64,000 bases of DNA, taken from assembly GCF_035917975.1 (NCBI RefSeq), contig NZ_CP109130.1:3286001-3350000 (forward strand), written 5' to 3'. Positions 1-64,000 of the stretch are shown here, piece after piece. Numbering within the stretch: position 1 is the stretch's first letter; every line of letters starts with the position of its first letter. The stretch comes from Streptosporangium sp. NBC_01756 (GTDB lineage Bacteria > Actinomycetota > Actinomycetes > Streptosporangiales > Streptosporangiaceae). The position numbers and the translations under genes were made by a program. The notes beneath the pieces are model-generated. The model had not been told where the DNA came from. It did not search any database and was given only the letters and a program-made list of their open reading frames with translations.

Positions 1-1
1 G

Positions 2-463
2 AAGGTCTTCGAACCGGTCGATCCGCAGCTGCACACCTTCTACGCCGAGCTCAAGCCGATCAGTGACGACCACGTGCCCGAGGCGCTCGCCGTCAGCGGG
101 CTGGACCGGGAGGCACTGATCCGCGACGGCCTGGAGCCGGTCGACGCGATGAGGGGCGCCACCGCGTGGATCCGCGAGGTGTGCGCCGCCGGCACCCCGG
201 TGCTGGCGGCCTACCCGCTCTCCTACGACTGGATGTGGATGTACTGGTACTTCATGCGTTTCGGCGGCGTCTCACCGTTCGGGCACTCACGCTGCATCGA
301 CATCAAGACGCTCTACGCCGCCAAAGCGGGTGTGCCGATCGGCTGGGCCACCAAACGGCAGATGCCCAAGCACCTGCGCTCCGCACGGCCGCACACCCAC
401 AACGCGCTCGACGACGCGATCGAGCAGGCCGAACTGCTGCAGAACCTGATGGCCTTCGGCTGA
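2..463 (+). CDS. 3'-5' exonuclease, RNase T/DnaQ-like (5' end outside window)
   Basis: The open frame runs in from the left edge without a start, so only the C-terminal ~153 residues are here. The closing motif HNALDDAIEQAE has the H-x4-D spacing of the last motif of DEDDh exonucleases, and the preceding aromatic-rich stretch (YDWMWMYWYF) followed by CIDIKTLYAA resembles a small family of bacterial exonucleases of unknown substrate. The earlier DxE catalytic motif would lie upstream of the window. A GTG at 74 is in frame, but coding continues before it, so it is not the start. It converges with pth, with ~50 bp between the stops. Substrate (DNA or RNA) cannot be told from this part. Confidence 0.7.
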   Translation, partial: KVFEPVDPQLHTFYAELKPISDDHVPEALAVSGLDREALIRDGLEPVDAMRGATAWIREVCAAGTPVLAAYPLSYDWMWMYWYFMRFGGVSPFGHSRCIDIKTLYAAKAGVPIGWATKRQMPKHLRSARPHTHNALDDAIEQAELLQNLMAFG

Positions 464-512
464 TCCCGGGGTCCGGGCGACGCCGTACGGCGCGGCCCGG
501 CCGGTGCTCGCG

Positions 513-1118
513 CTACCGGGGCGGGCCGGAGACGTTCAGGTCGCCGGCGTGGAAGGCGTTCTGGGTCGCCTCAAGACCCGAGGTGATCAGTGACTCCACC
601 ACGTCGGCGGCCCGGTCGACCAGGAACGGCAGATCCTTGCGCTCGACGGTGACGAAGTCCCGCAGGACGTAGGACGCGGCGTCCATCCGGCCGGGCGGAC
701 GGCCGATGCCGAAGCGCACCCGCAGGTAGTCCTTGGTGGCGAGTGACTTGGTGATCGACTTCAGCCCGTTGTGGCCGTTGTCGCCGCCGCCCAGCTTGGC
801 CCGGAGCGCGCCGTAGGGGATGTCCAGCTCGTCGTGGACCGCGATCACGCGCGCCGGGTCCACCTTGTAGAAGTCGGCCAGCGCCTTGACCGGCCCGCCC
901 GAGAGGTTCATGAAGGACAGCGGCTTGGCCAGCACCGCGGGGGCGCCCGCCAGGCGGCCCTCCAGCACCTCGGCCCGCGACCTGTGCGCCTTGAACCGTC
1001 CGCCGGACCGTGCGGCGAGCTCGTCGAGCACCATGAAACCCGCGTTGTGCCGGTTACCGGCGTACTCCGGCCCGGGGTTCCCCAGGCCCACGACCAACCA
1101 GCGGTCCACGGTCGGCAT
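513..1118 (-). CDS. pth: Peptidyl-tRNA hydrolase
   Basis: Cleaves peptidyl-tRNA released from stalled ribosomes, recycling tRNA in the cytoplasm. The protein has the family signature [15 protein letters not shown] near the N-terminus, with the catalytic His in NRHN, plus the HDELD motif and the [12 protein letters not shown] segment. Its ~200 residues match the usual length. The ATG at 1118 is directly abutted by AAGGG, which is too close for a ribosome site; the GTG at 1109, nine bases after that AAGGG, would give [13 protein letters not shown] and may be the true start. It lies downstream of rplY, as in most actinobacteria, with a strong hairpin (1133-1164) between them. Confidence 0.95.
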
Positions 1119-1132
1119 CCCTTCATATGCGC

Positions 1133-1164
1133 GTCAGGGCAGCCCGGTTTCGAGCTGCCCTGAC
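1133..1164 (-). terminator. Hairpin between rplY and pth
   Basis: An 11-bp perfect stem (GTCAGGGCAGC paired with GCTGCCCTGAC) and a 10-base loop sit between the rplY stop and the pth start. There is no T-run on either side, so it may terminate or attenuate rather than fully separate the two genes. Confidence 0.7.
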
Positions 1165-1181
1165 AGGTGTAGCAGAGAAGA

Positions 1182-1787
1182 CTACTCGGCGGACTCGCCC
1201 TCGGGAGCCTCGCCCTCGGCGGACTCGCCCTCGGCGGCCTCGGGCTCGGGCTCGCCGGTCGGGGTCGCGGTGACGTGCAGCACCAGCGTCTCCGGGTCGG
1301 CGATCAGGCTGGTGCCCTCGGGCAGCTTCAGCTCACCGGCGGTGAACTGGGTGCCGATCTCCATGCCCTCGACGTCGACCTCGACGCCCGTCGGGATGTG
1401 GGTGGCCTCGGACTCGACCGAGATGGAGACGAGCTGCTGGTCGAGGATGCCGTCGGCCACCTCGCCCACCACGGTGACGGGGATGTCGATGGTGACCTTC
1501 TCACCGCTCTTGACGAGGAGGAGGTCGACGTGCTCGAGGAAGCCCCTGATCGGGTCGCGCTGGACGCCCTTGGGCAGCGCCAGCTCGGTGGCCGCGCCCT
1601 GGAGGCGGATCAGCACGTTCGGCGTACGCAGGGCGAGCAGGAGCTCGTGGCCCGGGAGGATCAGGTGCTGGGGGTCCGTGCCATGCCCGTAGAGAACGGC
1701 GGGCACCTTGTCCTCGCGGCGGATCTTGCGGGCGGCACCCTTGCCGAACTCGCTGCGGGGCTCGGCGCTGATGAGTACTTCGGGCAT
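1182..1787 (-). CDS. rplY: 50S ribosomal protein L25/CTC family
   Basis: Binds 5S rRNA in the large ribosomal subunit. The N-terminal ~95 residues form the L25 domain (SEFGKGAARKIRREDKVPAVLYG) and the middle is the TL5/CTC beta-domain seen in long forms. The last ~20 residues are a low-complexity Glu/Ala/Ser/Gly tail, common in actinobacterial L25. Length of 201 residues fits the CTC type. AGGAGAT lies seven bases before the ATG. It follows prs on the same strand after ~150 bp that contains a promoter-like sequence, so it probably has its own promoter as well as any read-through from prs. Confidence 0.95.
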   Translation of the reverse strand: MPEVLISAEPRSEFGKGAARKIRREDKVPAVLYGHGTDPQHLILPGHELLLALRTPNVLIRLQGAATELALPKGVQRDPIRGFLEHVDLLLVKSGEKVTIDIPVTVVGEVADGILDQQLVSISVESEATHIPTGVEVDVEGMEIGTQFTAGELKLPEGTSLIADPETLVLHVTATPTGEPEPEAAEGESAEGEAPEGESAE

Positions 1788-1875
1788 GACGGATCTCCTA
1801 GGGATCTTCGACGGAGCGGGATGGTGCGTTCCCCCTCACCCGCCCTAGCGGAAGGCGTTACGAACGCACGCAATC

Positions 1876-1881
1876 TGTATA
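1876..1881 (-). promoter_or_regulatory. Possible -10 of rplY
   Basis: TATACA on the minus strand about 90 bp before the rplY start, in the prs-rplY gap. No good -35 was seen, so this is a weak call. Confidence 0.3.
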
Positions 1882-1936
1882 GCCTAGCGGATGTTTTCCA
1901 GGGGCCCGCCCGGCCGGCTCGGCCGTCGGCAGACGG

Positions 1937-2914
1937 TCAGCTGTCGCCTTCGAACAGACTGGTCACCGAGCCGTCGCTGAAGACCTCGTTGATCGCACGG
2001 GCGATCATCGGAGCGATGGACAGCACCGTGAGCTTGTCGAACCTCTTCTCCTCCGCGAGCGGCAGGGTGTTGGTGACGATCACTTCGGAGATCTTGGAGT
2101 TCTTCAGGCGGTCCACCGCCGGGTCGGAGAACACCGCGTGCGTGGCGGCCACGAGCACGTTGGCGGCACCCTGCTCATACAGCGCGTCGGCCGCCTTGCA
2201 GATCGTTCCGGCGGTGTCGATCATGTCGTCGATCAGCACGCAGGTGCGGCCACGGACCTTGCCGACGACCTCGCTCACCTTCACCTGGTTGGCGACCTCA
2301 AGGTCGCGGCGCTTGTGGATGAAGGCCAGCGGGGTGCCCAGCGTGTCGGCCCAGCGCTCCGAGAGCCGCACCCGGCCGGTGTCGGGCGAGACGACCGTGG
2401 TCGTCTCCAGATCGAGCTTGTCCTTGAGGTAGTCGACCAGCACCGGCATGGCGAACAGGTGGTCCACCGGGCCGTCGAAGAAGCCCTGGATCTGGGAGGT
2501 GTGCAGGTCGATCGACATCAGCCGGTCGGCGCCCGCGGTCTTGAACATGTCGGCCATCAGCCGGGCGGTGATGGGCTCGCGGCCCCGGCTCTTCTTGTCC
2601 TGGCGGGCGTAGCCGAAGAACGGCATGATCACGGTGATCCGTTTGGCGGAGGCGCGCTTGAGCGCGTCCACCATGATCAGCTGCTCCATGATCCACTGGT
2701 TGATGGGCTCGGTGTGGCTCTGGATGACGAACGCGTCGGAGCCCCGGACCGACTCCGGGTAGCGGGCGTAGATCTCGCCGCTGGCGAAGTCGCGGAGCGT
2801 GGTGGGGGTGATGTCCATTCCGAGGTGGCTGGCCACCTCCTCGGCGAGCTCCGGATGCGCCCGTCCGGAGAAGAACATGAGGTTCTTCTCACCGGTCAGC
2901 TTGATGCCACTCAC
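1937..2914 (-). CDS. prs: Ribose-phosphate pyrophosphokinase
   Basis: Makes PRPP from ribose 5-phosphate and ATP for nucleotide, histidine, tryptophan and decaprenylphosphoryl-arabinose synthesis. Diagnostic parts are the YARQDKK catalytic loop, SIDLHTSQIQGFF, and the PRPP-binding motif VLIDDMIDTAGT. The chosen start is the GTG at 2914, preceded by GGGGAG, giving 325 residues, the usual length. GTGA overlaps the glmU stop by four bases, so the two are translationally coupled; in metabolism they supply PRPP and UDP-GlcNAc. A longer reading starting inside glmU (3001) is not needed. Confidence 0.96.
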   Translation of the reverse strand: MSGIKLTGEKNLMFFSGRAHPELAEEVASHLGMDITPTTLRDFASGEIYARYPESVRGSDAFVIQSHTEPINQWIMEQLIMVDALKRASAKRITVIMPFFGYARQDKKSRGREPITARLMADMFKTAGADRLMSIDLHTSQIQGFFDGPVDHLFAMPVLVDYLKDKLDLETTTVVSPDTGRVRLSERWADTLGTPLAFIHKRRDLEVANQVKVSEVVGKVRGRTCVLIDDMIDTAGTICKAADALYEQGAANVLVAATHAVFSDPAVDRLKNSKISEVIVTNTLPLAEEKRFDKLTVLSIAPMIARAINEVFSDGSVTSLFEGDS

Positions 2915-4362
2915 GACTTGCTCCCCTGCTGGTTCCCGGCCTCGGCGGCCTTCAGCGCCGCGTCGGCCGACTTGGTGCCCGCGCGCCTGCGCACGACCCA
3001 CCCTTCAATGTTGCGCTGCCGCCCACGGGCCACGCCGATCGCCCCTGCGGGGACGTCGCTGTCGATGACCGAGCCCGCGGCGGTGTATGCGCCGTCGCCG
3101 ATGTTCACCGGCGCGACGAGCATGGTGTCGCACCCGACGAAGGCGCGTTCGCCCACCGTCGTCCGGTGCTTGTTGACGCCGTCGTAGTTGACGAAGATCG
3201 CCGAAGCGCCGATGTTCGCTCCGGCGCCGATCGTCGCGTCGCCCACGTAGGACAGGTGAGGAACCTTGGCACCCTCGCCCACCTGGGCGTTCTTCATCTC
3301 GACGTAGGTGCCCGCCTTGGCCTTGCGGGCGAGCACGGTGCCCGGCCGCAGGTAGGCGTAGGGGCCCACCAGTGCCTCGGGGCCGATCTCGGCCTCGACG
3401 CAGACGGCGTTGCGGACCACCGCGCCCTCGCCGACGACCGTGTCGGTCAGCGTGCAGGCCGGTCCGATCTCGGCTCCCTCCGCGACGGCCGTACGGCCGT
3501 GCAGCTGGGTGCCCGGGTGGATCACCACGTCCTGTTCCAGGGTCACGTCCACGTCCACCCAGGTGCTGGCCGGGTCGACCACCGTGACCCCCGCGCGCAT
3601 GTGGGTCTCCAGCAGCCGGGAGTTCAGCACCGTGCGGGCGAACGCGAGCTGCACCCGGTCGTTGACGCCCTCCACCTCGACGTAGTCGGCGGCGACGTGC
3701 GCGCCGACCCGGTGGCCGTCCTCCCGCAGGATGGACAGGACGTCGGTGAGATATTCCTCGCCCTGGACGTTGGCGGTGGACACCCGCTTGACCGCGTCGG
3801 CCAGCAGCGCCCCGTCGAACGCGTAGACGCCGGAGTTCATCTCCCGGACCGCCCGCTGCTCGGGGCTGGCGTCCTTCTCCTCGACGATCTCCAGGACCGC
3901 TCCCGTGGTGTCACGGATGATGCGGCCGTAGCCGTACGGGTCGGGGACCTCGGCGGTCAGCACGGTGACGGCGTTGCGGTCCTGTTCGTGCCGCTCCAGC
4001 AGGGTGGCCAGGGTGTCGGCCCGCAGCAGCGGCGTGTCCCCGTAAGTGACCAGGACGGTGCCGTCGATGGTCCCGGCCGTTTCGAGCACGATTCTGACCG
4101 CGTGGCCGGTCCCCCGTTGCTCAGCCTGCACGACGACCTGGGCATCCGGGCTGGTCCGCGCCAGATGGGCGTGGACCCGCTCTCGTTCGTGCCCTATGAC
4201 AACAATGAGCCGCTCGGGTCTGAGACCTCGAGCGGCGGTGAGCATGTGGTCGACCAGGGTACGGCCGCACAGCTCGTGCAGGATTTTCGGTGTTTTCGAC
4301 TTCATCCGGGTGCCCTCGCCTGCGGCAAGGACGATGACGGCGGCCGGGCACGGCACACTCAC
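2911..4362 (-). CDS. glmU: Bifunctional UDP-GlcNAc pyrophosphorylase / GlcN-1-P acetyltransferase
   Basis: Carries out the last two steps to UDP-GlcNAc, the precursor of peptidoglycan. The N-terminal uridylyltransferase domain opens with LAAGEGTRMKSKTPK; the second half is a left-handed beta-helix with hexapeptide repeats and the acetyltransferase segment KAGTYVEMKNAQVGEGAKVP. The start is taken at the GTG at 4362, preceded by GGGAG, because upstream in-frame codons do not match the family; this gives 483 residues. The C-terminus ends in the short disordered tail typical of actinobacterial GlmU. It overlaps prs by four bases and lies just downstream of tRNA-Gln. Confidence 0.96.
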   Translation of the reverse strand: MSVPCPAAVIVLAAGEGTRMKSKTPKILHELCGRTLVDHMLTAARGLRPERLIVVIGHERERVHAHLARTSPDAQVVVQAEQRGTGHAVRIVLETAGTIDGTVLVTYGDTPLLRADTLATLLERHEQDRNAVTVLTAEVPDPYGYGRIIRDTTGAVLEIVEEKDASPEQRAVREMNSGVYAFDGALLADAVKRVSTANVQGEEYLTDVLSILREDGHRVGAHVAADYVEVEGVNDRVQLAFARTVLNSRLLETHMRAGVTVVDPASTWVDVDVTLEQDVVIHPGTQLHGRTAVAEGAEIGPACTLTDTVVGEGAVVRNAVCVEAEIGPEALVGPYAYLRPGTVLARKAKAGTYVEMKNAQVGEGAKVPHLSYVGDATIGAGANIGASAIFVNYDGVNKHRTTVGERAFVGCDTMLVAPVNIGDGAYTAAGSVIDSDVPAGAIGVARGRQRNIEGWVVRRRAGTKSADAALKAAEAGNQQGSKS

Positions 4363-4525
4363 GGACGAGGCTCCCTCGGCATCGCGGCTGAGACATGAAA
4401 GGGCGGGACACCGGACATCCACCACCAGGGCAACATCCGGTAACCCACTCGACAACGTGAGGATACCTTCCCCGCCGGGAACCCTCCCAGCCGACCAGCC
4501 CAGTCAATAAAACGGACAGAAGCGA

Positions 4526-4600
4526 TGGCTCCGGCACCAGGACTCGAACCTGGACAACAAGGACCAAAACCTTGCGGGCTGCCAATTACCCAATGCCGGA
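4526..4600 (-). tRNA. tRNA-Gln (anticodon TTG)
   Basis: Cloverleaf on the minus strand: acceptor TCCGGCA pairs with TGCCGGA, the anticodon stem CAAGG/CCTTG encloses TTTTGGT with anticodon TTG, and the T-arm has TTCGAGTC. Discriminator G is followed by an encoded CCA (4526-4528). Confidence 0.97.
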
Positions 4601-4848
4601 CCGACATGGCGGTTCGGACAGGATCCGACCACCTGGCCCCCCTACGATACCGAGCCCTCGGCGTCGAACGCGCCTCGTTTTGAGTCATCGTCGACCATGA
4701 AGGGGGCCAACTGGGGTAACGACCTCACAGACCTGGTACCGAGCGCACCGTTTAGCAGGTCAGACGGGTGGTAGACAAGACATGAAACCACTATTGGTTC
4801 CCTCTGCGAGAGTCACCTTCCCCATATTAAACAGTTGGGGATTCCTAA

Positions 4849-4879
4849 CTTACGATGGCGTAGGTTACGGTGGCGTAGC
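4849..4879 (+). promoter_or_regulatory. Two tandem inverted repeats upstream of the desaturase
   Basis: CTTACG-N4-CGTAGG (4849-4864) and GTTACG-N4-CGTAGC (4864-4879) are two imperfect palindromes at a 15-bp period, about 45 bp before the desaturase start. This is the form of a TetR-family operator and the nearby TetR gene is the natural candidate to bind it. Binding is inference. Confidence 0.5.
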
Positions 4880-4924
4880 CAGACAAAAGCCCGTTGCCCT
4901 TCTCCGAGCTACGCGAGGTAGCGC

Positions 4925-5866
4925 ATGACCGTCGTCGCAGAACGTCCTGGTCCTGGCCCCAAACCCGAAGCCGATCCCGAGCGGAAGACCCGGACTGAGA
5001 TCATCACTTTCGGTGTGGTGGTGGCCGCGCCGCTGATCGCCCTGCTCACCGCCATCCCATTCGCCTGGGGGTGGGGGCTGGGCTGGAGCGACATCGTCAT
5101 CGCCGGCGTCCTCTACGTGATCACCGGCCTGGGCGTGACCGTCGGCCTGCACCGCCACTTCACCCACGGATCCTTCAAGGCCAAGCGCCCGCTGAAGATC
5201 GTGCTGGGTGTCGCGGGCAGCCTGGCGATGGAGATGTCGGTGCTGGACTGGGTGGCCACCCATCGCAAGCACCACAAGTTCTCCGACAAGGAGGGCGATC
5301 CGCACTCGCCGTGGCGGTTCGGGACCGGGTTCCGCGCCGTGACCAAGGGCCTGCTCTGGGCCCACATGGGCTGGCTGTTCGAGGCGGACCGGGCCAACCG
5401 CGAGAAATACGCTCCGGACCTGGTCAAGGATCCCGACATCGTCAAGCTGCACAAGCTCTTCCCGGTGCTGGCGATCACCACGATGGTGCTCCCCGCGGTG
5501 CTGGGCGGCCTGTTCACGATGTCCTGGTGGGGCATGGCGACCGGCTTCTTCTGGGGCACGCTGGTCCGGATCGGCCTGCTGCACCACGTGACCTGGTCGA
5601 TCAACTCCATCTGCCACGTTTTCGGCGAAGAGGTTTTCGAGTCCCGCGACAAGTCCCGCAATGTCTGGTGGCTGGCCATCCCCTCGTTCGGCGAGTCCTG
5701 GCACAACCTGCACCACTCCGACCCGACCTGCGCCCGGCACGGCGCGCTCCGGGGCCAGATCGACCTCAGCGCGGGTGTGATCCGCTGGTTCGAGAAGGCG
5801 GGCTGGGCCCACGACGTCCGCTGGCCGACCCCCGAGCGACTGGCGGCGAAGCGCATTGCCGCCTGA
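4925..5866 (+). CDS. Acyl-CoA/acyl-lipid delta-9-type fatty acid desaturase
   Basis: Membrane di-iron enzyme that introduces a cis double bond into acyl chains. All three histidine boxes of the family are present: HRHFTH at 76-81, HRKHH at 113-117 and HNLHH at 260-264. Hydrophobic segments lie at ~28-50 and ~55-75, with a further pair at ~165-195. The length of 313 residues fits the compact bacterial type. A GAGG site precedes the ATG. The gene follows a ~250-bp region with two TetR-like palindromes and is followed by a TetR gene on the same strand, suggesting local control of membrane fluidity. Exact position specificity is not visible in the sequence. Confidence 0.92.
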   Translation: MTVVAERPGPGPKPEADPERKTRTEIITFGVVVAAPLIALLTAIPFAWGWGLGWSDIVIAGVLYVITGLGVTVGLHRHFTHGSFKAKRPLKIVLGVAGSLAMEMSVLDWVATHRKHHKFSDKEGDPHSPWRFGTGFRAVTKGLLWAHMGWLFEADRANREKYAPDLVKDPDIVKLHKLFPVLAITTMVLPAVLGGLFTMSWWGMATGFFWGTLVRIGLLHHVTWSINSICHVFGEEVFESRDKSRNVWWLAIPSFGESWHNLHHSDPTCARHGALRGQIDLSAGVIRWFEKAGWAHDVRWPTPERLAAKRIAA

Positions 5867-5999
5867 CGGCCTAGCAATCACCGCCCCGGCGGCCCGAAAC
5901 ACACCACCGCCACCCGACAGCCCGACAACCACCACCCCGGCGGCCCGAAACACACCACCGCCGCCTGACGGCCCGACAACCACCACCCCGGCGGCCGGA
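5864..5999. repeat. 51-bp tandem repeat, ~2.7 copies
   Basis: Units 5864-5914, 5915-5965 and a partial 5966-5999 begin at the desaturase stop codon. Units 2 and 3 are almost identical. The period is 17 codons, so if the TetR frame were translated from further upstream it would encode a Pro/Thr-rich repeat (PPPPDGPTTTTPAARNT). Confidence 0.85.
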
Positions 6000-6044
6000 G
6001 CCACGGTTCCCGCCTCACGACCGCAGGACGTCATTATTAGAACC

Positions 6045-7070
6045 GTGAGCGAACCTCGACGACGTATGTCAGGCAAGGAACGCCGGGAGCAGCTGATCCA
6101 GATCAGCAGGACCCTGTTCGCGGAGAAAGGATTCGACGGGACGTCGGTTGAAGAGATCGCCGCGAGCGCCAACGTCTCCAAACCGGTGGTCTACGAGCAT
6201 TTCGGCGGTAAGGAAGGCGTCTACGCGGTCGTCGTCGACCGGGAGATGCAGAAGCTGCTGGCCATGGTGACGGAGGCGCTGTCGGCCTCGCACTCATTGA
6301 TCAAGCTGGAGCGGGCCGCCCTGGCCCTGCTCGCCTACGTGGAGGAGAACAGCGAGGGCTTCCGCATCCTGGTCCGCGACTCGCACGCGGCCTCGGGGAC
6401 GGGCACGTTCGCCAGCCTGATCAACGACATCGCCAGCCAGGTCGAAGACGTGATGGTCGACGAGTTCGCCGGACGGGGCTACGACCCGAAACTGGCACCG
6501 ATGTACGCGCAGATGCTCGTGGGCATGGTGGCGCTGACCGGCCAGTGGTGGCTGGACGTCCGCAGACCTCCGCGCGAGGAGGTGGCCGCGCACCTGGTCA
6601 ACCTGGCGTGGAACGGCCTCGTCGGGCTGGACCCGCGTCCCCGGCTGACCGCCTCCTCCCGCGGCATGGAGCAGCGCCGGGCGCAACTGCCGCCACGCCC
6701 GACCGACAAGGAACTGCGGGAGATGGGCAAGGCCCGTGAACGGGAGCTCAAGGAGCAGGAGAAGATCCGCGAGCGGGAGCGGCGCGAGGCCGAGAAGCTG
6801 GCGAAGGAGCAGGAGAAGGCGCGGCTCCAGGACCGGCGGGACGCCGAGAAGGCCCGTGAACGGGAGCTCAAGGAGCAGGAGCGGCTGTTCAAGGAGCAGG
6901 AGAAGGCCCGCGAACGGGAGTTCAAGGAGCAGGAGAAGATCCGGCAGCGGGAGAGCAGGGCCGCCGAGCGGGAGGCCGTACGGCAGGCCAAACTCCCCGG
7001 GCGCACGGACGAGACGGAGCCCGACGATGATCCAGCGGATAAGCAACAACGACCGTTGCGACGAAATTAA
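6045..7070 (+). CDS. TetR/AcrR-family regulator with a long charged C-terminal helix
   Basis: The N-terminal helix-turn-helix (FAEKGFDGTSVEEIAASA, then NVSKPVVYEHFGGKEG) is standard TetR. The ligand domain reaches about residue 215. After that come ~95 residues composed almost wholly of Lys, Arg, Glu and Gln in repeats such as KARERELKEQEK, predicted to form a single stable charged helix or coiled coil; ordinary TetR proteins stop before this. The GTG at 6045 is chosen because TATTAG at 6035-6040 could be a -10 box for a leaderless message. An in-frame ATG at 5856 would add a Pro/Thr-rich leader but overlaps the desaturase stop. It probably regulates the desaturase (inference). Confidence 0.85.
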   Translation: MSEPRRRMSGKERREQLIQISRTLFAEKGFDGTSVEEIAASANVSKPVVYEHFGGKEGVYAVVVDREMQKLLAMVTEALSASHSLIKLERAALALLAYVEENSEGFRILVRDSHAASGTGTFASLINDIASQVEDVMVDEFAGRGYDPKLAPMYAQMLVGMVALTGQWWLDVRRPPREEVAAHLVNLAWNGLVGLDPRPRLTASSRGMEQRRAQLPPRPTDKELREMGKARERELKEQEKIRERERREAEKLAKEQEKARLQDRRDAEKARERELKEQERLFKEQEKAREREFKEQEKIRQRESRAAEREAVRQAKLPGRTDETEPDDDPADKQQRPLRRN

Positions 7071-7104
7071 CGTTAAGTTCAACTAAAGCGGGCATTCTGC
7101 TCAT

Positions 7105-9168
7105 ATGTCCGCAGAACCCGCACTAGCCGCCGACGAAGGACCACCTCTTCCGCAGGAACGCTTCCTCAATCGCGAGGAGAGCTGGCTGCAGTTCAACCAG
7201 CGGGTTCTGGAACTGGCGGAGGACTCCTCCCTCCCTCTGCTGGAAAGGGTCCGGTTTCTGGCGATCTTCGCCAGCAACCTGGACGAGTTCTTCCGGGTGC
7301 GCGTGGCCGGCCTCAAACGGCGGATGGCCACCGGACTGCTCCTGCGGACCAAGAGCGGGCTGAAACCCCGCGAGGAGCTGGCCCGGATCGCCGCCATCGC
7401 CGACGACCTCGCGCAGCGGCACTCGGCCTGCTTCCACGACCGGCTCTGGCCCCAACTGGCGGCCGAGGGCATCCAGATCATGCGCTGGGAGCATCTGGGC
7501 CGGGACGAGCGGACCGAGATGCGCAAGCTGTTCCGGGAACGGATCCGGCCGGTGCTGACACCGCTGGCCGTCGATCCCGCCCATCCTTTTCCTTATATTT
7601 CCGGTTTGTCGCTCAACCTGGCCGTCACCGTCCGCAACCCCGTGACCGGTCACACGGTGTTCGCCCGGGTGAAGGTGCCAAGCCAGCTCCCCCGTTTCGT
7701 GGCGGCGTCCAAGGATCGCTTCGTCCCGCTCGAAGAGGTCATCGCCGCGCACCTCGGTCAGCTCTTCAAGGGCATGGAGATCGTCGAGCACCACGTCTTC
7801 CGGGTGACCCGCAACGAGGACCTGGACGTGGACGAGGACGTCACCGAGAACCTCATGCAGGCCCTGGAGCGGGAACTCCTCAAGCGCCGGTTCGGCCCGC
7901 CGGTCCGGTTGGAGGTCGAGGACACCATCACCCCCGCGGTGCTCGACCTGCTGGTGGACGAGCTGGGAGTGGCCGAACACGAGATCTACCGGCTGCCCGG
8001 CCCGCTGGATCTGACCGGGCTGCACGCCATCGCCGACCTCGACCGGGGCGAGCTGAACTTCCGTCCCTTCGTGCCCGCGGAGGTCATCCACGTCGAGGAC
8101 GACTTCTTCGCGGTGCTCCGCGAGCGGGACGTGCTGCTGCACCACCCGTACGACTCGTTCTCCACGAGCGTGCAGCGGTTCATCGAGCAGGCGGCGGCCG
8201 ACCCGGGCGTGCTGGCCATCAAGCAGACGCTCTACCGGACCAGTGGCGACTCGCCCATCGTGGACGCGCTGGTCGACGCGGCCGAGGCGGGCAAGCAGGT
8301 CGTCGTGGTGGTGGAGATCAAGGCACGGTTCGACGAGCGCGCCAACATCACCTGGGCGCGCAAGCTGGAGCGTGCCGGCTGCCACGTGGTCTACGGGGTG
8401 ATGGGGCTGAAGACCCACTGCAAGCTGGCCCTCGTGGTACGGCAGGAGCCCTCCGGCGAGCTCCGTAACTACTGCCACATCGGCACCGGCAACTACAACC
8501 CCAAGACCGCCCGCGTCTACGAGGACCTGGGGCTGCTCACCGCCGACCCACTGGTCGGCGAGGACGTCACCGACCTCTTCATCCACCTCACCGGATACTC
8601 CAACCACTCGGCCTACCGGCGGCTGCTCGTCGCCCCGCACTCGATGCGCGGCGGGCTGCTGGCCAGGATCGAGCGGGAGATCGCCCACCAGCGGGCGGGC
8701 CGCCCGGCCGGCATCAGGATAAAGACCAACTCCCTGGTGGACGAGCCGGTCATCGACGCGCTCTACCGGGCCTCGACGGCGGGCGTCCCGGTGAACCTGT
8801 TGGTGCGCGGAGTGTGCACGCTGCGGCCGGGCGTTCCGGGGCTGTCGGAGAACATCCGCGTCAGGAGCGTGCTGGGCCGGTTCCTCGAACATTCGCGGAT
8901 CTACGAGTTCGGCCGGGGACGCAGGCCGGAGATCTGGATCGGCAGCGCCGACCTGATGCGCCGCAACCTGGACCGCCGGGTCGAGGCACTGGTCAAGGTC
9001 GCCAGCCAGCAGCAGCGGATCTACCTCAGCGGCCTCCTCGACCGGGCGATGTCGGAGGAGACCTCCACCTGGTGGCTCAACTCGGACGGAACCTGGACCC
9101 GGCACCGGGGCGAGGACCTGCAGACCCATCTGGTCGCCACCCGGCGATGGAGGACGATCGATGACTGA
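7105..9168 (+). CDS. ppk: Polyphosphate kinase 1
   Basis: Reversibly polymerises the gamma-phosphate of ATP into inorganic polyphosphate. Family landmarks include the N-terminal [12 protein letters not shown], the autophosphorylated histidine near residue 458 in [20 protein letters not shown], and the second conserved histidine near 596 in [11 protein letters not shown]. The 687-residue length is normal. The start ATG is 34 bp after the TetR stop. It overlaps the next gene by eight bases and lies beside a Nudix/phosphatase fusion, as ppk1 lies beside mutT1 in mycobacteria. Confidence 0.96.
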
Positions 9169-10039
9169 GCCTGACGTCCATCCGACCGACATGATCCGCG
9201 CCGCCGGGGCGGTGGTGTGGCGGGGCACGGAGTCGGCACTGGAGGTCGCACTCGTTCACCGGCCGAAGTACGACGACTGGACCTTCCCCAAGGGGAAGCT
9301 GAAGCCCGGCGAGCACGTCATCGCCGGGGCGCTGCGGGAGGTGGCCGAGGAGACGGGGATCACCGCGCTGCTCGGCCGGTCGCTGCCGCCGATCCACTAC
9401 CTGAAGGGCAGACGGCTCAAGCGCGTCGACTACTGGACGGCCCGGGTGGCCTCCGGGCGGCGGTACACCGCGGTGGACGAGGTCGACAAGGTCGTCTGGC
9501 TGCCGGTGAAGGAGGCCAGGCGGCGGCTGACCTACGAGTGGGACGCCGGACTGCTCCGCGCGCTCACCGCGGTCCCCCTGCGGACCACGCCGCTCATCCT
9601 CGTCCGGCACGGGGTGGCCGGGTCGCGCCAGGAGTGGGAGGGCGACGACGACGAGCGGCCGCTCGACGAGACCGGCCGGATGCAGGCCGAGGTGCTGGCG
9701 GACGTGCTGTCCGGCTACCACCCCACGGAGCTGCTCAGCTCTCCCAGCAGGCGGTGCGTGCAGACGCTGGAACCGTACGCCGAACGGACCGGGCTGGAGA
9801 TCCGCCGCGAGCGCCTCCTGTCGGAGACCCATTACGACCCCCGCGCCTCCCTGCGCCTGGTCACCGGGGCCATGGCCGCGGAGAGGCCCATGGTGATCTG
9901 CAGCCACGGCAAGGTCCTGCCCGAGCTGATCGCCGGACTCTGCGACCGGCCGGGAGACGCGCAGCTGCGCAAGGGCGCGTTCATGGTGCTGCACCGCGCC
10001 GGAGGCAGGATCGTGGGCATGGACCGCTATCTCACCTGA
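9161..10039 (+). CDS. mutT1: Nudix hydrolase fused to histidine phosphatase (MutT1-like)
   Basis: The N-terminal domain has a perfect Nudix box, G-x5-E-x7-REV-x-EE-x-GI, at residues 45-67. The C-terminal half is a histidine-phosphatase domain with LILVRHG as the catalytic RHG and a second SHG near the end. Mycobacterial MutT1 has this same arrangement; there the Nudix part hydrolyses 8-oxo-GTP/8-oxo-dGTP and diadenosine polyphosphates. The ATG lies inside the last codons of ppk (8-bp overlap), indicating coupled translation. Its role here is likely nucleotide-pool cleaning and/or phosphate recycling tied to polyphosphate metabolism. Confidence 0.9.
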
Positions 10040-10056
10040 GTGAGCCGGCGGCTCAC
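10040..10056. terminator. Hairpin between convergent mutT1-like and CHAD genes
   Basis: GTGAGCC-GGC-GGCTCAC lies exactly between the two convergent stops and overlaps the stop of the CHAD gene. It is symmetric, so it could serve both directions. There is no T-run. Confidence 0.5.
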
Positions 10057-11531
10057 AGGAGCTTGGCGACGGCCTTCGTGGTCTTGGACCAGAGGCGCGG
10101 GAACTCCTCGAAGGCGCGCTCGGCGGCGGCCCGTTCCAGGCCGGTCAGCACACCGTAGGTGAAGGTGTCCTCCCCGAGCCGCCGGGCGGCCTCGGCCTCG
10201 GTGCCGAGCCGTCCCTGGGCGACGACGCCGTCCAGGTGAGCGCCCAGCATCTCCTGTACGGCCTCCGCCCGCCCGGCGAGCTTCCTCATCCCGAGCGCCT
10301 CGGCGGTGTAGCGGGCCCGCTTGGCCGCCTTGCGCACGTCGTGCATGGCGGGCTCGCGTGCGACGGGGTCGCCGGCCGCCTGAGCCCTGGCGTAGGCCCT
10401 GAGGACCCGTCGCCAGCTCTTGGCGACGACGGTGTCCAGCGTGCCGGCGGGTCTGCCCGCCGCCTTGGTGAACGTGGGCCCGCCCGTCAGGTCGTCGAGG
10501 GAGTCAAGCAGGGCGAAGTAGCGTTCCCCGCCGAGCATCTCCCTGACCCGGTCGTAGGCCTCGTGCTCGGCGTCGAGCAGGTCGGAGCTGAGACGCGCCC
10601 TGACCGGGCCCACGATCAGCTCGCCGTCCAGGCTGTCGAGCCTGCGGGTGAAGCGTTCCCGGACGACTTCCAGATCACGTACTTCGCCGAGGATCCGGCC
10701 GAGCCACTTGAGCTCCTCCTGGAGGTGCCCGGTGCCCTCGACGATCGAGGCGAACGACTTCAGCGCGCTGCGGAGCCGGCGGCTGGCGACGCGCATCTGG
10801 TGCACGGCGTCCTCCTCGGCCCGCCGTACCTGGGGATCCTGCGCGAGCAGCACGTCCACCTGGGCGGAGAGATAGCTCATGACCACCTCTCCGGCGGAGC
10901 CCGGCCTGGTGGCGGCGCGCGGCGGCCGGGGGACGGGCGCGGCGGCGTTGAGCAGCCGGGCGAGTTTGCTGGCGGAGTCCGCCGGAGCCGCTCCGGCCTT
11001 GACCAGCCGCTTGCCGACCTTGCGGAGCAGTTTCCCGTCGCCTTCGACCAGCTCCGCCTCGACCTCACGCCAGCGCTCGACGTGCGGTTCGGCGCCGAGC
11101 ACGGTGCCCTTGACCTGGTCGTCGGCGATCTCCACCAGCCGTACGCCCGCGCCGTTGACCAGTGTGGTCACCCCGCGGCGGGTCTGGAGTTCGGCGATCG
11201 GCACCAGGGGGACGCCCCGGGTGTAGGCGAGCACGAGCTCCGCCAGCTCAGCTGGGACGATCCTGGTGCTCCGGGTCAGGGGGTGGGTGATCTCCTGCCG
11301 GACGCCCTTGGCCTTGGGCAGTTTGAGGTGCCAGCCCGCGTCGGTCCCGCCTCTGCGCCGCCGCAGGGTGACCCCCCGCGCGGCGAGCCTCAGATCGGGT
11401 GTGTCGTAGTAGAGCGCGACAAGCTGGTAGGTCCTGGGGCCCACCACGTCGGTCACTCCCGGCAGACCGGTCAGATCGGGGAGTTCGTAGTCCACCGGTA
11501 CGTCGAACTTGTCCTCGATCTCTATCGCCAC
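10053..11531 (-). CDS. CYTH and CHAD domain protein
   Basis: The N-terminus MAIEIEDKFDV carries the ExExK motif of CYTH (triphosphate tunnel) enzymes, and this domain covers about residues 1-190. Residues ~215-485 form a CHAD domain: an alpha-helical region with conserved basic/His residues (HQMRVASRRLRSALKSF and HDVRKAAKRARYTAE) that binds polyphosphate in studied proteins. The start is GTG at 11531 after GGGGATGA. Convergence with ppk-mutT1 fits a polyphosphate-handling role such as binding granules or hydrolysing short-chain polyphosphate. An AT-rich stretch with the inverted repeat AAATACT/AGTATTT (11556-11579) precedes it and may be its promoter. Confidence 0.88.
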   Translation of the reverse strand: MAIEIEDKFDVPVDYELPDLTGLPGVTDVVGPRTYQLVALYYDTPDLRLAARGVTLRRRRGGTDAGWHLKLPKAKGVRQEITHPLTRSTRIVPAELAELVLAYTRGVPLVPIAELQTRRGVTTLVNGAGVRLVEIADDQVKGTVLGAEPHVERWREVEAELVEGDGKLLRKVGKRLVKAGAAPADSASKLARLLNAAAPVPRPPRAATRPGSAGEVVMSYLSAQVDVLLAQDPQVRRAEEDAVHQMRVASRRLRSALKSFASIVEGTGHLQEELKWLGRILGEVRDLEVVRERFTRRLDSLDGELIVGPVRARLSSDLLDAEHEAYDRVREMLGGERYFALLDSLDDLTGGPTFTKAAGRPAGTLDTVVAKSWRRVLRAYARAQAAGDPVAREPAMHDVRKAAKRARYTAEALGMRKLAGRAEAVQEMLGAHLDGVVAQGRLGTEAEAARRLGEDTFTYGVLTGLERAAAERAFEEFPRLWSKTTKAVAKLL

Positions 11532-11620
11532 AGGTCATCCCCTGTTTGCCGAGATAAATACTTATTTCCAGCAGTATTTAATAATGCCCGGTTGTCAGTC
11601 GGGAAACTCTGGACGACCGA

Positions 11621-12385
11621 TCAATTCTGGGCCACCACGAATATCCGGCGGAACGGGAAGACCGTTCCGTACGGCCGCCGCGGATAGGCCTCGTTCAGCA
11701 GGGCGGCGCAGTCACCGAGGAACGCCTCCGCTTCGTCGGGGGCCAGCCGGTCGAGCATGGGACGCAGGGCCGTACCGGTGATCCACCGGAGCACGGCGTC
11801 CTCACCGGGGAGCACGTGCAGGTAGGTGGTCTCCCAGGCGTCCACCCGGCAGCCCAGCGCGCTGAGCAGGTCGAGGTAGCCGGCCGGGTCGTCGACCGGG
11901 GACTCCCTGGCCAGATCGCCGAGCCGGTCGCGCCATCGCGTCCGGCACAGCTCGCGGACCAGTGTGTGGCTGGGAGCGTCGAAGTTACCCGGGACCTGGA
12001 AGGCGAGCCAGCCTCCGGGGGCCAGTGCCCCGGCCCAGCGCGGCAGGATCTCCCGGTGCTCGGGCACCCACTGCAGCACCGCGTTGGACACGAGCACGTC
12101 CACCGGACGTTCGGGACGCCACCGCACGACGTCCTCGACGGAGAAGGTCAGCCGCTCCCCCGCCGGAGCCTTCCCGATCATCGCGGGCGAGGAGTCGAAG
12201 CCGTGGACGTCGGCGTCCGGCCAGCGCCGGGCGAGTTCGGCGGTGAGTTCGCCGCTGCCGCAGCCCGCGTCGACCACGTGACCGGGACGCTCGGCGGATA
12301 TCCTGGCGACAAGATCGAAGAAGGGCCGGGCACGCTCGCCCGCGTAGCGGCCGTAGACGACAGGGTCCCACATATCTCTCGACAT
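11621..12385 (-). CDS. tam: Trans-aconitate 2-methyltransferase
   Basis: SAM-dependent methyltransferase that esterifies trans-aconitate, the aconitase-inhibiting isomer of cis-aconitate. It opens with MWDPVVYGRY, resembling the Tam N-terminus, followed by SAM motif I (VDAGCGSGELTAEL) and the NAVLQWVPEH segment typical of Tam. It has ~254 residues from the ATG at 12385 or 250 from 12373; both lie inside the operator region. It is divergent from a MarR gene of the TamR type, an arrangement described in Streptomyces, which strongly supports the assignment. Confidence 0.88.
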   Translation of the reverse strand: MSRDMWDPVVYGRYAGERARPFFDLVARISAERPGHVVDAGCGSGELTAELARRWPDADVHGFDSSPAMIGKAPAGERLTFSVEDVVRWRPERPVDVLVSNAVLQWVPEHREILPRWAGALAPGGWLAFQVPGNFDAPSHTLVRELCRTRWRDRLGDLARESPVDDPAGYLDLLSALGCRVDAWETTYLHVLPGEDAVLRWITGTALRPMLDRLAPDEAEAFLGDCAALLNEAYPRRPYGTVFPFRRIFVVAQN

Positions 12386-12431
12386 AAAGATACTTGATAT
12401 CGACAAAGATATCTCGATGTCAAGAGAGATA
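12372..12431. promoter_or_regulatory. Shared tam/tamR operator region
   Basis: About 60 bp between the divergent genes is packed with TATCT/AGATA and GATATC half-sites. The clearest palindrome is TCTCGA-TG-TCAAGA (12412-12425), close to the TCTTGA..TCAAGA operators of MarR-family regulators. Two GATATC sites lie at 12396 and 12408, and TATCT-N10-AGATA lies at 12373-12392. The promoters of both genes must overlap here, so one bound dimer could block both. Confidence 0.65.
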
Positions 12432-12442
12432 CACTCTGTCGT

Positions 12443-12985
12443 ATGACCCTGCACCACGCGGATCACGACGCCGACCGCCCCGCGGACGAGGTCGATCGCC
12501 TGGTCGCCGCCTGGCACCAGGAGCGGCCCGACCTGGACGTGGAGCCGCTCCAGGTGCTCAGCCGGGTCTCCCGGCTCGCCCGGCACCTGGACCGTGCCCG
12601 CCGGGCGTCCTTCGCCGAACACGGCCTGGAGACCTGGGAGTTCGACGTGCTCACCGCGCTGCGCAGGGCCGGCGAGCCGTACGAACTGAGCCCCGGAGCC
12701 CTGCTGCGCGCGACCCTGGTGACGTCCGGGACGATGACCAACCGGATCGACCGCCTCGCCGCCACCGAGCTGGTCCGCAGGCGCCCCGACCCCGAGGACC
12801 GGCGCGGAGTCCTGGTGTCCCTCACCGAGGCCGGGCGGACCCGGGTGGACAGCGCCTTCGCGGACCTGCTCCGCCGCGAGCGCGAACTGCTGGCAGGTCT
12901 CGGAAAACATGAACAGCAGGCCCTGTCGGACCTGCTGCGCACGCTACTCGTCCCTTTTGACGCCACCGACACCGGAGCGCACTGA
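12443..12985 (+). CDS. tamR: MarR-family regulator, TamR/UrtR type
   Basis: A 180-residue winged-helix regulator with an N-terminal helical extension before the normal MarR core (VDRLVAAWHQERPDL). That extension, with its conserved Trp and acidic residues, marks the HucR/PecS/TamR group that senses small anions. The core has the recognition region LLRATLVTSGTMTNRIDRL and the wing DPEDRRGVLVSLTEAG. In Streptomyces, TamR responds to citrate and trans-aconitate and controls tam from the shared intergenic region. By position and type it should autoregulate and repress tam. Confidence 0.87.
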   Translation: MTLHHADHDADRPADEVDRLVAAWHQERPDLDVEPLQVLSRVSRLARHLDRARRASFAEHGLETWEFDVLTALRRAGEPYELSPGALLRATLVTSGTMTNRIDRLAATELVRRRPDPEDRRGVLVSLTEAGRTRVDSAFADLLRRERELLAGLGKHEQQALSDLLRTLLVPFDATDTGAH

Positions 12986-13016
12986 GCACTATGCCCGGCC
13001 GGAGCGGGATAAACGT

Positions 13017-14822
<1,806 letters not shown>

Positions 14823-14830
14823 CTAAATTC

Positions 14831-15095
14831 TTTCAGCGTGGAGACCCTGGATTTTAGCCCCGGGGAGGAAACGCGGCGCGGTCCGGTTGAGGAGGTTCGG
14901 CTCACCCGGCGGTGCCGACCACACCGCTGGACCTACCGCCGGGCCGGCGGGATGTGAAGCCTGTGCAGGCCACGTAAGACCGTTGGGCGGTTCCCCGTCC
15001 CCCACCTTGACCGGAACGGCCGTCGCCGGCGAAGCAGGAGGATCCGACCCGCGAGGGTGGGAATCCCCCGGCTTCAGCTGTGGGGATGAAGCCAA
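14831..15095 (+). mobile_element. Deletion derivative of an IS605/IS1341-type element (no tnpB)
   Basis: The 5' part (14831-14883) matches the left end of the TnpB element at 26.1-27.5 kb: AGCGTGGAGA, a CCCGGGCT-type hairpin, then GGGGAGGAAACGCGGC. The 3' part (about 14938-15095) matches its right end: GCCGGGC-GGCGG, CCTGTG, GTAAGACC, GAAGCAGGA, ATCCGACC, GAGGGTGGGA, TCCCCCGGCTTCAGC, TGTGGGGATGAAG. Only ~55 bp lies between, so the transposase-type gene is gone. The 265-bp result resembles a miniature element that could be moved in trans. It sits between ispE and the ABC-F gene without breaking either. Confidence 0.8.
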
Positions 15096-15121
15096 CGCCC
15101 TACAAGGGTATCCGCTCCGCC

Positions 15122-16024
15122 CTAAACAACCGTCGGGCCGGGAACGGGGCCGTAGGCGGTGATGACGTCGCGGGCCACGCCCGTAGCCCTGAGGGACAGG
15201 GCCACCTCCTCGGCGTGGGCCTCCGACTCGGCGAGGAAGGCGCAGGTGGGACCGGAGCCGGAGACGAGGGCGCCGAGGGCGCCGTGCTCGCGCCCGGCGT
15301 CCAGGGTGCGGGCCAGGGAGCGGCGGAGCATCACGGCGGCGGGCTGCAGGTCGTTGGCCAGCTCGGCACCCAGCGCCTTGGCGTCTCCCCGGCGGAGCGC
15401 GGCCAGCAGCGGCTCCGCCGCCCGGGGCCAGGCGACCGGCTCGCCGAGAGCCTCACGCATGCGGTCGCACTCGGCGTAGACCTTGGCGGTGGACAGGCCG
15501 CCGTCGGCCAGGGCGAACACCCAGTGGAACCTGCCGCCGACCTCCAGCGGGGTGAGCCGCTCCCCCCTGCCGGTGCCGACGGCCGTACCGCCGAGCAGCG
15601 CGAACGGGACGTCGCTGCCGAGGTCGGCGGCGATCTCCAGCAGGTCCTCGGTCGGCAGGCCGAGGCCCCACAGCTCGTTGCAAGCGACCAGCGCGGCGGC
15701 GGCGTCGGCGCTGCCACCGGCCATGCCGCCCGCCACCGGGATCGCCTTGCGGATGACCAGGTTCACGCCGTAGGACCGGCCCGCGTGCCCGGCCAGCGCG
15801 AGGGCGGCCCGGATGGCGAGGTTGTCGTCGTCGTCGGGCACCTGGTCGGCGCCCTCGCCCTCGACCCGGACGCTCATCCCGGTCTCCGCGGTGGCCGTCA
15901 CCTCGTCGAAGATCGACACCGCGTGGAAGACGTTCACCAGGTCGTGGTAGCCGTCGTCCCGCAGCGGGCCGACGGCGAGCTGCAGGTTGACCTTGGCCGG
16001 CACCCGGACGGTCACGGAGTTCAT
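15122..16024 (-). CDS. ispE: 4-diphosphocytidyl-2-C-methyl-D-erythritol kinase
   Basis: GHMP-kinase that phosphorylates CDP-ME in the non-mevalonate isoprenoid pathway. It has the N-terminal PAKVNLQL motif, the ATP-binding GHMP loop PVAGGMAGGSADAAAAL, and the C-terminal SGSGPTCAFL motif. Its 300 residues match the family. It follows rsmA by ~95 bp on the same strand, the usual actinobacterial order. The relic IS ends lie right after its stop. Confidence 0.95.
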   Translation of the reverse strand: MNSVTVRVPAKVNLQLAVGPLRDDGYHDLVNVFHAVSIFDEVTATAETGMSVRVEGEGADQVPDDDDNLAIRAALALAGHAGRSYGVNLVIRKAIPVAGGMAGGSADAAAALVACNELWGLGLPTEDLLEIAADLGSDVPFALLGGTAVGTGRGERLTPLEVGGRFHWVFALADGGLSTAKVYAECDRMREALGEPVAWPRAAEPLLAALRRGDAKALGAELANDLQPAAVMLRRSLARTLDAGREHGALGALVSGSGPTCAFLAESEAHAEEVALSLRATGVARDVITAYGPVPGPTVV

Positions 16025-16118
16025 GCGCGCCTCACCCCTCGCTTGCTCGTCACGGTCCCCGATCGTAACGGGGTCTCCCGCCGCCCCGGTGCGAGACGCC
16101 CTCCGGCTGGGCCGCGCC

Positions 16119-16964
16119 CTACACGCGGTTCTCGGCGATCCGCGCGAAATCCTCGACGGTGAGCTGCTCGCCGCGCTCCGAGGGGTCGATTCCGGCCGCG
16201 CGGAGCGCCTGCTCGGCGGCGGCGGCCGTACCTGCCCAGGAGGCCAGGGCGGCGCGCAGGGTCTTGCGCCGCTGGGCGAAGGCGGCGTCGACGACGGCGA
16301 AGACGTCCTCGCGGGCGGCCCTGGTCGACGGGGGCTCCCGGCGGGTCATCGCGACGAGGCCGGAGTCGACGTTGGGGATCGGCCAGAAGACCGTACGGCC
16401 GACGGGACCGGCCCGGCGGACGTCGGCGTACCAGGCGGCCTTGACCGAGGGGATGCCGTAGACCTTGGAACCCGGCCCGGCGGCCAGCCGGTCGGCGACC
16501 TCGGACTGGACCATGACCAGGATGGTGCGCAGCGACGGCAGGGTCTCCAGCAGGTGCAACACCACCGGAACGGACACGTTGTAGGGCAGGTTGGCGACCA
16601 GCGCGGTCGGCTTCTCCTGCGGCAGATCATCCGGCAGGACCCGCATGGCGTCGGCGAGCACGACGGTGAGACGGTCGGCGAACTCCGGGGCGCGCTCGGC
16701 GACGGTCAGCGGAAGCTGGGCGGCCAGGACCGGGTCGATCTCCACCGCCACCACGCCGCGGGCCTCGGGGAGCAGCGCGAGGGTGAGCGAGCCCAGCCCC
16801 GGTCCGACCTCGATGACCACGTCGTCCGGCCGCAGCCCGGCGACCCGGACGATCCGGCGGACCGTGCCGCCGTCGATCACGAAGTTCTGGCCGAGCTTCT
16901 TCGTCGGACGGATATCCAGCTTCTCCGCCAAATTACGTATCTCCACCGGCCCCAGAAGGCTCAT
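16119..16964 (-). CDS. rsmA: 16S rRNA (adenine1518/1519-N6)-dimethyltransferase
   Basis: KsgA family enzyme that dimethylates two adjacent adenines of helix 45 late in 30S assembly. The N-terminus has [13 protein letters not shown], followed by SAM motif I ([15 protein letters not shown]) and the catalytic [11 protein letters not shown]. Length of 281 residues is normal. It starts a minus-strand run rsmA-ispE. Upstream, a plus-strand kinase pair separates it from tatD and metG. Confidence 0.96.
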
Positions 16965-17153
16965 GCTGGTTCCCCACCCGGCAGGACGCCGCCTACCGGG
17001 CCGCTGTGCCCACGGAATCGTTCGCTGCGCTCACTCACGGATCCACTCTCCACGTCATCCGACAAGTTTCGCGCATCGAACACACTGGGACGACGCGCTA
17101 TGGACATGGGAGGCCTCGTTGTGGATAACGTTGCCGTACGGGGGCTTGTCAGT

Positions 17154-18929
17154 ATGGGAGGGAATCGACCCCGTGATGAGGACGTGAACCAGCCTGGTGC
17201 CGAGGAGTTACGCCCCGGCGATCCGGAGCAGGTCGGGGGATACCGGCTGATCGGACGGCTCGGCGAGGGCGGCATGGGCACCGTCTATCTCGCACTGGCC
17301 CCGACCGGGCGGCAGGTGGCCCTCAAGATGGTCAAGGCGGAGTTCGCGATCGAGGACGGGTTCGCCGCCCGGTTCCACGCGGAGGTGGAGAACGCCCGGC
17401 GGGTGGCCTCCTTCTGCACCGCCCAGGTGCTCGACAACGGCAACGGCGAGGACGGCCGGCCGTACATGGTCACCGAGTACATCGCGGGTACACCGCTGTC
17501 CCGTCAGATCACCCGGCATGGCGCACTCGAACCCGGGCCCCTGCACGGTGTGGCCCTGGGCGTCGCCGCCGCGCTGGCCGCCATCCACGTCGCCGGGCTG
17601 GTCCACCGCGACCTCAAGCCCGCCAACGTGATCCTGTCCCTGTCCGGCCCCCGTGTGATCGACTTCGGCATCGCCCGGGCGCTCGACGCGACCCACAGCT
17701 TCACCCAGTCGGGCGAGGTGCTCGGCAGCCCCGGCTGGTGGGCTCCCGAGCAGGTGCGCGGCCTGGAGATCACCCCGGCGGCCGACGTCTTCGCCTGGGG
17801 CTGCCTGATCGCCTACGCAGGCAACGGCCGCCATCCGTACGGCCGGGGCAACCTGCTCACCATGGCCACCCGGCTGCTGAACAGCCCACCCGACCTGGGC
17901 GCGCTCCCCGCCCCGCTCGACGACCTGGTGCGCCGGGCCACCACGATGGACCCCGCCCGGCGACCCACCGCGCAGGATCTGCTGATCGCGCTGGTCGGCG
18001 GCGGGATAGCGGCACCGGCCGAGGCGGGCCCGGCCGAAGCGGGCCCGGCGCCGGTGGATCCGCCCACCCTGATCGCCTCCGACGTACTCAGCCGGTCATG
18101 GCAGGCGCCGGCCAATGTGGAGACCGACTCCACCCAGACCCTGAGCACGCCGGCCGGAGACGCCCTCCCGGCCGCCCCGGAGCGGGCCGATCCGGCCACC
18201 GCCCCGCCGGATGCCCCGTCCACCACGACTCCCGGCCACTTCCCCTCCTCGCCCGGCACGGCTCCCGGCCGGTTCCCCTCCTCACCCGGCACCGTCTCCG
18301 CCCCGCTCCCCATCCCACCCGGCATGGCTCCCGCCCCGCCCCGCACCCCGTCCGCCCCGCTCCATGCCCCGTCCGCCGCGGCCGGCGCCGGGGAGCGGCC
18401 GGTCCGGCGCCGGTGGCTGCTCGTCGGGGCGGCCGTGGCGGCGGCGCTGGCCGTCACGGCCGCCGTACTGGTCAACGCGAGCGGCGGAGGCGGACAGGCG
18501 GCACCGCCCACGGCCCTCGCCACCGCGGGTGCGGGTCTCGCCACGGGCGTCACCGACGTGGGCCGACGGATCGCGACCGGCTCCTTCATCGCGGATCCGC
18601 AACTGATCATCCCCCAGGCCCCCCGGTGCAACCTGACCGGTTACCAGGGTGCCGTCCCGGCGCGCGGCCGGTTCTGCGTGATCCGGTGGACCCTGCTCAA
18701 CGCGGCGGGCACGGCTTCCCCACTCAGCCGCACCCCGCTCACCCTGGTGGACGACCGCGGCGCGGTCCACAGCCCCGAGCCGGTCTCGACGGACCTGCCG
18801 ACCACCCTGGCCCCCGGCGGCAAGGTGGACGGAGTCCTCGTCTACGACCTGCCCCCGGTCCGCAGGCCGCTGAAACTGACCGGCCGTGTGATCGAAGGGG
18901 GAAAGGAGATCGAGGTGAGGCTCTCATGA
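17154..18929 (+). CDS. Membrane-anchored Ser/Thr protein kinase (PknB-like)
   Basis: The kinase domain covers about residues 22-285, with glycine loop LGEGGMGTVYLA, catalytic HRD at 151-153, DFG at 170-172 and APEQ. A Pro/Ala/Ser-rich linker (~290-415) leads to one transmembrane helix (~421-443) and a ~150-residue extracellular part that is not PASTA; its NLTGYQG...CVIRWTLLNA stretch resembles DUF4352-like beta-sandwich domains. The ATG at 17154 is preceded by GGGGG; ATG 17100 and GTG 17184 are alternatives. Its stop overlaps the next start (ATGA), coupling it to a secreted FG-GAP protein that may be its partner or sensor. Confidence 0.88.
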   Translation: MGGNRPRDEDVNQPGAEELRPGDPEQVGGYRLIGRLGEGGMGTVYLALAPTGRQVALKMVKAEFAIEDGFAARFHAEVENARRVASFCTAQVLDNGNGEDGRPYMVTEYIAGTPLSRQITRHGALEPGPLHGVALGVAAALAAIHVAGLVHRDLKPANVILSLSGPRVIDFGIARALDATHSFTQSGEVLGSPGWWAPEQVRGLEITPAADVFAWGCLIAYAGNGRHPYGRGNLLTMATRLLNSPPDLGALPAPLDDLVRRATTMDPARRPTAQDLLIALVGGGIAAPAEAGPAEAGPAPVDPPTLIASDVLSRSWQAPANVETDSTQTLSTPAGDALPAAPERADPATAPPDAPSTTTPGHFPSSPGTAPGRFPSSPGTVSAPLPIPPGMAPAPPRTPSAPLHAPSAAAGAGERPVRRRWLLVGAAVAAALAVTAAVLVNASGGGGQAAPPTALATAGAGLATGVTDVGRRIATGSFIADPQLIIPQAPRCNLTGYQGAVPARGRFCVIRWTLLNAAGTASPLSRTPLTLVDDRGAVHSPEPVSTDLPTTLAPGGKVDGVLVYDLPPVRRPLKLTGRVIEGGKEIEVRLS

Positions 18930-20299
18930 GACTCCTGACGTCTCTGCTGGTCGCAGCCGTGCTTCCGATGTCTCCTGCCCTTCCCGGGTGGACCGCCGGC
19001 TCCGCCGACTGCTCCACGGCGAGCGGGAACGACTTCGACGGAGACGGCACGGACGACGTGGCGGTCGGCGACCCGTCCGCCGACCTCGCCGGAGCCGGCG
19101 GTGCCGGAGCCGTACACGTGCTGTCCGGCCGGGGTACGGGCGGGACGGTCGTGAGCGCACCCGAACCCGGCGCGGGCGACGGTTTCGGGTGGTCGGTGCG
19201 GCTGACCCACCTGGACGCCGACCGTTGCGCGGACCTGCTGATCGGCGCGCCGTACGCGGACGTGGCGGGAGAGCGGGACGCGGGCGCGGTCTACGCCGTG
19301 TACGGCGGGGCACAGCGGCGGACGGTCCGCGTGGTCGCTCCCCGGCCGGAGCCCGACGCCCATTTCGGCTGGTCCCTGGCCGCCGGTGGGACGCTGGTGG
19401 CGGTCGGCGCGCCGTACGAGGACGCGGACGGGGTCGCCGACGCGGGATCGGTCTACCTGTTCCAAGCCGGCGGACTCGGCGGCGCCAGGCGGATCTCCCA
19501 GGACAGCGAGGGGGTCTCCGGCAACAGCGAGACCGGCGACATGTTCGGCTGGTCGGTGGCGATCGGCAGGCTGGGGGGCGCCGCCGGGGAGGCGGATCTC
19601 GCGGTCGGCGCGCCGTACGAGAACGACGACGGGGCGGGACGGCAGGACGGCGCGGGGAAGACCGACTCGGGATCGATCGCCGTGCTCTTCGATGTGCGGA
19701 GCTCCCAGGGGCGATACACCGGCAGGAAGTGGGATCTGCACGAGATCGTCGACACCGACGCGGGCGACCGGTTCGGCTACGCGATGGCCTACGCCCAGGA
19801 GGGGGACGTGGGCTATCTGGCGGTGAGCGCGCCGCTCGGCGACGGCGGACGGGTGAAGGACTCCGGGCTGGTCGCGCTCTTCCAGGCGTCCGGCACCGCG
19901 GAGATCACCCTTGCGCGCACCTTCGACCAGGGCACGGAGGGCGCGCCGGGAGAGGGCTACGGCTTCTCGCTGGCACTCACCGCGGAGGGGGGTGTCCGGC
20001 TGGCCGTGGGTGTCCCGTTCGACGGGCCGGACCAGCGCGGTGGCGTACAGGTGATCCCGCTGGGGAACCCCGGCCAGGCCGGGCCGGTCGCCTGGGGCCG
20101 GGCCGGCGACCACGTCGGCTGGGCGGTGGGGTTCAGCGGGAACCGCCTGGTGGCCGGCGCGCCGGACCAGGGCGCGTCGGGGGCGGTGACGCTGCTGGGC
20201 CGCAACGACGCCACCGGGATCCGGCTCGCACCCGGAGCCGGCCAGGTGCCCGCCGTCGACGGCGGCGGCCCGGCCGACTTCGGCGCGGCGGTGGGCTGA
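18926..20299 (+). CDS. Secreted FG-GAP (integrin-alpha-like) repeat protein
   Basis: Starts with a signal peptide (MRLLTSLLVAAVLPMSPALPG, first ~26 residues). The mature part is a beta-propeller of about six or seven repeats with the FG-GAP pattern: DFDGDGTDDVAVGDP, FGWSVRL, LIGAPYADV, FGWSLAA, VGAPYEDADG, MFGWSVAI, VGAPYEND and so on. DxDGDGxDD is a calcium-binding loop. No sortase or membrane anchor is seen at the C-terminus, so it is likely secreted or held by partners. The four-base overlap with the kinase gene suggests equal production and possibly a shared extracellular complex (inference). Confidence 0.88.
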   Translation: MRLLTSLLVAAVLPMSPALPGWTAGSADCSTASGNDFDGDGTDDVAVGDPSADLAGAGGAGAVHVLSGRGTGGTVVSAPEPGAGDGFGWSVRLTHLDADRCADLLIGAPYADVAGERDAGAVYAVYGGAQRRTVRVVAPRPEPDAHFGWSLAAGGTLVAVGAPYEDADGVADAGSVYLFQAGGLGGARRISQDSEGVSGNSETGDMFGWSVAIGRLGGAAGEADLAVGAPYENDDGAGRQDGAGKTDSGSIAVLFDVRSSQGRYTGRKWDLHEIVDTDAGDRFGYAMAYAQEGDVGYLAVSAPLGDGGRVKDSGLVALFQASGTAEITLARTFDQGTEGAPGEGYGFSLALTAEGGVRLAVGVPFDGPDQRGGVQVIPLGNPGQAGPVAWGRAGDHVGWAVGFSGNRLVAGAPDQGASGAVTLLGRNDATGIRLAPGAGQVPAVDGGGPADFGAAVG

Positions 20300-20414
20300 G
20301 CTCCCGCGGCGGCCTGAGCCATCGCACCGGACGGCACACGAGATGACCTGAGCGGCCGGCACCGGGCCGGGCGGGCGCGCCCCCGGGGACCTCGGCGCAG
20401 CGGGACACGGCGGG

Positions 20415-21275
20415 TCACCAGGGGCCGAAGACGGTCTCCCCGTTCGCGTTGACGGCCGCGGCGAGCTCGGCCGCCTCCATCCCCTTGACCTCGGCCAGGC
20501 AGCGCAGCGTCAGCGGGATGAGATAGGGCGCGTTGGGCTTGCCCCGGTGCGGGGTCGGCGGGAGGTAGGGGGCGTCCGTCTCGACGAGCATCAGCTCGGT
20601 GGGCGCGACCGCCGCCGCCTCGCGGAGGTAGGCGGCGTTCTTGTAGGTGACCGGACCGGAGAAGGACATGAAGTAACCGGCCGCCACGCACTTCCCGGCC
20701 ATCTCCGCGTCGCCGGAGAAGCTGTGGAAGACCACGACCTCCGGGGCGCCCTGGTCGGCCAGCACGCGCAGCACGTCGTCGTGGGCCTCGCGGTCGTGGA
20801 TCACCAGAGCCTTGCCGGTCCGCTTGGCGATCTCGATGTGCGCCCGGAAACTGGCGTGCTGGTCGTCCTTGGACGCCCAGTCCCGGTAGTAGTCGAGACC
20901 GGTCTCCCCCACCGCCCTGACATGGGGGAGCCGGGCCAGCTCCTCGATCTCGGCGAGGACCTCCGGCGTCGAGGCGTGCGCCTCGTTGGGGTGGATCGCC
21001 ACCCCGGCGTAGACGTCGGTGTGCAGCCCCGCCGTGTCGGCGTTCCAGCGTGAGGACGGCAGGTCGTAGCCGATCGTGACGAGCCGGGTCACCCCGACCG
21101 CGCGGGCCTCCCGGAGGATCCCCTCGACGCTCGCCCGGGCCGCCTGGGCGGCCTGGGCGACGGGGTCTCCCGAGGACGCCTGGCGGTTCCCCACCATGAT
21201 GTCCAGATGGCAGTGGCTGTCGAACACCTCGGTGGCCAGAGGTTCGGGGGCGGCGGGAAGCTTCGTCGTGCTCAC
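20415..21275 (-). CDS. tatD: TatD-family metal-dependent hydrolase
   Basis: TIM-barrel nuclease/hydrolase of the TatD family. It has the metal-binding FDSHCHLD near the N-terminus, AVGETGLDYY, VIHDREAHDD, VFHSFSGD and the closing VETDAPYLPPTPHRG. Taking the GTG at 21275 as start (VSTTKLPAAP) gives 286 residues; an ATG at 21314 adds 13 unlikely residues. It lies downstream of metG, the conserved order in most bacteria. Activity in related proteins is 3'-5' DNase on single strands or D-aminoacyl-tRNA hydrolysis. Confidence 0.92.
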   Translation of the reverse strand: MSTTKLPAAPEPLATEVFDSHCHLDIMVGNRQASSGDPVAQAAQAARASVEGILREARAVGVTRLVTIGYDLPSSRWNADTAGLHTDVYAGVAIHPNEAHASTPEVLAEIEELARLPHVRAVGETGLDYYRDWASKDDQHASFRAHIEIAKRTGKALVIHDREAHDDVLRVLADQGAPEVVVFHSFSGDAEMAGKCVAAGYFMSFSGPVTYKNAAYLREAAAVAPTELMLVETDAPYLPPTPHRGKPNAPYLIPLTLRCLAEVKGMEAAELAAAVNANGETVFGPW

Positions 21276-21370
21276 ACCGCCCAACCTACCGAGGCGCCGG
21301 TACGGCTTCGCCACCGTCCCGCCCCGGCGGGATCGGCGGGCGCCGGCCGTACCGGCCGGGTGCCACCCGT

Positions 21371-23152
21371 TCAGCCGTTCAGCCGGGCGAGCTCCTCCTC
21401 GACGATCTTCGAGTCGAGCTTAGGAAAAAGGGGGGTCGGCGGGGCGAGCGGGGCACCGGCCTTGATCGGGGTGGACTCCCAGCGCGCGGCGCCCTCGTAG
21501 GAGCCGGTGATGATCGGGTAGGTCCGCCCGTCGTCGTCGGTGACCTCGTGGATCTCCGGCATGCCCGACCAGACGCCGGTGCCGCCGAGCATCGCGTAGA
21601 TCTTGTTGGAAGAATTCGGCAGGACCGGGGTGAGCAGGGTCTTGGCGTCGTCGACGATCTGCAGGGCCACGTGCAGGATGGTGGCGACCCGCTCGGGGTT
21701 GTCCTTGATCTTCCAGGGCTCCTGCTCGGCCAGATACTTGTTGGCCTCGCGGATGACCTCGAAGGCCTCGTTCGTCGCGTTCTTGAACCGGCAGTGCTCC
21801 AGCTCGGCGGCGGCCTTGGGGAAGGCGGCGCGGCTGCGCTCCAGCATCGCCCGGTCGGAGTCGGTGAGGTCGCCCAGCGCGGGGATGACGCCGAAGTTCT
21901 TGGCGGCCATCGAGATCGAGCGGTTGACCAGGTTGCCCCAGGCCGCCACCAGCTCGCCGTTGTTGCGGTTGAGGAACTCCGACCAGGTGAAGTCGGTGTC
22001 CTGGGTCTCCGGTCCGGCCACCGCGATGTAGTAGCGCAGCGCGTCGGCGTCGTAGCGCTCCAGGAAGTCGCGCACGTAGATGACGACCTGCCGTGAGGAG
22101 GAGAACTTGCGTCCCTCCATGGTCAGGAACTCGCTGGAGACGACCTCGGAGGGCAGGTTCAGCGCGCCGAGGGAGCCCGGGTCGCCGTCGCGGGCGCCCT
22201 TGCCGTTGTAGCCGAGCAGCAGCGCCGGCCAGATCTCGGCGTGGAAGACGATGTTGTCCTTGCCCATGAAGTAGTAGCTGAGGGCCTCGGGGTCCTGCCA
22301 CCACCGCCGCCAGGCGTCCGGGTCGCCGGAGCGGCGGGCCCACTCGATGGAGGCGCTGAGGTAGCCGACGACGGCGTCGAACCAGACGTAGAGCCGCTTG
22401 TTGGGCTGGTCGCGCCAGCCGTCCAGCGGGATCGGCACGCCCCAGTCGAGGTCCCGGCTCATCGCGCGGGGCTGCAGGTCACCGAGCATGTTAAGGGCGA
22501 ACTTCAGCACATTGGTCCGCCACTCGCCCTGCTTGGACTCAAGCCAGGACGCCAGCACCTCGCCGAACGCGGGCAGGTCGAGCATGAAGTGCTCGGTCTC
22601 CACGAAGTCGGGCGTCTCGCCGTTGATCCTGCTGACCGGGTTGATCAGCTGGATCGGGTCGAGCTGGTTGCCGCAGTTGTCGCACTGGTCGCCGCGGGCG
22701 CCGTCGTAGTCGCAGATCGGGCAGGTGCCCTCGATGTAGCGGTCGGGCAGGGTGCGGCCGGTGGACGGGGAGATCGCGCCCATTGTGGTCTTGGGGAAGA
22801 TGTAACCGTTGTCGTACAGACCTTTGAAGATCTCCTGAACGACGGCGTAGTGGTTCTCCGTCGTGGTCCGGGTGAACAGGTCGTAGGAGAGCCCCAGTGC
22901 CTGGAGATCCTCGACGATCACCCGGTTGTAACGGTCGGCGAGCTCGCGGGCGGTCACGCCCTCGTTGTCGGCCTGCACCTGGATCGGCGTGCCGTGCTCG
23001 TCGGTCCCGCTCACCATCAGGACCTTGTTGCCCGCCATCCGCTGGTAGCGGCTGAAGATGTCGGACGGCACGCCGAATCCGGAGACGTGCCCGATGTGGC
23101 GGGGGCCGTTGGCGTAGGGCCACGCGACGGCGGTCAGGATGTGCTGGGACAT
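21371..23152 (-). CDS. metG: Methionyl-tRNA synthetase
   Basis: Class I synthetase charging tRNA-Met. It has [11 protein letters not shown] (HIGH motif), a zinc knuckle [18 protein letters not shown], and the KMSKS equivalent written KFSSSR in EGRKFSSSR, the variant usual in actinobacteria. Its 593 residues match the short form without the C-terminal tRNA-binding domain. It is followed by tatD on the same strand after ~95 bp and preceded by a glycosyltransferase gene 25 bp upstream. Confidence 0.97.
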
Positions 23153-23177
23153 GAGGACAAGCCTAAGGGACGCGGGC

Positions 23178-24422
23178 TCAGGCCTTGGTGCTCTCCCGGT
23201 TTACGGTCTCCTCGCCTTCCCGGGTCACGGCTTCGGCGGCCTCCTCCGCGGCGGAGGCGGCCACGTCGATGGGCGTCTCCTTGGTGCGGCGGATGCCCAG
23301 GATGCTGATGAACAGCGACGCGAAGATGGTCTGGAAGCTCACGATCAACGCGGTGGCCGAGGGCACGACCAGGCGCAGCGACTCCGACGGGATCAGCGTG
23401 CCGAAGCTGCGCGTCTGCCAGTGGGCCAGCGAGGCGACCAGGCCGCCGAGACCGGCCAGGGCCAGCAGACCGCCGGCCACCAGGCCCTTCTCCAGGGTGA
23501 CGATGTCGACGAGTTTGCGCACCCGCCTGTCCTCCGGCAGGAAGCCCTCCTCCGCCGCGTACACCTTGGTGAACACGGCGAACAGCACCGCCTGGAAGCC
23601 GATCACCAGCGCGGCCGAGGCACCGACCAGGGTGTCCACGTCGAAGGCGAGCTTGCCGATGTAGACCGGGCCGAAGGTGAGGGCGGCGCCCCCGACGAGG
23701 CCGATGGTCATCAGGATCAGGCCGGGGATGAAGAACAGCCAGCGCGGGCTGTAGAGCATCAGGAAGCGCAGGTGGCGCCAGCCGTCACGCCAGGAACGCA
23801 GGTGCGGCGGGCGGGACCGGCCGTCGGGCGACAGCGTGGTGGGCACCTCGCGCACGTCCAGGCCGGACAGCGTCGAGCGCACCACCATCTCGCTGGCGAA
23901 CTCCATGCCGCCGGTCTGCAGGCCGAGCTTGAGGATGGAGTCGCGCCGGAAGCCCCGCAGGCCGCAGTGGAAGTCACCGATGGCGCTCGGGAAGAACAGG
24001 CGGCCGACGAAGGAGAGGACCGGGTTGCCGAGGTAGCGGTGGAGCGGGGGCATGGCGCCCGGCGCGATGCCGCCCCTGAACCGGTTGCCCATCACCAGGT
24101 CGGCACCGTCGCGCAACTGCTCGACGAACGGCAGCAGCGCGGTGAAGTCGTAGGAGTCGTCGGCGTCGCCCATGATGACGTATCGGCCGCGCGCCGCCCG
24201 GATACCGCCCATGAGCGCGTTTCCGTAGCCCTTGGCGTCCACGTGCACGACCCGGGCGCCGGCGTTTCGCGCCAGCTGCTGCGAGCCGTCGGTGCTGCCG
24301 TTGTCGGCGATCAGCACCTCTCCGTCTATCCCGTGTTCCCGCATGCAGGCCAGTGCCTTGCGTACGCAGGTCTCCACGGTCTCCGCCTCATTCAAGCAAG
24401 GCATCACCACGGTCAGTTCCAC
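23178..24422 (-). CDS. GT2 polyprenyl-phosphate glycosyltransferase with C-terminal membrane region
   Basis: Family 2 glycosyltransferase: [26 protein letters not shown], then the DxD-type [10 protein letters not shown] and [18 protein letters not shown], as in dolichyl-phosphate mannose/glucose synthases. After ~residue 230 there are several transmembrane segments ([18 protein letters not shown] and others) and a hydrophilic tail. Such proteins make polyprenyl-phosphate sugars on the inner face of the membrane, donors for GT-C enzymes like those nearby (24523, 28796). GTG at 24422 follows GAGGGG by seven bases. It is divergent from the next gene. Confidence 0.85.
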
Positions 24423-24522
24423 GTCTCAACCCCTCATTACGGCACAGACCAATCTCATCATGATGCCCTCTGCCGCCTACTGCGCGGGTCAACTCCGCGA
24501 AACGCCTGGCATCCTGTATTGC

Positions 24523-26058
24523 ATGGTGACCGTCGCCGAACGAGCACACATGGACACGCCCCCGACGGACTGGGCCGCGCGTCTGTGGGCTTTCCTGCGC
24601 CGTCACCACCTCTTCGCGGCCGTGCTCTCGCTGGCCTTCGTGCTGCGTGTGGTCACCATGCTCGGGTACGGCCCGGCACTGTGGTTCAACGACTCCTTCG
24701 AATACGTCTCGGGGGCGATCAACCCCGGAAGACCCAGTGCCCTGCGCCCGAACGGTTACTCCTTCTGGCTCCTGCTGCTGCGCCCCTTCCACAGTTTCGG
24801 CCTGGTCGCCTTCACCCAGCACCTGATGGGCCTGTCCATCGCGGTGCTGGTCTACGCACTGCTGCGCAGGAGGTTCGGTCTGCCCGGCTGGGGGGCGACC
24901 CTGGCCACAGTACCGGTCCTGTTCGACGCCTACCAGCTTCAGCTCGAACACCTGGTCATGTCCGACACGATGTTCATGCTGCTGGTGGTGGGCGTCATCA
25001 CGCTGGTGCTCTGGCACCCGAAGATGTCGTGGCGGCTCGGCGCGGTGATCGGCCTGCTGCTCGCCCTGACCGCGCTCACCCGTTCGATCGGGCTGCCGAT
25101 CCTCGTGCTGGTCGTGGTCTACCTGCTGATCAAACGGACCGGCTGGAAGCAGATCGCGGCCATGGTCACGGCGTGCGCCCTCCCGGTGGTCGGCTACATG
25201 GCCTGGTTCGCCTCGACGTACGGCAACTTCGCGATGACCAACAGCGACGGCGCGATCCTCTACATGCGGACCGCGCTGTTCGCCGACTGCCAGAAGATGG
25301 GGGTCGACCCCCGCAAGGAGCTGGAGCTCGCGCTGCTGTGCATCAGCGCCCCGCCGGACCGGCGCGGCCTCTCCGGGCAGAGTTTCCTCTGGTGGGCCAG
25401 CGGGACCTCCGGCCAGCGCTTCCACGCGTTCGGGACGGGCAGCACGTTCACCCCCCAGGTGAACCAGACCGCCGGGACGTTCGCCAAGCGGGCCATCCTG
25501 GCCCAGCCCGGCGACTACCTGGCCAGGGTCGGCCTCGACTTCCTGCGCGGCTTCCATTGGGGAAGGCCGCAGTTCCCCGACGCCAAGACCTACCTGCAGT
25601 ACGAGTTCCCCTTCGAGGACCGGGTGCTGCCGGCCTGGTCCTCCTACAAGGGCACCAGCGACGGCGACGCGCGCAAGTACGACCCCGGTCTGCCGATCGC
25701 GAAGATCGACGGTACGCCGAAGGTGATCGGCACCCGGCTCCACGAACCGTGGGCCACCTTCATGCAGGACTACCAGCGGGTCGTCCGGCTGCCGGGCACC
25801 GTGATCGGCGTCCTGCTCCTGGTCGGCCTGGCCGGGGTGGTGGCACGCTGGCGCACGCTGGGCGGTCCGGTGCTCCTGCCGTGGCTGGCGGCCTTCGGCC
25901 TCCTCCTGGCCCCGGCCGCGACCGCCGAGTTCGACTACCGCTACCTGCTGCCCGCCGTGCCCCTGGCCTGTCTCGCCGCCGCGATCTCCCTGCGCCAGGG
26001 ATTCGTCAGACCCAGCGCGCCAGCAGCATCCGCGCCCACCACTGGGCGTGCGGAATGA
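24523..26058 (+). CDS. GT-C-type polytopic membrane glycosyltransferase
   Basis: A 511-residue protein with about ten or more hydrophobic helices and an extracytoplasmic acidic motif near the N-terminus (WFNDSFEYVSGAINPG), the pattern of GT39/GT83-like enzymes that use polyprenyl-phosphate sugars. A large loop (~250-420) separates the membrane blocks. No close family name can be given. TGTATT shortly before the ATG suggests a leaderless or very short-leader message. Its last ~50 bp overlap the 3' end of a pseudogene on the other strand (26006-26058), so the current C-terminus may have been shaped by that overlap. Confidence 0.75.
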   Translation: MVTVAERAHMDTPPTDWAARLWAFLRRHHLFAAVLSLAFVLRVVTMLGYGPALWFNDSFEYVSGAINPGRPSALRPNGYSFWLLLLRPFHSFGLVAFTQHLMGLSIAVLVYALLRRRFGLPGWGATLATVPVLFDAYQLQLEHLVMSDTMFMLLVVGVITLVLWHPKMSWRLGAVIGLLLALTALTRSIGLPILVLVVVYLLIKRTGWKQIAAMVTACALPVVGYMAWFASTYGNFAMTNSDGAILYMRTALFADCQKMGVDPRKELELALLCISAPPDRRGLSGQSFLWWASGTSGQRFHAFGTGSTFTPQVNQTAGTFAKRAILAQPGDYLARVGLDFLRGFHWGRPQFPDAKTYLQYEFPFEDRVLPAWSSYKGTSDGDARKYDPGLPIAKIDGTPKVIGTRLHEPWATFMQDYQRVVRLPGTVIGVLLLVGLAGVVARWRTLGGPVLLPWLAAFGLLLAPAATAEFDYRYLLPAVPLACLAAAISLRQGFVRPSAPAASAPTTGRAE

Positions 26059-26109
26059 CCTCGCCGACGAGCACCGGGTAGAGCCACCCGAAGTTGATCA
26101 GCGCGAGGA

Positions 26110-26236
26110 TCTTGACTTCCTCCCCACGGCTGAAGCCGGGGGACTCCCACCCTCACAGGTCGGATTTCCTGCTTCACCGCCAGCCGCCCGCCAGGAAGGA
26201 TCTCCCTTGAGGTCTTACACCGGCTCCACAGGCGTT
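26110..26236 (-). ncRNA. Probable omegaRNA / right end of the TnpB element
   Basis: In studied IS605-family elements the RNA guide of TnpB is transcribed from the 3' end of tnpB through the right end. Here 127 bp after the tnpB stop contain the conserved GTAAGACC, GAAGCAGGA, GAGGGTGGGAGTCCCCC block and the terminal hairpin, and this block is preserved in the deleted copy at 14938-15095. If the guide begins at the right-end boundary, it would read into GATCCTCGCGCTGATC of the broken pmt gene. Confidence 0.6.
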
Positions 26237-27379
26237 TCACCTCTCCGCCAGCCCGGCGGCGAGGATGTTCTTCGCGGCGTTCACGTCCCGGTCGTGGGCA
26301 GCGCCGCAGGCGCACACCCATTCCCGGACGTCCAACGGCAGGGACGGGGCGATCACACCGCAGGCCGAGCACAGCTTGGAGGAGGGAAACCACCGGTCGA
26401 CGACCACCAGCTCCCGCCCGTACCACTGTGCTTTGTATTCCAGCATGGTCCGCAGTTCCCGCCAGCTCGCATCGGAGATGGCGCGGGCCAGGCGGCGGTT
26501 CTTCACCAGGTTGCGCACGGTGAGGTCCTCAATCGCGATCACTTGGTTCTCGCGGACGATCGAGGTGGTGAGCTTGTGCAGGTGGTCACGGCGGCGGTCG
26601 GTGATCCGGGCATGCACCCGCGCGACCCGCACCCGCGCCTTGACCCGGTTGGCCGAACCCTTGGCCTTGCGGGCCAGGGCGCGTTGCGCGCGGGCCAGCC
26701 GGTTGCGGTCGGCGCGCTCGTGGCGGGGGTTGGCGACCTTGCCCGCCGCGTCGGTGAGGCCGGGGATCGGCCGCGACAAGGTGAGCAGGGACGTGATCCC
26801 GGCATCGATACCGACCACGCCCTCAGTGGGGTCCAGCGGGCGGATCGTGTTCTGGCACAGGATCGACACGAACCACCGCCCCGCCGCATCCTTCGACACG
26901 GTCACCGTGGACGGCTCGACCCCCTCCGGCAGCGGGCGCGACCACACGATGTCCAGCGGGGCGCCCATCTTCGCCAGGGTCAGATGCCCGTCGCGCCAGG
27001 TGAACGCCGACCGGGTGTACTCAGCGCTCGCCCGGGATTTCTTCCGGGACTTGAACACCGGATACTTGGCGCGTTTGGCGAAGAAGTTCGTGAACGCCGC
27101 CTGCAGGTGGCGCAAGACCTGCTGCAACGGCACCGACGACACCTCCCCCAGGAAGCCCAACTCCTCGGTGCGCTTCCAGGCGCTCAGTGCCGCCGACGAC
27201 TCCTCGTAGGAGACCCGGCGGCCTTCCCGGGCGTAGGCGCGGCTGCGCTCCTCCAGCGCCTTGTTGTAGACCAGGCGAGCGCAGCCGAACGTCCGGACAA
27301 GCTGCTCGGCCTGCTCGGGGGTCGGATAGAAGCGGTACTTGAAGGCCCGCTGCACACGCTGCGCCACAGCGCCCATCAT
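26237..27379 (-). CDS. tnpB: RNA-guided endonuclease TnpB
   Basis: OrfB/TnpB protein of ~380 residues. It opens with RAFKYRFYPTPEQAEQLVRT, the OrfB helix-turn-helix region. RuvC-like catalytic residues are all present: D in VVGIDAGITSLLTL, E in VIAIEDLTVRNL, and D in AAHDRDVNAAKNI. The zinc ribbon has CSACG and CACG. So it looks intact and able to cut DNA next to its target motif. ATG at 27379 or 27376 is chosen because family homology starts at VQRAFKYRF; the open frame extends upstream into the broken pmt gene without meaning. Confidence 0.93.
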   Translation of the reverse strand: MMGAVAQRVQRAFKYRFYPTPEQAEQLVRTFGCARLVYNKALEERSRAYAREGRRVSYEESSAALSAWKRTEELGFLGEVSSVPLQQVLRHLQAAFTNFFAKRAKYPVFKSRKKSRASAEYTRSAFTWRDGHLTLAKMGAPLDIVWSRPLPEGVEPSTVTVSKDAAGRWFVSILCQNTIRPLDPTEGVVGIDAGITSLLTLSRPIPGLTDAAGKVANPRHERADRNRLARAQRALARKAKGSANRVKARVRVARVHARITDRRRDHLHKLTTSIVRENQVIAIEDLTVRNLVKNRRLARAISDASWRELRTMLEYKAQWYGRELVVVDRWFPSSKLCSACGVIAPSLPLDVREWVCACGAAHDRDVNAAKNILAAGLAER

Positions 27380-27822
27380 CACGCAGCGCGACCAGCCCCG
27401 TACCCATGTTCGAGAAAATCCCGTGCGGCGCTGTGCCGCGTTTCCTCCCCGAGGCTGAAGCCCGGGATCTCCACGCTCAAGGAGATTCAATGACCAGTCC
27501 GGCAGCCAGGGTCGGCGCAGAGCGGAGCGCACGCGACCCAGATGTCGGTGTCTCCCGCGAGAAGCCTGCGATCGGCGATCGGGTTCTCGACGTTGCCGAC
27601 CGAGGCCCGTTCCACGCCATAGGTGGTCAGTGCGAACGCGTCCTTGACGTAGAACGTCTCGTCGAACATGACCGCGTGCGGGCGGCCCAGGCCGGTGAAC
27701 CGCAGGATCGCGCCGAAGCCGGCGACCAGCAGCGGCCCCAGCCATCCCCACAGGACGCTGCCCGGTATGGGGGGCGACAGCCGACTCCGCATTAATCCCT
27801 TTTGGGGAATTATGGAGATAAA

Positions 27823-28659
27823 TCAGCCTCGGTGGACGGCATCATAAAGATCCCGCCTGGGAATTCCCGCCACCTTGGCCACGTCGACGATCGCCTGCTT
27901 CTTCGGCACCCCGGTCTCCTGGCGGCGGGCCACCTCGGCGACCAGGTCCTCCATGACCGGCGGCAGGGCCTCCGGGACGTGTCCGGCGACGACCACGGTG
28001 ATCTCTCCCTTGACCCCCTTGGCCGCCCACTCGGCCAGCTCGCCCAGACCGCCCCGCCGTACCTCCTCGTAGGTCTTGGTGAGCTCCCGGCAGACCGCTG
28101 CCGGGCGGGCGGCGCCGAACGCCTCCGCCATCGCCTCCAGCGCGACCTGCAGCCGGTGCGGAGCCTCGAAGAACACCATCGTGCGTTCCTCCCCGGCCAG
28201 GGCGTCCAGCCTGCGGCCCCGCTCGCCCGGCTTGCGGGGCAGGAAACCCTCGAAACAGAACCGGTCGCTCGGCAGGCCGGAGACGGCCAGTGCGGTGGTG
28301 ACCGCGGACGGGCCCGGCAGCGAGGTGACCGTGATGCCGGCCTCGACGGCCAGATGGGTCAGCCGGTATCCGGGGTCGGAGACACCGGGCATCCCGGCGT
28401 CGGTGATGATCAGGACCGTCCTGCCGTCCTGCAGGGCCGCGAGGAGCTCGGCGGCCCGGCCGGCCTCGTTGGCGTCGTAGTAGGAGACGACCCTGCCGGT
28501 GATCTCCGCGCCCAGTTCGCCGGCCAGGCGGCGCAGCCGGCGGGTGTCCTCGGCCGCGACCACGTCGGCGGTCTCCAACGCCTCCCGCAACCGGGGTGAG
28601 GCGTCACCCACCTGTCCGATCGGAGCCCCCGCGAGCACCAGCCTGCCGTTGTCCGTCAC
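27823..28659 (-). CDS. rsmI: 16S rRNA (cytidine1402-2'-O)-methyltransferase
   Basis: Methylates the ribose of C1402 in the decoding centre. It has the tetrapyrrole-methylase fold with LVLAGAPIGQ, VVAAEDTRRLRRL, ITDAGMPGVSDPGYRL and EAPHRLQVAL. The GTG at 28659, six bases after GGAGG, gives 278 residues. It is divergent from the intact pmt gene, the typical actinobacterial arrangement. Immediately downstream on its strand lies the remnant of a second pmt gene. Confidence 0.95.
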   Translation of the reverse strand: MTDNGRLVLAGAPIGQVGDASPRLREALETADVVAAEDTRRLRRLAGELGAEITGRVVSYYDANEAGRAAELLAALQDGRTVLIITDAGMPGVSDPGYRLTHLAVEAGITVTSLPGPSAVTTALAVSGLPSDRFCFEGFLPRKPGERGRRLDALAGEERTMVFFEAPHRLQVALEAMAEAFGAARPAAVCRELTKTYEEVRRGGLGELAEWAAKGVKGEITVVVAGHVPEALPPVMEDLVAEVARRQETGVPKKQAIVDVAKVAGIPRRDLYDAVHRG

Positions 28660-28782
28660 GGACCCATCCTCCCTCATCGCGATGAGGTCCCGTCCCCGCG
28701 CATGGCATCCGCCCTCCAGGGGGATGTTCCCCTAATTAGGCATGTAGGCGGAGTTTCTTGGGTTGCCCGGTTGGAGGGGCCC

Positions 28783-28788
28783 GTACGA
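28783..28788 (+). promoter_or_regulatory. Possible -10 for a leaderless pmt message
   Basis: TACGAT ends seven bases before the GTG at 28796, with TTGCCC upstream at about -35. The nearest purine-rich site (GGAGGGG) is too far (17 bases) to act on this GTG, so a leaderless start is plausible. Confidence 0.4.
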
Positions 28789-28795
28789 TGTCCGG

Positions 28796-30412
28796 GTGGC
28801 CGTGACCGACTTCACCAACCAGGATTTCGACCAGCCGGAGCCCAAGCCGGACGGCGGATCCCCGGGCTCCGTGCGTGATCGGCTGGTGCCGCCGATGCCG
28901 GGCAGCATCCTGTGGGGATGGCTGGGGCCGCTGCTGGTCGCCGGCTTCGGCGCGATCCTGCGGTTCGTCGACCTGGGCCGGCCGCGCGCGGTCATGTTCG
29001 ACGAGACGTACTACGCCAAGGACGCGTGGGCGCTGATCAAGTTCGGCGCCGAACGGGCCGTCCAAAAGGACGCCGACAAGCTGCTGATGCAGAACAGCAC
29101 CGACATCTGGCAGCAGTGCGCACCCGCCGAGCTCTCCAAGTGCGCCTCCTACGTCGTCCATCCGCCGCTGGGCAAGTGGATGATCGGCGTCGGTGAGCAG
29201 CTCTTCGGGATGAACCCGTTCGGCTGGCGGTTCGCCGGGGCGGTGGTCGGGGTGCTGTCGATCCTGATCCTGGCCCGGCTCGCCCGCCGGATGACCCGCT
29301 CCACGCTGCTGGGCTGCCTGGCGGGCCTGCTGCTGTCGATCGAGGGACTGCACTTCGTGCTGTCGCGGACCGCGCTGCTGGACATCTTCCTGATGTTCTT
29401 CGTGCTGGCCGGGTTCGCCTGCCTGGTGGTCGACCGCGACCGGGCACGCGGCCGGCTCGTCGACTGGTACGAGACCTCGCCGCTGAGCGAGCACGGCCCG
29501 TGGCTGGGCCTGCGGCCGTGGCGGCTCGCGGCCGGCGCCTGTCTGGGCGCGGCCTGCGCGGTCAAGTGGTCGGGGGTCTTCTTCCTGCTCGCCTTCGCGG
29601 TGATGTCCCTGGTCTGGGACGCCGGGGCCCGCCGTGCCGTCGGGCTGCGCAGGCCCTACAGCGGGACGCTCAGCAAAGACCTGCCCACCCTGCTGGGCAG
29701 CCTGGGCCTGGTTCCGGCGGCCGTCTACGTGGCCTCCTGGACCGGCTGGTTCGCCTCCGCCTCCGGCTGGGGGCGCAACTGGGAGCGGGCGACCTCCCAG
29801 GGCCCCGCCTACTTCGTCTTCGACTCGATCCGGTCGTGGCTGGACTATCACTTCCAGGTCCTCGGCTTCCACACCGGCCTGGCGACCCCGCACAGCTACC
29901 AGTCCGATCCGTGGAGCTGGCCGCTGCTGCTGCGCCCGGTGGCGTTCTTCTACGAGACTCCTAAAACCGGATGCGGAACGACGGGCTGCTCACAGGCGGT
30001 GCTCGGGGTCGGCACCCCGGTCATCTGGTACGGCGGGCTGGCCGCGCTCATCGCGATGGTCGCCTGGTACGTCGCCACCCGCGACTGGCGGGCCGGAGCG
30101 GTGCTGGTGGGTTACGCGGCCGGCTGGCTGCCCTGGTTCTACTACGCCATCGCCGACGACCGGACCATGTTCCTGTTCTACGCGATCCCCATGGTCCCCT
30201 TCATGATCATCGCGCTGACCCTGGCCGCCGGACTGATCATCGGACCGGTGGGCGCCCCGTCACGGCGCCGTATCGTCGGCGCCTCGGTCGTGGGCGCCTT
30301 CACGCTGCTGGCGCTGATCAACTTCTGGTGGCTCTACCCGGTGCTCACCGCCGAGATCATCCCCTACGCGGAGTGGCACGTGCGCATGATGTTCAAAAAG
30401 GGATGGATCTGA
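28796..30412 (+). CDS. pmt: Dolichyl-phosphate-mannose--protein mannosyltransferase (GT39)
   Basis: Integral membrane enzyme transferring mannose from polyprenyl-phosphomannose to Ser/Thr of exported proteins. It has the catalytic FDETYYAKDAWALI motif in the first external loop, HPPLGKWMI, EGLHFVLSRTALLD and RLVDW. About ten membrane helices are visible, and the C-terminus reads ALINFWWLYPVLTAEIIPYAEW. From the GTG at 28796 it has 538 residues, like actinobacterial Pmt. A degraded second copy lies 1 kb away. The nearby GT2 enzyme may supply its lipid-linked sugar. Confidence 0.93.
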   Translation: MAVTDFTNQDFDQPEPKPDGGSPGSVRDRLVPPMPGSILWGWLGPLLVAGFGAILRFVDLGRPRAVMFDETYYAKDAWALIKFGAERAVQKDADKLLMQNSTDIWQQCAPAELSKCASYVVHPPLGKWMIGVGEQLFGMNPFGWRFAGAVVGVLSILILARLARRMTRSTLLGCLAGLLLSIEGLHFVLSRTALLDIFLMFFVLAGFACLVVDRDRARGRLVDWYETSPLSEHGPWLGLRPWRLAAGACLGAACAVKWSGVFFLLAFAVMSLVWDAGARRAVGLRRPYSGTLSKDLPTLLGSLGLVPAAVYVASWTGWFASASGWGRNWERATSQGPAYFVFDSIRSWLDYHFQVLGFHTGLATPHSYQSDPWSWPLLLRPVAFFYETPKTGCGTTGCSQAVLGVGTPVIWYGGLAALIAMVAWYVATRDWRAGAVLVGYAAGWLPWFYYAIADDRTMFLFYAIPMVPFMIIALTLAAGLIIGPVGAPSRRRIVGASVVGAFTLLALINFWWLYPVLTAEIIPYAEWHVRMMFKKGWI

Positions 30413-30524
30413 CCGTCCATACATATGAGCTGCTTAGAGCCGATTCCATAGGGTAGGGGACGTGCAGGAGCCATTACGTCACGTTCATCGTCAGAGCAGG
30501 CCCGGATACGGCAGACTTCGAAAC

Positions 30525-31739
30525 ATGCCTGCACCGGACGTGGCCGCGCTCCTCTCCGAGCTGGAGCGATCCGAGCCCCACGACGCCGAGCACGCCCGGA
30601 GCGCCATCGACTGGCTGACCGGTGGCGAACCTCTGGAAACCATCACCGAGCTCAACATGTGCGAGTTCCTCTGGTACACGCTGCCGACCAAGATCGCCGG
30701 CGACCGCCCCGCGATCGCCCGCGCGCTGGGCAGCCTGCTGCGGCTGGGTGGCATGGAGCGCTACGCCGCGCTCTGCTCGTCCTCGACGACCGCGCAGATC
30801 CTGCGGACCTACAACCGTTCGGGCGAGGACGCCGGGGCGGCCGCCTACCAGAGCGCCCTGGACGCCACCGGGGTGCTCCCGCCTGACGTGCCCGAACTGC
30901 GGTGGAGCTCGATCATGGGCCCGGAGGAGCTGGGCGCGCACGGGGCCTGCTCCGCCGCCCTGGAGCTCGCCATCGTCTCCGGGGAGCTCACCTCGGACTC
31001 ATCCGAACGGCAGGCGCTGACCCGCCACTGGCTGACGACGCCCCGCGCCGAGCTGGGCGGGGACAACTGGCTCCACCGGGTCCAGGGCGAGCGGCTGAAC
31101 CGCTGGGTGCTGGGCCGGGGCGCCGCCTGGCGCGAGCTCGCCCAGCCCTTCGAGGTGCGCCTGCACGCCCCGATCCCGGCCCCGGCCGAGGATCATCTCG
31201 ACGCGCTGCGGTGGCTGCTGGAGCTGGGCCGCCGGCCGGGCGGCATCCCGCTGACCCAGCGGCACAACCTGGCCCGCGCCGTGCTCGCGGAGAGCACCTG
31301 GAGCGCCGCGGAGCTGGCGGCGGTCCGCGAGGTGGCCCAGGGACCGATGGGCGCACTGCGCCGTGCCGGCAGACGGCTGGTGACCACTCCGGCCGGGGAA
31401 CGCCTGCTGCAGGACCACGACCAGCTCTGGGAGGCCGCGGCGGCAGCCCTGCTGGCCCCTGAGGCCGGGGAGCACGGCTTCCGGGCCTCGGCCCGGGAGG
31501 TGGCGCTGATGCTGCTGGCCGACGGCTCGCCCGCCGACCATGACCGCGTCGCCGCGGTGATCGCCTGTGAGGAGTGGCAGATCTCCGAGGTGGATGCCTC
31601 CTTGGCCGAGCTGGGACGGCGTCTGGACGCCTTCGCCCTCCGGCGGGCGGGCACACTCACCCCGGCGGGCCGGTCGGCCGCCCTGGCCGCGCTGCGGAGC
31701 CACGCACTGCGGCCCCGGCGGTATGTCAGCATGAGCTGA
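30525..31739 (+). CDS. Hypothetical helical protein
   Basis: 404 residues with no recognised domain. It is mostly alpha-helical by composition, with repeated Leu/Ala-rich segments. A possible winged-helix-like C-terminal stretch (LMLLADGSPADHDRVAAVIACEE, broken here into LMLLADGSPADHDRV plus the rest) ends in LTPAGRSAALAALRSHAL. No signal peptide or membrane segment. The ATG at 30525 is chosen; an in-frame codon at 30462 is less likely because the first 21 residues are basic and unlike the rest. It lies alone between pmt and an AI-2E transporter gene. Function unknown. Confidence 0.65.
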   Translation: MPAPDVAALLSELERSEPHDAEHARSAIDWLTGGEPLETITELNMCEFLWYTLPTKIAGDRPAIARALGSLLRLGGMERYAALCSSSTTAQILRTYNRSGEDAGAAAYQSALDATGVLPPDVPELRWSSIMGPEELGAHGACSAALELAIVSGELTSDSSERQALTRHWLTTPRAELGGDNWLHRVQGERLNRWVLGRGAAWRELAQPFEVRLHAPIPAPAEDHLDALRWLLELGRRPGGIPLTQRHNLARAVLAESTWSAAELAAVREVAQGPMGALRRAGRRLVTTPAGERLLQDHDQLWEAAAAALLAPEAGEHGFRASAREVALMLLADGSPADHDRVAAVIACEEWQISEVDASLAELGRRLDAFALRRAGTLTPAGRSAALAALRSHALRPRRYVSMS

Positions 31740-31809
31740 GTTCCCCGGGGGTGACGCCCGCCACTCCCCCGAGCGGACTAATCCTTCCCGCAGCGGGCAG
31801 TGGCCGTCC

Positions 31810-33027
31810 GTGTCCGAGTCAATCTCCCGTGACCGTGCCGAACCGGCCACCTCCGTCCCCACCACCGGCGAGCACCCGGCGGAACCGGTGCTCACCTCTG
31901 CCGGGCCGATGCCCCCGGCCGACGCTCCCGTGGTCGGCCCGACGCGCCGGGCCTCCGTCGACGCGCCCTCCGACGATCTTCCCTTCGGCCGGCCCGGGCA
32001 GTCGATGCGCAACCACCCGTTCGTGTTCGGTTTCACCGCCGCCCTCGGGGTGCTCACCGCCTGGTGGCTGGTTCAGGCTGTCGTGAGCGCGAGTTCGGTG
32101 CTGATTCTGATCATCGTCTCGCTCTTCCTCGCCATCGGCCTGAACCCGGCCGTCGAGGCGCTGCAGAAGCGCGGGCTCGCCCGCATGGTCGCGATCACCG
32201 TGGTCTTCCTGGGGGTCATCGCCGTCTTCGCCGGCTTCGGCCTGGCCGTGGTCCCACCGCTCACCACGCAGTCCACCGACTTCATGGCCAAGCTCCCCCA
32301 GTACGTCCAAGAACTGCAGAACAACCCGATGATCCGCGACCTGGACCAGCGCTTCCAGCTTCTGGACAAGATCCAGCAGTACGTGACCAGCGGCGACTTC
32401 GGCAGCCAGATGTTCGGCGGCGTCCTCGGCTTCGGTCAGGTGCTCATCGGGGCGGTCTTCAACGCGCTGACGGTCCTGGTCCTGACGCTCTACTTCCTGG
32501 GCTCGCTGAACTCCCTCAAGAAGATGGCCTACCGCCTGGTGCCGAAGTCCCGCAGGACCCGCACCAGCCTGCTCGGCGACCAGATCCTCGACAGCATCGG
32601 CGGCTACGTCGCCGGCAACCTGATCATCTCGCTGATCGCCGGCGTGACGACCTTCTTCTTCCTGTTCTTCATGAAGGTCCCCTACGCCCTGGCGCTGGCC
32701 CTCATCGTGGCCCTGACCGACCTCATCCCGATGGTCGGCGCCTTCATCGGCGCGGGGGTCGCCTCCCTGGTGGGGTTCTTCGTCTCGCCGACCGTCGGCA
32801 TCATCTGCCTGGTCTTCTTCACCGTCTACCAGCAGATCGAGAACTACTGGATCGCGCCGAGCGTGATGAAGAGCTCGGTGGACGTCCCACCGCTCGCCAC
32901 GATCGTCGGTGCCCTGCTCGGCGGTGCCCTGCTCGGCGTGCTGGGCGCCCTGCTCGGCATCCCGCTGGTCGCGGCCGTCCTGCTCATCGTCCGCGAGGTG
33001 GTCATGCCCCGGCAGGAACGGGCCTGA
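31810..33027 (+). CDS. AI-2E family transporter (PerM/YdiK-like)
   Basis: The first ~65 residues are hydrophilic and Pro/Thr-rich. Then come about eight membrane segments, with a cytoplasmic or periplasmic amphipathic stretch (LPQYVQELQNNPMIRDL) after the third, as in the AI-2E exporter family. Conserved C-terminal features include LTDLIPMVGAFIGAG and QQIENYWIAPSVM. Proteins of this family export small signals or ions; the substrate cannot be told. GTG at 31810 is the start used; there is no clear ribosome site. Confidence 0.85.
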   Translation: MSESISRDRAEPATSVPTTGEHPAEPVLTSAGPMPPADAPVVGPTRRASVDAPSDDLPFGRPGQSMRNHPFVFGFTAALGVLTAWWLVQAVVSASSVLILIIVSLFLAIGLNPAVEALQKRGLARMVAITVVFLGVIAVFAGFGLAVVPPLTTQSTDFMAKLPQYVQELQNNPMIRDLDQRFQLLDKIQQYVTSGDFGSQMFGGVLGFGQVLIGAVFNALTVLVLTLYFLGSLNSLKKMAYRLVPKSRRTRTSLLGDQILDSIGGYVAGNLIISLIAGVTTFFFLFFMKVPYALALALIVALTDLIPMVGAFIGAGVASLVGFFVSPTVGIICLVFFTVYQQIENYWIAPSVMKSSVDVPPLATIVGALLGGALLGVLGALLGIPLVAAVLLIVREVVMPRQERA

Positions 33028-33157
33028 CCGGTGGAGTACGGCGGGCGCCCGCCCCGCCCGGCATAACACCATATCTCCGGCTATTCAAGATCGGCGGCAT
33101 CGTTTAGGGGGCTGATAGGGGTAGGAGGCCTCGGAGCTAGGGGGTTCTCCTGAAGAG

Positions 33158-34672
33158 ATGGCGCAAACTCGCACCATCTCCCTACCGGAGAGAGTCGGTC
33201 GCATCGACGGGCTCTCCACATTCGCCTGGCGCCCCGTCACGGTGGTCGCCCTCGTCTTCTTCTCGATACTGCTCGCCTTCAGCCCCTGGTACGGCTACTA
33301 CAAGGACGAGCTGTACTTCCGCATGATCGGTGAGCATCCCGACTGGGGATATGTCGATCAGCCTCCCCTGACACCGCTGCTCGCCAGGGCGGCCGTGCTG
33401 CTCCTCGGCGACACCGTCACGGCCGTGCGCGTGCCCGCGGCGCTGGGCGCCGCGGCACTGGTCGTACTCGTCGCCCTGATCGCGAGGGAACTGGGCGGAG
33501 GCCGTACGGCCCAGCTCCTCGCCGCGGTGGCGATCACCACCGCCTCCTCCACCGTGGTGGGCGGACACAGCCTGCTCACCACCAGCTTCGACGCCCCGCT
33601 GTGGGCGGCGGCGATCCTCTTCGTCCTCCGGGCCCTGCTGCGCGGGGACCGGAAATGGTGGATCGCCGCCGGTGCGGTGATCGGGATCGCGACCTACAAC
33701 AAGCATCTGATCGCGCTGCTGGTCGTCGGACTGGCCGTCGGACTGGCCGCCGCCGGGCCGAGGCGCCTGTTCCGTGACCCCCGCCTGTGGGCCGGAGTCC
33801 TCGCCGCGGTGGCGATCGCCGTACCGAACCTGCTCTACCAGATCACCAACGACTGGCCGCAGGCGACGATGGCCGCGGCGCTGAGCGACGACCGGGGCGC
33901 GGAGATGCGCGCCATGTTCGTACCCATGCAGGTCCTGCTGCTCGGACCGGTGGGCGGGGTGTTCGCCGTGGCGGGCTGGGTCCGGCTCTGGCGGGACCGG
34001 CGGGTGCGTTCCCTGGCGATCGCCTACCCGGTGGCCGCCGCCGTGGTCCTGCTGATGGGCGGCCGGTTCGACTACGCGGCGGGACTGCTCATCCTGCTGC
34101 TCGCCGCGGGCTGCGTGAGCGTGACCGCGTGGATGGCGGACCGTGGGACGCGGCGCCGGCTCGCCGTCGGCGGACTGGTGTTCAACGGCGTCTACTGCGC
34201 CGCGTTCAACCTGCCGCTGATCCCCGCGGCGATGCTGGCGCAGACACCGATCCCCGCGTTCAACGAGGTCACCGCCGACCAGATCGGCTGGCCCGAATTC
34301 GCCGCCCAGGTCACGGAGGTGGTGCGCGGGCTGCCCGCCGGGGATCGGGCGGGTGCCGTGCTGCTCGCCGGCGGCATCGGCGAGGCCGGCATGCTCGACC
34401 GGGAGGCGGACCGCGGCGTCCTGCCCCCCGTCTACAGCGGCCACAACCATCTGCACCGCTACGGCCCGCCTCCGGACCGGGCCACCGCCGTCATCGCCGT
34501 CAGGGTGCCGCTCGAACTGCTGAACACCCAGTTCGGCACGTGCTCCGAGGCGGCACGCCTGGACAACGGCCTCGGCGTCCAGAACGAGCGGCAGGGCCTG
34601 CCGGTCTTCGTGTGCCGTGGCCTCAAGGAGCCGTGGAGCACGGCGTGGCCGCGCTTCCAGCTCTACGGGTGA
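33158..34672 (+). CDS. GT-C-fold membrane glycosyltransferase (ArnT/PMT_2-like)
   Basis: 504 residues with at least ten hydrophobic segments. The N-terminal loop has YGYYKDELYFRMIGEHPDWG and VDQPPLTPLLAR, the acidic and PPL motifs of the PMT_2/ArnT family acting on polyprenyl-phosphate sugars. The last ~100 residues form a soluble external domain. ATG at 33158 follows a GAAGAG-type site. It is the third GT-C enzyme of the region (with 24523 and 28796), so this stretch looks devoted to envelope glycosylation. Confidence 0.82.
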   Translation: MAQTRTISLPERVGRIDGLSTFAWRPVTVVALVFFSILLAFSPWYGYYKDELYFRMIGEHPDWGYVDQPPLTPLLARAAVLLLGDTVTAVRVPAALGAAALVVLVALIARELGGGRTAQLLAAVAITTASSTVVGGHSLLTTSFDAPLWAAAILFVLRALLRGDRKWWIAAGAVIGIATYNKHLIALLVVGLAVGLAAAGPRRLFRDPRLWAGVLAAVAIAVPNLLYQITNDWPQATMAAALSDDRGAEMRAMFVPMQVLLLGPVGGVFAVAGWVRLWRDRRVRSLAIAYPVAAAVVLLMGGRFDYAAGLLILLLAAGCVSVTAWMADRGTRRRLAVGGLVFNGVYCAAFNLPLIPAAMLAQTPIPAFNEVTADQIGWPEFAAQVTEVVRGLPAGDRAGAVLLAGGIGEAGMLDREADRGVLPPVYSGHNHLHRYGPPPDRATAVIAVRVPLELLNTQFGTCSEAARLDNGLGVQNERQGLPVFVCRGLKEPWSTAWPRFQLYG

Positions 34673-34988
34673 CCGCGGACCGGAAGACCGGCCGGAACGG
34701 CAGAGCCGCTACGGCTACCGCCGGACGATTCGAAAGTCGCTCGCCGACCGGTCACACGGACTCGGACGACCGCCGGGGTGCGCCCGGACGGACGGCGGCC
34801 ACGATACGGATGGCCGGATGCCCCGGGCCTCGGCATCGCCGATGGGGCCGGGCAACCGAGTCAACGGCGGGTCGGTATCCGTACTTCCCGACGTGTTGAA
34901 ATCGGCGGCGGTTATCCCTTCCCTCAGCAAGATCAGGCCAGGTATGTTTGTGCCGTCATCGAAGGAAAGTTTCACCAATGGAGGAACA
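34673..34988. other. Intergenic, nothing recognised
   Basis: About 315 bp between the GT-C gene and the I36-like gene. GC-rich, no convincing open frame; the last ~50 bp should contain the promoter of the secreted protein (TATGTT at 34943). Confidence 0.5.
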
Positions 34989-35402
34989 TTGGGAAAGAAG
35001 CTTCAGATGCTGGCACTACCGATCGCGGCCGTTGCGCTGGCCACCCTGACGAGCGTTCCCGCCCAGGCGGCCGATGGCTACAACCGATGCCATGACGACC
35101 ACTACTGTCTGTTCTCCGGCCTCGACGGCACGGGCGACATCATCGAGATCCAGAGCGATACGCCGGATCTCGCCGCACTCAACATGGCCGGCCGGGCCAA
35201 GTCGGACTGGAACCGCACGGATTCCTACATCCACCTTTACTCCGAAGCCGACTACGGCGGCTGCTCCGCGCTGACCACCCCTGGTGGGAAGGGCAATTTC
35301 TTCAGCACGTACCGCGACTTCTTCAATTCCGTCCGCATCGGCGGTCCGAACGGCCCGTCCTGCCTCACCTTCTCGGGTTCACGGGCCGACTCACACGGCT
35401 GA
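34989..35402 (+). CDS. Secreted peptidase-inhibitor I36-like small protein
   Basis: A 137-residue exported protein. Translation probably starts at TTG 34989, because GGAGG lies just before it and the product begins with a clean signal peptide (KKLQMLALPIAAVALATLTS, cleaved after AQA). An ATG at 34944 is the alternative. The mature part has four cysteines and the CxxxxYCLF...G motif followed by a second CSALTT...SCLTF, typical of the I36/SMI fold of Streptomyces metalloproteinase inhibitors and related small secreted proteins. Whether it inhibits a protease is unknown. Confidence 0.75.
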   Translation: MGKKLQMLALPIAAVALATLTSVPAQAADGYNRCHDDHYCLFSGLDGTGDIIEIQSDTPDLAALNMAGRAKSDWNRTDSYIHLYSEADYGGCSALTTPGGKGNFFSTYRDFFNSVRIGGPNGPSCLTFSGSRADSHG

Positions 35403-35412
35403 CGGAGACCCA

Positions 35413-35460
35413 GGCGGGCCGGGCATCGCCCAGCAGCGCATCGGCGATGCCCGGCCCGCC
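35413..35460. terminator. Bidirectional hairpin terminator
   Basis: A perfect 18-bp stem (35413-35430 with 35443-35460) and a 12-base loop lie between two convergent genes. It is one of the strongest hairpins of the window and can serve both strands. Confidence 0.85.
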
Positions 35461-35512
35461 GCCGGAACGGCGGGCCGGGGGTGCTCAGCCCTTGGCACTC
35501 AGTCTTTGATGC

Positions 35513-36946
35513 TCAGTCTTTGGCGCGCCGACCGTGGGAGGCCGCCTCGTACCGGTCGATCGCCTGGCCCAGCCGGGCCAGCTTCTCGGTGTAGGCGACC
35601 GGGTAGGCACCGGGCTCGGTGGCCGGTCGGCCGGCGTCGACGTACTGGGTGCCGAGGTTGGTGAATGCGACGACGACGTAGTGGCGCCCCGCCTTGCCCG
35701 GCAGGGACCTGACGATGCCCGCGTCGGCACCTGAGTTGCCGACCCACCCGGTCTTGTGCGCGAACGTGACCTGCGCCTGCTCGTTGCAGGGCCGTACGTC
35801 CTGGCCGAATTTGTTGCCCGCGACCGTCACCGAGCCGTCGGCGGCCACCCACCGCGACGCCACCCGCTGCGGGATGCCCGGAGCCGGGTAGGTGCTGCCG
35901 CACCGGTTCGGGGTGGAGAGCATGTCGTTGAAGCCCTGCTCGCCGAGCAGCTTCTTGAACACCTGGCGGGAGGTGGGACTCAGCACCTCACCGGTGACCG
36001 GCGTGCCGTCGGGGGCGGTCCACGCCTTGCCCCGTACGCCGTTGACCAGCGCGAGGAGCTTGGCCGTGTCCAGCGAGCTCATCGTGACCGGGTTGGACCA
36101 GCGGCCGCCGTTGTCCGGGTTGGTGTTCTTCAGTTGCATGGTCTCCAGGCCCAGGTCCTGGAAGGTCTTGTTGAGCTCGTCCACCGCACCGCGGTCGTGC
36201 AGCAGCTTCACCAGCGCGCAGGACGCGCTGTTGGACGAAGAGGTGATCGAGGCGTCCATATAGGCGCCGACGGTGTTGCTGGTCGGGCCACCGCACAGTG
36301 AGCTGGGCACCGTGGGCTGGTAGTCGTAGGTGTCCTCAAGCTTGATCTCGCCCTTGTCCACCAGCCGCAGCACCCCGAAGTTGACCATCAGCTTCAGCAC
36401 GGAGGCCGGGTAGGGGAGCATGAAGTCGATGGGCGCGTTCTCCCGGCCCGGCACCACATCGATGGTTCCCTTGCCCTGGTTGGCGTACCATCCGGCGTCG
36501 TCCCACTGCCGCCATCGCACCTGGGTCGTGTGGAAGTTCCGGTCCACCGGCACGACGATCCCGCGCGGATACTGCGGGCTCATCAACACCGTGCCCGACG
36601 ACACCGGCCGGCCCTGCCGGTCCAGCTCCAGCACCGTCACATCGAGCTGCGGCTGCTGGACGATCGGCTTGGGATCGGCGGCCTTCGCGAACAGCCGGGC
36701 ATAGTCGGTGGCCGTCTTCGCGTCCTTGTCGACCACCTCGGCAAGCGTCCGGGCCTGTGCGGATCCCGGCGGGGCCAGATCGAGGACCTGCTCGAAGCGC
36801 AGCTCGGTCATGACGTCCTGCAAGAAGCGAGCCACCTCGCCGGTTTCGGCGGCCTGGGCAGGCGGTACCGCAGCGCCCAACAGCATCGAGGCGGTGGCCA
36901 GCGCGACCGCAGCGCGTCGACTCGTCCGTGTTCGGAAAATTGACAT
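35513..36946 (-). CDS. Exported serine hydrolase, beta-lactamase/transpeptidase-like
   Basis: Signal peptide RRAAVALATASMLLGAAVPP ending at AQA. The mature protein has the serine active-site triad of penicillin-recognising enzymes: PASVLK (SxxK) near residue 178, SSSN (SxN) near 237, and HKTG (KTG) near 395. Class A-like arrangement with a long N-terminal extension of ~140 residues. It could be a D-Ala-D-Ala carboxypeptidase/endopeptidase or a beta-lactamase; the sequence alone does not decide. Single gene, convergent with the I36-like gene and sharing its terminator. Confidence 0.85.
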   Translation of the reverse strand: MSIFRTRTSRRAAVALATASMLLGAAVPPAQAAETGEVARFLQDVMTELRFEQVLDLAPPGSAQARTLAEVVDKDAKTATDYARLFAKAADPKPIVQQPQLDVTVLELDRQGRPVSSGTVLMSPQYPRGIVVPVDRNFHTTQVRWRQWDDAGWYANQGKGTIDVVPGRENAPIDFMLPYPASVLKLMVNFGVLRLVDKGEIKLEDTYDYQPTVPSSLCGGPTSNTVGAYMDASITSSSNSASCALVKLLHDRGAVDELNKTFQDLGLETMQLKNTNPDNGGRWSNPVTMSSLDTAKLLALVNGVRGKAWTAPDGTPVTGEVLSPTSRQVFKKLLGEQGFNDMLSTPNRCGSTYPAPGIPQRVASRWVAADGSVTVAGNKFGQDVRPCNEQAQVTFAHKTGWVGNSGADAGIVRSLPGKAGRHYVVVAFTNLGTQYVDAGRPATEPGAYPVAYTEKLARLGQAIDRYEAASHGRRAKD

Positions 36947-37143
36947 GGGCCATGATCATAGTCAGTGATCACCCCGCACTTCCGGCATTTCGCACATTTC
37001 ACCCTTCCGCGCCAGGTCGAACACGCCGCCTCCGTCGCGGGCGGATCCTGCCCATCCCGGCCGCTCGGCCTTCACCGCATCGACCCACCACGGCGGCCCA
37101 GTAGGAGCCCGCACAGGTAGGCGACCCCCTCGACCCGCCGCCC

Positions 37144-37280
37144 GAGCGCTGGACGGCACGGTGCCCGACATGATCAGCCGGTGGTACGGATTCGACGAGG
37201 CGGACCGGGCGTATCGCGACTTCGCCACCGCGCACCACACCCGCAGAAAATTCGTGATCTCGATGTGCGACGGGCTATGA
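37144..37280 (+). pseudogene. Short coding remnant, possibly an oxidoreductase C-terminus
   Basis: In one frame the DNA reads ALDGTVPDMISRWYGFDEAD then RAYRDFATAHHTRRKFVISM and stops at TGA 37278-37280. It resembles the end of a dehydrogenase/reductase but has no start and no upstream domain. The rest of 36947-37329 shows nothing else. Confidence 0.3.
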
Positions 37281-37329
37281 GCCATCGATGATCGGACCCG
37301 GTCGGCCGCCTCGCTTGCCCCTCTTTTCA

Positions 37330-37409
37330 AGTTAGTCACCTGACTAACTATGGACATCGACGATCGAGTCGGCTATGGTCATTCTCAAGTAAGTCAACTA
37401 ACTCACTTG
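37330..37409 (+). promoter_or_regulatory. Two palindromic operators before the NmrA-like gene
   Basis: Operator 1, AGTTAGTCACCTGACTAACT (37330-37349), is a perfect palindrome apart from its central CC. Operator 2 (37386-37409) begins CAAGTAAGT and ends ACTCACTTG. A TATGGT -10-like box at 37373 lies between them, so a repressor could bind around the promoter. This ACTAAC/GTTAGT pattern resembles HxlR/MarR-type sites. No regulator gene is adjacent. Confidence 0.6.
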
Positions 37410-37421
37410 AGGGGCAATTCC

Positions 37422-38237
37422 ATGATCGTAGTAACGGGTGCCACCGGGAACGTCGGCCGCGAGCTGGTCCGAATGCTCGCCGCGGCAGGCGAGCAGGTGA
37501 CCGCGGTCTCCCGGCAGCCCGCCCCGCTACCGGAGGGCGTCCGGCACAGCCAGGCCGACCTGGCCGAGCCCGCAAGCCTGCGGAGCGCGCTGGAGGGAGC
37601 CCGCGCCCTGTTCCTGCTGGTCGCCGGAGAGGACCCGCAGACCATCCTCGACCAGGCCGAGGCCGCCGGTGTGCGACGGGTCGTCCTGCTCTCCTCCCAG
37701 GGCGCGGGGACCCGGCCGCAGACCTATCGCCACCCCGCCGCCTTCGAGGAGGCAGTGCGCCGGTCCGGCCTGGACTGGACGATCCTGCGGCCGGGCGGCT
37801 TCGACTCCAACGCCTACGCCTGGGCCGAAACGATCCGCTCACAGCGTACGGCTGCCGCGCCGTTCGGCGATGTCGGGCTGCCGACGATCGACCCGGCCGA
37901 CATCGCCGAGGTCGCGGCCGTCGTCCTGCGTCAGGCGGGCCACGCCGGCCGCACCTACGAACTCACCGGCCCCGCCCCGGTCACTCCGCGGGAGCGGGCC
38001 GAGGCGATCGGTGCCGCGCTGGGCGCGCCGGTGCGGTTCGACGAGCAGACCCGCGAGGAGGCCCGGGCTCAGATGCTGCAGTTCATGCCCGAACCGGTCG
38101 TGGACGGCACCCTGTCCATCCTGGGCGAGCCGACCGCCGCCGAGCAGAAGGTGAGCCCCGACGTCGAGCGACTCCTCGGCCGCGCGCCGCGCGCCTTCGC
38201 CGACTGGGCCGCGCGCAACGTCGCGGCCTTCAGATGA
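37422..38237 (+). CDS. NmrA-like NAD(P)-binding protein
   Basis: Atypical short-chain dehydrogenase family: MIVVTGATGNVGRELVRMLA is the TGxxGxxG nucleotide site, followed by VVLLSSQGAG and ILRPGGFDSN. The catalytic YxxxK of classical SDRs is absent, as in NmrA/azoreductase-type proteins that act as redox sensors or quinone reductases. 271 residues; GAGGGG precedes the ATG. First gene of a three-gene operon with a PPOX-type protein and a haloalkane dehalogenase-like enzyme, controlled by the palindromes upstream. Confidence 0.85.
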   Translation: MIVVTGATGNVGRELVRMLAAAGEQVTAVSRQPAPLPEGVRHSQADLAEPASLRSALEGARALFLLVAGEDPQTILDQAEAAGVRRVVLLSSQGAGTRPQTYRHPAAFEEAVRRSGLDWTILRPGGFDSNAYAWAETIRSQRTAAAPFGDVGLPTIDPADIAEVAAVVLRQAGHAGRTYELTGPAPVTPRERAEAIGAALGAPVRFDEQTREEARAQMLQFMPEPVVDGTLSILGEPTAAEQKVSPDVERLLGRAPRAFADWAARNVAAFR

Positions 38238-38623
38238 GCGTGCTGCCCGGTCCGGTCGAGCTCTTCCTGACCGGGCCGCACCTGGCCACCTTGACCACCA
38301 TCCGGCCCGACGGCTCGCCGCACGTGGCGCCGGTGCGCTTCACCTGGGACGGCGCCGCAGGCCTGGCCCGCGTCCTGACGCGGGCCCCCTCGCGCAAGGC
38401 CCGGAACCTGACCGCCCGGCCCGGTGGCCGTGTCGCGCTCTGCCAGGTAGCGGGATTCCGCTGGGTCACCCTCGAAGGCACCGCCACCGTCTGCGCCGAC
38501 CCGGCGCGAGTGGCCGAAGGAGCACGACGCTACGCCCAGCGCTACGGGTCCCCACCGCCCGACCCCCCCGACCGGGTCATGGTCGAGATCGCGGTGGACC
38601 GCGTGATGAACCTCATTTTCTGA
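38234..38623 (+). CDS. PPOX-class (F420- or flavin-binding) split-barrel protein
   Basis: 129 residues of the pyridoxamine-phosphate-oxidase-like split barrel: LATLTTIRPDGSPHVAPVRF, then RKARNLTARPGGRVALCQV and WVTLEGTATV. This pattern is that of the actinobacterial F420H2-dependent reductases (FDOR-B) and their flavin relatives. It starts four bases inside the NmrA gene (ATGA), so translation is coupled. The substrate is unknown; operon context suggests redox handling of a xenobiotic or quinone. Confidence 0.8.
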   Translation: MSVLPGPVELFLTGPHLATLTTIRPDGSPHVAPVRFTWDGAAGLARVLTRAPSRKARNLTARPGGRVALCQVAGFRWVTLEGTATVCADPARVAEGARRYAQRYGSPPPDPPDRVMVEIAVDRVMNLIF

Positions 38624-38635
38624 AAAGGACCTGCC

Positions 38636-39499
38636 ATGCCCATCCAGCACGTACTCGACTCCACGATCTTCTACCGGGAGCTCGGCGCCGGCACGCCGAT
38701 GGTCTTCCTGCACGGCAACCCGACCTCCTCGCACCTGTGGCGGCACATCCTGCCCGCCGTCGGCGACCCGGGGCGCCGCCTAGCCCCTGACCTGATCGGC
38801 ATGGGCGAATCAGGCAAACCGTCCATCGACTACACCTTCGCCGACCAGGCGCGATACCTGGACGCCTGGTTCGACGCGCTCGACCTGGACCAGGTGGTGC
38901 TGGTCGGGCATGACTGGGGTGGCGCCCTGGCCTTCGACTGGGCCGCCCGCCACCCCGGACGGGTGCGCGGCCTCGCCTTCACCGAGACCATCGTCAAGCC
39001 GATGACCTGGGAGGAGTTCCCCGAGGGCGGCCGCCCGATGTTCCAGGCGATCAAGACGGAGGGGGTCGGCGAGGCCATGATCCTGGACGACAACGCCTTC
39101 ATCGAGCAGGCGCTGCCCGGTACCGTCGCCACCCCCCTCAGCCAGGACGACTTCGACGTCTACCGCCGGCCCTACCCCACCAGAGACAGTCGCCTGCCGC
39201 TGCTGCAGTGGCCGAGGTCGATGCCGCTGGGCGGGGAACCCGCCGACGTCGTGGCCAGGATCGAGGCGTACGACGCCTGGCTGGCGACCAGCGTGGACGT
39301 GCCCAAACTGCTGATCACATTCGAACCCGGGCCCGGGAGCATGATGGGCCCCGAACTCGTCGACTGGTGCGCGGCGAACATGGCCGGCCTCGAGATCAGG
39401 CACCACGACGCGATCGCCGGGCACCACACCCCGGAGGACCAGCCTCACGCGATCGCCACGGCCGTCGCGGAGTGGGCGGACAAGCACCGCCTCCGTTGA
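38636..39499 (+). CDS. Haloalkane dehalogenase-like alpha/beta hydrolase
   Basis: Resembles HLD-II enzymes (DhaA/DmbA). It has HGNPTSSHLW with the halide-binding Asn at 28, the nucleophile elbow GHDWGG with Asp93 and halide-binding Trp94, the catalytic acid Glu in LAFTETIVKP, and the histidine in GHHTPEDQP near 264. All pentad residues are therefore present. 287 residues. It lies 12 bp after the PPOX gene in the same operon. Real substrates of actinobacterial members are rarely known, and luciferase-like or other activity is possible. Confidence 0.88.
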   Translation: MPIQHVLDSTIFYRELGAGTPMVFLHGNPTSSHLWRHILPAVGDPGRRLAPDLIGMGESGKPSIDYTFADQARYLDAWFDALDLDQVVLVGHDWGGALAFDWAARHPGRVRGLAFTETIVKPMTWEEFPEGGRPMFQAIKTEGVGEAMILDDNAFIEQALPGTVATPLSQDDFDVYRRPYPTRDSRLPLLQWPRSMPLGGEPADVVARIEAYDAWLATSVDVPKLLITFEPGPGSMMGPELVDWCAANMAGLEIRHHDAIAGHHTPEDQPHAIATAVAEWADKHRLR

Positions 39500-39645
39500 C
39501 CGGAGCGATCTCCCCGAACGGACACGGCGGGCAGCGAGCTGCCGGTGGGGCCGGGGCGAGCGCTCGGAGAGGCAGGGGCCGAACGGCTGCCCCACCCCAA
39601 CCGGCCCCTTCCGGGTGCGCTGTTCGCGTCGGCGGCGGGATGCTC

Positions 39646-41160
39646 TCAGGCGACCCAGTGCCGTCGTCGGGTATCGGACGAGGGTGGGGGTCCGTCTGCG
39701 AGGGCGGTGGCCATCCGGCGCACGGCCTCGCGCAGGGTGTCCGGAGGCGTTGTGTAGGGGATGCGGAGGCGCTGTTCGAAAATGCCCGGGTCGGTGGCGA
39801 AGTAGGCGCCACTCTCGATCCGCACCCCGTAGTCCATTGCCCGCTCGGCCAGGGCCGCGGCGATGGGCTCGCCCAGATCGACCCAGAGCGACAGCCCGCC
39901 GGACGGCAGTTGCCAGGTCCACTGCGGGATGTGCTCGGCCAAGGCGGTGGCCAGGGCCGCGCGCTGCTCGCGCATCCGTTCCAGTCGGGGCGGCAGCAGT
40001 TCCCCGGTCCGGGCCAACAGGGTGAGGGCCAGGAGCTGGTCCAGGACCGAACCGCCCATGTCGGTGGCGACCCGCTGGCCGGCGAGTTCGGTGACGAGCC
40101 GCGCCGGGGCGCGCAGCCAGCCGATACGCAGCCCCGCCCAGTGGGTCTTGCTCATCGAGCCGATGGTGATGACCTGGCTGGTTCCGCTGGGGGTGGCGTG
40201 GGAGGCGAGGGGCGGCGGAGCCGGGGTGTCGAGGGCGAGGTCGGCCAGGGTCTCGTCGATGACCAGCCAGATACCGGTGCGTTGCGCGGCACGCAGGAGG
40301 CGGACCCGCTCCTGATCAGGCATGAGGCAACCGGTTGGGTTGTGGAAGTCGGGGATCAGGTAAGCCAGTCGGGGTACCACCTGGCGCAAGGTCGATTCGA
40401 TGATCTCGATATCCCAGCCGGTGTCGGTCACCGGGACCGACACGGTGCGCAGCCGGGCGCGACGCATGGCCTCCAGAGCGTTCGGGTAGGACGGATTCTC
40501 GACCATGACCCGGTCGCCGGGGCGGCACAGCAGCCCCAGGACCAGCGTGAGTGCGTGCTGAGCGCCGGAGGTCACCAGGATCTGTTCGGGCACGGTGGCC
40601 AGGCCTCGCCGGGTGAAACGCTCGGCGACGGCGGCGCGCAGTTCTGGAAGACCGTAGGGGTGGTAGCCGGGCGTGTGGGCGTGCTCGGCCAGTCGGGGGG
40701 TGATCTGAGCGAGAGCGTCGGTGAGCGTCTGCCCCGGCAGTCCGGGAGCCGCCCTGGCCAGATCGATCGCGGTGTCCTGGGCTCCGAGGAGCCGGGTGAG
40801 GCCGTTCGGCTTACGGCCTTCCGGCAGGTCCGTCCAGGTGCCGGAGCCCTGGCGGCTGTGTGCGAACCCTCGCTCCCGCAGCAGGTCGTATACGGCGGTG
40901 ACGGTGGCTCTACTGATGTTCAGGGCGGTGGCCAGTTCCCGCTCGGCGGGGAGCCTGACGTGTAACGCGATCCGTCCGTCCAGGATCAGCGCGCTGACCG
41001 CCTGAGCCAGGTGGCGGTAGGCGGGCCGCGCCCCGGCCAGGTCGGGCAGCATGGCGGCGAGCTGTCGGCTGCCCAGCGCCCGGTCGCCGCGTTCCATCCC
41101 CTCCAGGGGCTGAAGTGGGCTCGAATCTGCCATACCAGCCATTCTCATGAAATTGGCCAT
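39646..41160 (-). CDS. MocR-type regulator (GntR HTH + aminotransferase fold), YczR group
   Basis: The N-terminal GntR winged helix (LPAERELATALNISRATVTA) is fused to a fold-type I PLP domain containing NPTGCLMPDQ and the PLP lysine in GSMSKTHWAGLRIGWL. About 504 residues from the ATG at 41160, which has GAGG a few bases upstream; ATGs at 41148, 41142 and 41133 are alternatives. It is divergent from a YczE-like membrane gene, the arrangement that defines the YczR branch of MocR regulators. It likely senses PLP or a PLP adduct and controls the membrane gene. Confidence 0.88.
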   Translation of the reverse strand: MANFMRMAGMADSSPLQPLEGMERGDRALGSRQLAAMLPDLAGARPAYRHLAQAVSALILDGRIALHVRLPAERELATALNISRATVTAVYDLLRERGFAHSRQGSGTWTDLPEGRKPNGLTRLLGAQDTAIDLARAAPGLPGQTLTDALAQITPRLAEHAHTPGYHPYGLPELRAAVAERFTRRGLATVPEQILVTSGAQHALTLVLGLLCRPGDRVMVENPSYPNALEAMRRARLRTVSVPVTDTGWDIEIIESTLRQVVPRLAYLIPDFHNPTGCLMPDQERVRLLRAAQRTGIWLVIDETLADLALDTPAPPPLASHATPSGTSQVITIGSMSKTHWAGLRIGWLRAPARLVTELAGQRVATDMGGSVLDQLLALTLLARTGELLPPRLERMREQRAALATALAEHIPQWTWQLPSGGLSLWVDLGEPIAAALAERAMDYGVRIESGAYFATDPGIFEQRLRIPYTTPPDTLREAVRRMATALADGPPPSSDTRRRHWVA

Positions 41161-41201
41161 GTTGCCTCGGCCAATCACTCTACAGAATCGCCTCATTGGT
41201 C
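41152..41201. promoter_or_regulatory. ATTGGYC boxes between mocR and yczE
   Basis: ATTGGCC (41152-41158) and GGCCAAT (41169-41175) form an inverted repeat, and a third copy ATTGGTC (41195-41201) lies in direct orientation. Three spaced boxes fit the wide operators of MocR dimers. TACAGAAT at 41181 may be the -10 of yczE. Confidence 0.55.
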
Positions 41202-41222
41202 TTGAAGGAGGACAAGCATCCG

Positions 41223-42008
41223 ATGGGGGCGAGCGGTATGGAGCAAGAGATCACCGACAGCGACGAGCGTGGACTCAAGCGCCGTCGGGTGGCACGCGTC
41301 GCGGCTCCACCGATGTCCCGTGGTCCGTCCCTGCCCCCACTCACCTACGTCCGTCTCGGCGAGCGTCCGCTGCGACGCCTTCCCCAATTGTTCATCGGCC
41401 TCGCCCTGTACGGGTTCAGCCTGTCGGTCATGGTCCGGGCCTCGCTGGGCGTCAACCCCTGGAGCGTCCTGTATGAGGGGCTGGAGCACCACACCCCCCT
41501 GAGCTTCGGCACGATCAGTGCAGTCCTCGGTGTTCTCGTGCTGTTGCTGTGGATCCCCCTCAAGCAGGTGCCGACGCTCGGCACCGTCGCGAACATCGTC
41601 GTCCTGGCGTGCTCGTCCGACTTCGGTCTCCTGCTCATCCCGCAGAACCTCGGGCTCCCCGCACGGGTCGGCCTGCTCGTCGGCGGAATCCTTCTCAACG
41701 GACTGTCCGTCGCCGTCTACGTCGGCGCGCGCTTCGGCCCCGGGCCCCGGGACGGCCTGATGACCGGTGCGTCCACCGCAACCGGGCGCTCCATCCGGCT
41801 CATCCGCACCTTGATCGAGATCACCGTACTGGCCGTGGGCTGGCTGCTCGGCGGGACCGTAGGCGCCGGCACCGTGCTGTACGCACTGACGGTCGGCCCG
41901 ATCACCCAGTTCTTCATGCCCTGGTTCGCCTACCGCAGCCTCGCGGAACGCGTGGGCGACACGGTGCCGTCCGAGGAGGAGAAGCCGACTGCGACGATCC
42001 AAGTCTGA
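41223..42008 (+). CDS. YczE-like integral membrane protein
   Basis: 261 residues with five or six hydrophobic segments (LFIGLALYGFSLSVMVRASL; FGTISAVLGVLVLLLWIPL; VGLLVGGILLNGLSVAVYVG). The motif GARFGPGPRDGLMTG is the hallmark of the YczE/YitT-like family. AGGAGG lies 11 bases before the ATG at 41223. Function is unknown in the family; association with MocR regulators suggests transport or sensing linked to vitamin B6 or amino-acid metabolism. Confidence 0.83.
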   Translation: MGASGMEQEITDSDERGLKRRRVARVAAPPMSRGPSLPPLTYVRLGERPLRRLPQLFIGLALYGFSLSVMVRASLGVNPWSVLYEGLEHHTPLSFGTISAVLGVLVLLLWIPLKQVPTLGTVANIVVLACSSDFGLLLIPQNLGLPARVGLLVGGILLNGLSVAVYVGARFGPGPRDGLMTGASTATGRSIRLIRTLIEITVLAVGWLLGGTVGAGTVLYALTVGPITQFFMPWFAYRSLAERVGDTVPSEEEKPTATIQV

Positions 42009-42177
42009 GATCGACGTGGAGGCGGCGGGAAAGCCGTCCAACAGCGTCGCCGGGGTGCGATGGCTCAGCCCCACCAAGGACGTCCGCCGACCTTCGACTG
42101 ACTCCGACCTCGAAGACCTCAGCGGACGCCACACCGCGCGATCCCGATCGCTGACCGTCCAACGCCGCCTGACCGGC

Positions 42178-42212
42178 AGAAGGCCCGATTCCAAATCGAA
42201 ACCGGGCCTTCT
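42178..42212. terminator. Hairpin AGAAGGCCCG/CGGGCCTTCT
   Basis: A 10-bp perfect outer stem with a 15-base interior that can pair further (CGATT/AATCG). It lies between yczE (plus) and the exported-protein gene (minus), and it directly follows copy E of the conserved downstream element when read on the minus strand. Confidence 0.75.
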
Positions 42213-42220
42213 GTCCTGTG

Positions 42221-42271
42221 CAGGTTCACGAATGAGGCCGACCTGGAGCGGGGAGAGAAAGATCGCTTCCC
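42221..42271 (-). repeat. Conserved downstream element, copy E (single box)
   Basis: On the minus strand: GGGAAGCGATC (42261-42271), then CTCCAGGTCGGCCTC and ATTCGTGAACC, then the hairpin at 42178-42212. It is shorter than the other copies and has one GGGAARCGATC box. It lies ~90 bp after the stop of the minus-strand gene 42359-43261. Confidence 0.65.
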
Positions 42272-42358
42272 GGAATTCGCCCGCGAGGGCGACAGCGAGG
42301 CCAGCGGCGGCCTTGGCGGCGGTCACCGTGACGCTGGCGCCAGGACTGCGGCGAAAGG

Positions 42359-43261
42359 TCAGCTGGCGCCTGGAACGGCGGGCTTGTCGTTCGTCCAACC
42401 GGCCCTGAACGTCTGCACGCCGGACTTGCCGAGCAGCGCCTTGCCGCCGACCTTCGTGTCGGTGTACTCGGCCAGCAGCATCATGGCCTCGGTGTCCACC
42501 AGGAGTTGCTGCTTGAGCACCGAGCCCTTGCTGGCGGGGACGGGCAGGGCCAGCTTCCGGCCGGAACGGCCCAGCGGATCCTTGGCGCGGCCGAGGTCGC
42601 TGACGCCCTTGGTCGTCTTCAGCACCTGGTAGGCGGCGGCCCTGACCTTGTCCGGTGCCGGGTTCAGGTACAGCAGCCCGCTCGCCCGCTCGGCCACGTA
42701 CCGGTCGAGGTTGACCAGCCAGTCCTCCTTCCTGGAGTTCGGACTGGTCGACTTGGCCTCCTCCGCAGCCCAGTCGATCCAGGCGTTGACGTCCGCGAGG
42801 AGGTACTTCCTGAGCGCCTCGGCATCCGTGGGCAGCGACTGGAGCTGCTGGTAGGTCAGGTACTTCTCGCCCAGGCGGAACCCGTCAGGCTGTCCCTTGG
42901 CCGGACCGACGAAGCCCTTGTCCGGTTTGACGGACAGGCGGACTTTCATGCCCTCCGTTCGGTAGTCCCACGTGGTCGGCGAACCGTCGGCGCGCCAGGC
43001 CGCCTCGTCCTTAGCGGTCGCGGGCTTGGCGCCCAGCTTCCGGAAGCCGGACCAGCTCTTGCCCTTGAGCGACGACCACTCGGTGCTGACGCTGCGCTCG
43101 GTCAGGTAGTAGCCGCTGCCGACCGGGTGGGGATGGGTCGTGGTGAAGGTCGTCTCGACCCGCCAGTACGCCCCCTTCGGCGCGTCGGCGGACGCGGGAA
43201 CGGCGGCCGTACCGGCGAAGATCAGTCCAGCGGTAACGGCAACGGCAAGGGTGAATCTCAT
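42359..43261 (-). CDS. Exported protein related to CU044_5270 family
   Basis: 300 residues with a signal peptide (RFTLAVAVTAGLIFAGTAAV, cleaved after ASA). The mature part shares KDEAAWRADGSPTTW with the upstream gene product (QDEAAWRADGSPTSW) and the same overall order, so the two are paralogs; here the membrane anchor is replaced by a signal peptide. It starts at ATG 43261, overlapping the previous stop by four bases. Third gene of an ECF sigma factor operon. Function unknown; probably an external partner of the signalling system. Confidence 0.78.
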   Translation of the reverse strand: MRFTLAVAVTAGLIFAGTAAVPASADAPKGAYWRVETTFTTTHPHPVGSGYYLTERSVSTEWSSLKGKSWSGFRKLGAKPATAKDEAAWRADGSPTTWDYRTEGMKVRLSVKPDKGFVGPAKGQPDGFRLGEKYLTYQQLQSLPTDAEALRKYLLADVNAWIDWAAEEAKSTSPNSRKEDWLVNLDRYVAERASGLLYLNPAPDKVRAAAYQVLKTTKGVSDLGRAKDPLGRSGRKLALPVPASKGSVLKQQLLVDTEAMMLLAEYTDTKVGGKALLGKSGVQTFRAGWTNDKPAVPGAS

Positions 43262-44298
43262 TTCTTCTCCTTCAACGGGTTGTCGTCCGCCCAGCGGCTG
43301 TCCTGGATCGAGGTGTACGTCAGGAGCAGGCCGTCCGCGGCGGAACGGGTCTCGATGGAAAGCGGTCTGCCGGAGGCGGGGTCGATCACCAGCCGGGTCC
43401 TGGTCGCCCCCGCGTAGTTCGGTGGGGCGAACTCCCCGGACTCGTACTCGACCGCCTGCCCGGCACGGCCCAGCGCGTCGGTCACCTGCCCGACGGCGGT
43501 GACCCCGGGCATCGAGGCGAGCAGCCGGTAGGCGGCGGCCCTGGTCTCGCTCGTCACCGGCGCGAAGACCAGCAGCCGCGCCGCGGTGTCGATGGTCGTG
43601 CGGTCGTCGGCGTCGAAGAGCGCCTTGAGCCCCTCGGGGGTGTCGGGCACCTCGCTCATCTTGGTCAGCGGCTTGCCCGCCATGAGGATGCGGAAGTCCC
43701 AGTCCTCGGTCGACCAGGTCCGCTGCTCGTCAGGCTCAGCCCGTAGGGCACCGGAGTGTCCCTTCTCTGTGGGCTTGTCATATGTCCATGACGTCGGTGA
43801 ACCGTCGGCGCGCCAGGCCGCCTCGTCCTGGGGCGTCGCGGGCTTGATCCCCTGAGGGGTCTGGCGGTACCAGGTGCGTCCTTCGAGATCCGCGGGGAGC
43901 CAGATCTCGATCGACTCGCTCTCGCGCAGCACGTATCGGCCGCCGGGCTCGTGGAACTGCATGCCGTGGACCTCCGTGCTGCCCCACCACGCGCCCTCGT
44001 CGGGCATCGAGGCCACCGAGGCCGCCGCGACCAGCAGGAACCGCTTGCCGTCCGCCTGAGCGACCGTGCCAGAGGTGGGAGGCGCCGTGGGAAGCACCGT
44101 CGGCGCGATCACGAAGGCCGCCGCGGCCGCGACCCCCGCCAGGCCGAGCCCCAACGAGCCCCACCTGACGGCTCTGCGGCTCTGCCGTACCCGCTCCTGA
44201 GCGAACGCGGCAGCCAGCCGCTCGCGCCCGGCCCGCTCGACTTCGGGCGACAGCGACGGCGCGGGCAGCAGCTCCCGCACCGCCCGGTAATCATCCAT
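43258..44298 (-). CDS. CU044_5270-type membrane-anchored protein, putative anti-sigma factor
   Basis: 346 residues from ATG 44298 (GGAGG seven bases upstream). The N-terminal ~55 residues are cytoplasmic (YRAVRELLPAPSLSPEVERA), followed by one membrane helix (LGLGLAGVAAAAAFVIAPTV) and an external domain with the DEAAWRADGSPT motif. This layout and the overlap with the sigma factor gene are those of membrane anti-sigma regulators, although no zinc-binding HxxxCxxC motif is seen. The start lies eight bases inside the sigma gene. Confidence 0.78.
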   Translation of the reverse strand: MDDYRAVRELLPAPSLSPEVERAGRERLAAAFAQERVRQSRRAVRWGSLGLGLAGVAAAAAFVIAPTVLPTAPPTSGTVAQADGKRFLLVAAASVASMPDEGAWWGSTEVHGMQFHEPGGRYVLRESESIEIWLPADLEGRTWYRQTPQGIKPATPQDEAAWRADGSPTSWTYDKPTEKGHSGALRAEPDEQRTWSTEDWDFRILMAGKPLTKMSEVPDTPEGLKALFDADDRTTIDTAARLLVFAPVTSETRAAAYRLLASMPGVTAVGQVTDALGRAGQAVEYESGEFAPPNYAGATRTRLVIDPASGRPLSIETRSAADGLLLTYTSIQDSRWADDNPLKEKK

Positions 44299-44908
44299 CG
44301 GTGCCTCCATGCAAGGGGTTGATGCCGCCCAGGGCGGCACGGAGCTTCCTGCGCACCCGCGACAGGCGGGATCCGACGGTGCCGTACGGGATGTCCAGCG
44401 CCTTGGCCACCTCTTCATGACTCAGCTCGCCCAGCGCGCTCAGCAGCAGCACGTCCCTGTCGCCGTCGGGCAGGGCGCGCAGCTCGGCCGCGAGCCGCCC
44501 CTGTGCGCTCGCGGCGTCGATGCGGGTGACCACGCGTTCCTCGTGGCTGTGCTCCGCGCCGTGCTGCACGGTGGCGCTGCGCTGCAGAGCAGCCAGCCGC
44601 CTGGTCTCGGTACGCCGGTGCAGCGAGATCAGGTTGGTGGCGAAGCCGTACAGCCACGGACGGACCTCACCGCGCTCGGGATCGAACGTCTCGCGCTTCC
44701 TGAACGCGGCGAGGAAAACCTCCGCGGTGAGATCGTCGGCGGCCTGCCGGTCGAGCCGCCGTCCCAGGTACGCGTGGATCTCGCTCACATACCGGTCATA
44801 GATCTCCCCGAACCGCTCGGGTCTTCGGCGCGACAACGCCAGCAGGGCCGCGTCGCTGATCGCCTCCGTTGGATCGGTGAGATCCGGAGCGGTCATATTG
44901 GCAGTCAC
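44291..44908 (-). CDS. ECF RNA polymerase sigma factor
   Basis: 205 residues with region 2 (FGEIYDRYVSEIHAYLGRRL, ADDLTAEVFLAAF and RPWLYGFATNLI) and region 4 (LPDGDRDVLLLSALGELSHEEVAKALDIP cut as LPDGDRDVLLLSAL and SHEEVAKALDIPYGTVGSRL). GTG 44908 or ATG 44896 may start it; AAGGGG lies just upstream. It leads an operon of three overlapping genes with two related surface proteins, suggesting an envelope-signal sigma system. Confidence 0.92.
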   Translation of the reverse strand: MTANMTAPDLTDPTEAISDAALLALSRRRPERFGEIYDRYVSEIHAYLGRRLDRQAADDLTAEVFLAAFRKRETFDPERGEVRPWLYGFATNLISLHRRTETRRLAALQRSATVQHGAEHSHEERVVTRIDAASAQGRLAAELRALPDGDRDVLLLSALGELSHEEVAKALDIPYGTVGSRLSRVRRKLRAALGGINPLHGGTDG

Positions 44909-45012
44909 ACCCCTTACTCAACCGATGGGGCATTCTGCTTTCACACCGTCGTGGGGACACCATTCTCGGATCTCCCTCACCCTGCAGATGAGGGAGCTCG
45001 CCAGGTGCGCTG

Positions 45013-45320
45013 TCAGCTTGTCGCGGAGGTGATCCGGTAGGCGCGGATCACGGTCTGCTCGACGGCGTTGCCGGACAGGTCGGTCGACTTGGCTCGCAGC
45101 GACACGAACCCGTCGCCGTTCGGGTGCCGCAGCACGACCTCCGAATGCCGGACCTCGGCCTTCGCCCAGGTGGCCCCGTCGTCGTAGGAGACCTCCACGG
45201 ACAGGTCCCGCGGGCGGCCCGCCGCCCTGCCAGGCAGCGGATGCACGCTGACCGGCACAGTGAAGGAACGACCGGCCGGTGCGGTGTTCCGCGCGCCTGC
45301 TCCGCCACCTGGGTCAACAG
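45013..45320 (-). pseudogene. C-terminal remnant of an S8 (subtilisin-like) peptidase
   Basis: One minus-strand frame reads NTAPAGRSFTVPVSV, LSVEVSYDDGATW and VSLRAKSTDLSGNAVEQT, then VIRAYRI and stops at 45013. This is the C-terminal beta-domain commonly found after the catalytic domain of actinomycete S8 peptidases. No catalytic part exists upstream; 45320-45513 holds nothing recognisable. Confidence 0.65.
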
Positions 45321-45513
45321 GCCGTCGCGGTCGGGCCGAGCCGAGTGATGCCCGCGTCGTCCAGGACGGCGGTATCCACCTGCCCTACGGCAGTCGCGCG
45401 GTGAAGCCGCTCTGCCCGCCGGATACCACGATCGCCGGATGCCGTCAGGTGCCTTGAATTCGTCCGATGCTCCTGGATGGCGCCGAAGCGATGGATCGCA
45501 TCTTCGGTTCAGG

Positions 45514-45972
45514 TCAGTGATCTCTGAGCCAGGATTCCAGGGTGTTCAGCTCGCGCAGTGGGAAGGCCTGGTCTCTCCACTGCCGGGCGTAATCCTCCTC
45601 CCCCATCTCGGAGAGCAGCCGCCTGACTGATCGAACCACCGCTCTCACGAGAGGACCCGTCTCGCTCAGGAGCGTGAACGACTCCCGTCCCGCCTCGTCC
45701 GGTTCCGGCCTCATATGGTCCCGGAAAGTGAGAATGCGCAGCCGTACCACATCACCCTCATGCGTGAAGATCCATCGGTACTCCGTGGGCTCCCCATCCC
45801 AGGAGAAGCGGAAATCATCCCCCTGAGTGACCCGCACCAGGCTGTACAGAAGATCCCGGAGAGCGTCAGTCACATAGGAGACGACCATCCGGACTTCGCG
45901 GTCCTCATGGCCGATAGTGACGATGGCCCATCCATGCTCCGGCGCTCCGTAGGAGAACTCGATTCTCGACAT
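45514..45972 (-). CDS. Hypothetical protein, possible immunity-type
   Basis: 152 residues, acidic, no signal peptide or membrane segment (MSRIEFSYGAPEHGWAIVTI, LLYSLVRVTQGDDFRFSWDG). Two-layer alpha/beta composition and small single-gene placement among relics resemble orphan immunity proteins of polymorphic toxin systems, but no named family is certain. Confidence 0.6.
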   Translation of the reverse strand: MSRIEFSYGAPEHGWAIVTIGHEDREVRMVVSYVTDALRDLLYSLVRVTQGDDFRFSWDGEPTEYRWIFTHEGDVVRLRILTFRDHMRPEPDEAGRESFTLLSETGPLVRAVVRSVRRLLSEMGEEDYARQWRDQAFPLRELNTLESWLRDH

Positions 45973-46019
45973 GGTGGTTCATCGTCGCACCCGAGCCCAC
46001 AGTCACTCAGCAATGCAAA

Positions 46020-46049
46020 TGGCCGCTACCAATCTCTTGATAGCGGCCA
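46020..46049 (-). terminator. Intrinsic terminator after copy A
   Basis: TGGCCGCTATCA-AGAGAT-TGGTAGCGGCCA on the minus strand (12-bp stem with one mismatch), followed by TTTGC. It terminates minus-strand transcription coming from merR through copy A. Confidence 0.85.
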
Positions 46050-46057
46050 TCATCCTG

Positions 46058-46139
46058 GGTGGGGAGTTCACGAGTGCAGTTGAGCTTGGAGAATGCGAGG
46101 CCTTGAAGATCGTTTCCCAGTGGGGAGTGATCGTTTCCC
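46058..46139 (-). repeat. Conserved downstream element, copy A (twin box)
   Basis: On the minus strand: GGGAAACGATC at 46129-46139 and again at 46108-46118 (21-bp period), 29-base spacer, then ACTCGTGAACTCCCCACC at 46058-46075, then the terminator. It follows the stop of merR by ~70 bp. Confidence 0.75.
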
Positions 46140-46209
46140 GCAGAGGCTGTGGCCGGAGATCGGAGGGAGGCCGGACTACCGTTGACAGCCCGGCGAGCGT
46201 CGGCGTCCC

Positions 46210-46758
46210 TCACTCTGCCGGGAGTGCCCGTCGCAGCGGCTCGTCCGGCAGCGCCGTGCGGTCGGTACCGGTGGTGGTGCCGAGGTCCTGAACGTCCGGC
46301 CCGGTCGAGCCTCCGTACGTGGCGATCTTGTATTCGACCGCTGTGAGGGAAAGGGTCAGCTCACGGATCCGGCGGCGGATGGTGTCGCGATGTTCGACCA
46401 GCACATCGAGCCGCTCGGGCACCGTGTGCGCTCCGGAGTCGACGAGCGAGATGTAGTGCTGCAGGTCACGCATCGGCATACCGGACAGCCGCATCCGGGT
46501 GAGGAACACCAGGCGCCGAACCGCTTCGGCGTCGTAGACGCGATGACCATTACCGTCGCGGGCCACCTCGACCAGCCCGGCCCGCTCGTAGTAGCGCAGC
46601 GTGTGAGGCGAGATGTCGAGGAGGTCGGCAACCTCGGCGATCGTCATCGTCTCGGGCAGATCGGCCAGGTCGGCGAGGCGGTAGATCGCCTCGACCGACA
46701 GCGGACCGTCGTCCCCAAGCGCTTCGAGCGCCTTGGTCATCAGATCGTCGGTGGCCAT
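46210..46758 (-). CDS. MerR-family transcriptional regulator
   Basis: 182 residues. The MerR helix-turn-helix and wing (MTIAEVADLLDISPHTLRYY, ERAGLVEVARDGNGHRVYDA) start only at about residue 37, after an extra N-terminal helix pair (TKALEALGDDGPLSVEAIYR). No C-terminal cysteine cluster, so it is not a metal sensor. It starts 10 bp after the SDR stop in the same operon. A perfect 16-bp palindrome in the promoter of that operon (47647-47662) is its probable operator; the closest analogues regulate reductases of organic compounds. Confidence 0.88.
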   Translation of the reverse strand: MATDDLMTKALEALGDDGPLSVEAIYRLADLADLPETMTIAEVADLLDISPHTLRYYERAGLVEVARDGNGHRVYDAEAVRRLVFLTRMRLSGMPMRDLQHYISLVDSGAHTVPERLDVLVEHRDTIRRRIRELTLSLTAVEYKIATYGGSTGPDVQDLGTTTGTDRTALPDEPLRRALPAE

Positions 46759-46768
46759 GACCACGAGC

Positions 46769-47629
46769 CTAGATGGGTCGTACCGATGCGGAGACACCCT
46801 CGAAGTCGGCGCTGCGGGCGGTCTCGGCCCACTGCTCGACCTCGTCCAGGCCGCGCCGGTAGGCGCGCGAGATACGCTCGACCGCCTCGCGCCCGAGCGG
46901 CAGCCGCAGCGGCACCTCGTCGCCGTGCGCGAGGGACACGATGATCTCGGCCGCCCGCACCGGGTCACCTTCCTGGCGGCCGTCGGTCCCGGCCATGTCC
47001 GCACGGACGTTGGCGAGCAGGTCACGATAGGTCGCGGACGGCTCGGCGAACTCGAGCACGTCGCCCCCGTTGAAGCCGGTCCTGAACCGGCTGGGCTCGA
47101 CGAGCATCACCCGGATCCCGAACGGCGCGACCTCCCCGGCCAGGGCCTCGGACCAGCCTTCGAGGGCGAACTTCGACGCGGAGTACGCCGACACGCCGGG
47201 GAACGACGTCCGCCCACCCTGGCTGCTCATCTGCACGATCGTCCCGGTGCCCCGCTCACGCATCGTGGGCAGCGCCGCCCGGACGAGCGCGGCGGGGCCG
47301 AACAGGTGCAGATCCATCAACTCGCGCAACTGCGCGTCGCTGACCTCCTCGACCGCTCCGACCACGGCCCGGCCCGCGTTGTTGACCAGCACATCGAGCT
47401 GACCGAAGCGGTCGAGGGTGTCGCGCACGAGGTCCGCGGCCGCGGCGATGTCCCGGGCATCGAACTTCGCGATCAGGCAGTCGTCCGGGTACTTGGCCTC
47501 CAGATCGGCCACACTCTCGGGCCGGCGCACCGCCGCCACCACGTGGTCGCCCGCCGCGAGCGCCGACTCCGCCAGTGCGCGCCCGAAACCGCGGGACGCG
47601 CCGGTGATGATCCAGGTCTGTGTCGTCAT
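46769..47629 (-). CDS. Short-chain dehydrogenase/reductase
   Basis: Classical SDR of 286 residues: WIITGASRGFGRALAE (TGxxxGxG), NNAG in DVLVNNAGRAVVG, and catalytic YxxxK in SAYSASKFALEGW with the upstream Ser. The ATG at 47629 is used; upstream in-frame codons belong to the repeated DNA around 47.7-47.9 kb. First gene of a two-gene operon with merR. The substrate is unknown. Confidence 0.92.
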   Translation of the reverse strand: MTTQTWIITGASRGFGRALAESALAAGDHVVAAVRRPESVADLEAKYPDDCLIAKFDARDIAAAADLVRDTLDRFGQLDVLVNNAGRAVVGAVEEVSDAQLRELMDLHLFGPAALVRAALPTMRERGTGTIVQMSSQGGRTSFPGVSAYSASKFALEGWSEALAGEVAPFGIRVMLVEPSRFRTGFNGGDVLEFAEPSATYRDLLANVRADMAGTDGRQEGDPVRAAEIIVSLAHGDEVPLRLPLGREAVERISRAYRRGLDEVEQWAETARSADFEGVSASVRPI

Positions 47630-47646
47630 GACGGGGACGCTATGCC

Positions 47647-47662
47647 TTCGAGCGCGCTCGAA
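47647..47662 (-). promoter_or_regulatory. MerR-type operator
   Basis: TTCGAGCGCGCTCGAA, a perfect 16-bp palindrome, lies between a TTGCGT -35-like and a CATAGC -10-like sequence on the minus strand, 18 bp before the SDR start. MerR regulators bind in exactly this spacer position. Confidence 0.7.
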
Positions 47663-47721
47663 CGCAAAACCGACGTGACCACCAAAACGGAAGATCGTGG
47701 CCGGAAGCGCGAACGTGGACC

Positions 47722-47888
47722 TCGACCAGCGGCTTGACATCACCCGGACTTCCCGGACGCCTGCTCCGCGACTCCCACACCAGGACGAACCCGAGTCGGA
47801 AACCCCTGAAACGACAAGATCCCGCCTGATCGCGATGATCGGACGGGATCCCGTCAACTTCAGTCCGGCCGTTTCAAGAACGGCCCCT
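47722..47888 (-). repeat. Dispersed ~170-bp repeat with terminators, copy 1
   Basis: Nearly the same as 56915-57085. It contains two hairpins on either strand: GATCCCG/CGGGATC (47818-47850) and GGCCGTT/AACGGCC (47867-47885). It follows copy B of the conserved downstream element on the minus strand, so it terminates transcription from the small gene at 48155. Confidence 0.85.
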
Positions 47889-48155
47889 GGTGGGGTGTTC
47901 ACGAGTAGGTCTGACCTGGGGCACTGGAGATGCCTCGAAGATCGCTTCCCGAGATGGCCATGATCGTTTCCCGGCCGAGCCCCCGAGGATTCGGCGTGCC
48001 GCCTCGGGCATACGGACCGTTGTGTACGGATGTGGTTGCTCCAGCCACTCGCTGGTCAGCCTTGCGCCTGCGGTCTGGACGATGACCGCGAGCATGGCGG
48101 CTCGCCGGTCGTCGTCCTCGTCATGCTCCTCGAACTCGATGAAGAAGTCCGTCAT
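47874..48155 (-). CDS. Small hypothetical acidic protein
   Basis: Starts MTDFFIEFEEHDEDDDRRAA and continues through TSEWLEQPHPYTTVRMPEAA, about 55 residues that look genuine. The rest of the 93-residue frame is translated from copy B. A second copy of the 3' part at 55386-55446 reads EWLEQPHPYTTVRMPDAAR and stops at TGA exactly where this copy has CGA, so the original product was probably about 55 residues and this gene has lost its stop. Function unknown. Confidence 0.5.
   Translation of the reverse strand: MTDFFIEFEEHDEDDDRRAAMLAVIVQTAGARLTSEWLEQPHPYTTVRMPEAARRILGGSAGKRSWPSREAIFEASPVPQVRPTREHPTRGRS
47889..47972 (-). repeat. Conserved downstream element, copy B (twin box)
   Basis: GGGAAACGATC (47962-47972), GGGAAGCGATC (47940-47950), 22-bp period, a spacer including CCAGGTCAGACCT, then ACTCGTGAACACCCCACC (47889-47906). 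It joins directly to the dispersed repeat and its terminators. Confidence 0.8.
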
Positions 48156-48247
48156 CGCCTGCGGTCGCGGCCACGGTCGATGCCGGCATGGTCTTCCGGG
48201 CGCCGTGATGGTGTGCGCCATCGCGGCGGTGGTCCGGGCGCTGCGTG

Positions 48248-49399
48248 TCAGTTGAGCTCGCCGGGATGGATGACGACCTTGGTCCAGCCGAGATCCCTCC
48301 GGTCGAAGTGCTCGTAGCCGTCCGGTGCGTCGTCCAGGTTCAGTTCGTGCGAGACGACCCAGGACGGCCGGGCCTTCCCTTCGTGGATGAGCGTGCGGAG
48401 CTGCCGGTTGTAGCGCTTCACGTTGCACTGGCCATTGCCGATCATCTGGCCCTTGAACCAGAACATCCCGTAGTCGAAGGCGATCTCGCCCTGCTTGAAG
48501 AGATCGTCCGGGCTGCCGGGGTCCGACGGGATGAAGACGCCGACGACGCCGATGGTCCCGGTGAACTTGACCGATTTGACGAGGTCGTTGAGCGTCATGT
48601 TGGGGTGTTCGTGCCCCTGTGGGTCATGGGCCTGGTAGCCCACGCACTCGCAGCCCCGGTCGGCGCCCAGGCCCTTGGTGAGTTCCATGACCTGATCGAC
48701 CGGTGGCGCCTGGGAGTCGTCGATCGCGATCGCGCCGATCTCCTCGGCTTTGGCGAGCCGGTCGGGGTGGCGGTCGACGACCATCACCTTGCTCGCGCTC
48801 TTGAGCGTGGCGGAGTAGGCGGCCATCAGCCCGACGGGTCCCGCTCCGTAGATCACGACCGAGTCACCCGCCTCCACCTGGGCGAGTTGAGTCGCGTGCC
48901 AGCCGGTCGGCCAGATGTCGGCGAGCATCACGTAGTCGTTCTGCTTCTCCTTTGCGTCGTCCGGGAGGACGAGGCAGTTGAAGTCGCCGTACGGCACGCG
49001 CAACAACTCGGCCTGGCCGCCGTTGTAGGGCCCCATGTCCGCGAAGCCGTAGGCCGCCCCGGCCATGCCCGGCTCGGGATTGGTGGTGAGGCAGTAGGCC
49101 GTCAGGCCCTTTTCGCAGTTCATACAGAAGCCGCACGAGATGTTGAACGGGATGCAGACCACGTCGCCGACGCGGACGCGGTCGACGGCCGATCCGACCT
49201 CGACCACTTCGCCGAGGTTCTCGTGACCGAGGACGCGGCCCGTCTCGAAGTCGGTCCGGCCTTCGTACATGTGCAGGTCCGACCCGCAGATGTTGGTCGT
49301 GGTGACCCGAACCAGGACATCGGTGGGCCGCTCTATGCGCGCGTCCGGGACTTCCTCGACGTTGACCTGTCGAGGTCCGTTGTACACGATCGCTTTCAT
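48248..49399 (-). CDS. Zinc-dependent alcohol dehydrogenase, formaldehyde dehydrogenase-like
   Basis: MDR-family enzyme of 383 residues. The catalytic zinc site has NICGSDLHMYEGRT and GHENLGEVVEVG; the structural zinc site has CGFCMNCEKGLTAYC; the cofactor site has VVIYGAGPVGLMAA. The long insert (MGPYNGGQAELLRVPYGDFN) and DPQGHEH match glutathione-independent formaldehyde dehydrogenases (Pseudomonas PFDH type). GAGGAA precedes the ATG. It lies downstream of a stress/redox run on the same strand after ~200 bp, fitting aldehyde detoxification. Confidence 0.88.
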   Translation of the reverse strand: MKAIVYNGPRQVNVEEVPDARIERPTDVLVRVTTTNICGSDLHMYEGRTDFETGRVLGHENLGEVVEVGSAVDRVRVGDVVCIPFNISCGFCMNCEKGLTAYCLTTNPEPGMAGAAYGFADMGPYNGGQAELLRVPYGDFNCLVLPDDAKEKQNDYVMLADIWPTGWHATQLAQVEAGDSVVIYGAGPVGLMAAYSATLKSASKVMVVDRHPDRLAKAEEIGAIAIDDSQAPPVDQVMELTKGLGADRGCECVGYQAHDPQGHEHPNMTLNDLVKSVKFTGTIGVVGVFIPSDPGSPDDLFKQGEIAFDYGMFWFKGQMIGNGQCNVKRYNRQLRTLIHEGKARPSWVVSHELNLDDAPDGYEHFDRRDLGWTKVVIHPGELN

Positions 49400-49603
49400 G
49401 ATTTCCTCGCATGCGGTTGATTGCGAAGGATCGCCTTACCCGTCGTCGACGGGGCGAGAGGTTGTACGCCGTACAGCAGGTCAAGGGTTCATTCCTCCTT
49501 CCTTGCTCGCCGCGACCGCGCCCCTGGGAGGGCTCGGCGCCGGATTCACCGGGCGTCCGGGAAGGACTGTTCAGAGCTGATCGCCGAGGCCGTCCCGACC
49601 GCC

Positions 49604-50053
49604 TCAGAGCAGCAGGTCGAAGACACGTATCGTGCGCTCCCACTGCTCGGTCGCGGGGTTCTTCACCTCCGGATCCACGATCTTGAAAGCCTGAGCCAGT
49701 GCCGCTGACAGACCGCCGACGATCTCGGGCAGGCGGCCGACGGTCTCCTCGCCGACCGACAGGTCGAGCGGAGGCAGCGTGGCGAGCTGCTCCAGGATGG
49801 GTTTCAGCTCGATGTCCTCATCGAGGAGGCGGAACCGGTGGATGCTCTCCTGGAGGCCCTTGGTGACGGGTAAATCCCAAGGTTCGATGATGTCGCGACG
49901 GTTCGCCTTGGCGTGAGCCTGGCCGATCACCAGAAGGTCGTAGAGCTTGTCGTTCACGAAGTCGCCGTAGCGCCGGAGGTCGTCCTTGTCGACATCGACA
50001 CCTGCGGCGCTGCGGAAGAAGCGTTCGAATCTCGGCACCGCCATGACAGCCAT
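49604..50053 (-). CDS. DUF1931 histone-fold-like protein
   Basis: 149 residues matching the DUF1931 family: RFERFFRSAAGVDVDKDDLR, LYDLLVIGQAHAKANRRDII, WDLPVTKGLQESIHRFRLLD. Crystal structures of thermophile members show two histone folds in one chain, like a fused archaeal histone pair. Whether it binds DNA in bacteria is unsettled. GGAG lies six bases before the ATG. It follows the TrxR-like gene by 27 bp, so it belongs to the same operon. Confidence 0.85.
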   Translation of the reverse strand: MAVMAVPRFERFFRSAAGVDVDKDDLRRYGDFVNDKLYDLLVIGQAHAKANRRDIIEPWDLPVTKGLQESIHRFRLLDEDIELKPILEQLATLPPLDLSVGEETVGRLPEIVGGLSAALAQAFKIVDPEVKNPATEQWERTIRVFDLLL

Positions 50054-50080
50054 GGAGGTCTCCTTCCTTCCGGCCCGGAG

Positions 50081-51751
50081 TCACTCTCCGGCCTGGAGGT
50101 AGTCGTGGATCAGCCGTACGGCCATGGCGCCTTCACCGACCGCCGCGGCCACTCGCTTGATCGACCCGCTCCGCACGTCCCCGGCCGCGAACACGCCCGC
50201 CCTGCTCGTCTCCAGCGGAAACGGCCGGCCGGCGGAGTCGGGCGTGTCTTCCTTGCCGGACCGGGTGGCGTCCGCACCCGTCAGGATGTAGCCCCGCGGG
50301 TCGAGCGCGATCTCGTCGGCCAACCAGGCGGTGTACGGCTCCGCGCCGATGAAGATGAACATCGCGCGGGCCTCGATCGTGGAACGCTCTCCGGTGACGT
50401 TGTCCTCGGCGACGACCGCGGCGAGCGTCTCTTCCCCCATCAGCTCCCGGACCTCGGTGTTCAGCATGATCTGGATCCGGGGGTGCCGTTCGATCTCGAC
50501 GGCCAGATAGCGGGACATGTTCCTGGACAGCGCGTCCTCCCGCACGAGCAGCCGGACGCAGGCGGCGTGCCGGGCCAGGAACAGGGCGGCCTGGCCGGCC
50601 GAGTTGCCTCCGCCCACGACGACGATCGGGTCCCGCTCGCACATCTGGGCTTCGAACATGGTCGCCGCGTAGTAGACGCTCGTGGGCTCGAACCGTTCCA
50701 GATTCCGCACGTCGAGCCTCCGGTAGCGGACGCCGGTCGCGATGATCAGGGTGCGCGCGTGGATCGTGCCGCCCTCCCCCACGGTGACGATGTGATCGCC
50801 CGCGTCCAGGTGCAGTCCGCATGCCTGTGCGGGGACGCAGAAACCCGCGCCGAACTTGTCGGCCTGGATCGCCGCCCGCTCCGCCAGTTCGCCGCCGGAG
50901 ATCCCGGACGGGAAGCCGAGGTAGTTCTCGATCCGTGAGGAGGTACCCGCCTGGCCGCCCGTGGCGACATCGTCCAGGACCATCGTCGCGAGGCCCTCCG
51001 ACGCCCCGTAGACCGCCGCCGCCAGCCCCGCCGGCCCGGCACCGATGACGAGCAGGTCGCACCGGTTCTCCTGTACCCGTGGTGCGAGGAGCCCGACCGC
51101 CCGGGCCAGCTCCGCGTTGCTCGGGTTACGGAGCACCGTCTCGCCACGCCAGATCACGACCGGGGTCTCCTCCGGGGTGAGGCCCATGCTCCGCAGGAAC
51201 CGCTCCGCCTCCTCGTCCTGCTCCAGGTCGATCCACCGGTGCGGCAGCCGGTTGCGTGCCGCGAACTCCCGCAGCCGCCGGGAGTCGGCCGAGAAGCGGG
51301 AGCCGATGATACGGAAGCCCGCCCCCAGTCCGATGAGCATCGAGCGGCGGATGAGGTAGGCCCGCAGGATGAGGTCACCGAGCGCCGGATCCCCGGCGAC
51401 CAGGCGGCGGAGCGCGTCCGCCGGCACGGCGAGGACCTCGCCGTCCTCGGCCACCACGCCGGTGACGAAGCCCACCTGGCCGGTGAGCATGTTGAGCTCT
51501 CCCAGGAACCGGCCTGCCCCGTGGACGCCGATCACCTCATCGTCCGCTCCGAATCCCTCGACCGTCGCCACCTTGCCGGCCAGGATCGCGAAGAACTCGG
51601 TGCACGGAAGACCTTCGGCGTACAGGACCTCGTCCTGGCGGACGCGGCGCCGCTCGCCGTACGGGGCCAGCGCCTGGAGCTGCGCGTCGCTCAGCCGCGG
51701 GTAGGCCCCCTGCGGGTCCGGCGTCTCGCAAAGCTCAGGCGGCCAGCGCAT
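50081..51751 (-). CDS. Cyclic-nucleotide-binding / thioredoxin-fold / TrxR-like flavoprotein fusion without CxxC
   Basis: Three parts in 556 residues. 1: a cNMP-binding domain (~25-140; FFAILAGKVATVEG and GRFLGELNMLTGQ). 2: a thioredoxin-fold linker (~145-225; RFSADSRRLREFAARNRLP and ETPVVIWRG) lacking cysteines. 3: a thioredoxin-reductase-like FAD/NADPH module (GAGPAGLAAAVYGASEGL; VVVGGGNSAGQAALFLA; FAAGDVR). The redox CxxC expected just before the NADPH motif is replaced by YYAATMFEAQ, so it cannot pass electrons through the usual disulfide. It overlaps the thioredoxin gene by 17 bp. Confidence 0.87.
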   Translation of the reverse strand: MRWPPELCETPDPQGAYPRLSDAQLQALAPYGERRRVRQDEVLYAEGLPCTEFFAILAGKVATVEGFGADDEVIGVHGAGRFLGELNMLTGQVGFVTGVVAEDGEVLAVPADALRRLVAGDPALGDLILRAYLIRRSMLIGLGAGFRIIGSRFSADSRRLREFAARNRLPHRWIDLEQDEEAERFLRSMGLTPEETPVVIWRGETVLRNPSNAELARAVGLLAPRVQENRCDLLVIGAGPAGLAAAVYGASEGLATMVLDDVATGGQAGTSSRIENYLGFPSGISGGELAERAAIQADKFGAGFCVPAQACGLHLDAGDHIVTVGEGGTIHARTLIIATGVRYRRLDVRNLERFEPTSVYYAATMFEAQMCERDPIVVVGGGNSAGQAALFLARHAACVRLLVREDALSRNMSRYLAVEIERHPRIQIMLNTEVRELMGEETLAAVVAEDNVTGERSTIEARAMFIFIGAEPYTAWLADEIALDPRGYILTGADATRSGKEDTPDSAGRPFPLETSRAGVFAAGDVRSGSIKRVAAAVGEGAMAVRLIHDYLQAGE

Positions 51752-52178
51752 CGTCTATCCATTCGCGGAGGGCGGGAGCCGGCGCCGCGCCCGACCGCCG
51801 GGTGAGGACCCGGCCCTGATCGATCACGACAAGGGTCGGGATGGCCTGTACGGTGAAGCGCTCCGAGAGCCGGGGCGCTTCGTCCACGTTCACCTTCACC
51901 AGCTTCAGGCGACCGGCCAGATCGGCTGCGACCTGCTCCAGCGCCGGGCTGACCATGCGGCACGGGCCGCACCAAGGTGCCCAGAAGTCGACGACCACCG
52001 GGATCCGGGCCGCCTCGACGACCTCGCTGAAGTCGTCGTCCCCGGCCTCGGTGACCCAGGGAAGCGGCTGGTGGCAGTGGCCGCACCGCGGGATTCCCGA
52101 GGCGGCCCTGGGCAGCCGGTTCTTCCGTCCGCATCTGGAGCATTGGACGACGCCCGCGTCCTTGGTCTGTGACCGCAT
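51735..52178 (-). CDS. trxC: Thioredoxin 2-like protein with N-terminal zinc ribbon
   Basis: 147 residues. The N-terminal ~40 residues have CSRCGRKNRLP and CGHCHQPLP, the zinc-binding part of Trx2. The thioredoxin domain has the active site WAPWCGPCRM and cis-Pro in AIPTLVVI. ATG 52178 is seven bases after GGAGG. It is first in a minus-strand run with the TrxR-like fusion and DUF1931 gene, an oxidative-stress-type operon. In other bacteria Trx2 is oxidative-stress induced and zinc binding tunes its redox state. Confidence 0.9.
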   Translation of the reverse strand: MRSQTKDAGVVQCSRCGRKNRLPRAASGIPRCGHCHQPLPWVTEAGDDDFSEVVEAARIPVVVDFWAPWCGPCRMVSPALEQVAADLAGRLKLVKVNVDEAPRLSERFTVQAIPTLVVIDQGRVLTRRSGAAPAPALREWIDDALAA

Positions 52179-52429
52179 GGTCAGACCTCCGGATTCCCCT
52201 ACTTCATCGAGGGTGTGCCGCCGGTCAGTGCGACATGGATGACCGCTCCGTCGAGGGCACCGCCGACGACTGGTTCGCCGGTCTCGGCGGTCTCTCGGTG
52301 ACGAGCCGCTGCTCAGCCTCCTCCACATCCCCACGCTATCTCCGCCGCCAAAGGCACTTTGCAGCACCCCCAACGCTGACCAGCGGCTATCCCCGCGCGT
52401 GATCCCTTTCTGCCGTATTCGTGTGTCCT

Positions 52430-52810
52430 GAACGTGAAGGAGAGTTCGATGTAGGCGAATGATCTGGAGCGATGCTGCTCGGACGATGAAGGTCGTGGCC
52501 CTTCGGAGTCGCCCTGCGGAGGGAGGCTTCAAACCGCCCCATGCCGCGTTGGCTGAAGACCGTCGTGGTGAGCGATGAGGAAAAGGCGCCCGTGAAGCGC
52601 CAGGTGGGGGCCGGGAAGACGAACGCGAGCGAACCGCTGATGACGTGTCGAAAGCAGAACGGATGACATCGAAACCGGGAGTGAACACGAGTCCGGGATG
52701 GAGCCTGGCGGGAGTCCGCTTATTGGCCAGGCGGTGCCCGGCATGGAGGTGGCGCGAGCCCGGTCTGCGGTGTTCGCCCGGCAGTGCGGACGAGCCCTGC
52801 CCCGGGGCGG
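52430..52810 (+). mobile_element. 5' fragment of a group II intron
   Basis: The plus strand contains domain I-like sequence: GAACGCGAGCGAACCGCTGA, GACGTGTCGAAAGC, ATCGAAACCGGGAG and GGCGGGAGTCCGCTTATTGG, in order over ~200 bp (about 52615-52735). GTGTGTCC near 52430 would fit the 5' GUGYG end. There is no reverse-transcriptase frame, domain V or 3' end before the next gene stop at 52814, so it is a truncated relic. The part 52179-52430 holds nothing recognisable apart from the trxC promoter. Confidence 0.6.
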
Positions 52811-52813
52811 GAG

Positions 52814-53923
52814 CTACGCGTCCTTCTCGTCCCGCCAGCCGCCGGGTTCGGGATGGTAGCCGTAAGCGGCGGCCCGCACCGTGTCCTCGTCCTCCAGCCC
52901 GGAGCCGATCGCGCCGCCGACGGTGGCCAGCGAGCTGATGATCCAGGCCAGTATCAGGTAGTCGGTGAAATCGACCGGCCGCTGCAGGGTCTGTTCCAGC
53001 ACGGATGTGTCGATCAGCAGCGCCGCGGCGAGTATCGTTCCGGCGAACAGCACCAGGTAGGACACCGCGGTGGCCAGGATGAGGGTGAGGACCGTGCCCA
53101 GGTTGAACAGCCGGGCCAGCTCAGCCGGTGTCTCCCGGTCCGGTTTCTCCCATAGGTCATGCGCAACGATCAGCCAGGTCACCAGCGCGGTCAGCCCGAG
53201 AAGCATGATCACGGCTAGGCGAAGTCCGCCGAGCGCATCGCCCATCTGCCAGATGGTGTTGGTGGTGAGCGCGAACGCGGCCGTGCCAAAGGCGCCGACC
53301 AGCAGTTTGGACAGGCCCAGCAGAGCGCGCCCAGGGCGGTTGGCCCGGACCATTCCGGTCACCAGCCGCACCCGGCCGATCAGCCGCGAGGCGACGTAGC
53401 CCAGTTCCCCGGCATCAGTCTCGCCGACCACCCGGCGAATGGCGGCAACCTGGCCGGCCAGCTCGGCCGGTGCCCAGCCGACCAGCGGCACCCGCTCCTC
53501 GGAAGCGTCAGTGAGTAGCCGGCCCACGAGACCCGGAACGGCTGCGCGGACCGCTCGCAGCTGGCGCAACCCCAGCGCGGGCAAGGACACCACCGCGACC
53601 CGGCGCCGGGTGGACGTCTGCGCGACCAGCGGCACCCGCTCGGTGTGCAGCGGCAGGTCGGTCAGGCAGATCGCGACGTCCCACCGAGCGTCGGCGCGCC
53701 GGCGGGCAAGATCGTCGAGTAGCGCCTCAACGCCGCCGTCGCGGCGCGGAGCCACTTCGCCCCAGCCTTCCCGGACGGTCCACCGCACGTCCGCGTCCAC
53801 CTGCTCGGCGAGCCGGTCGGCCAGCTCGGTGATGAGCCGCGCAACCACCTGGGCCGGGTAGTCCGGCGGGGTCGCCACGAGTCCGACGACGATCTCCCGC
53901 CGACGCTGATCACTGGTGGCCAT
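52814..53923 (-). CDS. Hypothetical membrane protein
   Basis: 369 residues. The N-terminal ~200 residues are cytoplasmic and alpha/beta in character (REIVVGLVATPPDYPAQVVA, WDVAICLTDLPLHTE), and four membrane segments follow (e.g. LAVIMLLGLTALVTWLIVAH, GTVLTLILATAVSYLVLFAG, LILAWIISSLATVGGAIGSG). The soluble part carries the theme ICLTDLP and could bind a nucleotide, but no named family is recognised. Monocistronic, with the intron relic after its stop. Confidence 0.75.
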   Translation of the reverse strand: MATSDQRRREIVVGLVATPPDYPAQVVARLITELADRLAEQVDADVRWTVREGWGEVAPRRDGGVEALLDDLARRRADARWDVAICLTDLPLHTERVPLVAQTSTRRRVAVVSLPALGLRQLRAVRAAVPGLVGRLLTDASEERVPLVGWAPAELAGQVAAIRRVVGETDAGELGYVASRLIGRVRLVTGMVRANRPGRALLGLSKLLVGAFGTAAFALTTNTIWQMGDALGGLRLAVIMLLGLTALVTWLIVAHDLWEKPDRETPAELARLFNLGTVLTLILATAVSYLVLFAGTILAAALLIDTSVLEQTLQRPVDFTDYLILAWIISSLATVGGAIGSGLEDEDTVRAAAYGYHPEPGGWRDEKDA

Positions 53924-54089
53924 TGGCGCTCCTCGCCGGTAGCCGGGCGAAATCCCAGGACCGACTACCCAAAGTAGCGTGATAGGTGCTTAGTGTATCG
54001 AAGCATGCTCTTATGGCCGTCAAGTAGCCGGCCATGTGCCTCGTCGTCACTGCCGGGCCGCGAAACGCCAGTCCGGCTGCCTTGTCGTC

Positions 54090-54345
54090 GCCGTCCAGGC
54101 GGACGCCGACCCGAATTCCGGAACGGACCCTCAGAGACGGCCCCTCCATCACGCGGTCGAGGAAGACTCACCGAAAGTGGTCACGGAACTGGCCCGGCGT
54201 GTCGACGACATCGACGCCGAACAGGAGGGTCGTACCGCACTCTGGCTCGCCGTCTTTCAACGACCGCCCCGCCCTGGTCGCCGCCGACCGCGCAACATCA
54301 CGACGACCGCTGGGTTTCGCACGCCCACCGGCCGGTCCCACACGC
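54090..54345 (+). pseudogene. Ankyrin-repeat protein remnant
   Basis: Frame 1 reads ADADPNSG, PLHHAVEEDSPKVVTELARR and DIDAEQEGRTALWLAVF (to ~54258); the next frame continues FNDRPALVAADRATSRRPLG. One frameshift therefore breaks ankyrin repeats of the kind PLHxA..GRTALxxAV. There is no start or stop that restores a product. Confidence 0.7.
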
Positions 54346-54440
54346 GCTCACAGCGGTCCACCACCAGCGCCCTCCGCCAGGGCCACCGCACGAGCCGAGA
54401 TCAGCCCGCCCAGCGGCCACGGAACCTCGGAAACGAGGAA

Positions 54441-54470
54441 ATCCCGCCCGATCAAGCGATCGGACGGGAT
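54441..54470 (-). terminator. Strong hairpin after copy C
   Basis: ATCCCGCCCGATC-AAGC-GATCGGACGGGAT, a 13-bp stem with one mismatch. It ends minus-strand transcription that passes through copy C. Confidence 0.8.
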
Positions 54471-54509
54471 CTCGTCAACTGTTCCTGAGCTAACTCAAGA
54501 ACAGCCCTT

Positions 54510-54593
54510 GGTGGGGTGTCCACGAGTAGGCGTGGCCTGCACCGAGTCGGGGATGGTGATGACCGCTTCCCGCAACATAACTGATCGTTTCCC
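54510..54593 (-). repeat. Conserved downstream element, copy C (twin box)
   Basis: GGGAAACGATC (54583-54593), GGGAAGCGGTC (54561-54571), 22-bp period, a spacer, ACTCGTGGACACCCCACC (54510-54527), then the hairpin at 54441-54470. It follows the stop of the minus-strand membrane-protein gene by ~85 bp. Confidence 0.8.
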
Positions 54594-54677
54594 AGCTGTT
54601 CGGCGCCTTCAGGTAGTGAAAGCGCTCTGCGCGCGGCACACATCGGCGTGGAACCGGGAGGTCGTGCATCGTGGGGT

Positions 54678-55202
54678 TCAGGGCCCCTCGGTCCAGATGT
54701 ACCAAGGACCCTTAAAATGCTCGTACCAGACCTCGTCCGGGCCCGGTACCCGATCCGGGATGTAGGCGAAGCCGTAGCTCTTCCATCCCCAGGTGACCGA
54801 GGTGACCATGAACTGCGTTCCTCCCGGGATCTTCTCCGTGTAGCCCACCCGATACAGGCCCCGCCACCGATCACGGCTATCGTCGTCGTCGCGCACCGAC
54901 CGGGCGTAGCGCTCCAGGCTCGATTCCGACAAGGCGAAGCGCATGTGCAGGGGCGCGTCGACCGTGACCAGCAACACGGTGCCCAGCACCAGTACGAGTG
55001 GGACGAACATCCAGGGCGCCCGCCCTCGCGCGCCTTCACCCAACAGTGCGGACCAGGTGATGGCGAGCACCAGCCAGTACAGCACCAGCAGCAATGCCCC
55101 GAAGGACAGCCCGGGAGTGCTCACCTCAAAGAGCGTCAGGAGCGAGGCGAGTCCGATGGCGCCGGTGAAAAGCAGGGCGAGGGGTTTGCGAGCCAGGCGC
55201 AT
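54678..55202 (-). CDS. Hypothetical membrane protein
   Basis: 174 residues with three hydrophobic helices in the first ~95 residues (ARKPLALLFTGAIGLASLLT; FGALLLVLYWLVLAITW; WMFVPLVLVLGTVLLVTV) and an external C-terminal domain rich in Trp and Tyr (TSVTWGWKSYGFAYIPDRVP). ATG 55202 chosen; the upstream 11 residues are hydrophilic and unlikely. Family unknown. Confidence 0.65.
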   Translation of the reverse strand: MRLARKPLALLFTGAIGLASLLTLFEVSTPGLSFGALLLVLYWLVLAITWSALLGEGARGRAPWMFVPLVLVLGTVLLVTVDAPLHMRFALSESSLERYARSVRDDDDSRDRWRGLYRVGYTEKIPGGTQFMVTSVTWGWKSYGFAYIPDRVPGPDEVWYEHFKGPWYIWTEGP

Positions 55203-55279
55203 GGGGCAATCTTGCCCGGTACCAGAATCAAGCACATCGGTCCCACATCAGTTCCGGGAAGCCAACCCGCGGACCACTC

Positions 55280-55446
55280 GGGGGGCGGTCACAAGTGTGG
55301 TTGAGCAGCGACGATGATGCCCTGGCGAAGATCGCTTCCCAGGATGGTCGTGATCGCTTCCCAGCCGAGCGTTCAGGGGTTCAGCGTGCTGCGTCGGGCA
55401 TGCGGACCGTTGTGTACGGGTGTGGTTGCTCCAGCCACTCGGGTGA
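55280..55446 (-). repeat. Conserved downstream element, copy D, with 3' remnant of a small gene
   Basis: GGGAAGCGATC at 55352-55362 and 55330-55340 (22-bp period), then a diverged ACTTGTGACCGCCCCCC near 55280. Upstream on the same strand (55386-55446) is EWLEQPHPYTTVRMPDAAR followed by a stop, a copy of the 3' part of the gene at 48155. Thus B and D share both the gene end and the element, whereas A, C and E share only the element. Confidence 0.75.
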
Positions 55447-55469
55447 GGCGAAACGTCATCTCGCCTCAC
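55443..55469 (-). terminator. Terminator of the Imm10 gene
   Basis: GTGAGGCGA-N9-TCGCCTCAC, a perfect 9-bp stem just after the stop at 55476 on the minus strand. Confidence 0.75.
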
Positions 55470-55475
55470 TGACTC

Positions 55476-55886
55476 TTAAAGGTCTAGAACGTGTGGCCGC
55501 GCGTCAGCGCGGCCGTAGGAGAGGATGCGCCGTAGTCCCTGCCGCAGTTGCTCGACAGATTCTTGGTCGACATCGAGAGTCACCTCGACTTCGGGTTCGG
55601 CCAGACCAAGTGTTTCGATGCCGTCGGAGTCGAAAACAACGTGCAGCACGTTGTCGCTGAGCCTGATGTCGCGGACGGCGCCATAGGCGGTTCCTTGATT
55701 CGCAGTGACGACGCAGTGGGTGTCCATACCCAGGGCGATGTCTTGGTCGCCAGGTTCATAGGTGCAGCACTGAAAGATCAGCATCATGCCGTCACCGTCC
55801 TGGGTCTCGCTGACCCCGGCGGACAGGCATTCCCCCTCCAGGTCTTCATCGGCTCCGGCGGCTTGGGCCGTGAACATGATCGTCAT
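55476..55886 (-). CDS. Imm10-family immunity protein (orphan)
   Basis: 136 residues from ATG 55886. The pattern LEGECLSAG, MMLIFQCC, GDQDIALGMDTHCVVTANQG and YGAVRDIRLSDNVLHVVF, and then VEQLRQGLRRIL, is that of the Imm10 family found beside polymorphic toxins. No toxin gene lies within the window near it; the neighbours are relics. It may protect against toxins of sibling strains, as orphan immunity genes do. Confidence 0.75.
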   Translation of the reverse strand: MTIMFTAQAAGADEDLEGECLSAGVSETQDGDGMMLIFQCCTYEPGDQDIALGMDTHCVVTANQGTAYGAVRDIRLSDNVLHVVFDSDGIETLGLAEPEVEVTLDVDQESVEQLRQGLRRILSYGRADARPHVLDL

Positions 55887-56159
55887 GGCGGGAAGGGTAG
55901 CGGCAAGCCAGGACAAATCTGCAGGTCGGTAATGAGCCGCGCAATACGCTGTGGCGCGCGGGCAGTGGGGGTTGAAGACTTCGCCCGACTGTCCACAGTG
56001 CCACCCTCACCGTCGCCGTCCGCACCAGCGCGGCACTCGGCGCCATCCGCTTCCAATGCCCGGCAGCAGGCCCCTCCCCGGCGGTCACCTGCACCCCGGC
56101 GACCTCGGCCGCCTCGACAAGTTCCGCCAGGACCTGGCCTACCTCAGCTCTTCGTGGCG

Positions 56160-56399
56160 GGGGACGTACTCCGCTGCCAGCGGTGAACACCCATGTCGCC
56201 TCGGTGCCTATGAAGAACGCAGCGCCGGCGTTGTACCGCAGCCGGAAGTGGATCAGCGGGGGATCACAGCGACGCGCTCGCTGTCGGACAGCGCGGAGAC
56301 CGCCCACAGTTTGCTGAGCTGGTCCGTGAGCAGGACTACCGCCGCCGGCATGAGCATCACGCCGTACGGTCGGCTTGAACCCCGCTCCAACCGCATCAT
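56160..56399 (-). pseudogene. lspA (signal peptidase II) remnant
   Basis: From ATG 56399 one frame reads MPAAVVLLTDQLSKLWAVSA then LSDSERVAVIP; a frameshift near 56258 leads to LIHFRLRYNAGAAFFIGTEA then TWVFTAGSGV. These are the N-terminal D-Q-x-S-K and N-x-GAAF motifs of LspA. The second catalytic Asp region is absent, so it is inactive. The remainder of 55917-56160 shows no clear gene. Confidence 0.75.
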
Positions 56400-56516
56400 C
56401 AGGGCCCCCGTACATAGCGATATCCGAATCAAGATTCCCTGAGACCAACCGGAGGCCCCTCCTGATGTGTTTTGTCCATTTTTCCAGGCGAAGGTCATCA
56501 TCTGTACGCTCTACGC

Positions 56517-56891
56517 GTGACCACTGAGCCCTCGCGCGCCACCACGCCGCTACGCACCCCTGGCGTGAGCAGCTGGCCGAAACGAATCGCCTGGGGCATT
56601 CTCACGCTGTTCCTGGCCGCGTTCGCCGTTTTCGAGAGTCAAAAGTACGGCCTGCCAACCACGGCCGCGGCGCTGGTGTTCTTCGTGGTACCCGACCTGA
56701 CGCGGCTCGCCGGCATCCGTGCGCCCGGCATGCTCTACCAGGCTGTGAACCGCGTGTGGTTCCCACTCGTGGTGTTGGTCGGCTACGCCGTCGGGCCGAT
56801 CGTGTGGCCGCCGCTCTTCACGGCCGGCCTCGGCTGGCTCACCCGCATCGCCTTGGATCGGACGCTCGGGCGCGGGCTCACCTCCACCTGA
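56517..56891 (+). CDS. DUF4260-like small membrane protein
   Basis: 124 residues with three or four hydrophobic segments (RIAWGILTLFLAAFAVF; LPTTAAALVFFVVPDLTRLA; VWFPLVVLVGYAVGPIVW). The end GWLTRIALDRTLGRGL matches the conserved IGLDRxLGYGL end of DUF4260. GTG 56517 is seven bases after TACGCT, a possible -10, so a leaderless message is plausible. Function unknown. Confidence 0.7.
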   Translation: MTTEPSRATTPLRTPGVSSWPKRIAWGILTLFLAAFAVFESQKYGLPTTAAALVFFVVPDLTRLAGIRAPGMLYQAVNRVWFPLVVLVGYAVGPIVWPPLFTAGLGWLTRIALDRTLGRGLTST

Positions 56892-56914
56892 CCGCCGCCC
56901 TGCCCCCAGGCGGG

Positions 56915-57082
56915 CCTCGACCAGCGGCCTGACACCACCCGAGCATTCCAAGACACCCACTCCACAGGACCCAAACCAGGACGAACCCGAGTCGGAAACC
57001 CCGAAACGACAAGATCCCGCCTGATCGCGATGATCAGACGGGATCCCGCCAACTTCAGTCCAGCCGTTTCAAGAACGGCCCC
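56915..57082 (-). repeat. Dispersed ~170-bp repeat with terminators, copy 2
   Basis: Matches 47722-47888 closely. It lies immediately after the 3' end of tRNA-Ala and supplies its terminator hairpins (GATCCCG/CGGGATC at 57013-57045 and GCCGTT/AACGGC at ~57063-57079). Confidence 0.85.
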
Positions 57083-57159
57083 TGGTGGAGATGAGGGGAT
57101 TCGAACCCCTGACCCCTTCGATGCGAACGAAGTGCGCTACCGGACTGCGCTACATCCCC
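57083..57159 (-). tRNA. tRNA-Ala (anticodon CGC)
   Basis: Acceptor GGGGATG pairs with CATCTCC, including the G3-U70 pair that identifies alanine tRNAs. The anticodon loop TTCGCAT has CGC and the T-arm has TTCGAAT. Discriminator A is followed by an encoded CCA (57083-57085). It is the right edge of the accessory block. Confidence 0.96.
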
Positions 57160-57216
57160 AAGACGTGCACTAGATTAGCAAACTTCCGGGCGCGCTCGCG
57201 CCATCCGGCGCACCGA

Positions 57217-57852
57217 TCAGTCGCCGACCGCGCGGCGGGGAGGCTCGGCGTACTGGTCGAAGAGTTCGTCGCGGTGCGCGTCCAGATCGATGATCTCCGC
57301 CACCGGCTGCTGAGCCTCCTGCTCGGCGGCCCTCCGGCGGGCCCGCCTGGCACGTTCCGCGCGGGCCTGAGCGGCGGCTGTGCGCTGCTCGGCGTCGATC
57401 TGCACCGAGACCCGCAGGACCGCCAGATAGGACCCCAGCAGCACCAAAGAAGGCGAAACGCCCCACCAGGGGATCACCTTGACGGCAGCCGTCACCACCG
57501 AGGCGATGACCAGCAGCGTGCACCAGAGGGTTAACCGTCTGCGTTTGGCCACCTGTCCCGCCCGGCGACGCCGCTCTGCGCGACGATATCCGGACGGTGA
57601 AAGTCTCGAATCAGGCTCGACCGAATCCACTATTTCGGGCAGGATGTCGGAGCGGGCGACGATCTGGGTGTCGGCGGCCTCGTCCTCGATCGGCTGCTCG
57701 TCCTCGATCGGCGGCTCGTCCTGGAGCGGCGCCTCGGCGTCCTTGTACGTCTCGACAGAGGCGGGCCGGTCCCTGCGCAACCACATGGGAACGAGGACGC
57801 ACAACCACATCACGACAATGGCCAGATACAGAAGAGCACTGCTCACGGACAC
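57217..57852 (-). CDS. glpR: GlpR/SepX-like septal membrane protein
   Basis: 211 residues: an N-terminal membrane helix (ALLYLAIVVMWLCVLVPMWL) directly followed by RRDRP, an acidic variable linker (~35-75), a basic stretch, two further hydrophobic segments (~105-145), and a charged C-terminal tail with IIDLDAHRDELFDQY. This layout and the gene neighbourhood match GlpR, the receptor of the gephyrin-like protein Glp in Corynebacterium, and SepX of Streptomyces, both acting at the division septum. It is followed downstream on the minus strand only by tRNA-Ala. Confidence 0.82.
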   Translation of the reverse strand: MSVSSALLYLAIVVMWLCVLVPMWLRRDRPASVETYKDAEAPLQDEPPIEDEQPIEDEAADTQIVARSDILPEIVDSVEPDSRLSPSGYRRAERRRRAGQVAKRRRLTLWCTLLVIASVVTAAVKVIPWWGVSPSLVLLGSYLAVLRVSVQIDAEQRTAAAQARAERARRARRRAAEQEAQQPVAEIIDLDAHRDELFDQYAEPPRRAVGD

Positions 57853-57970
57853 CTCCGGGCAGCATGAGAACGCCTGTGGTCTCTTGGCGTCCTCAATGTG
57901 CTCACGTCACGCACCGTAAGACCGCGTGTCACTATTTGACGAGTATTCAGTGCGGTGTGTCGCGAGATCT

Positions 57971-58624
57971 TCAAACCTCTTCATGGGGAGGGCCACCATG
58001 GGCCGCCGATTCCCGGCTCCTCCGCCACCGCACGAGTAAACCCCTGGGTGCGTCTTCGACCGTGAGGGCGTAACAAATGTGGTCACGCCAAGCACCGTCG
58101 ATGTGCAGATGCCGTCTTCTGACGCCTTCTTCCCTGAAACCCAGCTTTTCAACCACCCTGCGGCTGGCGTGGTTCTCCGGCCTGATGTTGGCCTCCACCC
58201 GGTGCAGTCCGGCGGTGAAGAAGCAGTGGTCGACCGCCATGGCCACCGCGGTGGGAATGATGCCCCGACCGGCCAGTGCGCCGTCCACCCAGTAGCCGAT
58301 CTGGGCCGATCTGGCCGAGCCCCAGACGATGGCCCCGACGGTGAGCTGCCCGGCGAAGGCCCCCTCGTAGGTGACGACCCAGGGCAGCGCGAGCGCCTGC
58401 CTGGCCTCCCTGCGGAGGGTGCCCGTCATCGAGATGTAGGGGCCGAGCCCCGTCCTGAACAGGGGGGTCTCGGGATTGCTCGGCTCCCAGGGCCGGAGCC
58501 AGTTGGCGTTGCGCAGCCGTGATTCCCGCCAGACACGCACGTCCCGCAGGCGCAACGGCCGAAGTCCCACCGGGCCTTCCGTCAGGGTCACCGGCCAGCC
58601 ACGAAGTCGATCCACGCTCTCCAT
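57971..58624 (-). CDS. GNAT acetyltransferase, RimJ/RimL-like
   Basis: 217 residues of the ribosomal-protein N-acetyltransferase type: VGLRPLRLRDVRVWRESRL, GQLTVGAIVWG, the acetyl-CoA loop region GYWVDGALAGRGIIPTAVAM and HRVEANIRPENHASRRVVEK. Start ATG 58624, 58627 or GTG 58615. Its place between glpR and the molybdopterin-type genes is conserved. The target protein is unknown. Confidence 0.9.
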   Translation of the reverse strand: MESVDRLRGWPVTLTEGPVGLRPLRLRDVRVWRESRLRNANWLRPWEPSNPETPLFRTGLGPYISMTGTLRREARQALALPWVVTYEGAFAGQLTVGAIVWGSARSAQIGYWVDGALAGRGIIPTAVAMAVDHCFFTAGLHRVEANIRPENHASRRVVEKLGFREEGVRRRHLHIDGAWRDHICYALTVEDAPRGLLVRWRRSRESAAHGGPPHEEV

Positions 58625-58683
58625 CATCTCCCGAAGACATACCGGCGTGCCATGGAGTCCTCCGGGAGATCGGGAAGAGCGAG

Positions 58684-58874
58684 TCCCCATGAGACAGGAT
58701 GATCTGTCAGGGCTGACGCCATCGCCATACTCACCACGGCGACCCCGGAACCGTCCGGATAGGTCGGCACAGCGACCTCCCATGAGAAGGGCGATCCGTC
58801 AGAGCTCACGCCACTGCCGTACTCACCGCGGCGCCCCCATGCGAAAGGACGGTCCGCGGAACCGTCCAGGTGGG
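58684..58874. repeat. Imperfect tandem duplication, ~95-bp unit
   Basis: Two units (about 58684-58775 and 58776-58874) share CCCATGAGA, GATCNGTCAG, GCTNACGCCA, CCGTACTCACC and GGAACCGTCC. It fills the gap between the acetyltransferase and moaB genes. No product is evident. Confidence 0.5.
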
Positions 58875-59348
58875 TCAGCGCGGGTGGTCTCCCCCGTGGA
58901 TCTGGTCCACGGCGTGCCGCAGGACGGGCAGGAGTACGGCCATGCCGTCGCGGACCCCACCGGAGGAGCCCGGCAGGTTGACGACCAGGCTGCCGCCCGC
59001 CTGACCGGCCAGCCCGCGGGACAGGATCGAGGTGGGCACCCGGTCGCGGTCCGCCTGACGGATGGCCTCGGCGATACCGGGGATCTCCCGGTCGAGCACC
59101 CGGCCGGTCATCTCCGGGGTGAGGTCGGCCGGGGTCAGTCCGGTGCCGCCGGTGGTGACGATCACGTCGTAGCCCTCGGCCACCCCGGCCCGGAGCGCCG
59201 CCTCGACCGGGTCGCCGTCGGGGACCACCTGGGGGCCGTCCACGGTGCACCCGGCCTCCCGGAGGAGCTCGGCCAGAAGTTTCCCTGATTTATCCTCGTA
59301 TATCCCCGCAGCGGCCCGGTTGGACGCCGTGATCACCAGAGCTCTCAT
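58875..59348 (-). CDS. moaB: MogA/MoaB-family molybdopterin adenylyltransferase-like protein
   Basis: 157 residues. The MPT-binding fold has RALVITASNRAAAGIYEDKS, VIVTTGGTGLTPADLTPEMT and VNLPGSSGGVRDGM. In cofactor synthesis it adenylates molybdopterin. In this neighbourhood (glpR, moeA/glp) it is a standard member of the conserved set, though its role in division has not been shown. Confidence 0.93.
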   Translation of the reverse strand: MRALVITASNRAAAGIYEDKSGKLLAELLREAGCTVDGPQVVPDGDPVEAALRAGVAEGYDVIVTTGGTGLTPADLTPEMTGRVLDREIPGIAEAIRQADRDRVPTSILSRGLAGQAGGSLVVNLPGSSGGVRDGMAVLLPVLRHAVDQIHGGDHPR

Positions 59349-59354
59349 CTCAAT

Positions 59355-59605
59355 CCTCCAGCTTGACGCCCCCGAGCTTCGGCTCTGGGGAGGAAATCGG
59401 TCTCACCTGCCACGGCGGGATGAAGCACCGCGTGCGTCGCCGCCCCGGCACCGGCCGACCCAGATCCGGCACCGTCCGGGTTGGGTCCCGGCGCCGGCGC
59501 CGCCCGAGCCAGGCGCCCAGCATCGTCCGGGCCTGGCACCGGCACCGTCCGGATCAGGTCCCGGCGCTGTCCGAGCCAGGCCCCGGCACCGACGACCCTC
59601 CCTGC
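59355..59605. repeat. IS605-type end hairpin relic followed by ~22-bp degenerate repeats
   Basis: 59359-59398 contains CCCCGAGCTTCGGCTCTGGGG and GAGGAAAT, the same terminal hairpin design as the two IS605-type ends in the window, but nothing else of the element. From ~59465 to 59600 come units such as CGGCACCGTCCGGATCAGGT and CGGCGCTGTCCGAGCCAGGC. No gene in this 275-bp gap. Confidence 0.5.
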
Positions 59606-59623
59606 CCGGTCCGGGCCCCGCAG

Positions 59624-60097
59624 TCACGCCTGCCGGGTCCAGACCCCGGTCTTCCCGCCGGTCTTCTCCTCGACCCGGACATCGGTGATCACCGCTGCCG
59701 GATCCACCGCCTTGACCATGTCGATCAGCGCGAGCGCGGCGACGGTGACCGAGGTCAGCGCCTCCATCTCGACGCCGGTCCGGTCCGCCGTCCTGACCCG
59801 CGCGGCGATCTCCACGCCGTCGTCGACCACAGCCAGCTCGACCTTCACGCCGTGCAGCGCGATCGGATGGCAGAGCGGGATCAGATCAGGGGTCCGCTTG
59901 GCGCCCATGATGCCGGCGATCCGCGCGGTGCCGATCGCGTCCCCCTTGGGGATGTCCCCCGACCGCAGCAGGGCCACGGCCTCGGCCGACAGCAGCACCT
60001 TGCCGGTGGCGGCGGCCGTACGGACTGAGATGTCCTTGGCGGAGACGTCCACCATGCGCGCCGCGCCGGTCTCGTCGATGTGCGTGAACCCACTCAT
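59624..60097 (-). CDS. moaC: Cyclic pyranopterin monophosphate synthase
   Basis: 157 residues catalysing the second step of molybdenum cofactor synthesis. It has FTHIDETGAARMVDVSAKD, IMGAKRTPDLIPLCHPIALH (conserved LCHP) and GVEMEALTSVTVAALALIDM, with the closing VEEKTGGKTG. It lies between moaB and moeA on the same strand. Confidence 0.96.
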   Translation of the reverse strand: MSGFTHIDETGAARMVDVSAKDISVRTAAATGKVLLSAEAVALLRSGDIPKGDAIGTARIAGIMGAKRTPDLIPLCHPIALHGVKVELAVVDDGVEIAARVRTADRTGVEMEALTSVTVAALALIDMVKAVDPAAVITDVRVEEKTGGKTGVWTRQA

Positions 60098-60140
60098 ACG
60101 GCCCCCATGTCCTCGGAATGCACGGTCCCGGCTCGCCCGC

Positions 60141-61346
60141 TCACAGCCGGATGACCTCCACGGTCGCGCCCTCCGGCAGCTCGGTGACGTCTTCGGGCAC
60201 CACGATCAGGGCGTTGGCCGAGGCCAGGGCGGCGAGCTGGTGCGAGCCCTGGCCGCGCACGGGGGCCACCGAACCGTCGTCGGCCAGTATCGCCCGCAGG
60301 TAGGACCGCCTGCCTCCGGGCGAGCGGAGCGGTGCGGCGGTCACGGCCCGCACGGTCGGGGTGGGGCCGGCGGGCAGGCCGCGCATCTTCCGCAGCGCCG
60401 GCCGGACGAACACCATGAACGACACGAAGGACGACACCGGGTTGCCCGGCAGCGCGAAGACCGGGATCTGGTCCTCACCCACCACGCCGAATCCCTGGGG
60501 CATGCCCGGCTGCATGGCGACGCGGTCGAAACGGACCGTGCCGAGCGGGGCGAGCGCCTCCTTGACCGGTTCGTAGGCGCCCATCGAGACGCCACCACTG
60601 GTGATCACGACATCGGCCCGCAGGAGCTGGGCGTCGAGCTGGTCGAGGAAGAGCCGGGCGTCGTCGGCCACGACTCCGGCCCGGTATCCCTCGCTCCCGG
60701 CCTCGCGGACGGCGGCGACCAGGGTGTAGCTGTTGGACTCCCAGATCTGGCCGGGGGCCAGGGGCGTGCCCGGCTCGGCCAGCTCGGCTCCGGTGGAGAT
60801 CACCACGACTCTCGGCCGGGGCCGCACCAGCACCCGGCGGCGGCCGGCACCGGCCAGGACGCCCAGCTGCGCCGGCCCGATCAGGGTGCCCGCCGGCAGC
60901 ACGACCTCACCGGGGACCACGTCCTCGCCGGCCCGGCGGATCGCGTTGCCCTCCGGTGCCGATCTCTCGATCGTGACCTGCTCCGTGCCGCCGTCGGTCC
61001 ACTCGACCGGGACCACGGCGTCGGCGCCCTCAGGCATCGGGGCGCCGGTCATGATCCGCGCGACCGTGCCGGGGCCGACGGTGAGCCGCCCCCCGCCGCC
61101 GGCCGCGATGTCGCCGACCACCGGGAGCGTCACCGGGACCCGGCCGACGTCCTGCGCCCGTACGGCGTAGCCGTCCATGGCCGAGTTGTCGAACGGCGGC
61201 AGCGCGACCGGGGAGACGATCTCCTCGGCCAGGGTGGTGCCCAGCGCGTGCTCCACGTCGAGCTCCAGCGGGGCGAGCACCCGGACGGTGCGCAGGATGT
61301 CCGCCAGGTGCTCGTCGACCGATCGCATCGGGCTCGTAGCGCTCAT
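60141..61346 (-). CDS. glp: MoeA/gephyrin-like molybdotransferase (Glp)
   Basis: 401 residues of the MoeA type: LPPFDNSAMDGYAVRAQDV, RIMTGAPMPEGADAVVPVE, VVISTGAELAEPG and LPGNPVSSFVSFMVFVRPAL. Its start overlaps the galU stop by four bases (ATGA). In Corynebacterium the MoeA paralog in this neighbourhood is Glp, which binds FtsZ and the membrane receptor GlpR; a real moeA role is also possible since moaB and moaC are adjacent. Both readings stay open. Confidence 0.9.
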   Translation of the reverse strand: MSATSPMRSVDEHLADILRTVRVLAPLELDVEHALGTTLAEEIVSPVALPPFDNSAMDGYAVRAQDVGRVPVTLPVVGDIAAGGGGRLTVGPGTVARIMTGAPMPEGADAVVPVEWTDGGTEQVTIERSAPEGNAIRRAGEDVVPGEVVLPAGTLIGPAQLGVLAGAGRRRVLVRPRPRVVVISTGAELAEPGTPLAPGQIWESNSYTLVAAVREAGSEGYRAGVVADDARLFLDQLDAQLLRADVVITSGGVSMGAYEPVKEALAPLGTVRFDRVAMQPGMPQGFGVVGEDQIPVFALPGNPVSSFVSFMVFVRPALRKMRGLPAGPTPTVRAVTAAPLRSPGGRRSYLRAILADDGSVAPVRGQGSHQLAALASANALIVVPEDVTELPEGATVEVIRL

Positions 61347-62242
61347 CGCGAGGCCAGGAATTCCTTCAGCCAGGGCATGAACTCCGGCGCCAGGTCAGGA
61401 CGGTCCGCCGCGAACTGCACCACCGTGCGCAGGTAGTCGAGCTTGTTGCCGGTGTCGTAGCGGCGACCGCGGAACAGCACGCCGTGGACCGGCCCGCCCT
61501 CGTCGCCGCCGCGGCCGGCCAGGGTGCGCAGCGCGTCGGTCAGCTGGATCTCGTTGCCGCGGCCCGGCGGGGTGTTCTCCAGGACCTCGAACACGGCCGG
61601 GTCGATCACGTAGCGGCCGATGATGGCCCAGTTGGACGGGGCGTCCTCGGCGGAGGGCTTCTCCACCAGGTCGGTCACCCGGACCACGTCGTCCTCGGCG
61701 GTGGGCTCGATCGCGGCGCAGCCGTACAGGGAGACCTGCTCCTTGGGCACCTCCATCAGCGCGATGACGCTGCCGCCGTGGGTGCGGCGGACCTCGATCA
61801 TGCGCTTGAGGAGCTCGTCGCGGTAGTCGATCAGGTCGTCGCCGAGCAGGCAGGCGAACGGGTGGTCGCCCACGTGCTGCTTGGCGCAGAGCACGGCGTG
61901 GCCGAGCCCGCGCGGCTCACCCTGCCGCACGTAGTGCAGGGTCGCCAGGTCGGCGGGCTCGCGGACCTGGGAGAGCCGCTCGTCGTCCCCCTTGGCCTCC
62001 AGGACGTCCTCAAGCTCGATCGCCCGGTCGAAGTGGTCCTCGATGGAACGCTTGTTCTTTCCGGTGACCATCAGGACGTCGAGCAGACCGGCGGAGACGG
62101 CCTCCTCGACGACATACTGGATCGCGGGCTTGTCGACGATCGGCAGCATCTCCTTGGGAGTGGCCTTGGTCGCCGGAAGGAATCGGGTGCCCAACCCCGC
62201 GGCGGGAACGACAGCTTTGGTCACAGGATGGAAGTCGGCCAT
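61343..62242 (-). CDS. galU: UTP--glucose-1-phosphate uridylyltransferase
   Basis: 299 residues. N-terminal nucleotide loop KAVVPAAGLGTRFLPATKAT, then PKEMLPIVDKPAIQYVVEEA, LHYVRQGEPRGLGHAVL, and GRYVIDPAVFEVL. It makes UDP-glucose for cell-wall glycans. The start ATG 62242 is inside a longer frame that begins at 62275 but lacks support. It is divergent from the folate gene and coupled to the MoeA-like gene. Confidence 0.96.
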   Translation of the reverse strand: MADFHPVTKAVVPAAGLGTRFLPATKATPKEMLPIVDKPAIQYVVEEAVSAGLLDVLMVTGKNKRSIEDHFDRAIELEDVLEAKGDDERLSQVREPADLATLHYVRQGEPRGLGHAVLCAKQHVGDHPFACLLGDDLIDYRDELLKRMIEVRRTHGGSVIALMEVPKEQVSLYGCAAIEPTAEDDVVRVTDLVEKPSAEDAPSNWAIIGRYVIDPAVFEVLENTPPGRGNEIQLTDALRTLAGRGGDEGGPVHGVLFRGRRYDTGNKLDYLRTVVQFAADRPDLAPEFMPWLKEFLASR

Positions 62243-62267
62243 AACTGAAACAATAGTGGAGGGACCT

Positions 62268-62849
62268 GTGGACAAGCTGAAGCTGCGTGCCGAGATTGAG
62301 GCCGTGCGCGCCTCGCTCCCGGAAAACGAGCGGCACTCGGCTTCCGTGCGGACGAGGGAGTCGCTGCTGGACCGGCCCTGGGTCCAGATGGCCGGGCTCG
62401 TCGCGTGCTACTGGTCGACCGGCACCGAGCCTGAGACCCACGGACTCGTCTTCGCGCTCTGGAAACACGGCGCCACCGTGATCCTCCCGGTGCTCCGCGA
62501 CGACAACGATCTCGACTGGGCGGTCTACGACGGACCCGACACCCTCGCACCGGGCCGCTTCGGGATCATGGAGCCGGTGGACACCCGGCGCGGCGTCGAC
62601 GCGATCAGGACCGCGGCCCTGGTCATCGTGCCCGCGCTGGCGGTCGACCGGTCCACCGGCGTACGGCTCGGCCGCGGCGGCGGCTCCTACGACCGGGCGC
62701 TGGCACGGGTCGGCCCGAACGTGCCGACGGTCGCCCTGCTGCACGAGGGCGAATTGCTGGAAGGCGTTCCCGCCGAACCCCATGACCTGCCGGTCCGCTA
62801 CGCGGCCCTGCCGAGCGGGATCGTCCGCGTCGTCGCCGGACGTTCTTGA
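62268..62849 (+). CDS. 5-formyltetrahydrofolate cyclo-ligase
   Basis: 193 residues. GTG 62268 is a few bases after GGAGGG. It has VACYWSTGTEPETHGLV, VIVPALAVDRSTGVRLGRGG and the closing GGGSYDRALARV, the ATP/folate-binding signature of the family. It converts 5-formyl-THF to 5,10-methenyl-THF. Adjacent and divergent to galU, as in most actinobacteria. Confidence 0.92.
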   Translation: MDKLKLRAEIEAVRASLPENERHSASVRTRESLLDRPWVQMAGLVACYWSTGTEPETHGLVFALWKHGATVILPVLRDDNDLDWAVYDGPDTLAPGRFGIMEPVDTRRGVDAIRTAALVIVPALAVDRSTGVRLGRGGGSYDRALARVGPNVPTVALLHEGELLEGVPAEPHDLPVRYAALPSGIVRVVAGRS

Positions 62850-62899
62850 CGACTGGCCGAATGCGACACAATGGTCCCCGGAGTTAGAGAGGGGGCCAG

Positions 62900-64000
62900 A
62901 TGGGATGGGATGTCTGGCTGCTTCTGGGGGCCGCGATCGTCATCGCGGCCATCCTGGCGGTGCGGGTCGCCCATCGGAGCGGGCTGCCGAGCCTCCTCAT
63001 CTTCCTGGGCTTCGGCCTGGTCATCGGCGAATCCGGCTTCGGGATCCAGTTCGAGAACCCTGAGCTCGCCCAGCAGATAGGGCTGATCGCGCTGGCGATC
63101 ATCCTCGCCGAGGGCGGCCTGACCACCAACTGGAACCACGTCAGACGCTCGGTCCCGACCGCGCTGGTGCTGGCCACCGTCGGCGTCGGGGTGAGCATCG
63201 CAGCCGTCGCGGTGCCGGTGCACTTCCTGCTTGACATGGACTGGCGGACCTCCCTGCTGCTCGGCGCGATCCTCGCCTCCACCGACGCCGCGGCCGTCTT
63301 CTCCGTCCTGCGCCGCCTCCCCCTGCCTCCGCGCCTGGCGGGCATCCTGGAGGCCGAGTCCGGTCTCAACGACGCCCCCACCGTCATCGCCGTGATGCTG
63401 CTGAGCGCCGCCGCCTCGCCCACCCTGGGGCACGCGCTGCTGCTGGTCCTCTTCGAGCTGGTGGTGGGCGCGGTCGTCGGCCTGGCCGTCGGGCCGCTGG
63501 GCGTCTACGCGCTGCGCCGCATCGCGCTGCCGGTCTCCGGCCTCTACCCGATCGCGGTGCTCGCCCTGGCGTTCACCGCCTACGCCGGAGCCGTGCTCCT
63601 GCACGGCAGCGGCTTCCTCGCGGTCTACCTGACCGCCCTGGTGATGGGCAACTCCCGGATGCCGCACCGGAGCGCCACCCGGGGATTCGCCGAGGGCGTG
63701 GCCTGGCTGGCCCAGATCGGCCTGTTCGTCATGCTCGGCATCCTGGCCAGCCCGTCGGAGATGCCGTCGGCGATCGTCCCGGGCCTGGTGGCCGGACTGA
63801 TCCTGGTCCTGGTGGCCCGGCCGCTGTCGATCGTCGTCTCGGCGTTCCTGGTACGGCTGGCGAGGGTCGACCGCCTCCGCTGGCAGGAGCAGGCGTTCCT
63901 GTCCTGGGCGGGGCTGCGCGGGGCGGTGCCCATCGTGCTCGCCACCATCCCCTGGGCCGCGACCTCGGTCGCCGACCACACCGCCAAGCTCGTGTTCAAC
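62900..64000 (+). CDS. Cation:proton antiporter (CPA family), cut by window end
   Basis: Begins at ATG 62900 after GGGGG and runs off the edge with 367 residues and no stop. It has at least ten membrane segments (WDVWLLLGAAIVIAAILAV; LPSLLIFLGFGLVIGESGFG). The ion-binding region reads LLGAILASTDAAAVFSVLRR, then LEAESGLNDAPTVIAV. This motif set fits K+/H+ antiporters of the NhaP2/CvrA type, which usually carry a C-terminal TrkA-C-like domain beyond the window. Confidence 0.9.
   Translation, partial: MGWDVWLLLGAAIVIAAILAVRVAHRSGLPSLLIFLGFGLVIGESGFGIQFENPELAQQIGLIALAIILAEGGLTTNWNHVRRSVPTALVLATVGVGVSIAAVAVPVHFLLDMDWRTSLLLGAILASTDAAAVFSVLRRLPLPPRLAGILEAESGLNDAPTVIAVMLLSAAASPTLGHALLLVLFELVVGAVVGLAVGPLGVYALRRIALPVSGLYPIAVLALAFTAYAGAVLLHGSGFLAVYLTALVMGNSRMPHRSATRGFAEGVAWLAQIGLFVMLGILASPSEMPSAIVPGLVAGLILVLVARPLSIVVSAFLVRLARVDRLRWQEQAFLSWAGLRGAVPIVLATIPWAATSVADHTAKLVFN

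Follow-up and report, generated by a model that had tools for sequence, protein, structure and literature searches.

Twin-box elements arrayed behind tRNA-Ala in Streptosporangium very probably form the right end of a cargo-carrying DNA transposon with site-specific insertion

Tn7-like transposons are built around a TnsB/TniA-type transposase, the TnsC ATPase and TniQ, and the AICEs of actinomycetes use a tyrosine integrase that targets tRNA 3' ends, duplicating the tRNA 3' segment and keeping the tRNA functional. The Tn7-like Tn6022 pairs its transposase with TnsF, an inactivated tyrosine-recombinase domain, uses TniQ together with TnsF and targets comM (PMC10293859). The same source describes Tsy, a non-Tn7 transposon that carries a TnsF-like protein and an HTH gene and moves via circles by active tyrosine recombinases (PMC10293859). 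Here, we analysed a 64,000-nucleotide stretch of Streptosporangium sp. NBC_01756 (the window) with an array of gene cassettes behind a tRNA-Ala(CGC) gene. We consider it very likely that the conserved element ending these cassettes forms the right terminus of a cargo-carrying DNA transposon with site-specific insertion, whose ORF1 would insert the unit after the tRNA-Ala acceptor stem.

The first-pass annotation had listed five copies of this element on a single strand, and a search of the window recovered all five at their positions. The right end contains two 11-bp boxes in direct repeat, with a period of 22 bp, followed by a tip. An 18-base tip motif gave three matches at up to 3 mismatches (0.07 expected from shuffling), and the exact twin box occurs three times in the 9.0 Mb genome, every time inside the window, with no occurrence of the reversed control. 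The box arrangement is above chance level, unlike the single 11-base box, which at 2 mismatches was found 48 times against 46 expected. R1, a sequence-only profile built from the window's four twin-box copies and a copy at genome position 1787835, returned these profile-building copies at E 1.5e-20 to 1.2e-17 and 7.6e-17, respectively, and two copies outside the profile, at 42224 in the window (E 6e-5) and at genome position 3432727 (E 3.4e-6). The claim that no copy lies outside 42-57 kb therefore stands within the window, but fails genome-wide, with R1 matches at 1787835 and 3432727. The constant geometry was borne out in 162 full-length copies from many genomes, many of them retrieved by a pattern permitting periods of 21-23 only: the box period is 22 and the box-to-tip spacer 32-33, each in 153 of the 160 scored. 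The left end carries a single inverted box near nt 74, and the two element ends form imperfect inverted repeats (left, GGGCCGTTCTTGAG; right, reverse complement, GGGGTGTTCACGAGT). The boxes are probably binding sites of transposition proteins. The suggestion of a protein-binding array at gene ends may well be right as to protein binding, but not as to location, which is a transposon end.

The window array starts at the tRNA-Ala(CGC) gene, the insertion target (57083..57159, minus strand; ARAGORN), which was located in 16/16 genomes of the genus. Unit 1 begins directly after the tRNA 3' CCA with a type A left end (56973..57082, minus, inner limit approximate; left-end profile 96 bits, tRNA flank), followed by a relic of the transposase-like ORF1, which runs against the tRNA strand just as it does in intact elements (56020..56178, plus; tblastn down to E 3e-9, profile E 6.4e-7), an Imm10-family immunity protein as cargo (55476..55916, minus; PF15588, E 1.4e-10) and a right end with twin box and tip (55282..55362, minus; R1 67.6 bits). 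Unit 2 consists of cargo (54678..55235, minus) and a right end (54510..54593, minus; R1 67.3 bits), and its cassette recurs in two other loci, L303 and L310, with 727-738 nt of homology reaching the right end. Unit 3 runs from a type B left end (54405..54509, minus, inner limit approximate; left-end profile 82 bits) to a right end at 47889..47972 (minus; R1 76.6 bits), and its cassette end is shared with Streptosporangium amethystogenes (L246), with homology of 96% that reaches the tip over 4.08 kb, a length bounded by the 4 kb compared. The type A left end of unit 4 (47780..47887, minus; left-end profile) lies in a segment (47801-47893) 95% identical to the tRNA-Ala flank (56996-57088); this unit carries a MerR regulator and a short-chain dehydrogenase (Pfam) and closes with a right end at 46058..46139 (minus; R1 67.9 bits), behind which lies a type C-like left end (46000..46048, minus, limits approximate; C profile 28 bits). 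In unit 5, an ECF sigma factor and its neighbours (Pfam) precede a degenerate, single-box right end (42224..42276, minus; R1 26.5 bits), the oldest copy, and behind it lies a type D left end of a different element family (42165..42215, minus, limits approximate; D profile 42 bits). The hairpin noted earlier behind four of five copies is indeed there, the copy at 55282 being the one that lacks it, and in each case it belongs to a recognised left-end type: what looked like a terminator behind most copies is the left end of an adjacent insertion that is older. The placement after minus-strand genes is likewise correct for the window copies and follows from the fixed orientation of insertion, but it is not a general rule, as several cassettes carry genes on the other strand.

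Both ends, their junctions and orientation, uninterrupted sites, the flanking repeats of five copies and the gene content can all be read from the DNA. Across the genomes we collected 84 left ends, of which 47 come directly after a right end, 26 directly after a tRNA-Ala-type 3' end and 11 in other positions; ten left ends are preceded neither by a tRNA nor by a right end. In arrays behind tRNA-Ala(CGC), right ends are present in 11 of the 16 stretches, and all 39 scored share the strand of the tRNA. Every unit with an A or B left end and a visible right end finishes with the twin box (22/22). A twin box also closes nine units whose left end is of type C, and this counts against our explanation. 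Two multi-copy contigs, of 5,839 and 6,650 bp, start at a left end and stop at a right end, and these right ends continue into different DNA in other contigs. Cassette left boundaries drawn from homology alone are misleading. Short repeats flank copies on three plasmids (GGCTTC, CGTTGA and TGCAA) and in S. pseudovulgare (CTGTG and ACCAC, where the contig ends were matched up using the repeat itself); among these five copies, some have repeats of 5 bp and others of 6 bp. Within arrays, the same 5 bases occur at both junctions in only 4/22 A/B units, with mismatched junction 5-mers in units 1, 3 and 4 of the window; this scarcity is consistent with deletions or with subsequent alteration of the tRNA end, is not expected of fresh insertion and slightly lowers our confidence. 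Uninterrupted sites exist at a paralogous site in S. pseudovulgare and at tRNA-Ala(TGC)-type sites in three relatives, although small junction gaps set them apart from the joined flanks; a search for an unoccupied plasmid found none. At three non-tRNA sites (L331, L332 and L334), where the motif was first seen, AATCC lies 23-24 nt upstream of a common anchor. A general T-arm rule for such sites was rejected: among eight further left ends (the 14 listed minus these three, two contig starts and one doubtful match), L333 has AATCC, L210 has TATCC and six have neither.

In intact elements, two genes adjoin the left end, an unannotated ORF1 of about 600 aa and a tyrosine-recombinase-like ORF2, and the pair is found there in independent elements on chromosomes and plasmids. 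ORF1 had no match among Pfam, NCBIfam, PHROG and PDB profiles. In 11 sequences, D304 and E510 are invariant, within DRAYTDQ and RANxEGxNGR, and the first D is nearly so, being lost in L333; a distant relative, L346, reaches the IS1182 and DDE_Tnp_1_6 models (NCBIfam E 1e-4). On these motifs and this one weak intermediate, we read ORF1 as a putative DDE transposase. ORF2 from one element (L280) matched a PHROG integrase family at E 5e-8, while the L331 copy had no PHROG match, Pfam gave none for ORF2 and a profile comparison with integrases (hhalign) found nothing. The presumed nucleophilic Tyr is replaced by Trp in 2/10 homologues, and inspection by eye points to altered Arg and His motifs, suggesting that ORF2 is probably catalytically dead.

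We propose that the DDE-type ORF1 would place each unit behind the tRNA-Ala acceptor stem, its right end facing away from the gene, and that about 5 bp (discriminator + CCA + 1) would be duplicated in the process. The left end would give the tRNA a new hairpin behind it, and the tRNA would therefore stay intact and open to further insertion, so that repeated insertion together with loss of the transposition genes could yield cassette arrays. We infer activity of the system, catalysis by ORF1, movement of cassettes in trans and perhaps target selection by ORF2. Of the origins first suggested for the element, the one that stands up is that of a small mobile unit, of which the element is the end.

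Several other readings deserve discussion. The twin-box element could be the attR half-site of an island that a tyrosine integrase had placed at tRNA-Ala, with the boxes as arm sites and the tip as half a core site. The tRNA target, the likeness of direct 11-bp boxes to arm sites, the scarcity of array units with matching short repeats and the integrase relics in arrays all point that way, and we initially favoured this reading because half of the tip recurs, inverted, in the left end. So do two further families, F2 and F3, which use this tRNA as well and leave tRNA 3' fragments of 29-45 nt, but twin-box ends lack these and carry a few bases of tRNA at most. An integrase profile moreover gave no hit in either exact-end contig, in any of the three whole plasmid units or in the 4 kb that follow each of the 84 left ends. 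The exact-end contigs and the 5-6 bp repeats around five copies elsewhere led us to drop the attR reading, which we now regard as improbable. A degenerate integrase fragment clan lies in nine loci, opposite in strand to the tRNA or element in 9/9, and by eye behind a type C left end in five; we assign it to another element family. The recombinase beside a truncated twin box at L243 was discarded too, its three relatives' loci having no box. ORF2 rather than ORF1 might be the catalyst, with ORF1 accessory, since ORF2 resembles integrases and Tsy is a known tyrosine-recombinase transposon (PMC10293859). The Tyr-to-Trp change and the altered Arg and His motifs argue otherwise, as do the short flanking repeats, which fit a DDE enzyme; we judge this assignment of roles very improbable.

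Same-strand cassettes with one conserved site apiece, and identical cassettes in different arrays, also recall an integron-like system in which the element would be an attC-like site and an integrase would excise and reinsert cassettes in trans. We abandoned this idea, now hard to credit, on discovering the 84 conserved left ends; moreover, the element has no hairpin structure, and among the matches listed in 8 genomes for PF00589, a general tyrosine-recombinase model that is not IntI-specific, no recombinase lies consistently near elements, with one near a copy in a single genome (G004). Scarcely conceivable is an RNA element, whether a 3'-UTR one or a small RNA, that brings a terminator of its own: its position after genes and before hairpins had suggested one, but the hairpin is part of the neighbouring left end, there is no Rfam match and folding does not surpass that of shuffles (z -1.1 to 1.1, six sequences).

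The element, far from being absent from other genomes, is present in 16/16 genomes of the genus, the twin box occurring also in Nonomuraea, Streptomyces, Kitasatospora, Actinomadura and others. Twenty-one cassette families are recurrent, and the DNA behind the tip differs in 44/47 pairs. We propose a mobile element behind a cassette-rich hotspot of the genus and many relatives, which would explain why unrelated immunity, sigma-factor and regulator genes pile up at one tRNA. Viral collections gave three matches, none to the full element, phage collections gave none, and we found no description in open-access literature at title and abstract level; the transposon family is apparently undescribed. 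If active, it would offer a small tRNA-homing insertion system for actinomycetes.

How does this system compare with those already known? By analogy, it may work like Tn7 and Tn6022: insertion takes a fixed orientation at a single chromosomal site next to a conserved gene, and Tn6022, at comM, combines a transposase with a partner of dead-recombinase type (PMC10293859), as the present element probably does at the tRNA-Ala 3' end. Membership of the Tn7 group was rejected, as Pfam found no Tn7-type transposase, ATPase or TniQ among the scanned ORFs of L280, L254, L331, L332 and L334. Tsy is similarly a non-Tn7 transposon with a recombinase-like partner, whereas the present element has a DDE-type gene and short flanking repeats (PMC10293859). 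The inverted terminal repeats of DDE transposons are present, if imperfect, and there is a distant kinship to IS1182-family transposases through L346, but our element has partner proteins, cargo and a tRNA target; ORF1 has no match and L346 scores 21 bits against a cut-off of 270, so IS1182 membership was dismissed. Like AICEs, it uses the tRNA 3' end and keeps tRNA function, but AICEs duplicate a tRNA 3' segment via a tyrosine integrase whereas here a few bases at most are repeated, and twin-box ends were therefore not assigned to tyrosine-integrase islands. Integron arrays share the rows of gene cassettes, every cassette closing with a conserved site, but here the site is unstructured and each unit has two conserved ends. 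The element would be a non-Tn7 case of a DDE-type transposase travelling with a tyrosine-recombinase-like partner, and the idea of a dead recombinase as target selector therefore becomes testable outside Tn7. It is tempting to speculate, though with slightly more doubt than belief, that the Tn7 lifestyle was invented independently here: an IS1182-like DDE transposase and a dead tyrosine recombinase reading tRNA-Ala T-arm DNA would home in one orientation and mobilise transposase-less cassettes in trans, making the tRNA an integron-like depot where immunity and regulatory genes collect, across actinobacterial families.

The five copies of the twin-box element that the first-pass annotation reported in the window are present as described. 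Aligned, they share two direct GGGAARCGATC boxes separated by 10-11 bases and followed, after about 32 bases, by a tip, ACTCGTGAACACCCC or a variant. R1, a sequence-only profile of this element, matched seven sites in the 9.0 Mb genome at E <1e-4, five of the seven being its building set: the five window copies, one at 1787835, near a tRNA-Ala(GGC), and one at 3432727. The earlier statement that no copy lies outside 42-57 kb thus holds within the window but not in the genome, and the absence from all other genomes that it had envisaged is contradicted by R1 matches in all 16 genomes of the genus (best match per genome, E 1.9e-11 or better). A scan of named genomes for a single exact form of the twin box gave at least 119 stretches, and the genera among the 80 listed include Streptosporangium, Nonomuraea, Planomonospora, Microtetraspora, Sphaerisporangium, Actinomadura, Streptomyces and Kitasatospora. 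One match (locus L263) consists of a simple repeat, and the tip is missing from some others. At locus L085, a degenerate right end (19 bits; 3750-3815, minus strand) lies about 165 bp from an intact one on the other strand (3981-4060, plus strand) and is the only clear minus-strand partner seen.

The hairpin said to end most copies does follow them, but it is not the element's own terminator: it is the left end of the neighbouring unit. A small number of types (A, B, C and D) account for the sequences behind the elements; they are also found behind the tRNA-Ala(CGC) itself, and the type behind this tRNA differs between genomes. Types A and B, apparently one family, were modelled together. Their 84 distinct left ends lie directly behind a twin-box right end (47), behind a tRNA-Ala-type 3' end (26) or elsewhere (11, one being merely the start of contig L280), and part of the box recurs in inverted form, as TCGTTTC(C/A), at nucleotides 73-75 of 54 out of 69 left ends. 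When left ends without a right end in view are left out, 49 units can be counted in the arrays behind tRNA-Ala(CGC), where two other right-end types, F2 and F3, also occur: 22 join A/B to the twin box, nine C to the twin box, eight an unknown left end to the twin box, five D to F2, four C to F3 and one C to F2. A rule pairing A/B with the twin box, C with F3 and D with F2 holds in 31 of the 41 units of known left type, a number reached in none of 20,000 shuffles (mean 18.7), related genomes not being independent. The nine type C units that finish in a twin box go against this rule and may be hybrids or deletions.

Both ends of one unit are seen in two contigs, L280 of Microtetraspora sp. NBRC 13810 (5,839 bp, from GGGCCGTTCTTGAAACGG to GTGAACACCCCA) and L254 of Streptosporangium pseudovulgare (6,650 bp, from GGGCTGTTCTTGAGATGG to GTGAACACCCC). 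The two right ends are also present in other contigs (L240 and L242; L239 and L326), where the DNA beyond them is different. An assembler yields such a pattern from a multi-copy mobile unit. The outermost bases of units form imperfect inverted repeats.

L280 and L254 share three genes located at the left end and all pointing toward it. ORF1 (595 and 591 aa), which is adjacent to ORF2 on plasmids, where both are annotated "hypothetical protein", had no match in Pfam, NCBIfam, PHROG or PDB. Its alignment (11 rows) shows an invariant D304 (DRAYTDQ), an invariant E510 (RANxEGxNGR) and a near-invariant D204, and its profile reaches distant proteins, among them L346, whose matches to IS1182 (E 1e-4) and DDE_Tnp_1_6 (E 0.0015) do not reach the cut-offs. 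We read ORF1 as a distant DDE transposase. Whole or fragmentary, it occurs in 14 of the 16 genus genomes (E 1e-5), near full length in seven, one with a stop codon, and in seven of 396 genomes drawn across the phylum (1e-10); a relic lies inside the first unit of the window (56020-56178). ORF2 has 307 and 308 aa. The L280 protein matches integrases in PHROG (E 5e-8), that of L331 had no PHROG match, and neither matched Pfam; the ORF2 profile meets Cre weakly (E 0.17). By eye, the Arg and His motifs of ORF2 depart from their usual form, and two of ten homologues have Trp in place of the Tyr. ORF3 (163 aa in L280) has a coiled coil and a winged helix by eye, with weak Pfam matches only. In plasmid units, a small HTH regulator gene adjoins ORF2 (L331 5684-6001, L332 5494-5811, L333 9104-9421, L334 7809-8126). 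The family may already bear a name in an IS database.

Two-ended units on three Streptomyces plasmids (6,051, 10,733 and 5,487 bp) are flanked by the repeats GGCTTC, CGTTGA and TGCAA; repeats are thus five bases long in some copies and six in others. In S. pseudovulgare, CTGTG is shared by one junction pair; a second pair, sited at a 3' fragment resembling tRNA-Ala(TGC), shares ACCAC. When the S. pseudovulgare flanks are joined without the unit, they align with an unbroken paralogous site elsewhere in that genome (87% over 203 nt) and with unbroken sites of tRNA-Ala(TGC) type in three relatives, G001, G002 and G003, the G003 site being an intact tRNA-Ala(TGC) gene. The alignments show a one- to four-base gap where the flanks meet. 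A search for an unoccupied plasmid counterpart found none. Repeat evidence is weaker inside arrays than at copies elsewhere: among 22 A/B units in 16 arrays, identical 5-mers flank four (G007 twice, G013 and G015) and the first four junction bases are shared in five. The matching units of G013 and G015 keep a near full-length ORF1; the third array unit that has such an ORF1 and whose right end is seen, that of G002, reads ACCAG and ACAAG. The junctions of the window units are unmatched (ACCAA/ACCAG, ACCAG/ACCCA and ACCAG/CCGAG).

A tRNA was present in 10 of 40 fetched loci (L070-L109), and in eight it was tRNA-Ala (CGC or GGC) with the element downstream on the same strand; in the other two, a Val/Gly/Cys cluster shares the element's strand (L095) and a tRNA-Ser lies on the opposite one (L086). 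Six of 59 further loci, a set that takes in three viral loci and L263, had a tRNA: five a tRNA-Ala(CGC) upstream of the element on the same strand, the sixth a tRNA-Arg on the other strand. The tRNA-Ala(CGC) of the window was located in all 16 genus genomes, the element being present in 11 of the 16 stretches fetched behind it, and all 39 elements scoring at least 15 bits there lie on the tRNA strand. Several genus genomes have clusters of 33-59 nt fragments that correspond to the 3' portion of tRNA-Ala(TGC), which points to a second tRNA-Ala accretion hotspot.

Two further families occur at tRNA-Ala(CGC), for example in L112 and L122: II (left D, right F2) and III (left C, right F3). F2 and F3 right ends contain fragments from the 3' end of a tRNA; the arrays have ten such ends, with fragments of 29-45 nt, all but one of which measure 43-45 nt. 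Degenerate integrases of one clan (38-91% pairwise identity) occur in nine loci, always on the opposite strand and in five after a type C left end. In G004, an intact-looking tyrosine integrase (L207 3121-4233, minus strand) is found a short way behind a copy of the twin box and a fragment of a tRNA 3' end. On the S. anulatus plasmid NZ_CP109253.1, site-specific integrase and winged-helix genes (L362 6507-7484) follow a left-end-like sequence by about 2 kb, and no right end was identified there. In Nonomuraea sp. G32 (L243 4597-5854), a truncated twin box precedes an intact 341-aa tyrosine recombinase by 200 bp; this recombinase was rejected as the element's partner, the loci of three relatives having no box.

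Comparison of 206 distinct element copies showed 21 cassettes that recur upstream of them, in 47 pairs; their homology extends to less than 30 nt from the tip, and the 60 bases behind the tip differ in 44 of the 47. Sigma factors, TetR, Clp protease, glyoxalase and MerR are the commonest Pfam families in the 137 array ORFs scanned, with no recombinase family among the 25 listed of 108; the plasmid unit L332 has genes for barstar, SMI1/KNR4, DUF4265 and Fic proteins. Most cassettes seen are missing the transposition genes and are therefore deletion derivatives or were moved in trans; their presence at more than one place argues for, but does not prove, some movement in trans. In the window, two adjacent minus-strand genes downstream of an ECF sigma factor (42359-43261 and 43258-44418), neither with a Pfam match, share repeated stretches (42968-43028 and 43786-43846, 87%) and look like tandem paralogues, and a group II intron D1-D4-2 match (94 bits; 52488-52605, plus strand) lies between cargo genes.

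We propose that units probably insert after the acceptor strand of the tRNA, duplicating the discriminator, CCA and one further base. The hairpin brought by the left end could act as a tRNA terminator, so that the target would survive and be used again, and older units would be displaced outward by newer ones, building arrays. T-arm DNA might be read for targeting: AATCC lies 23-24 nt upstream of a common anchor in the L331, L332 and L334 insertions, near its tRNA-Ala position. This is a lead only, since among eight more left ends away from tRNAs the same place reads AATCC in L333 and TATCC in L210, and six have neither. ORF2 would be the natural candidate for the target selector, by analogy with Tn6022, in which TnsF, an inactivated tyrosine-recombinase protein, targets comM (PMC10293859).
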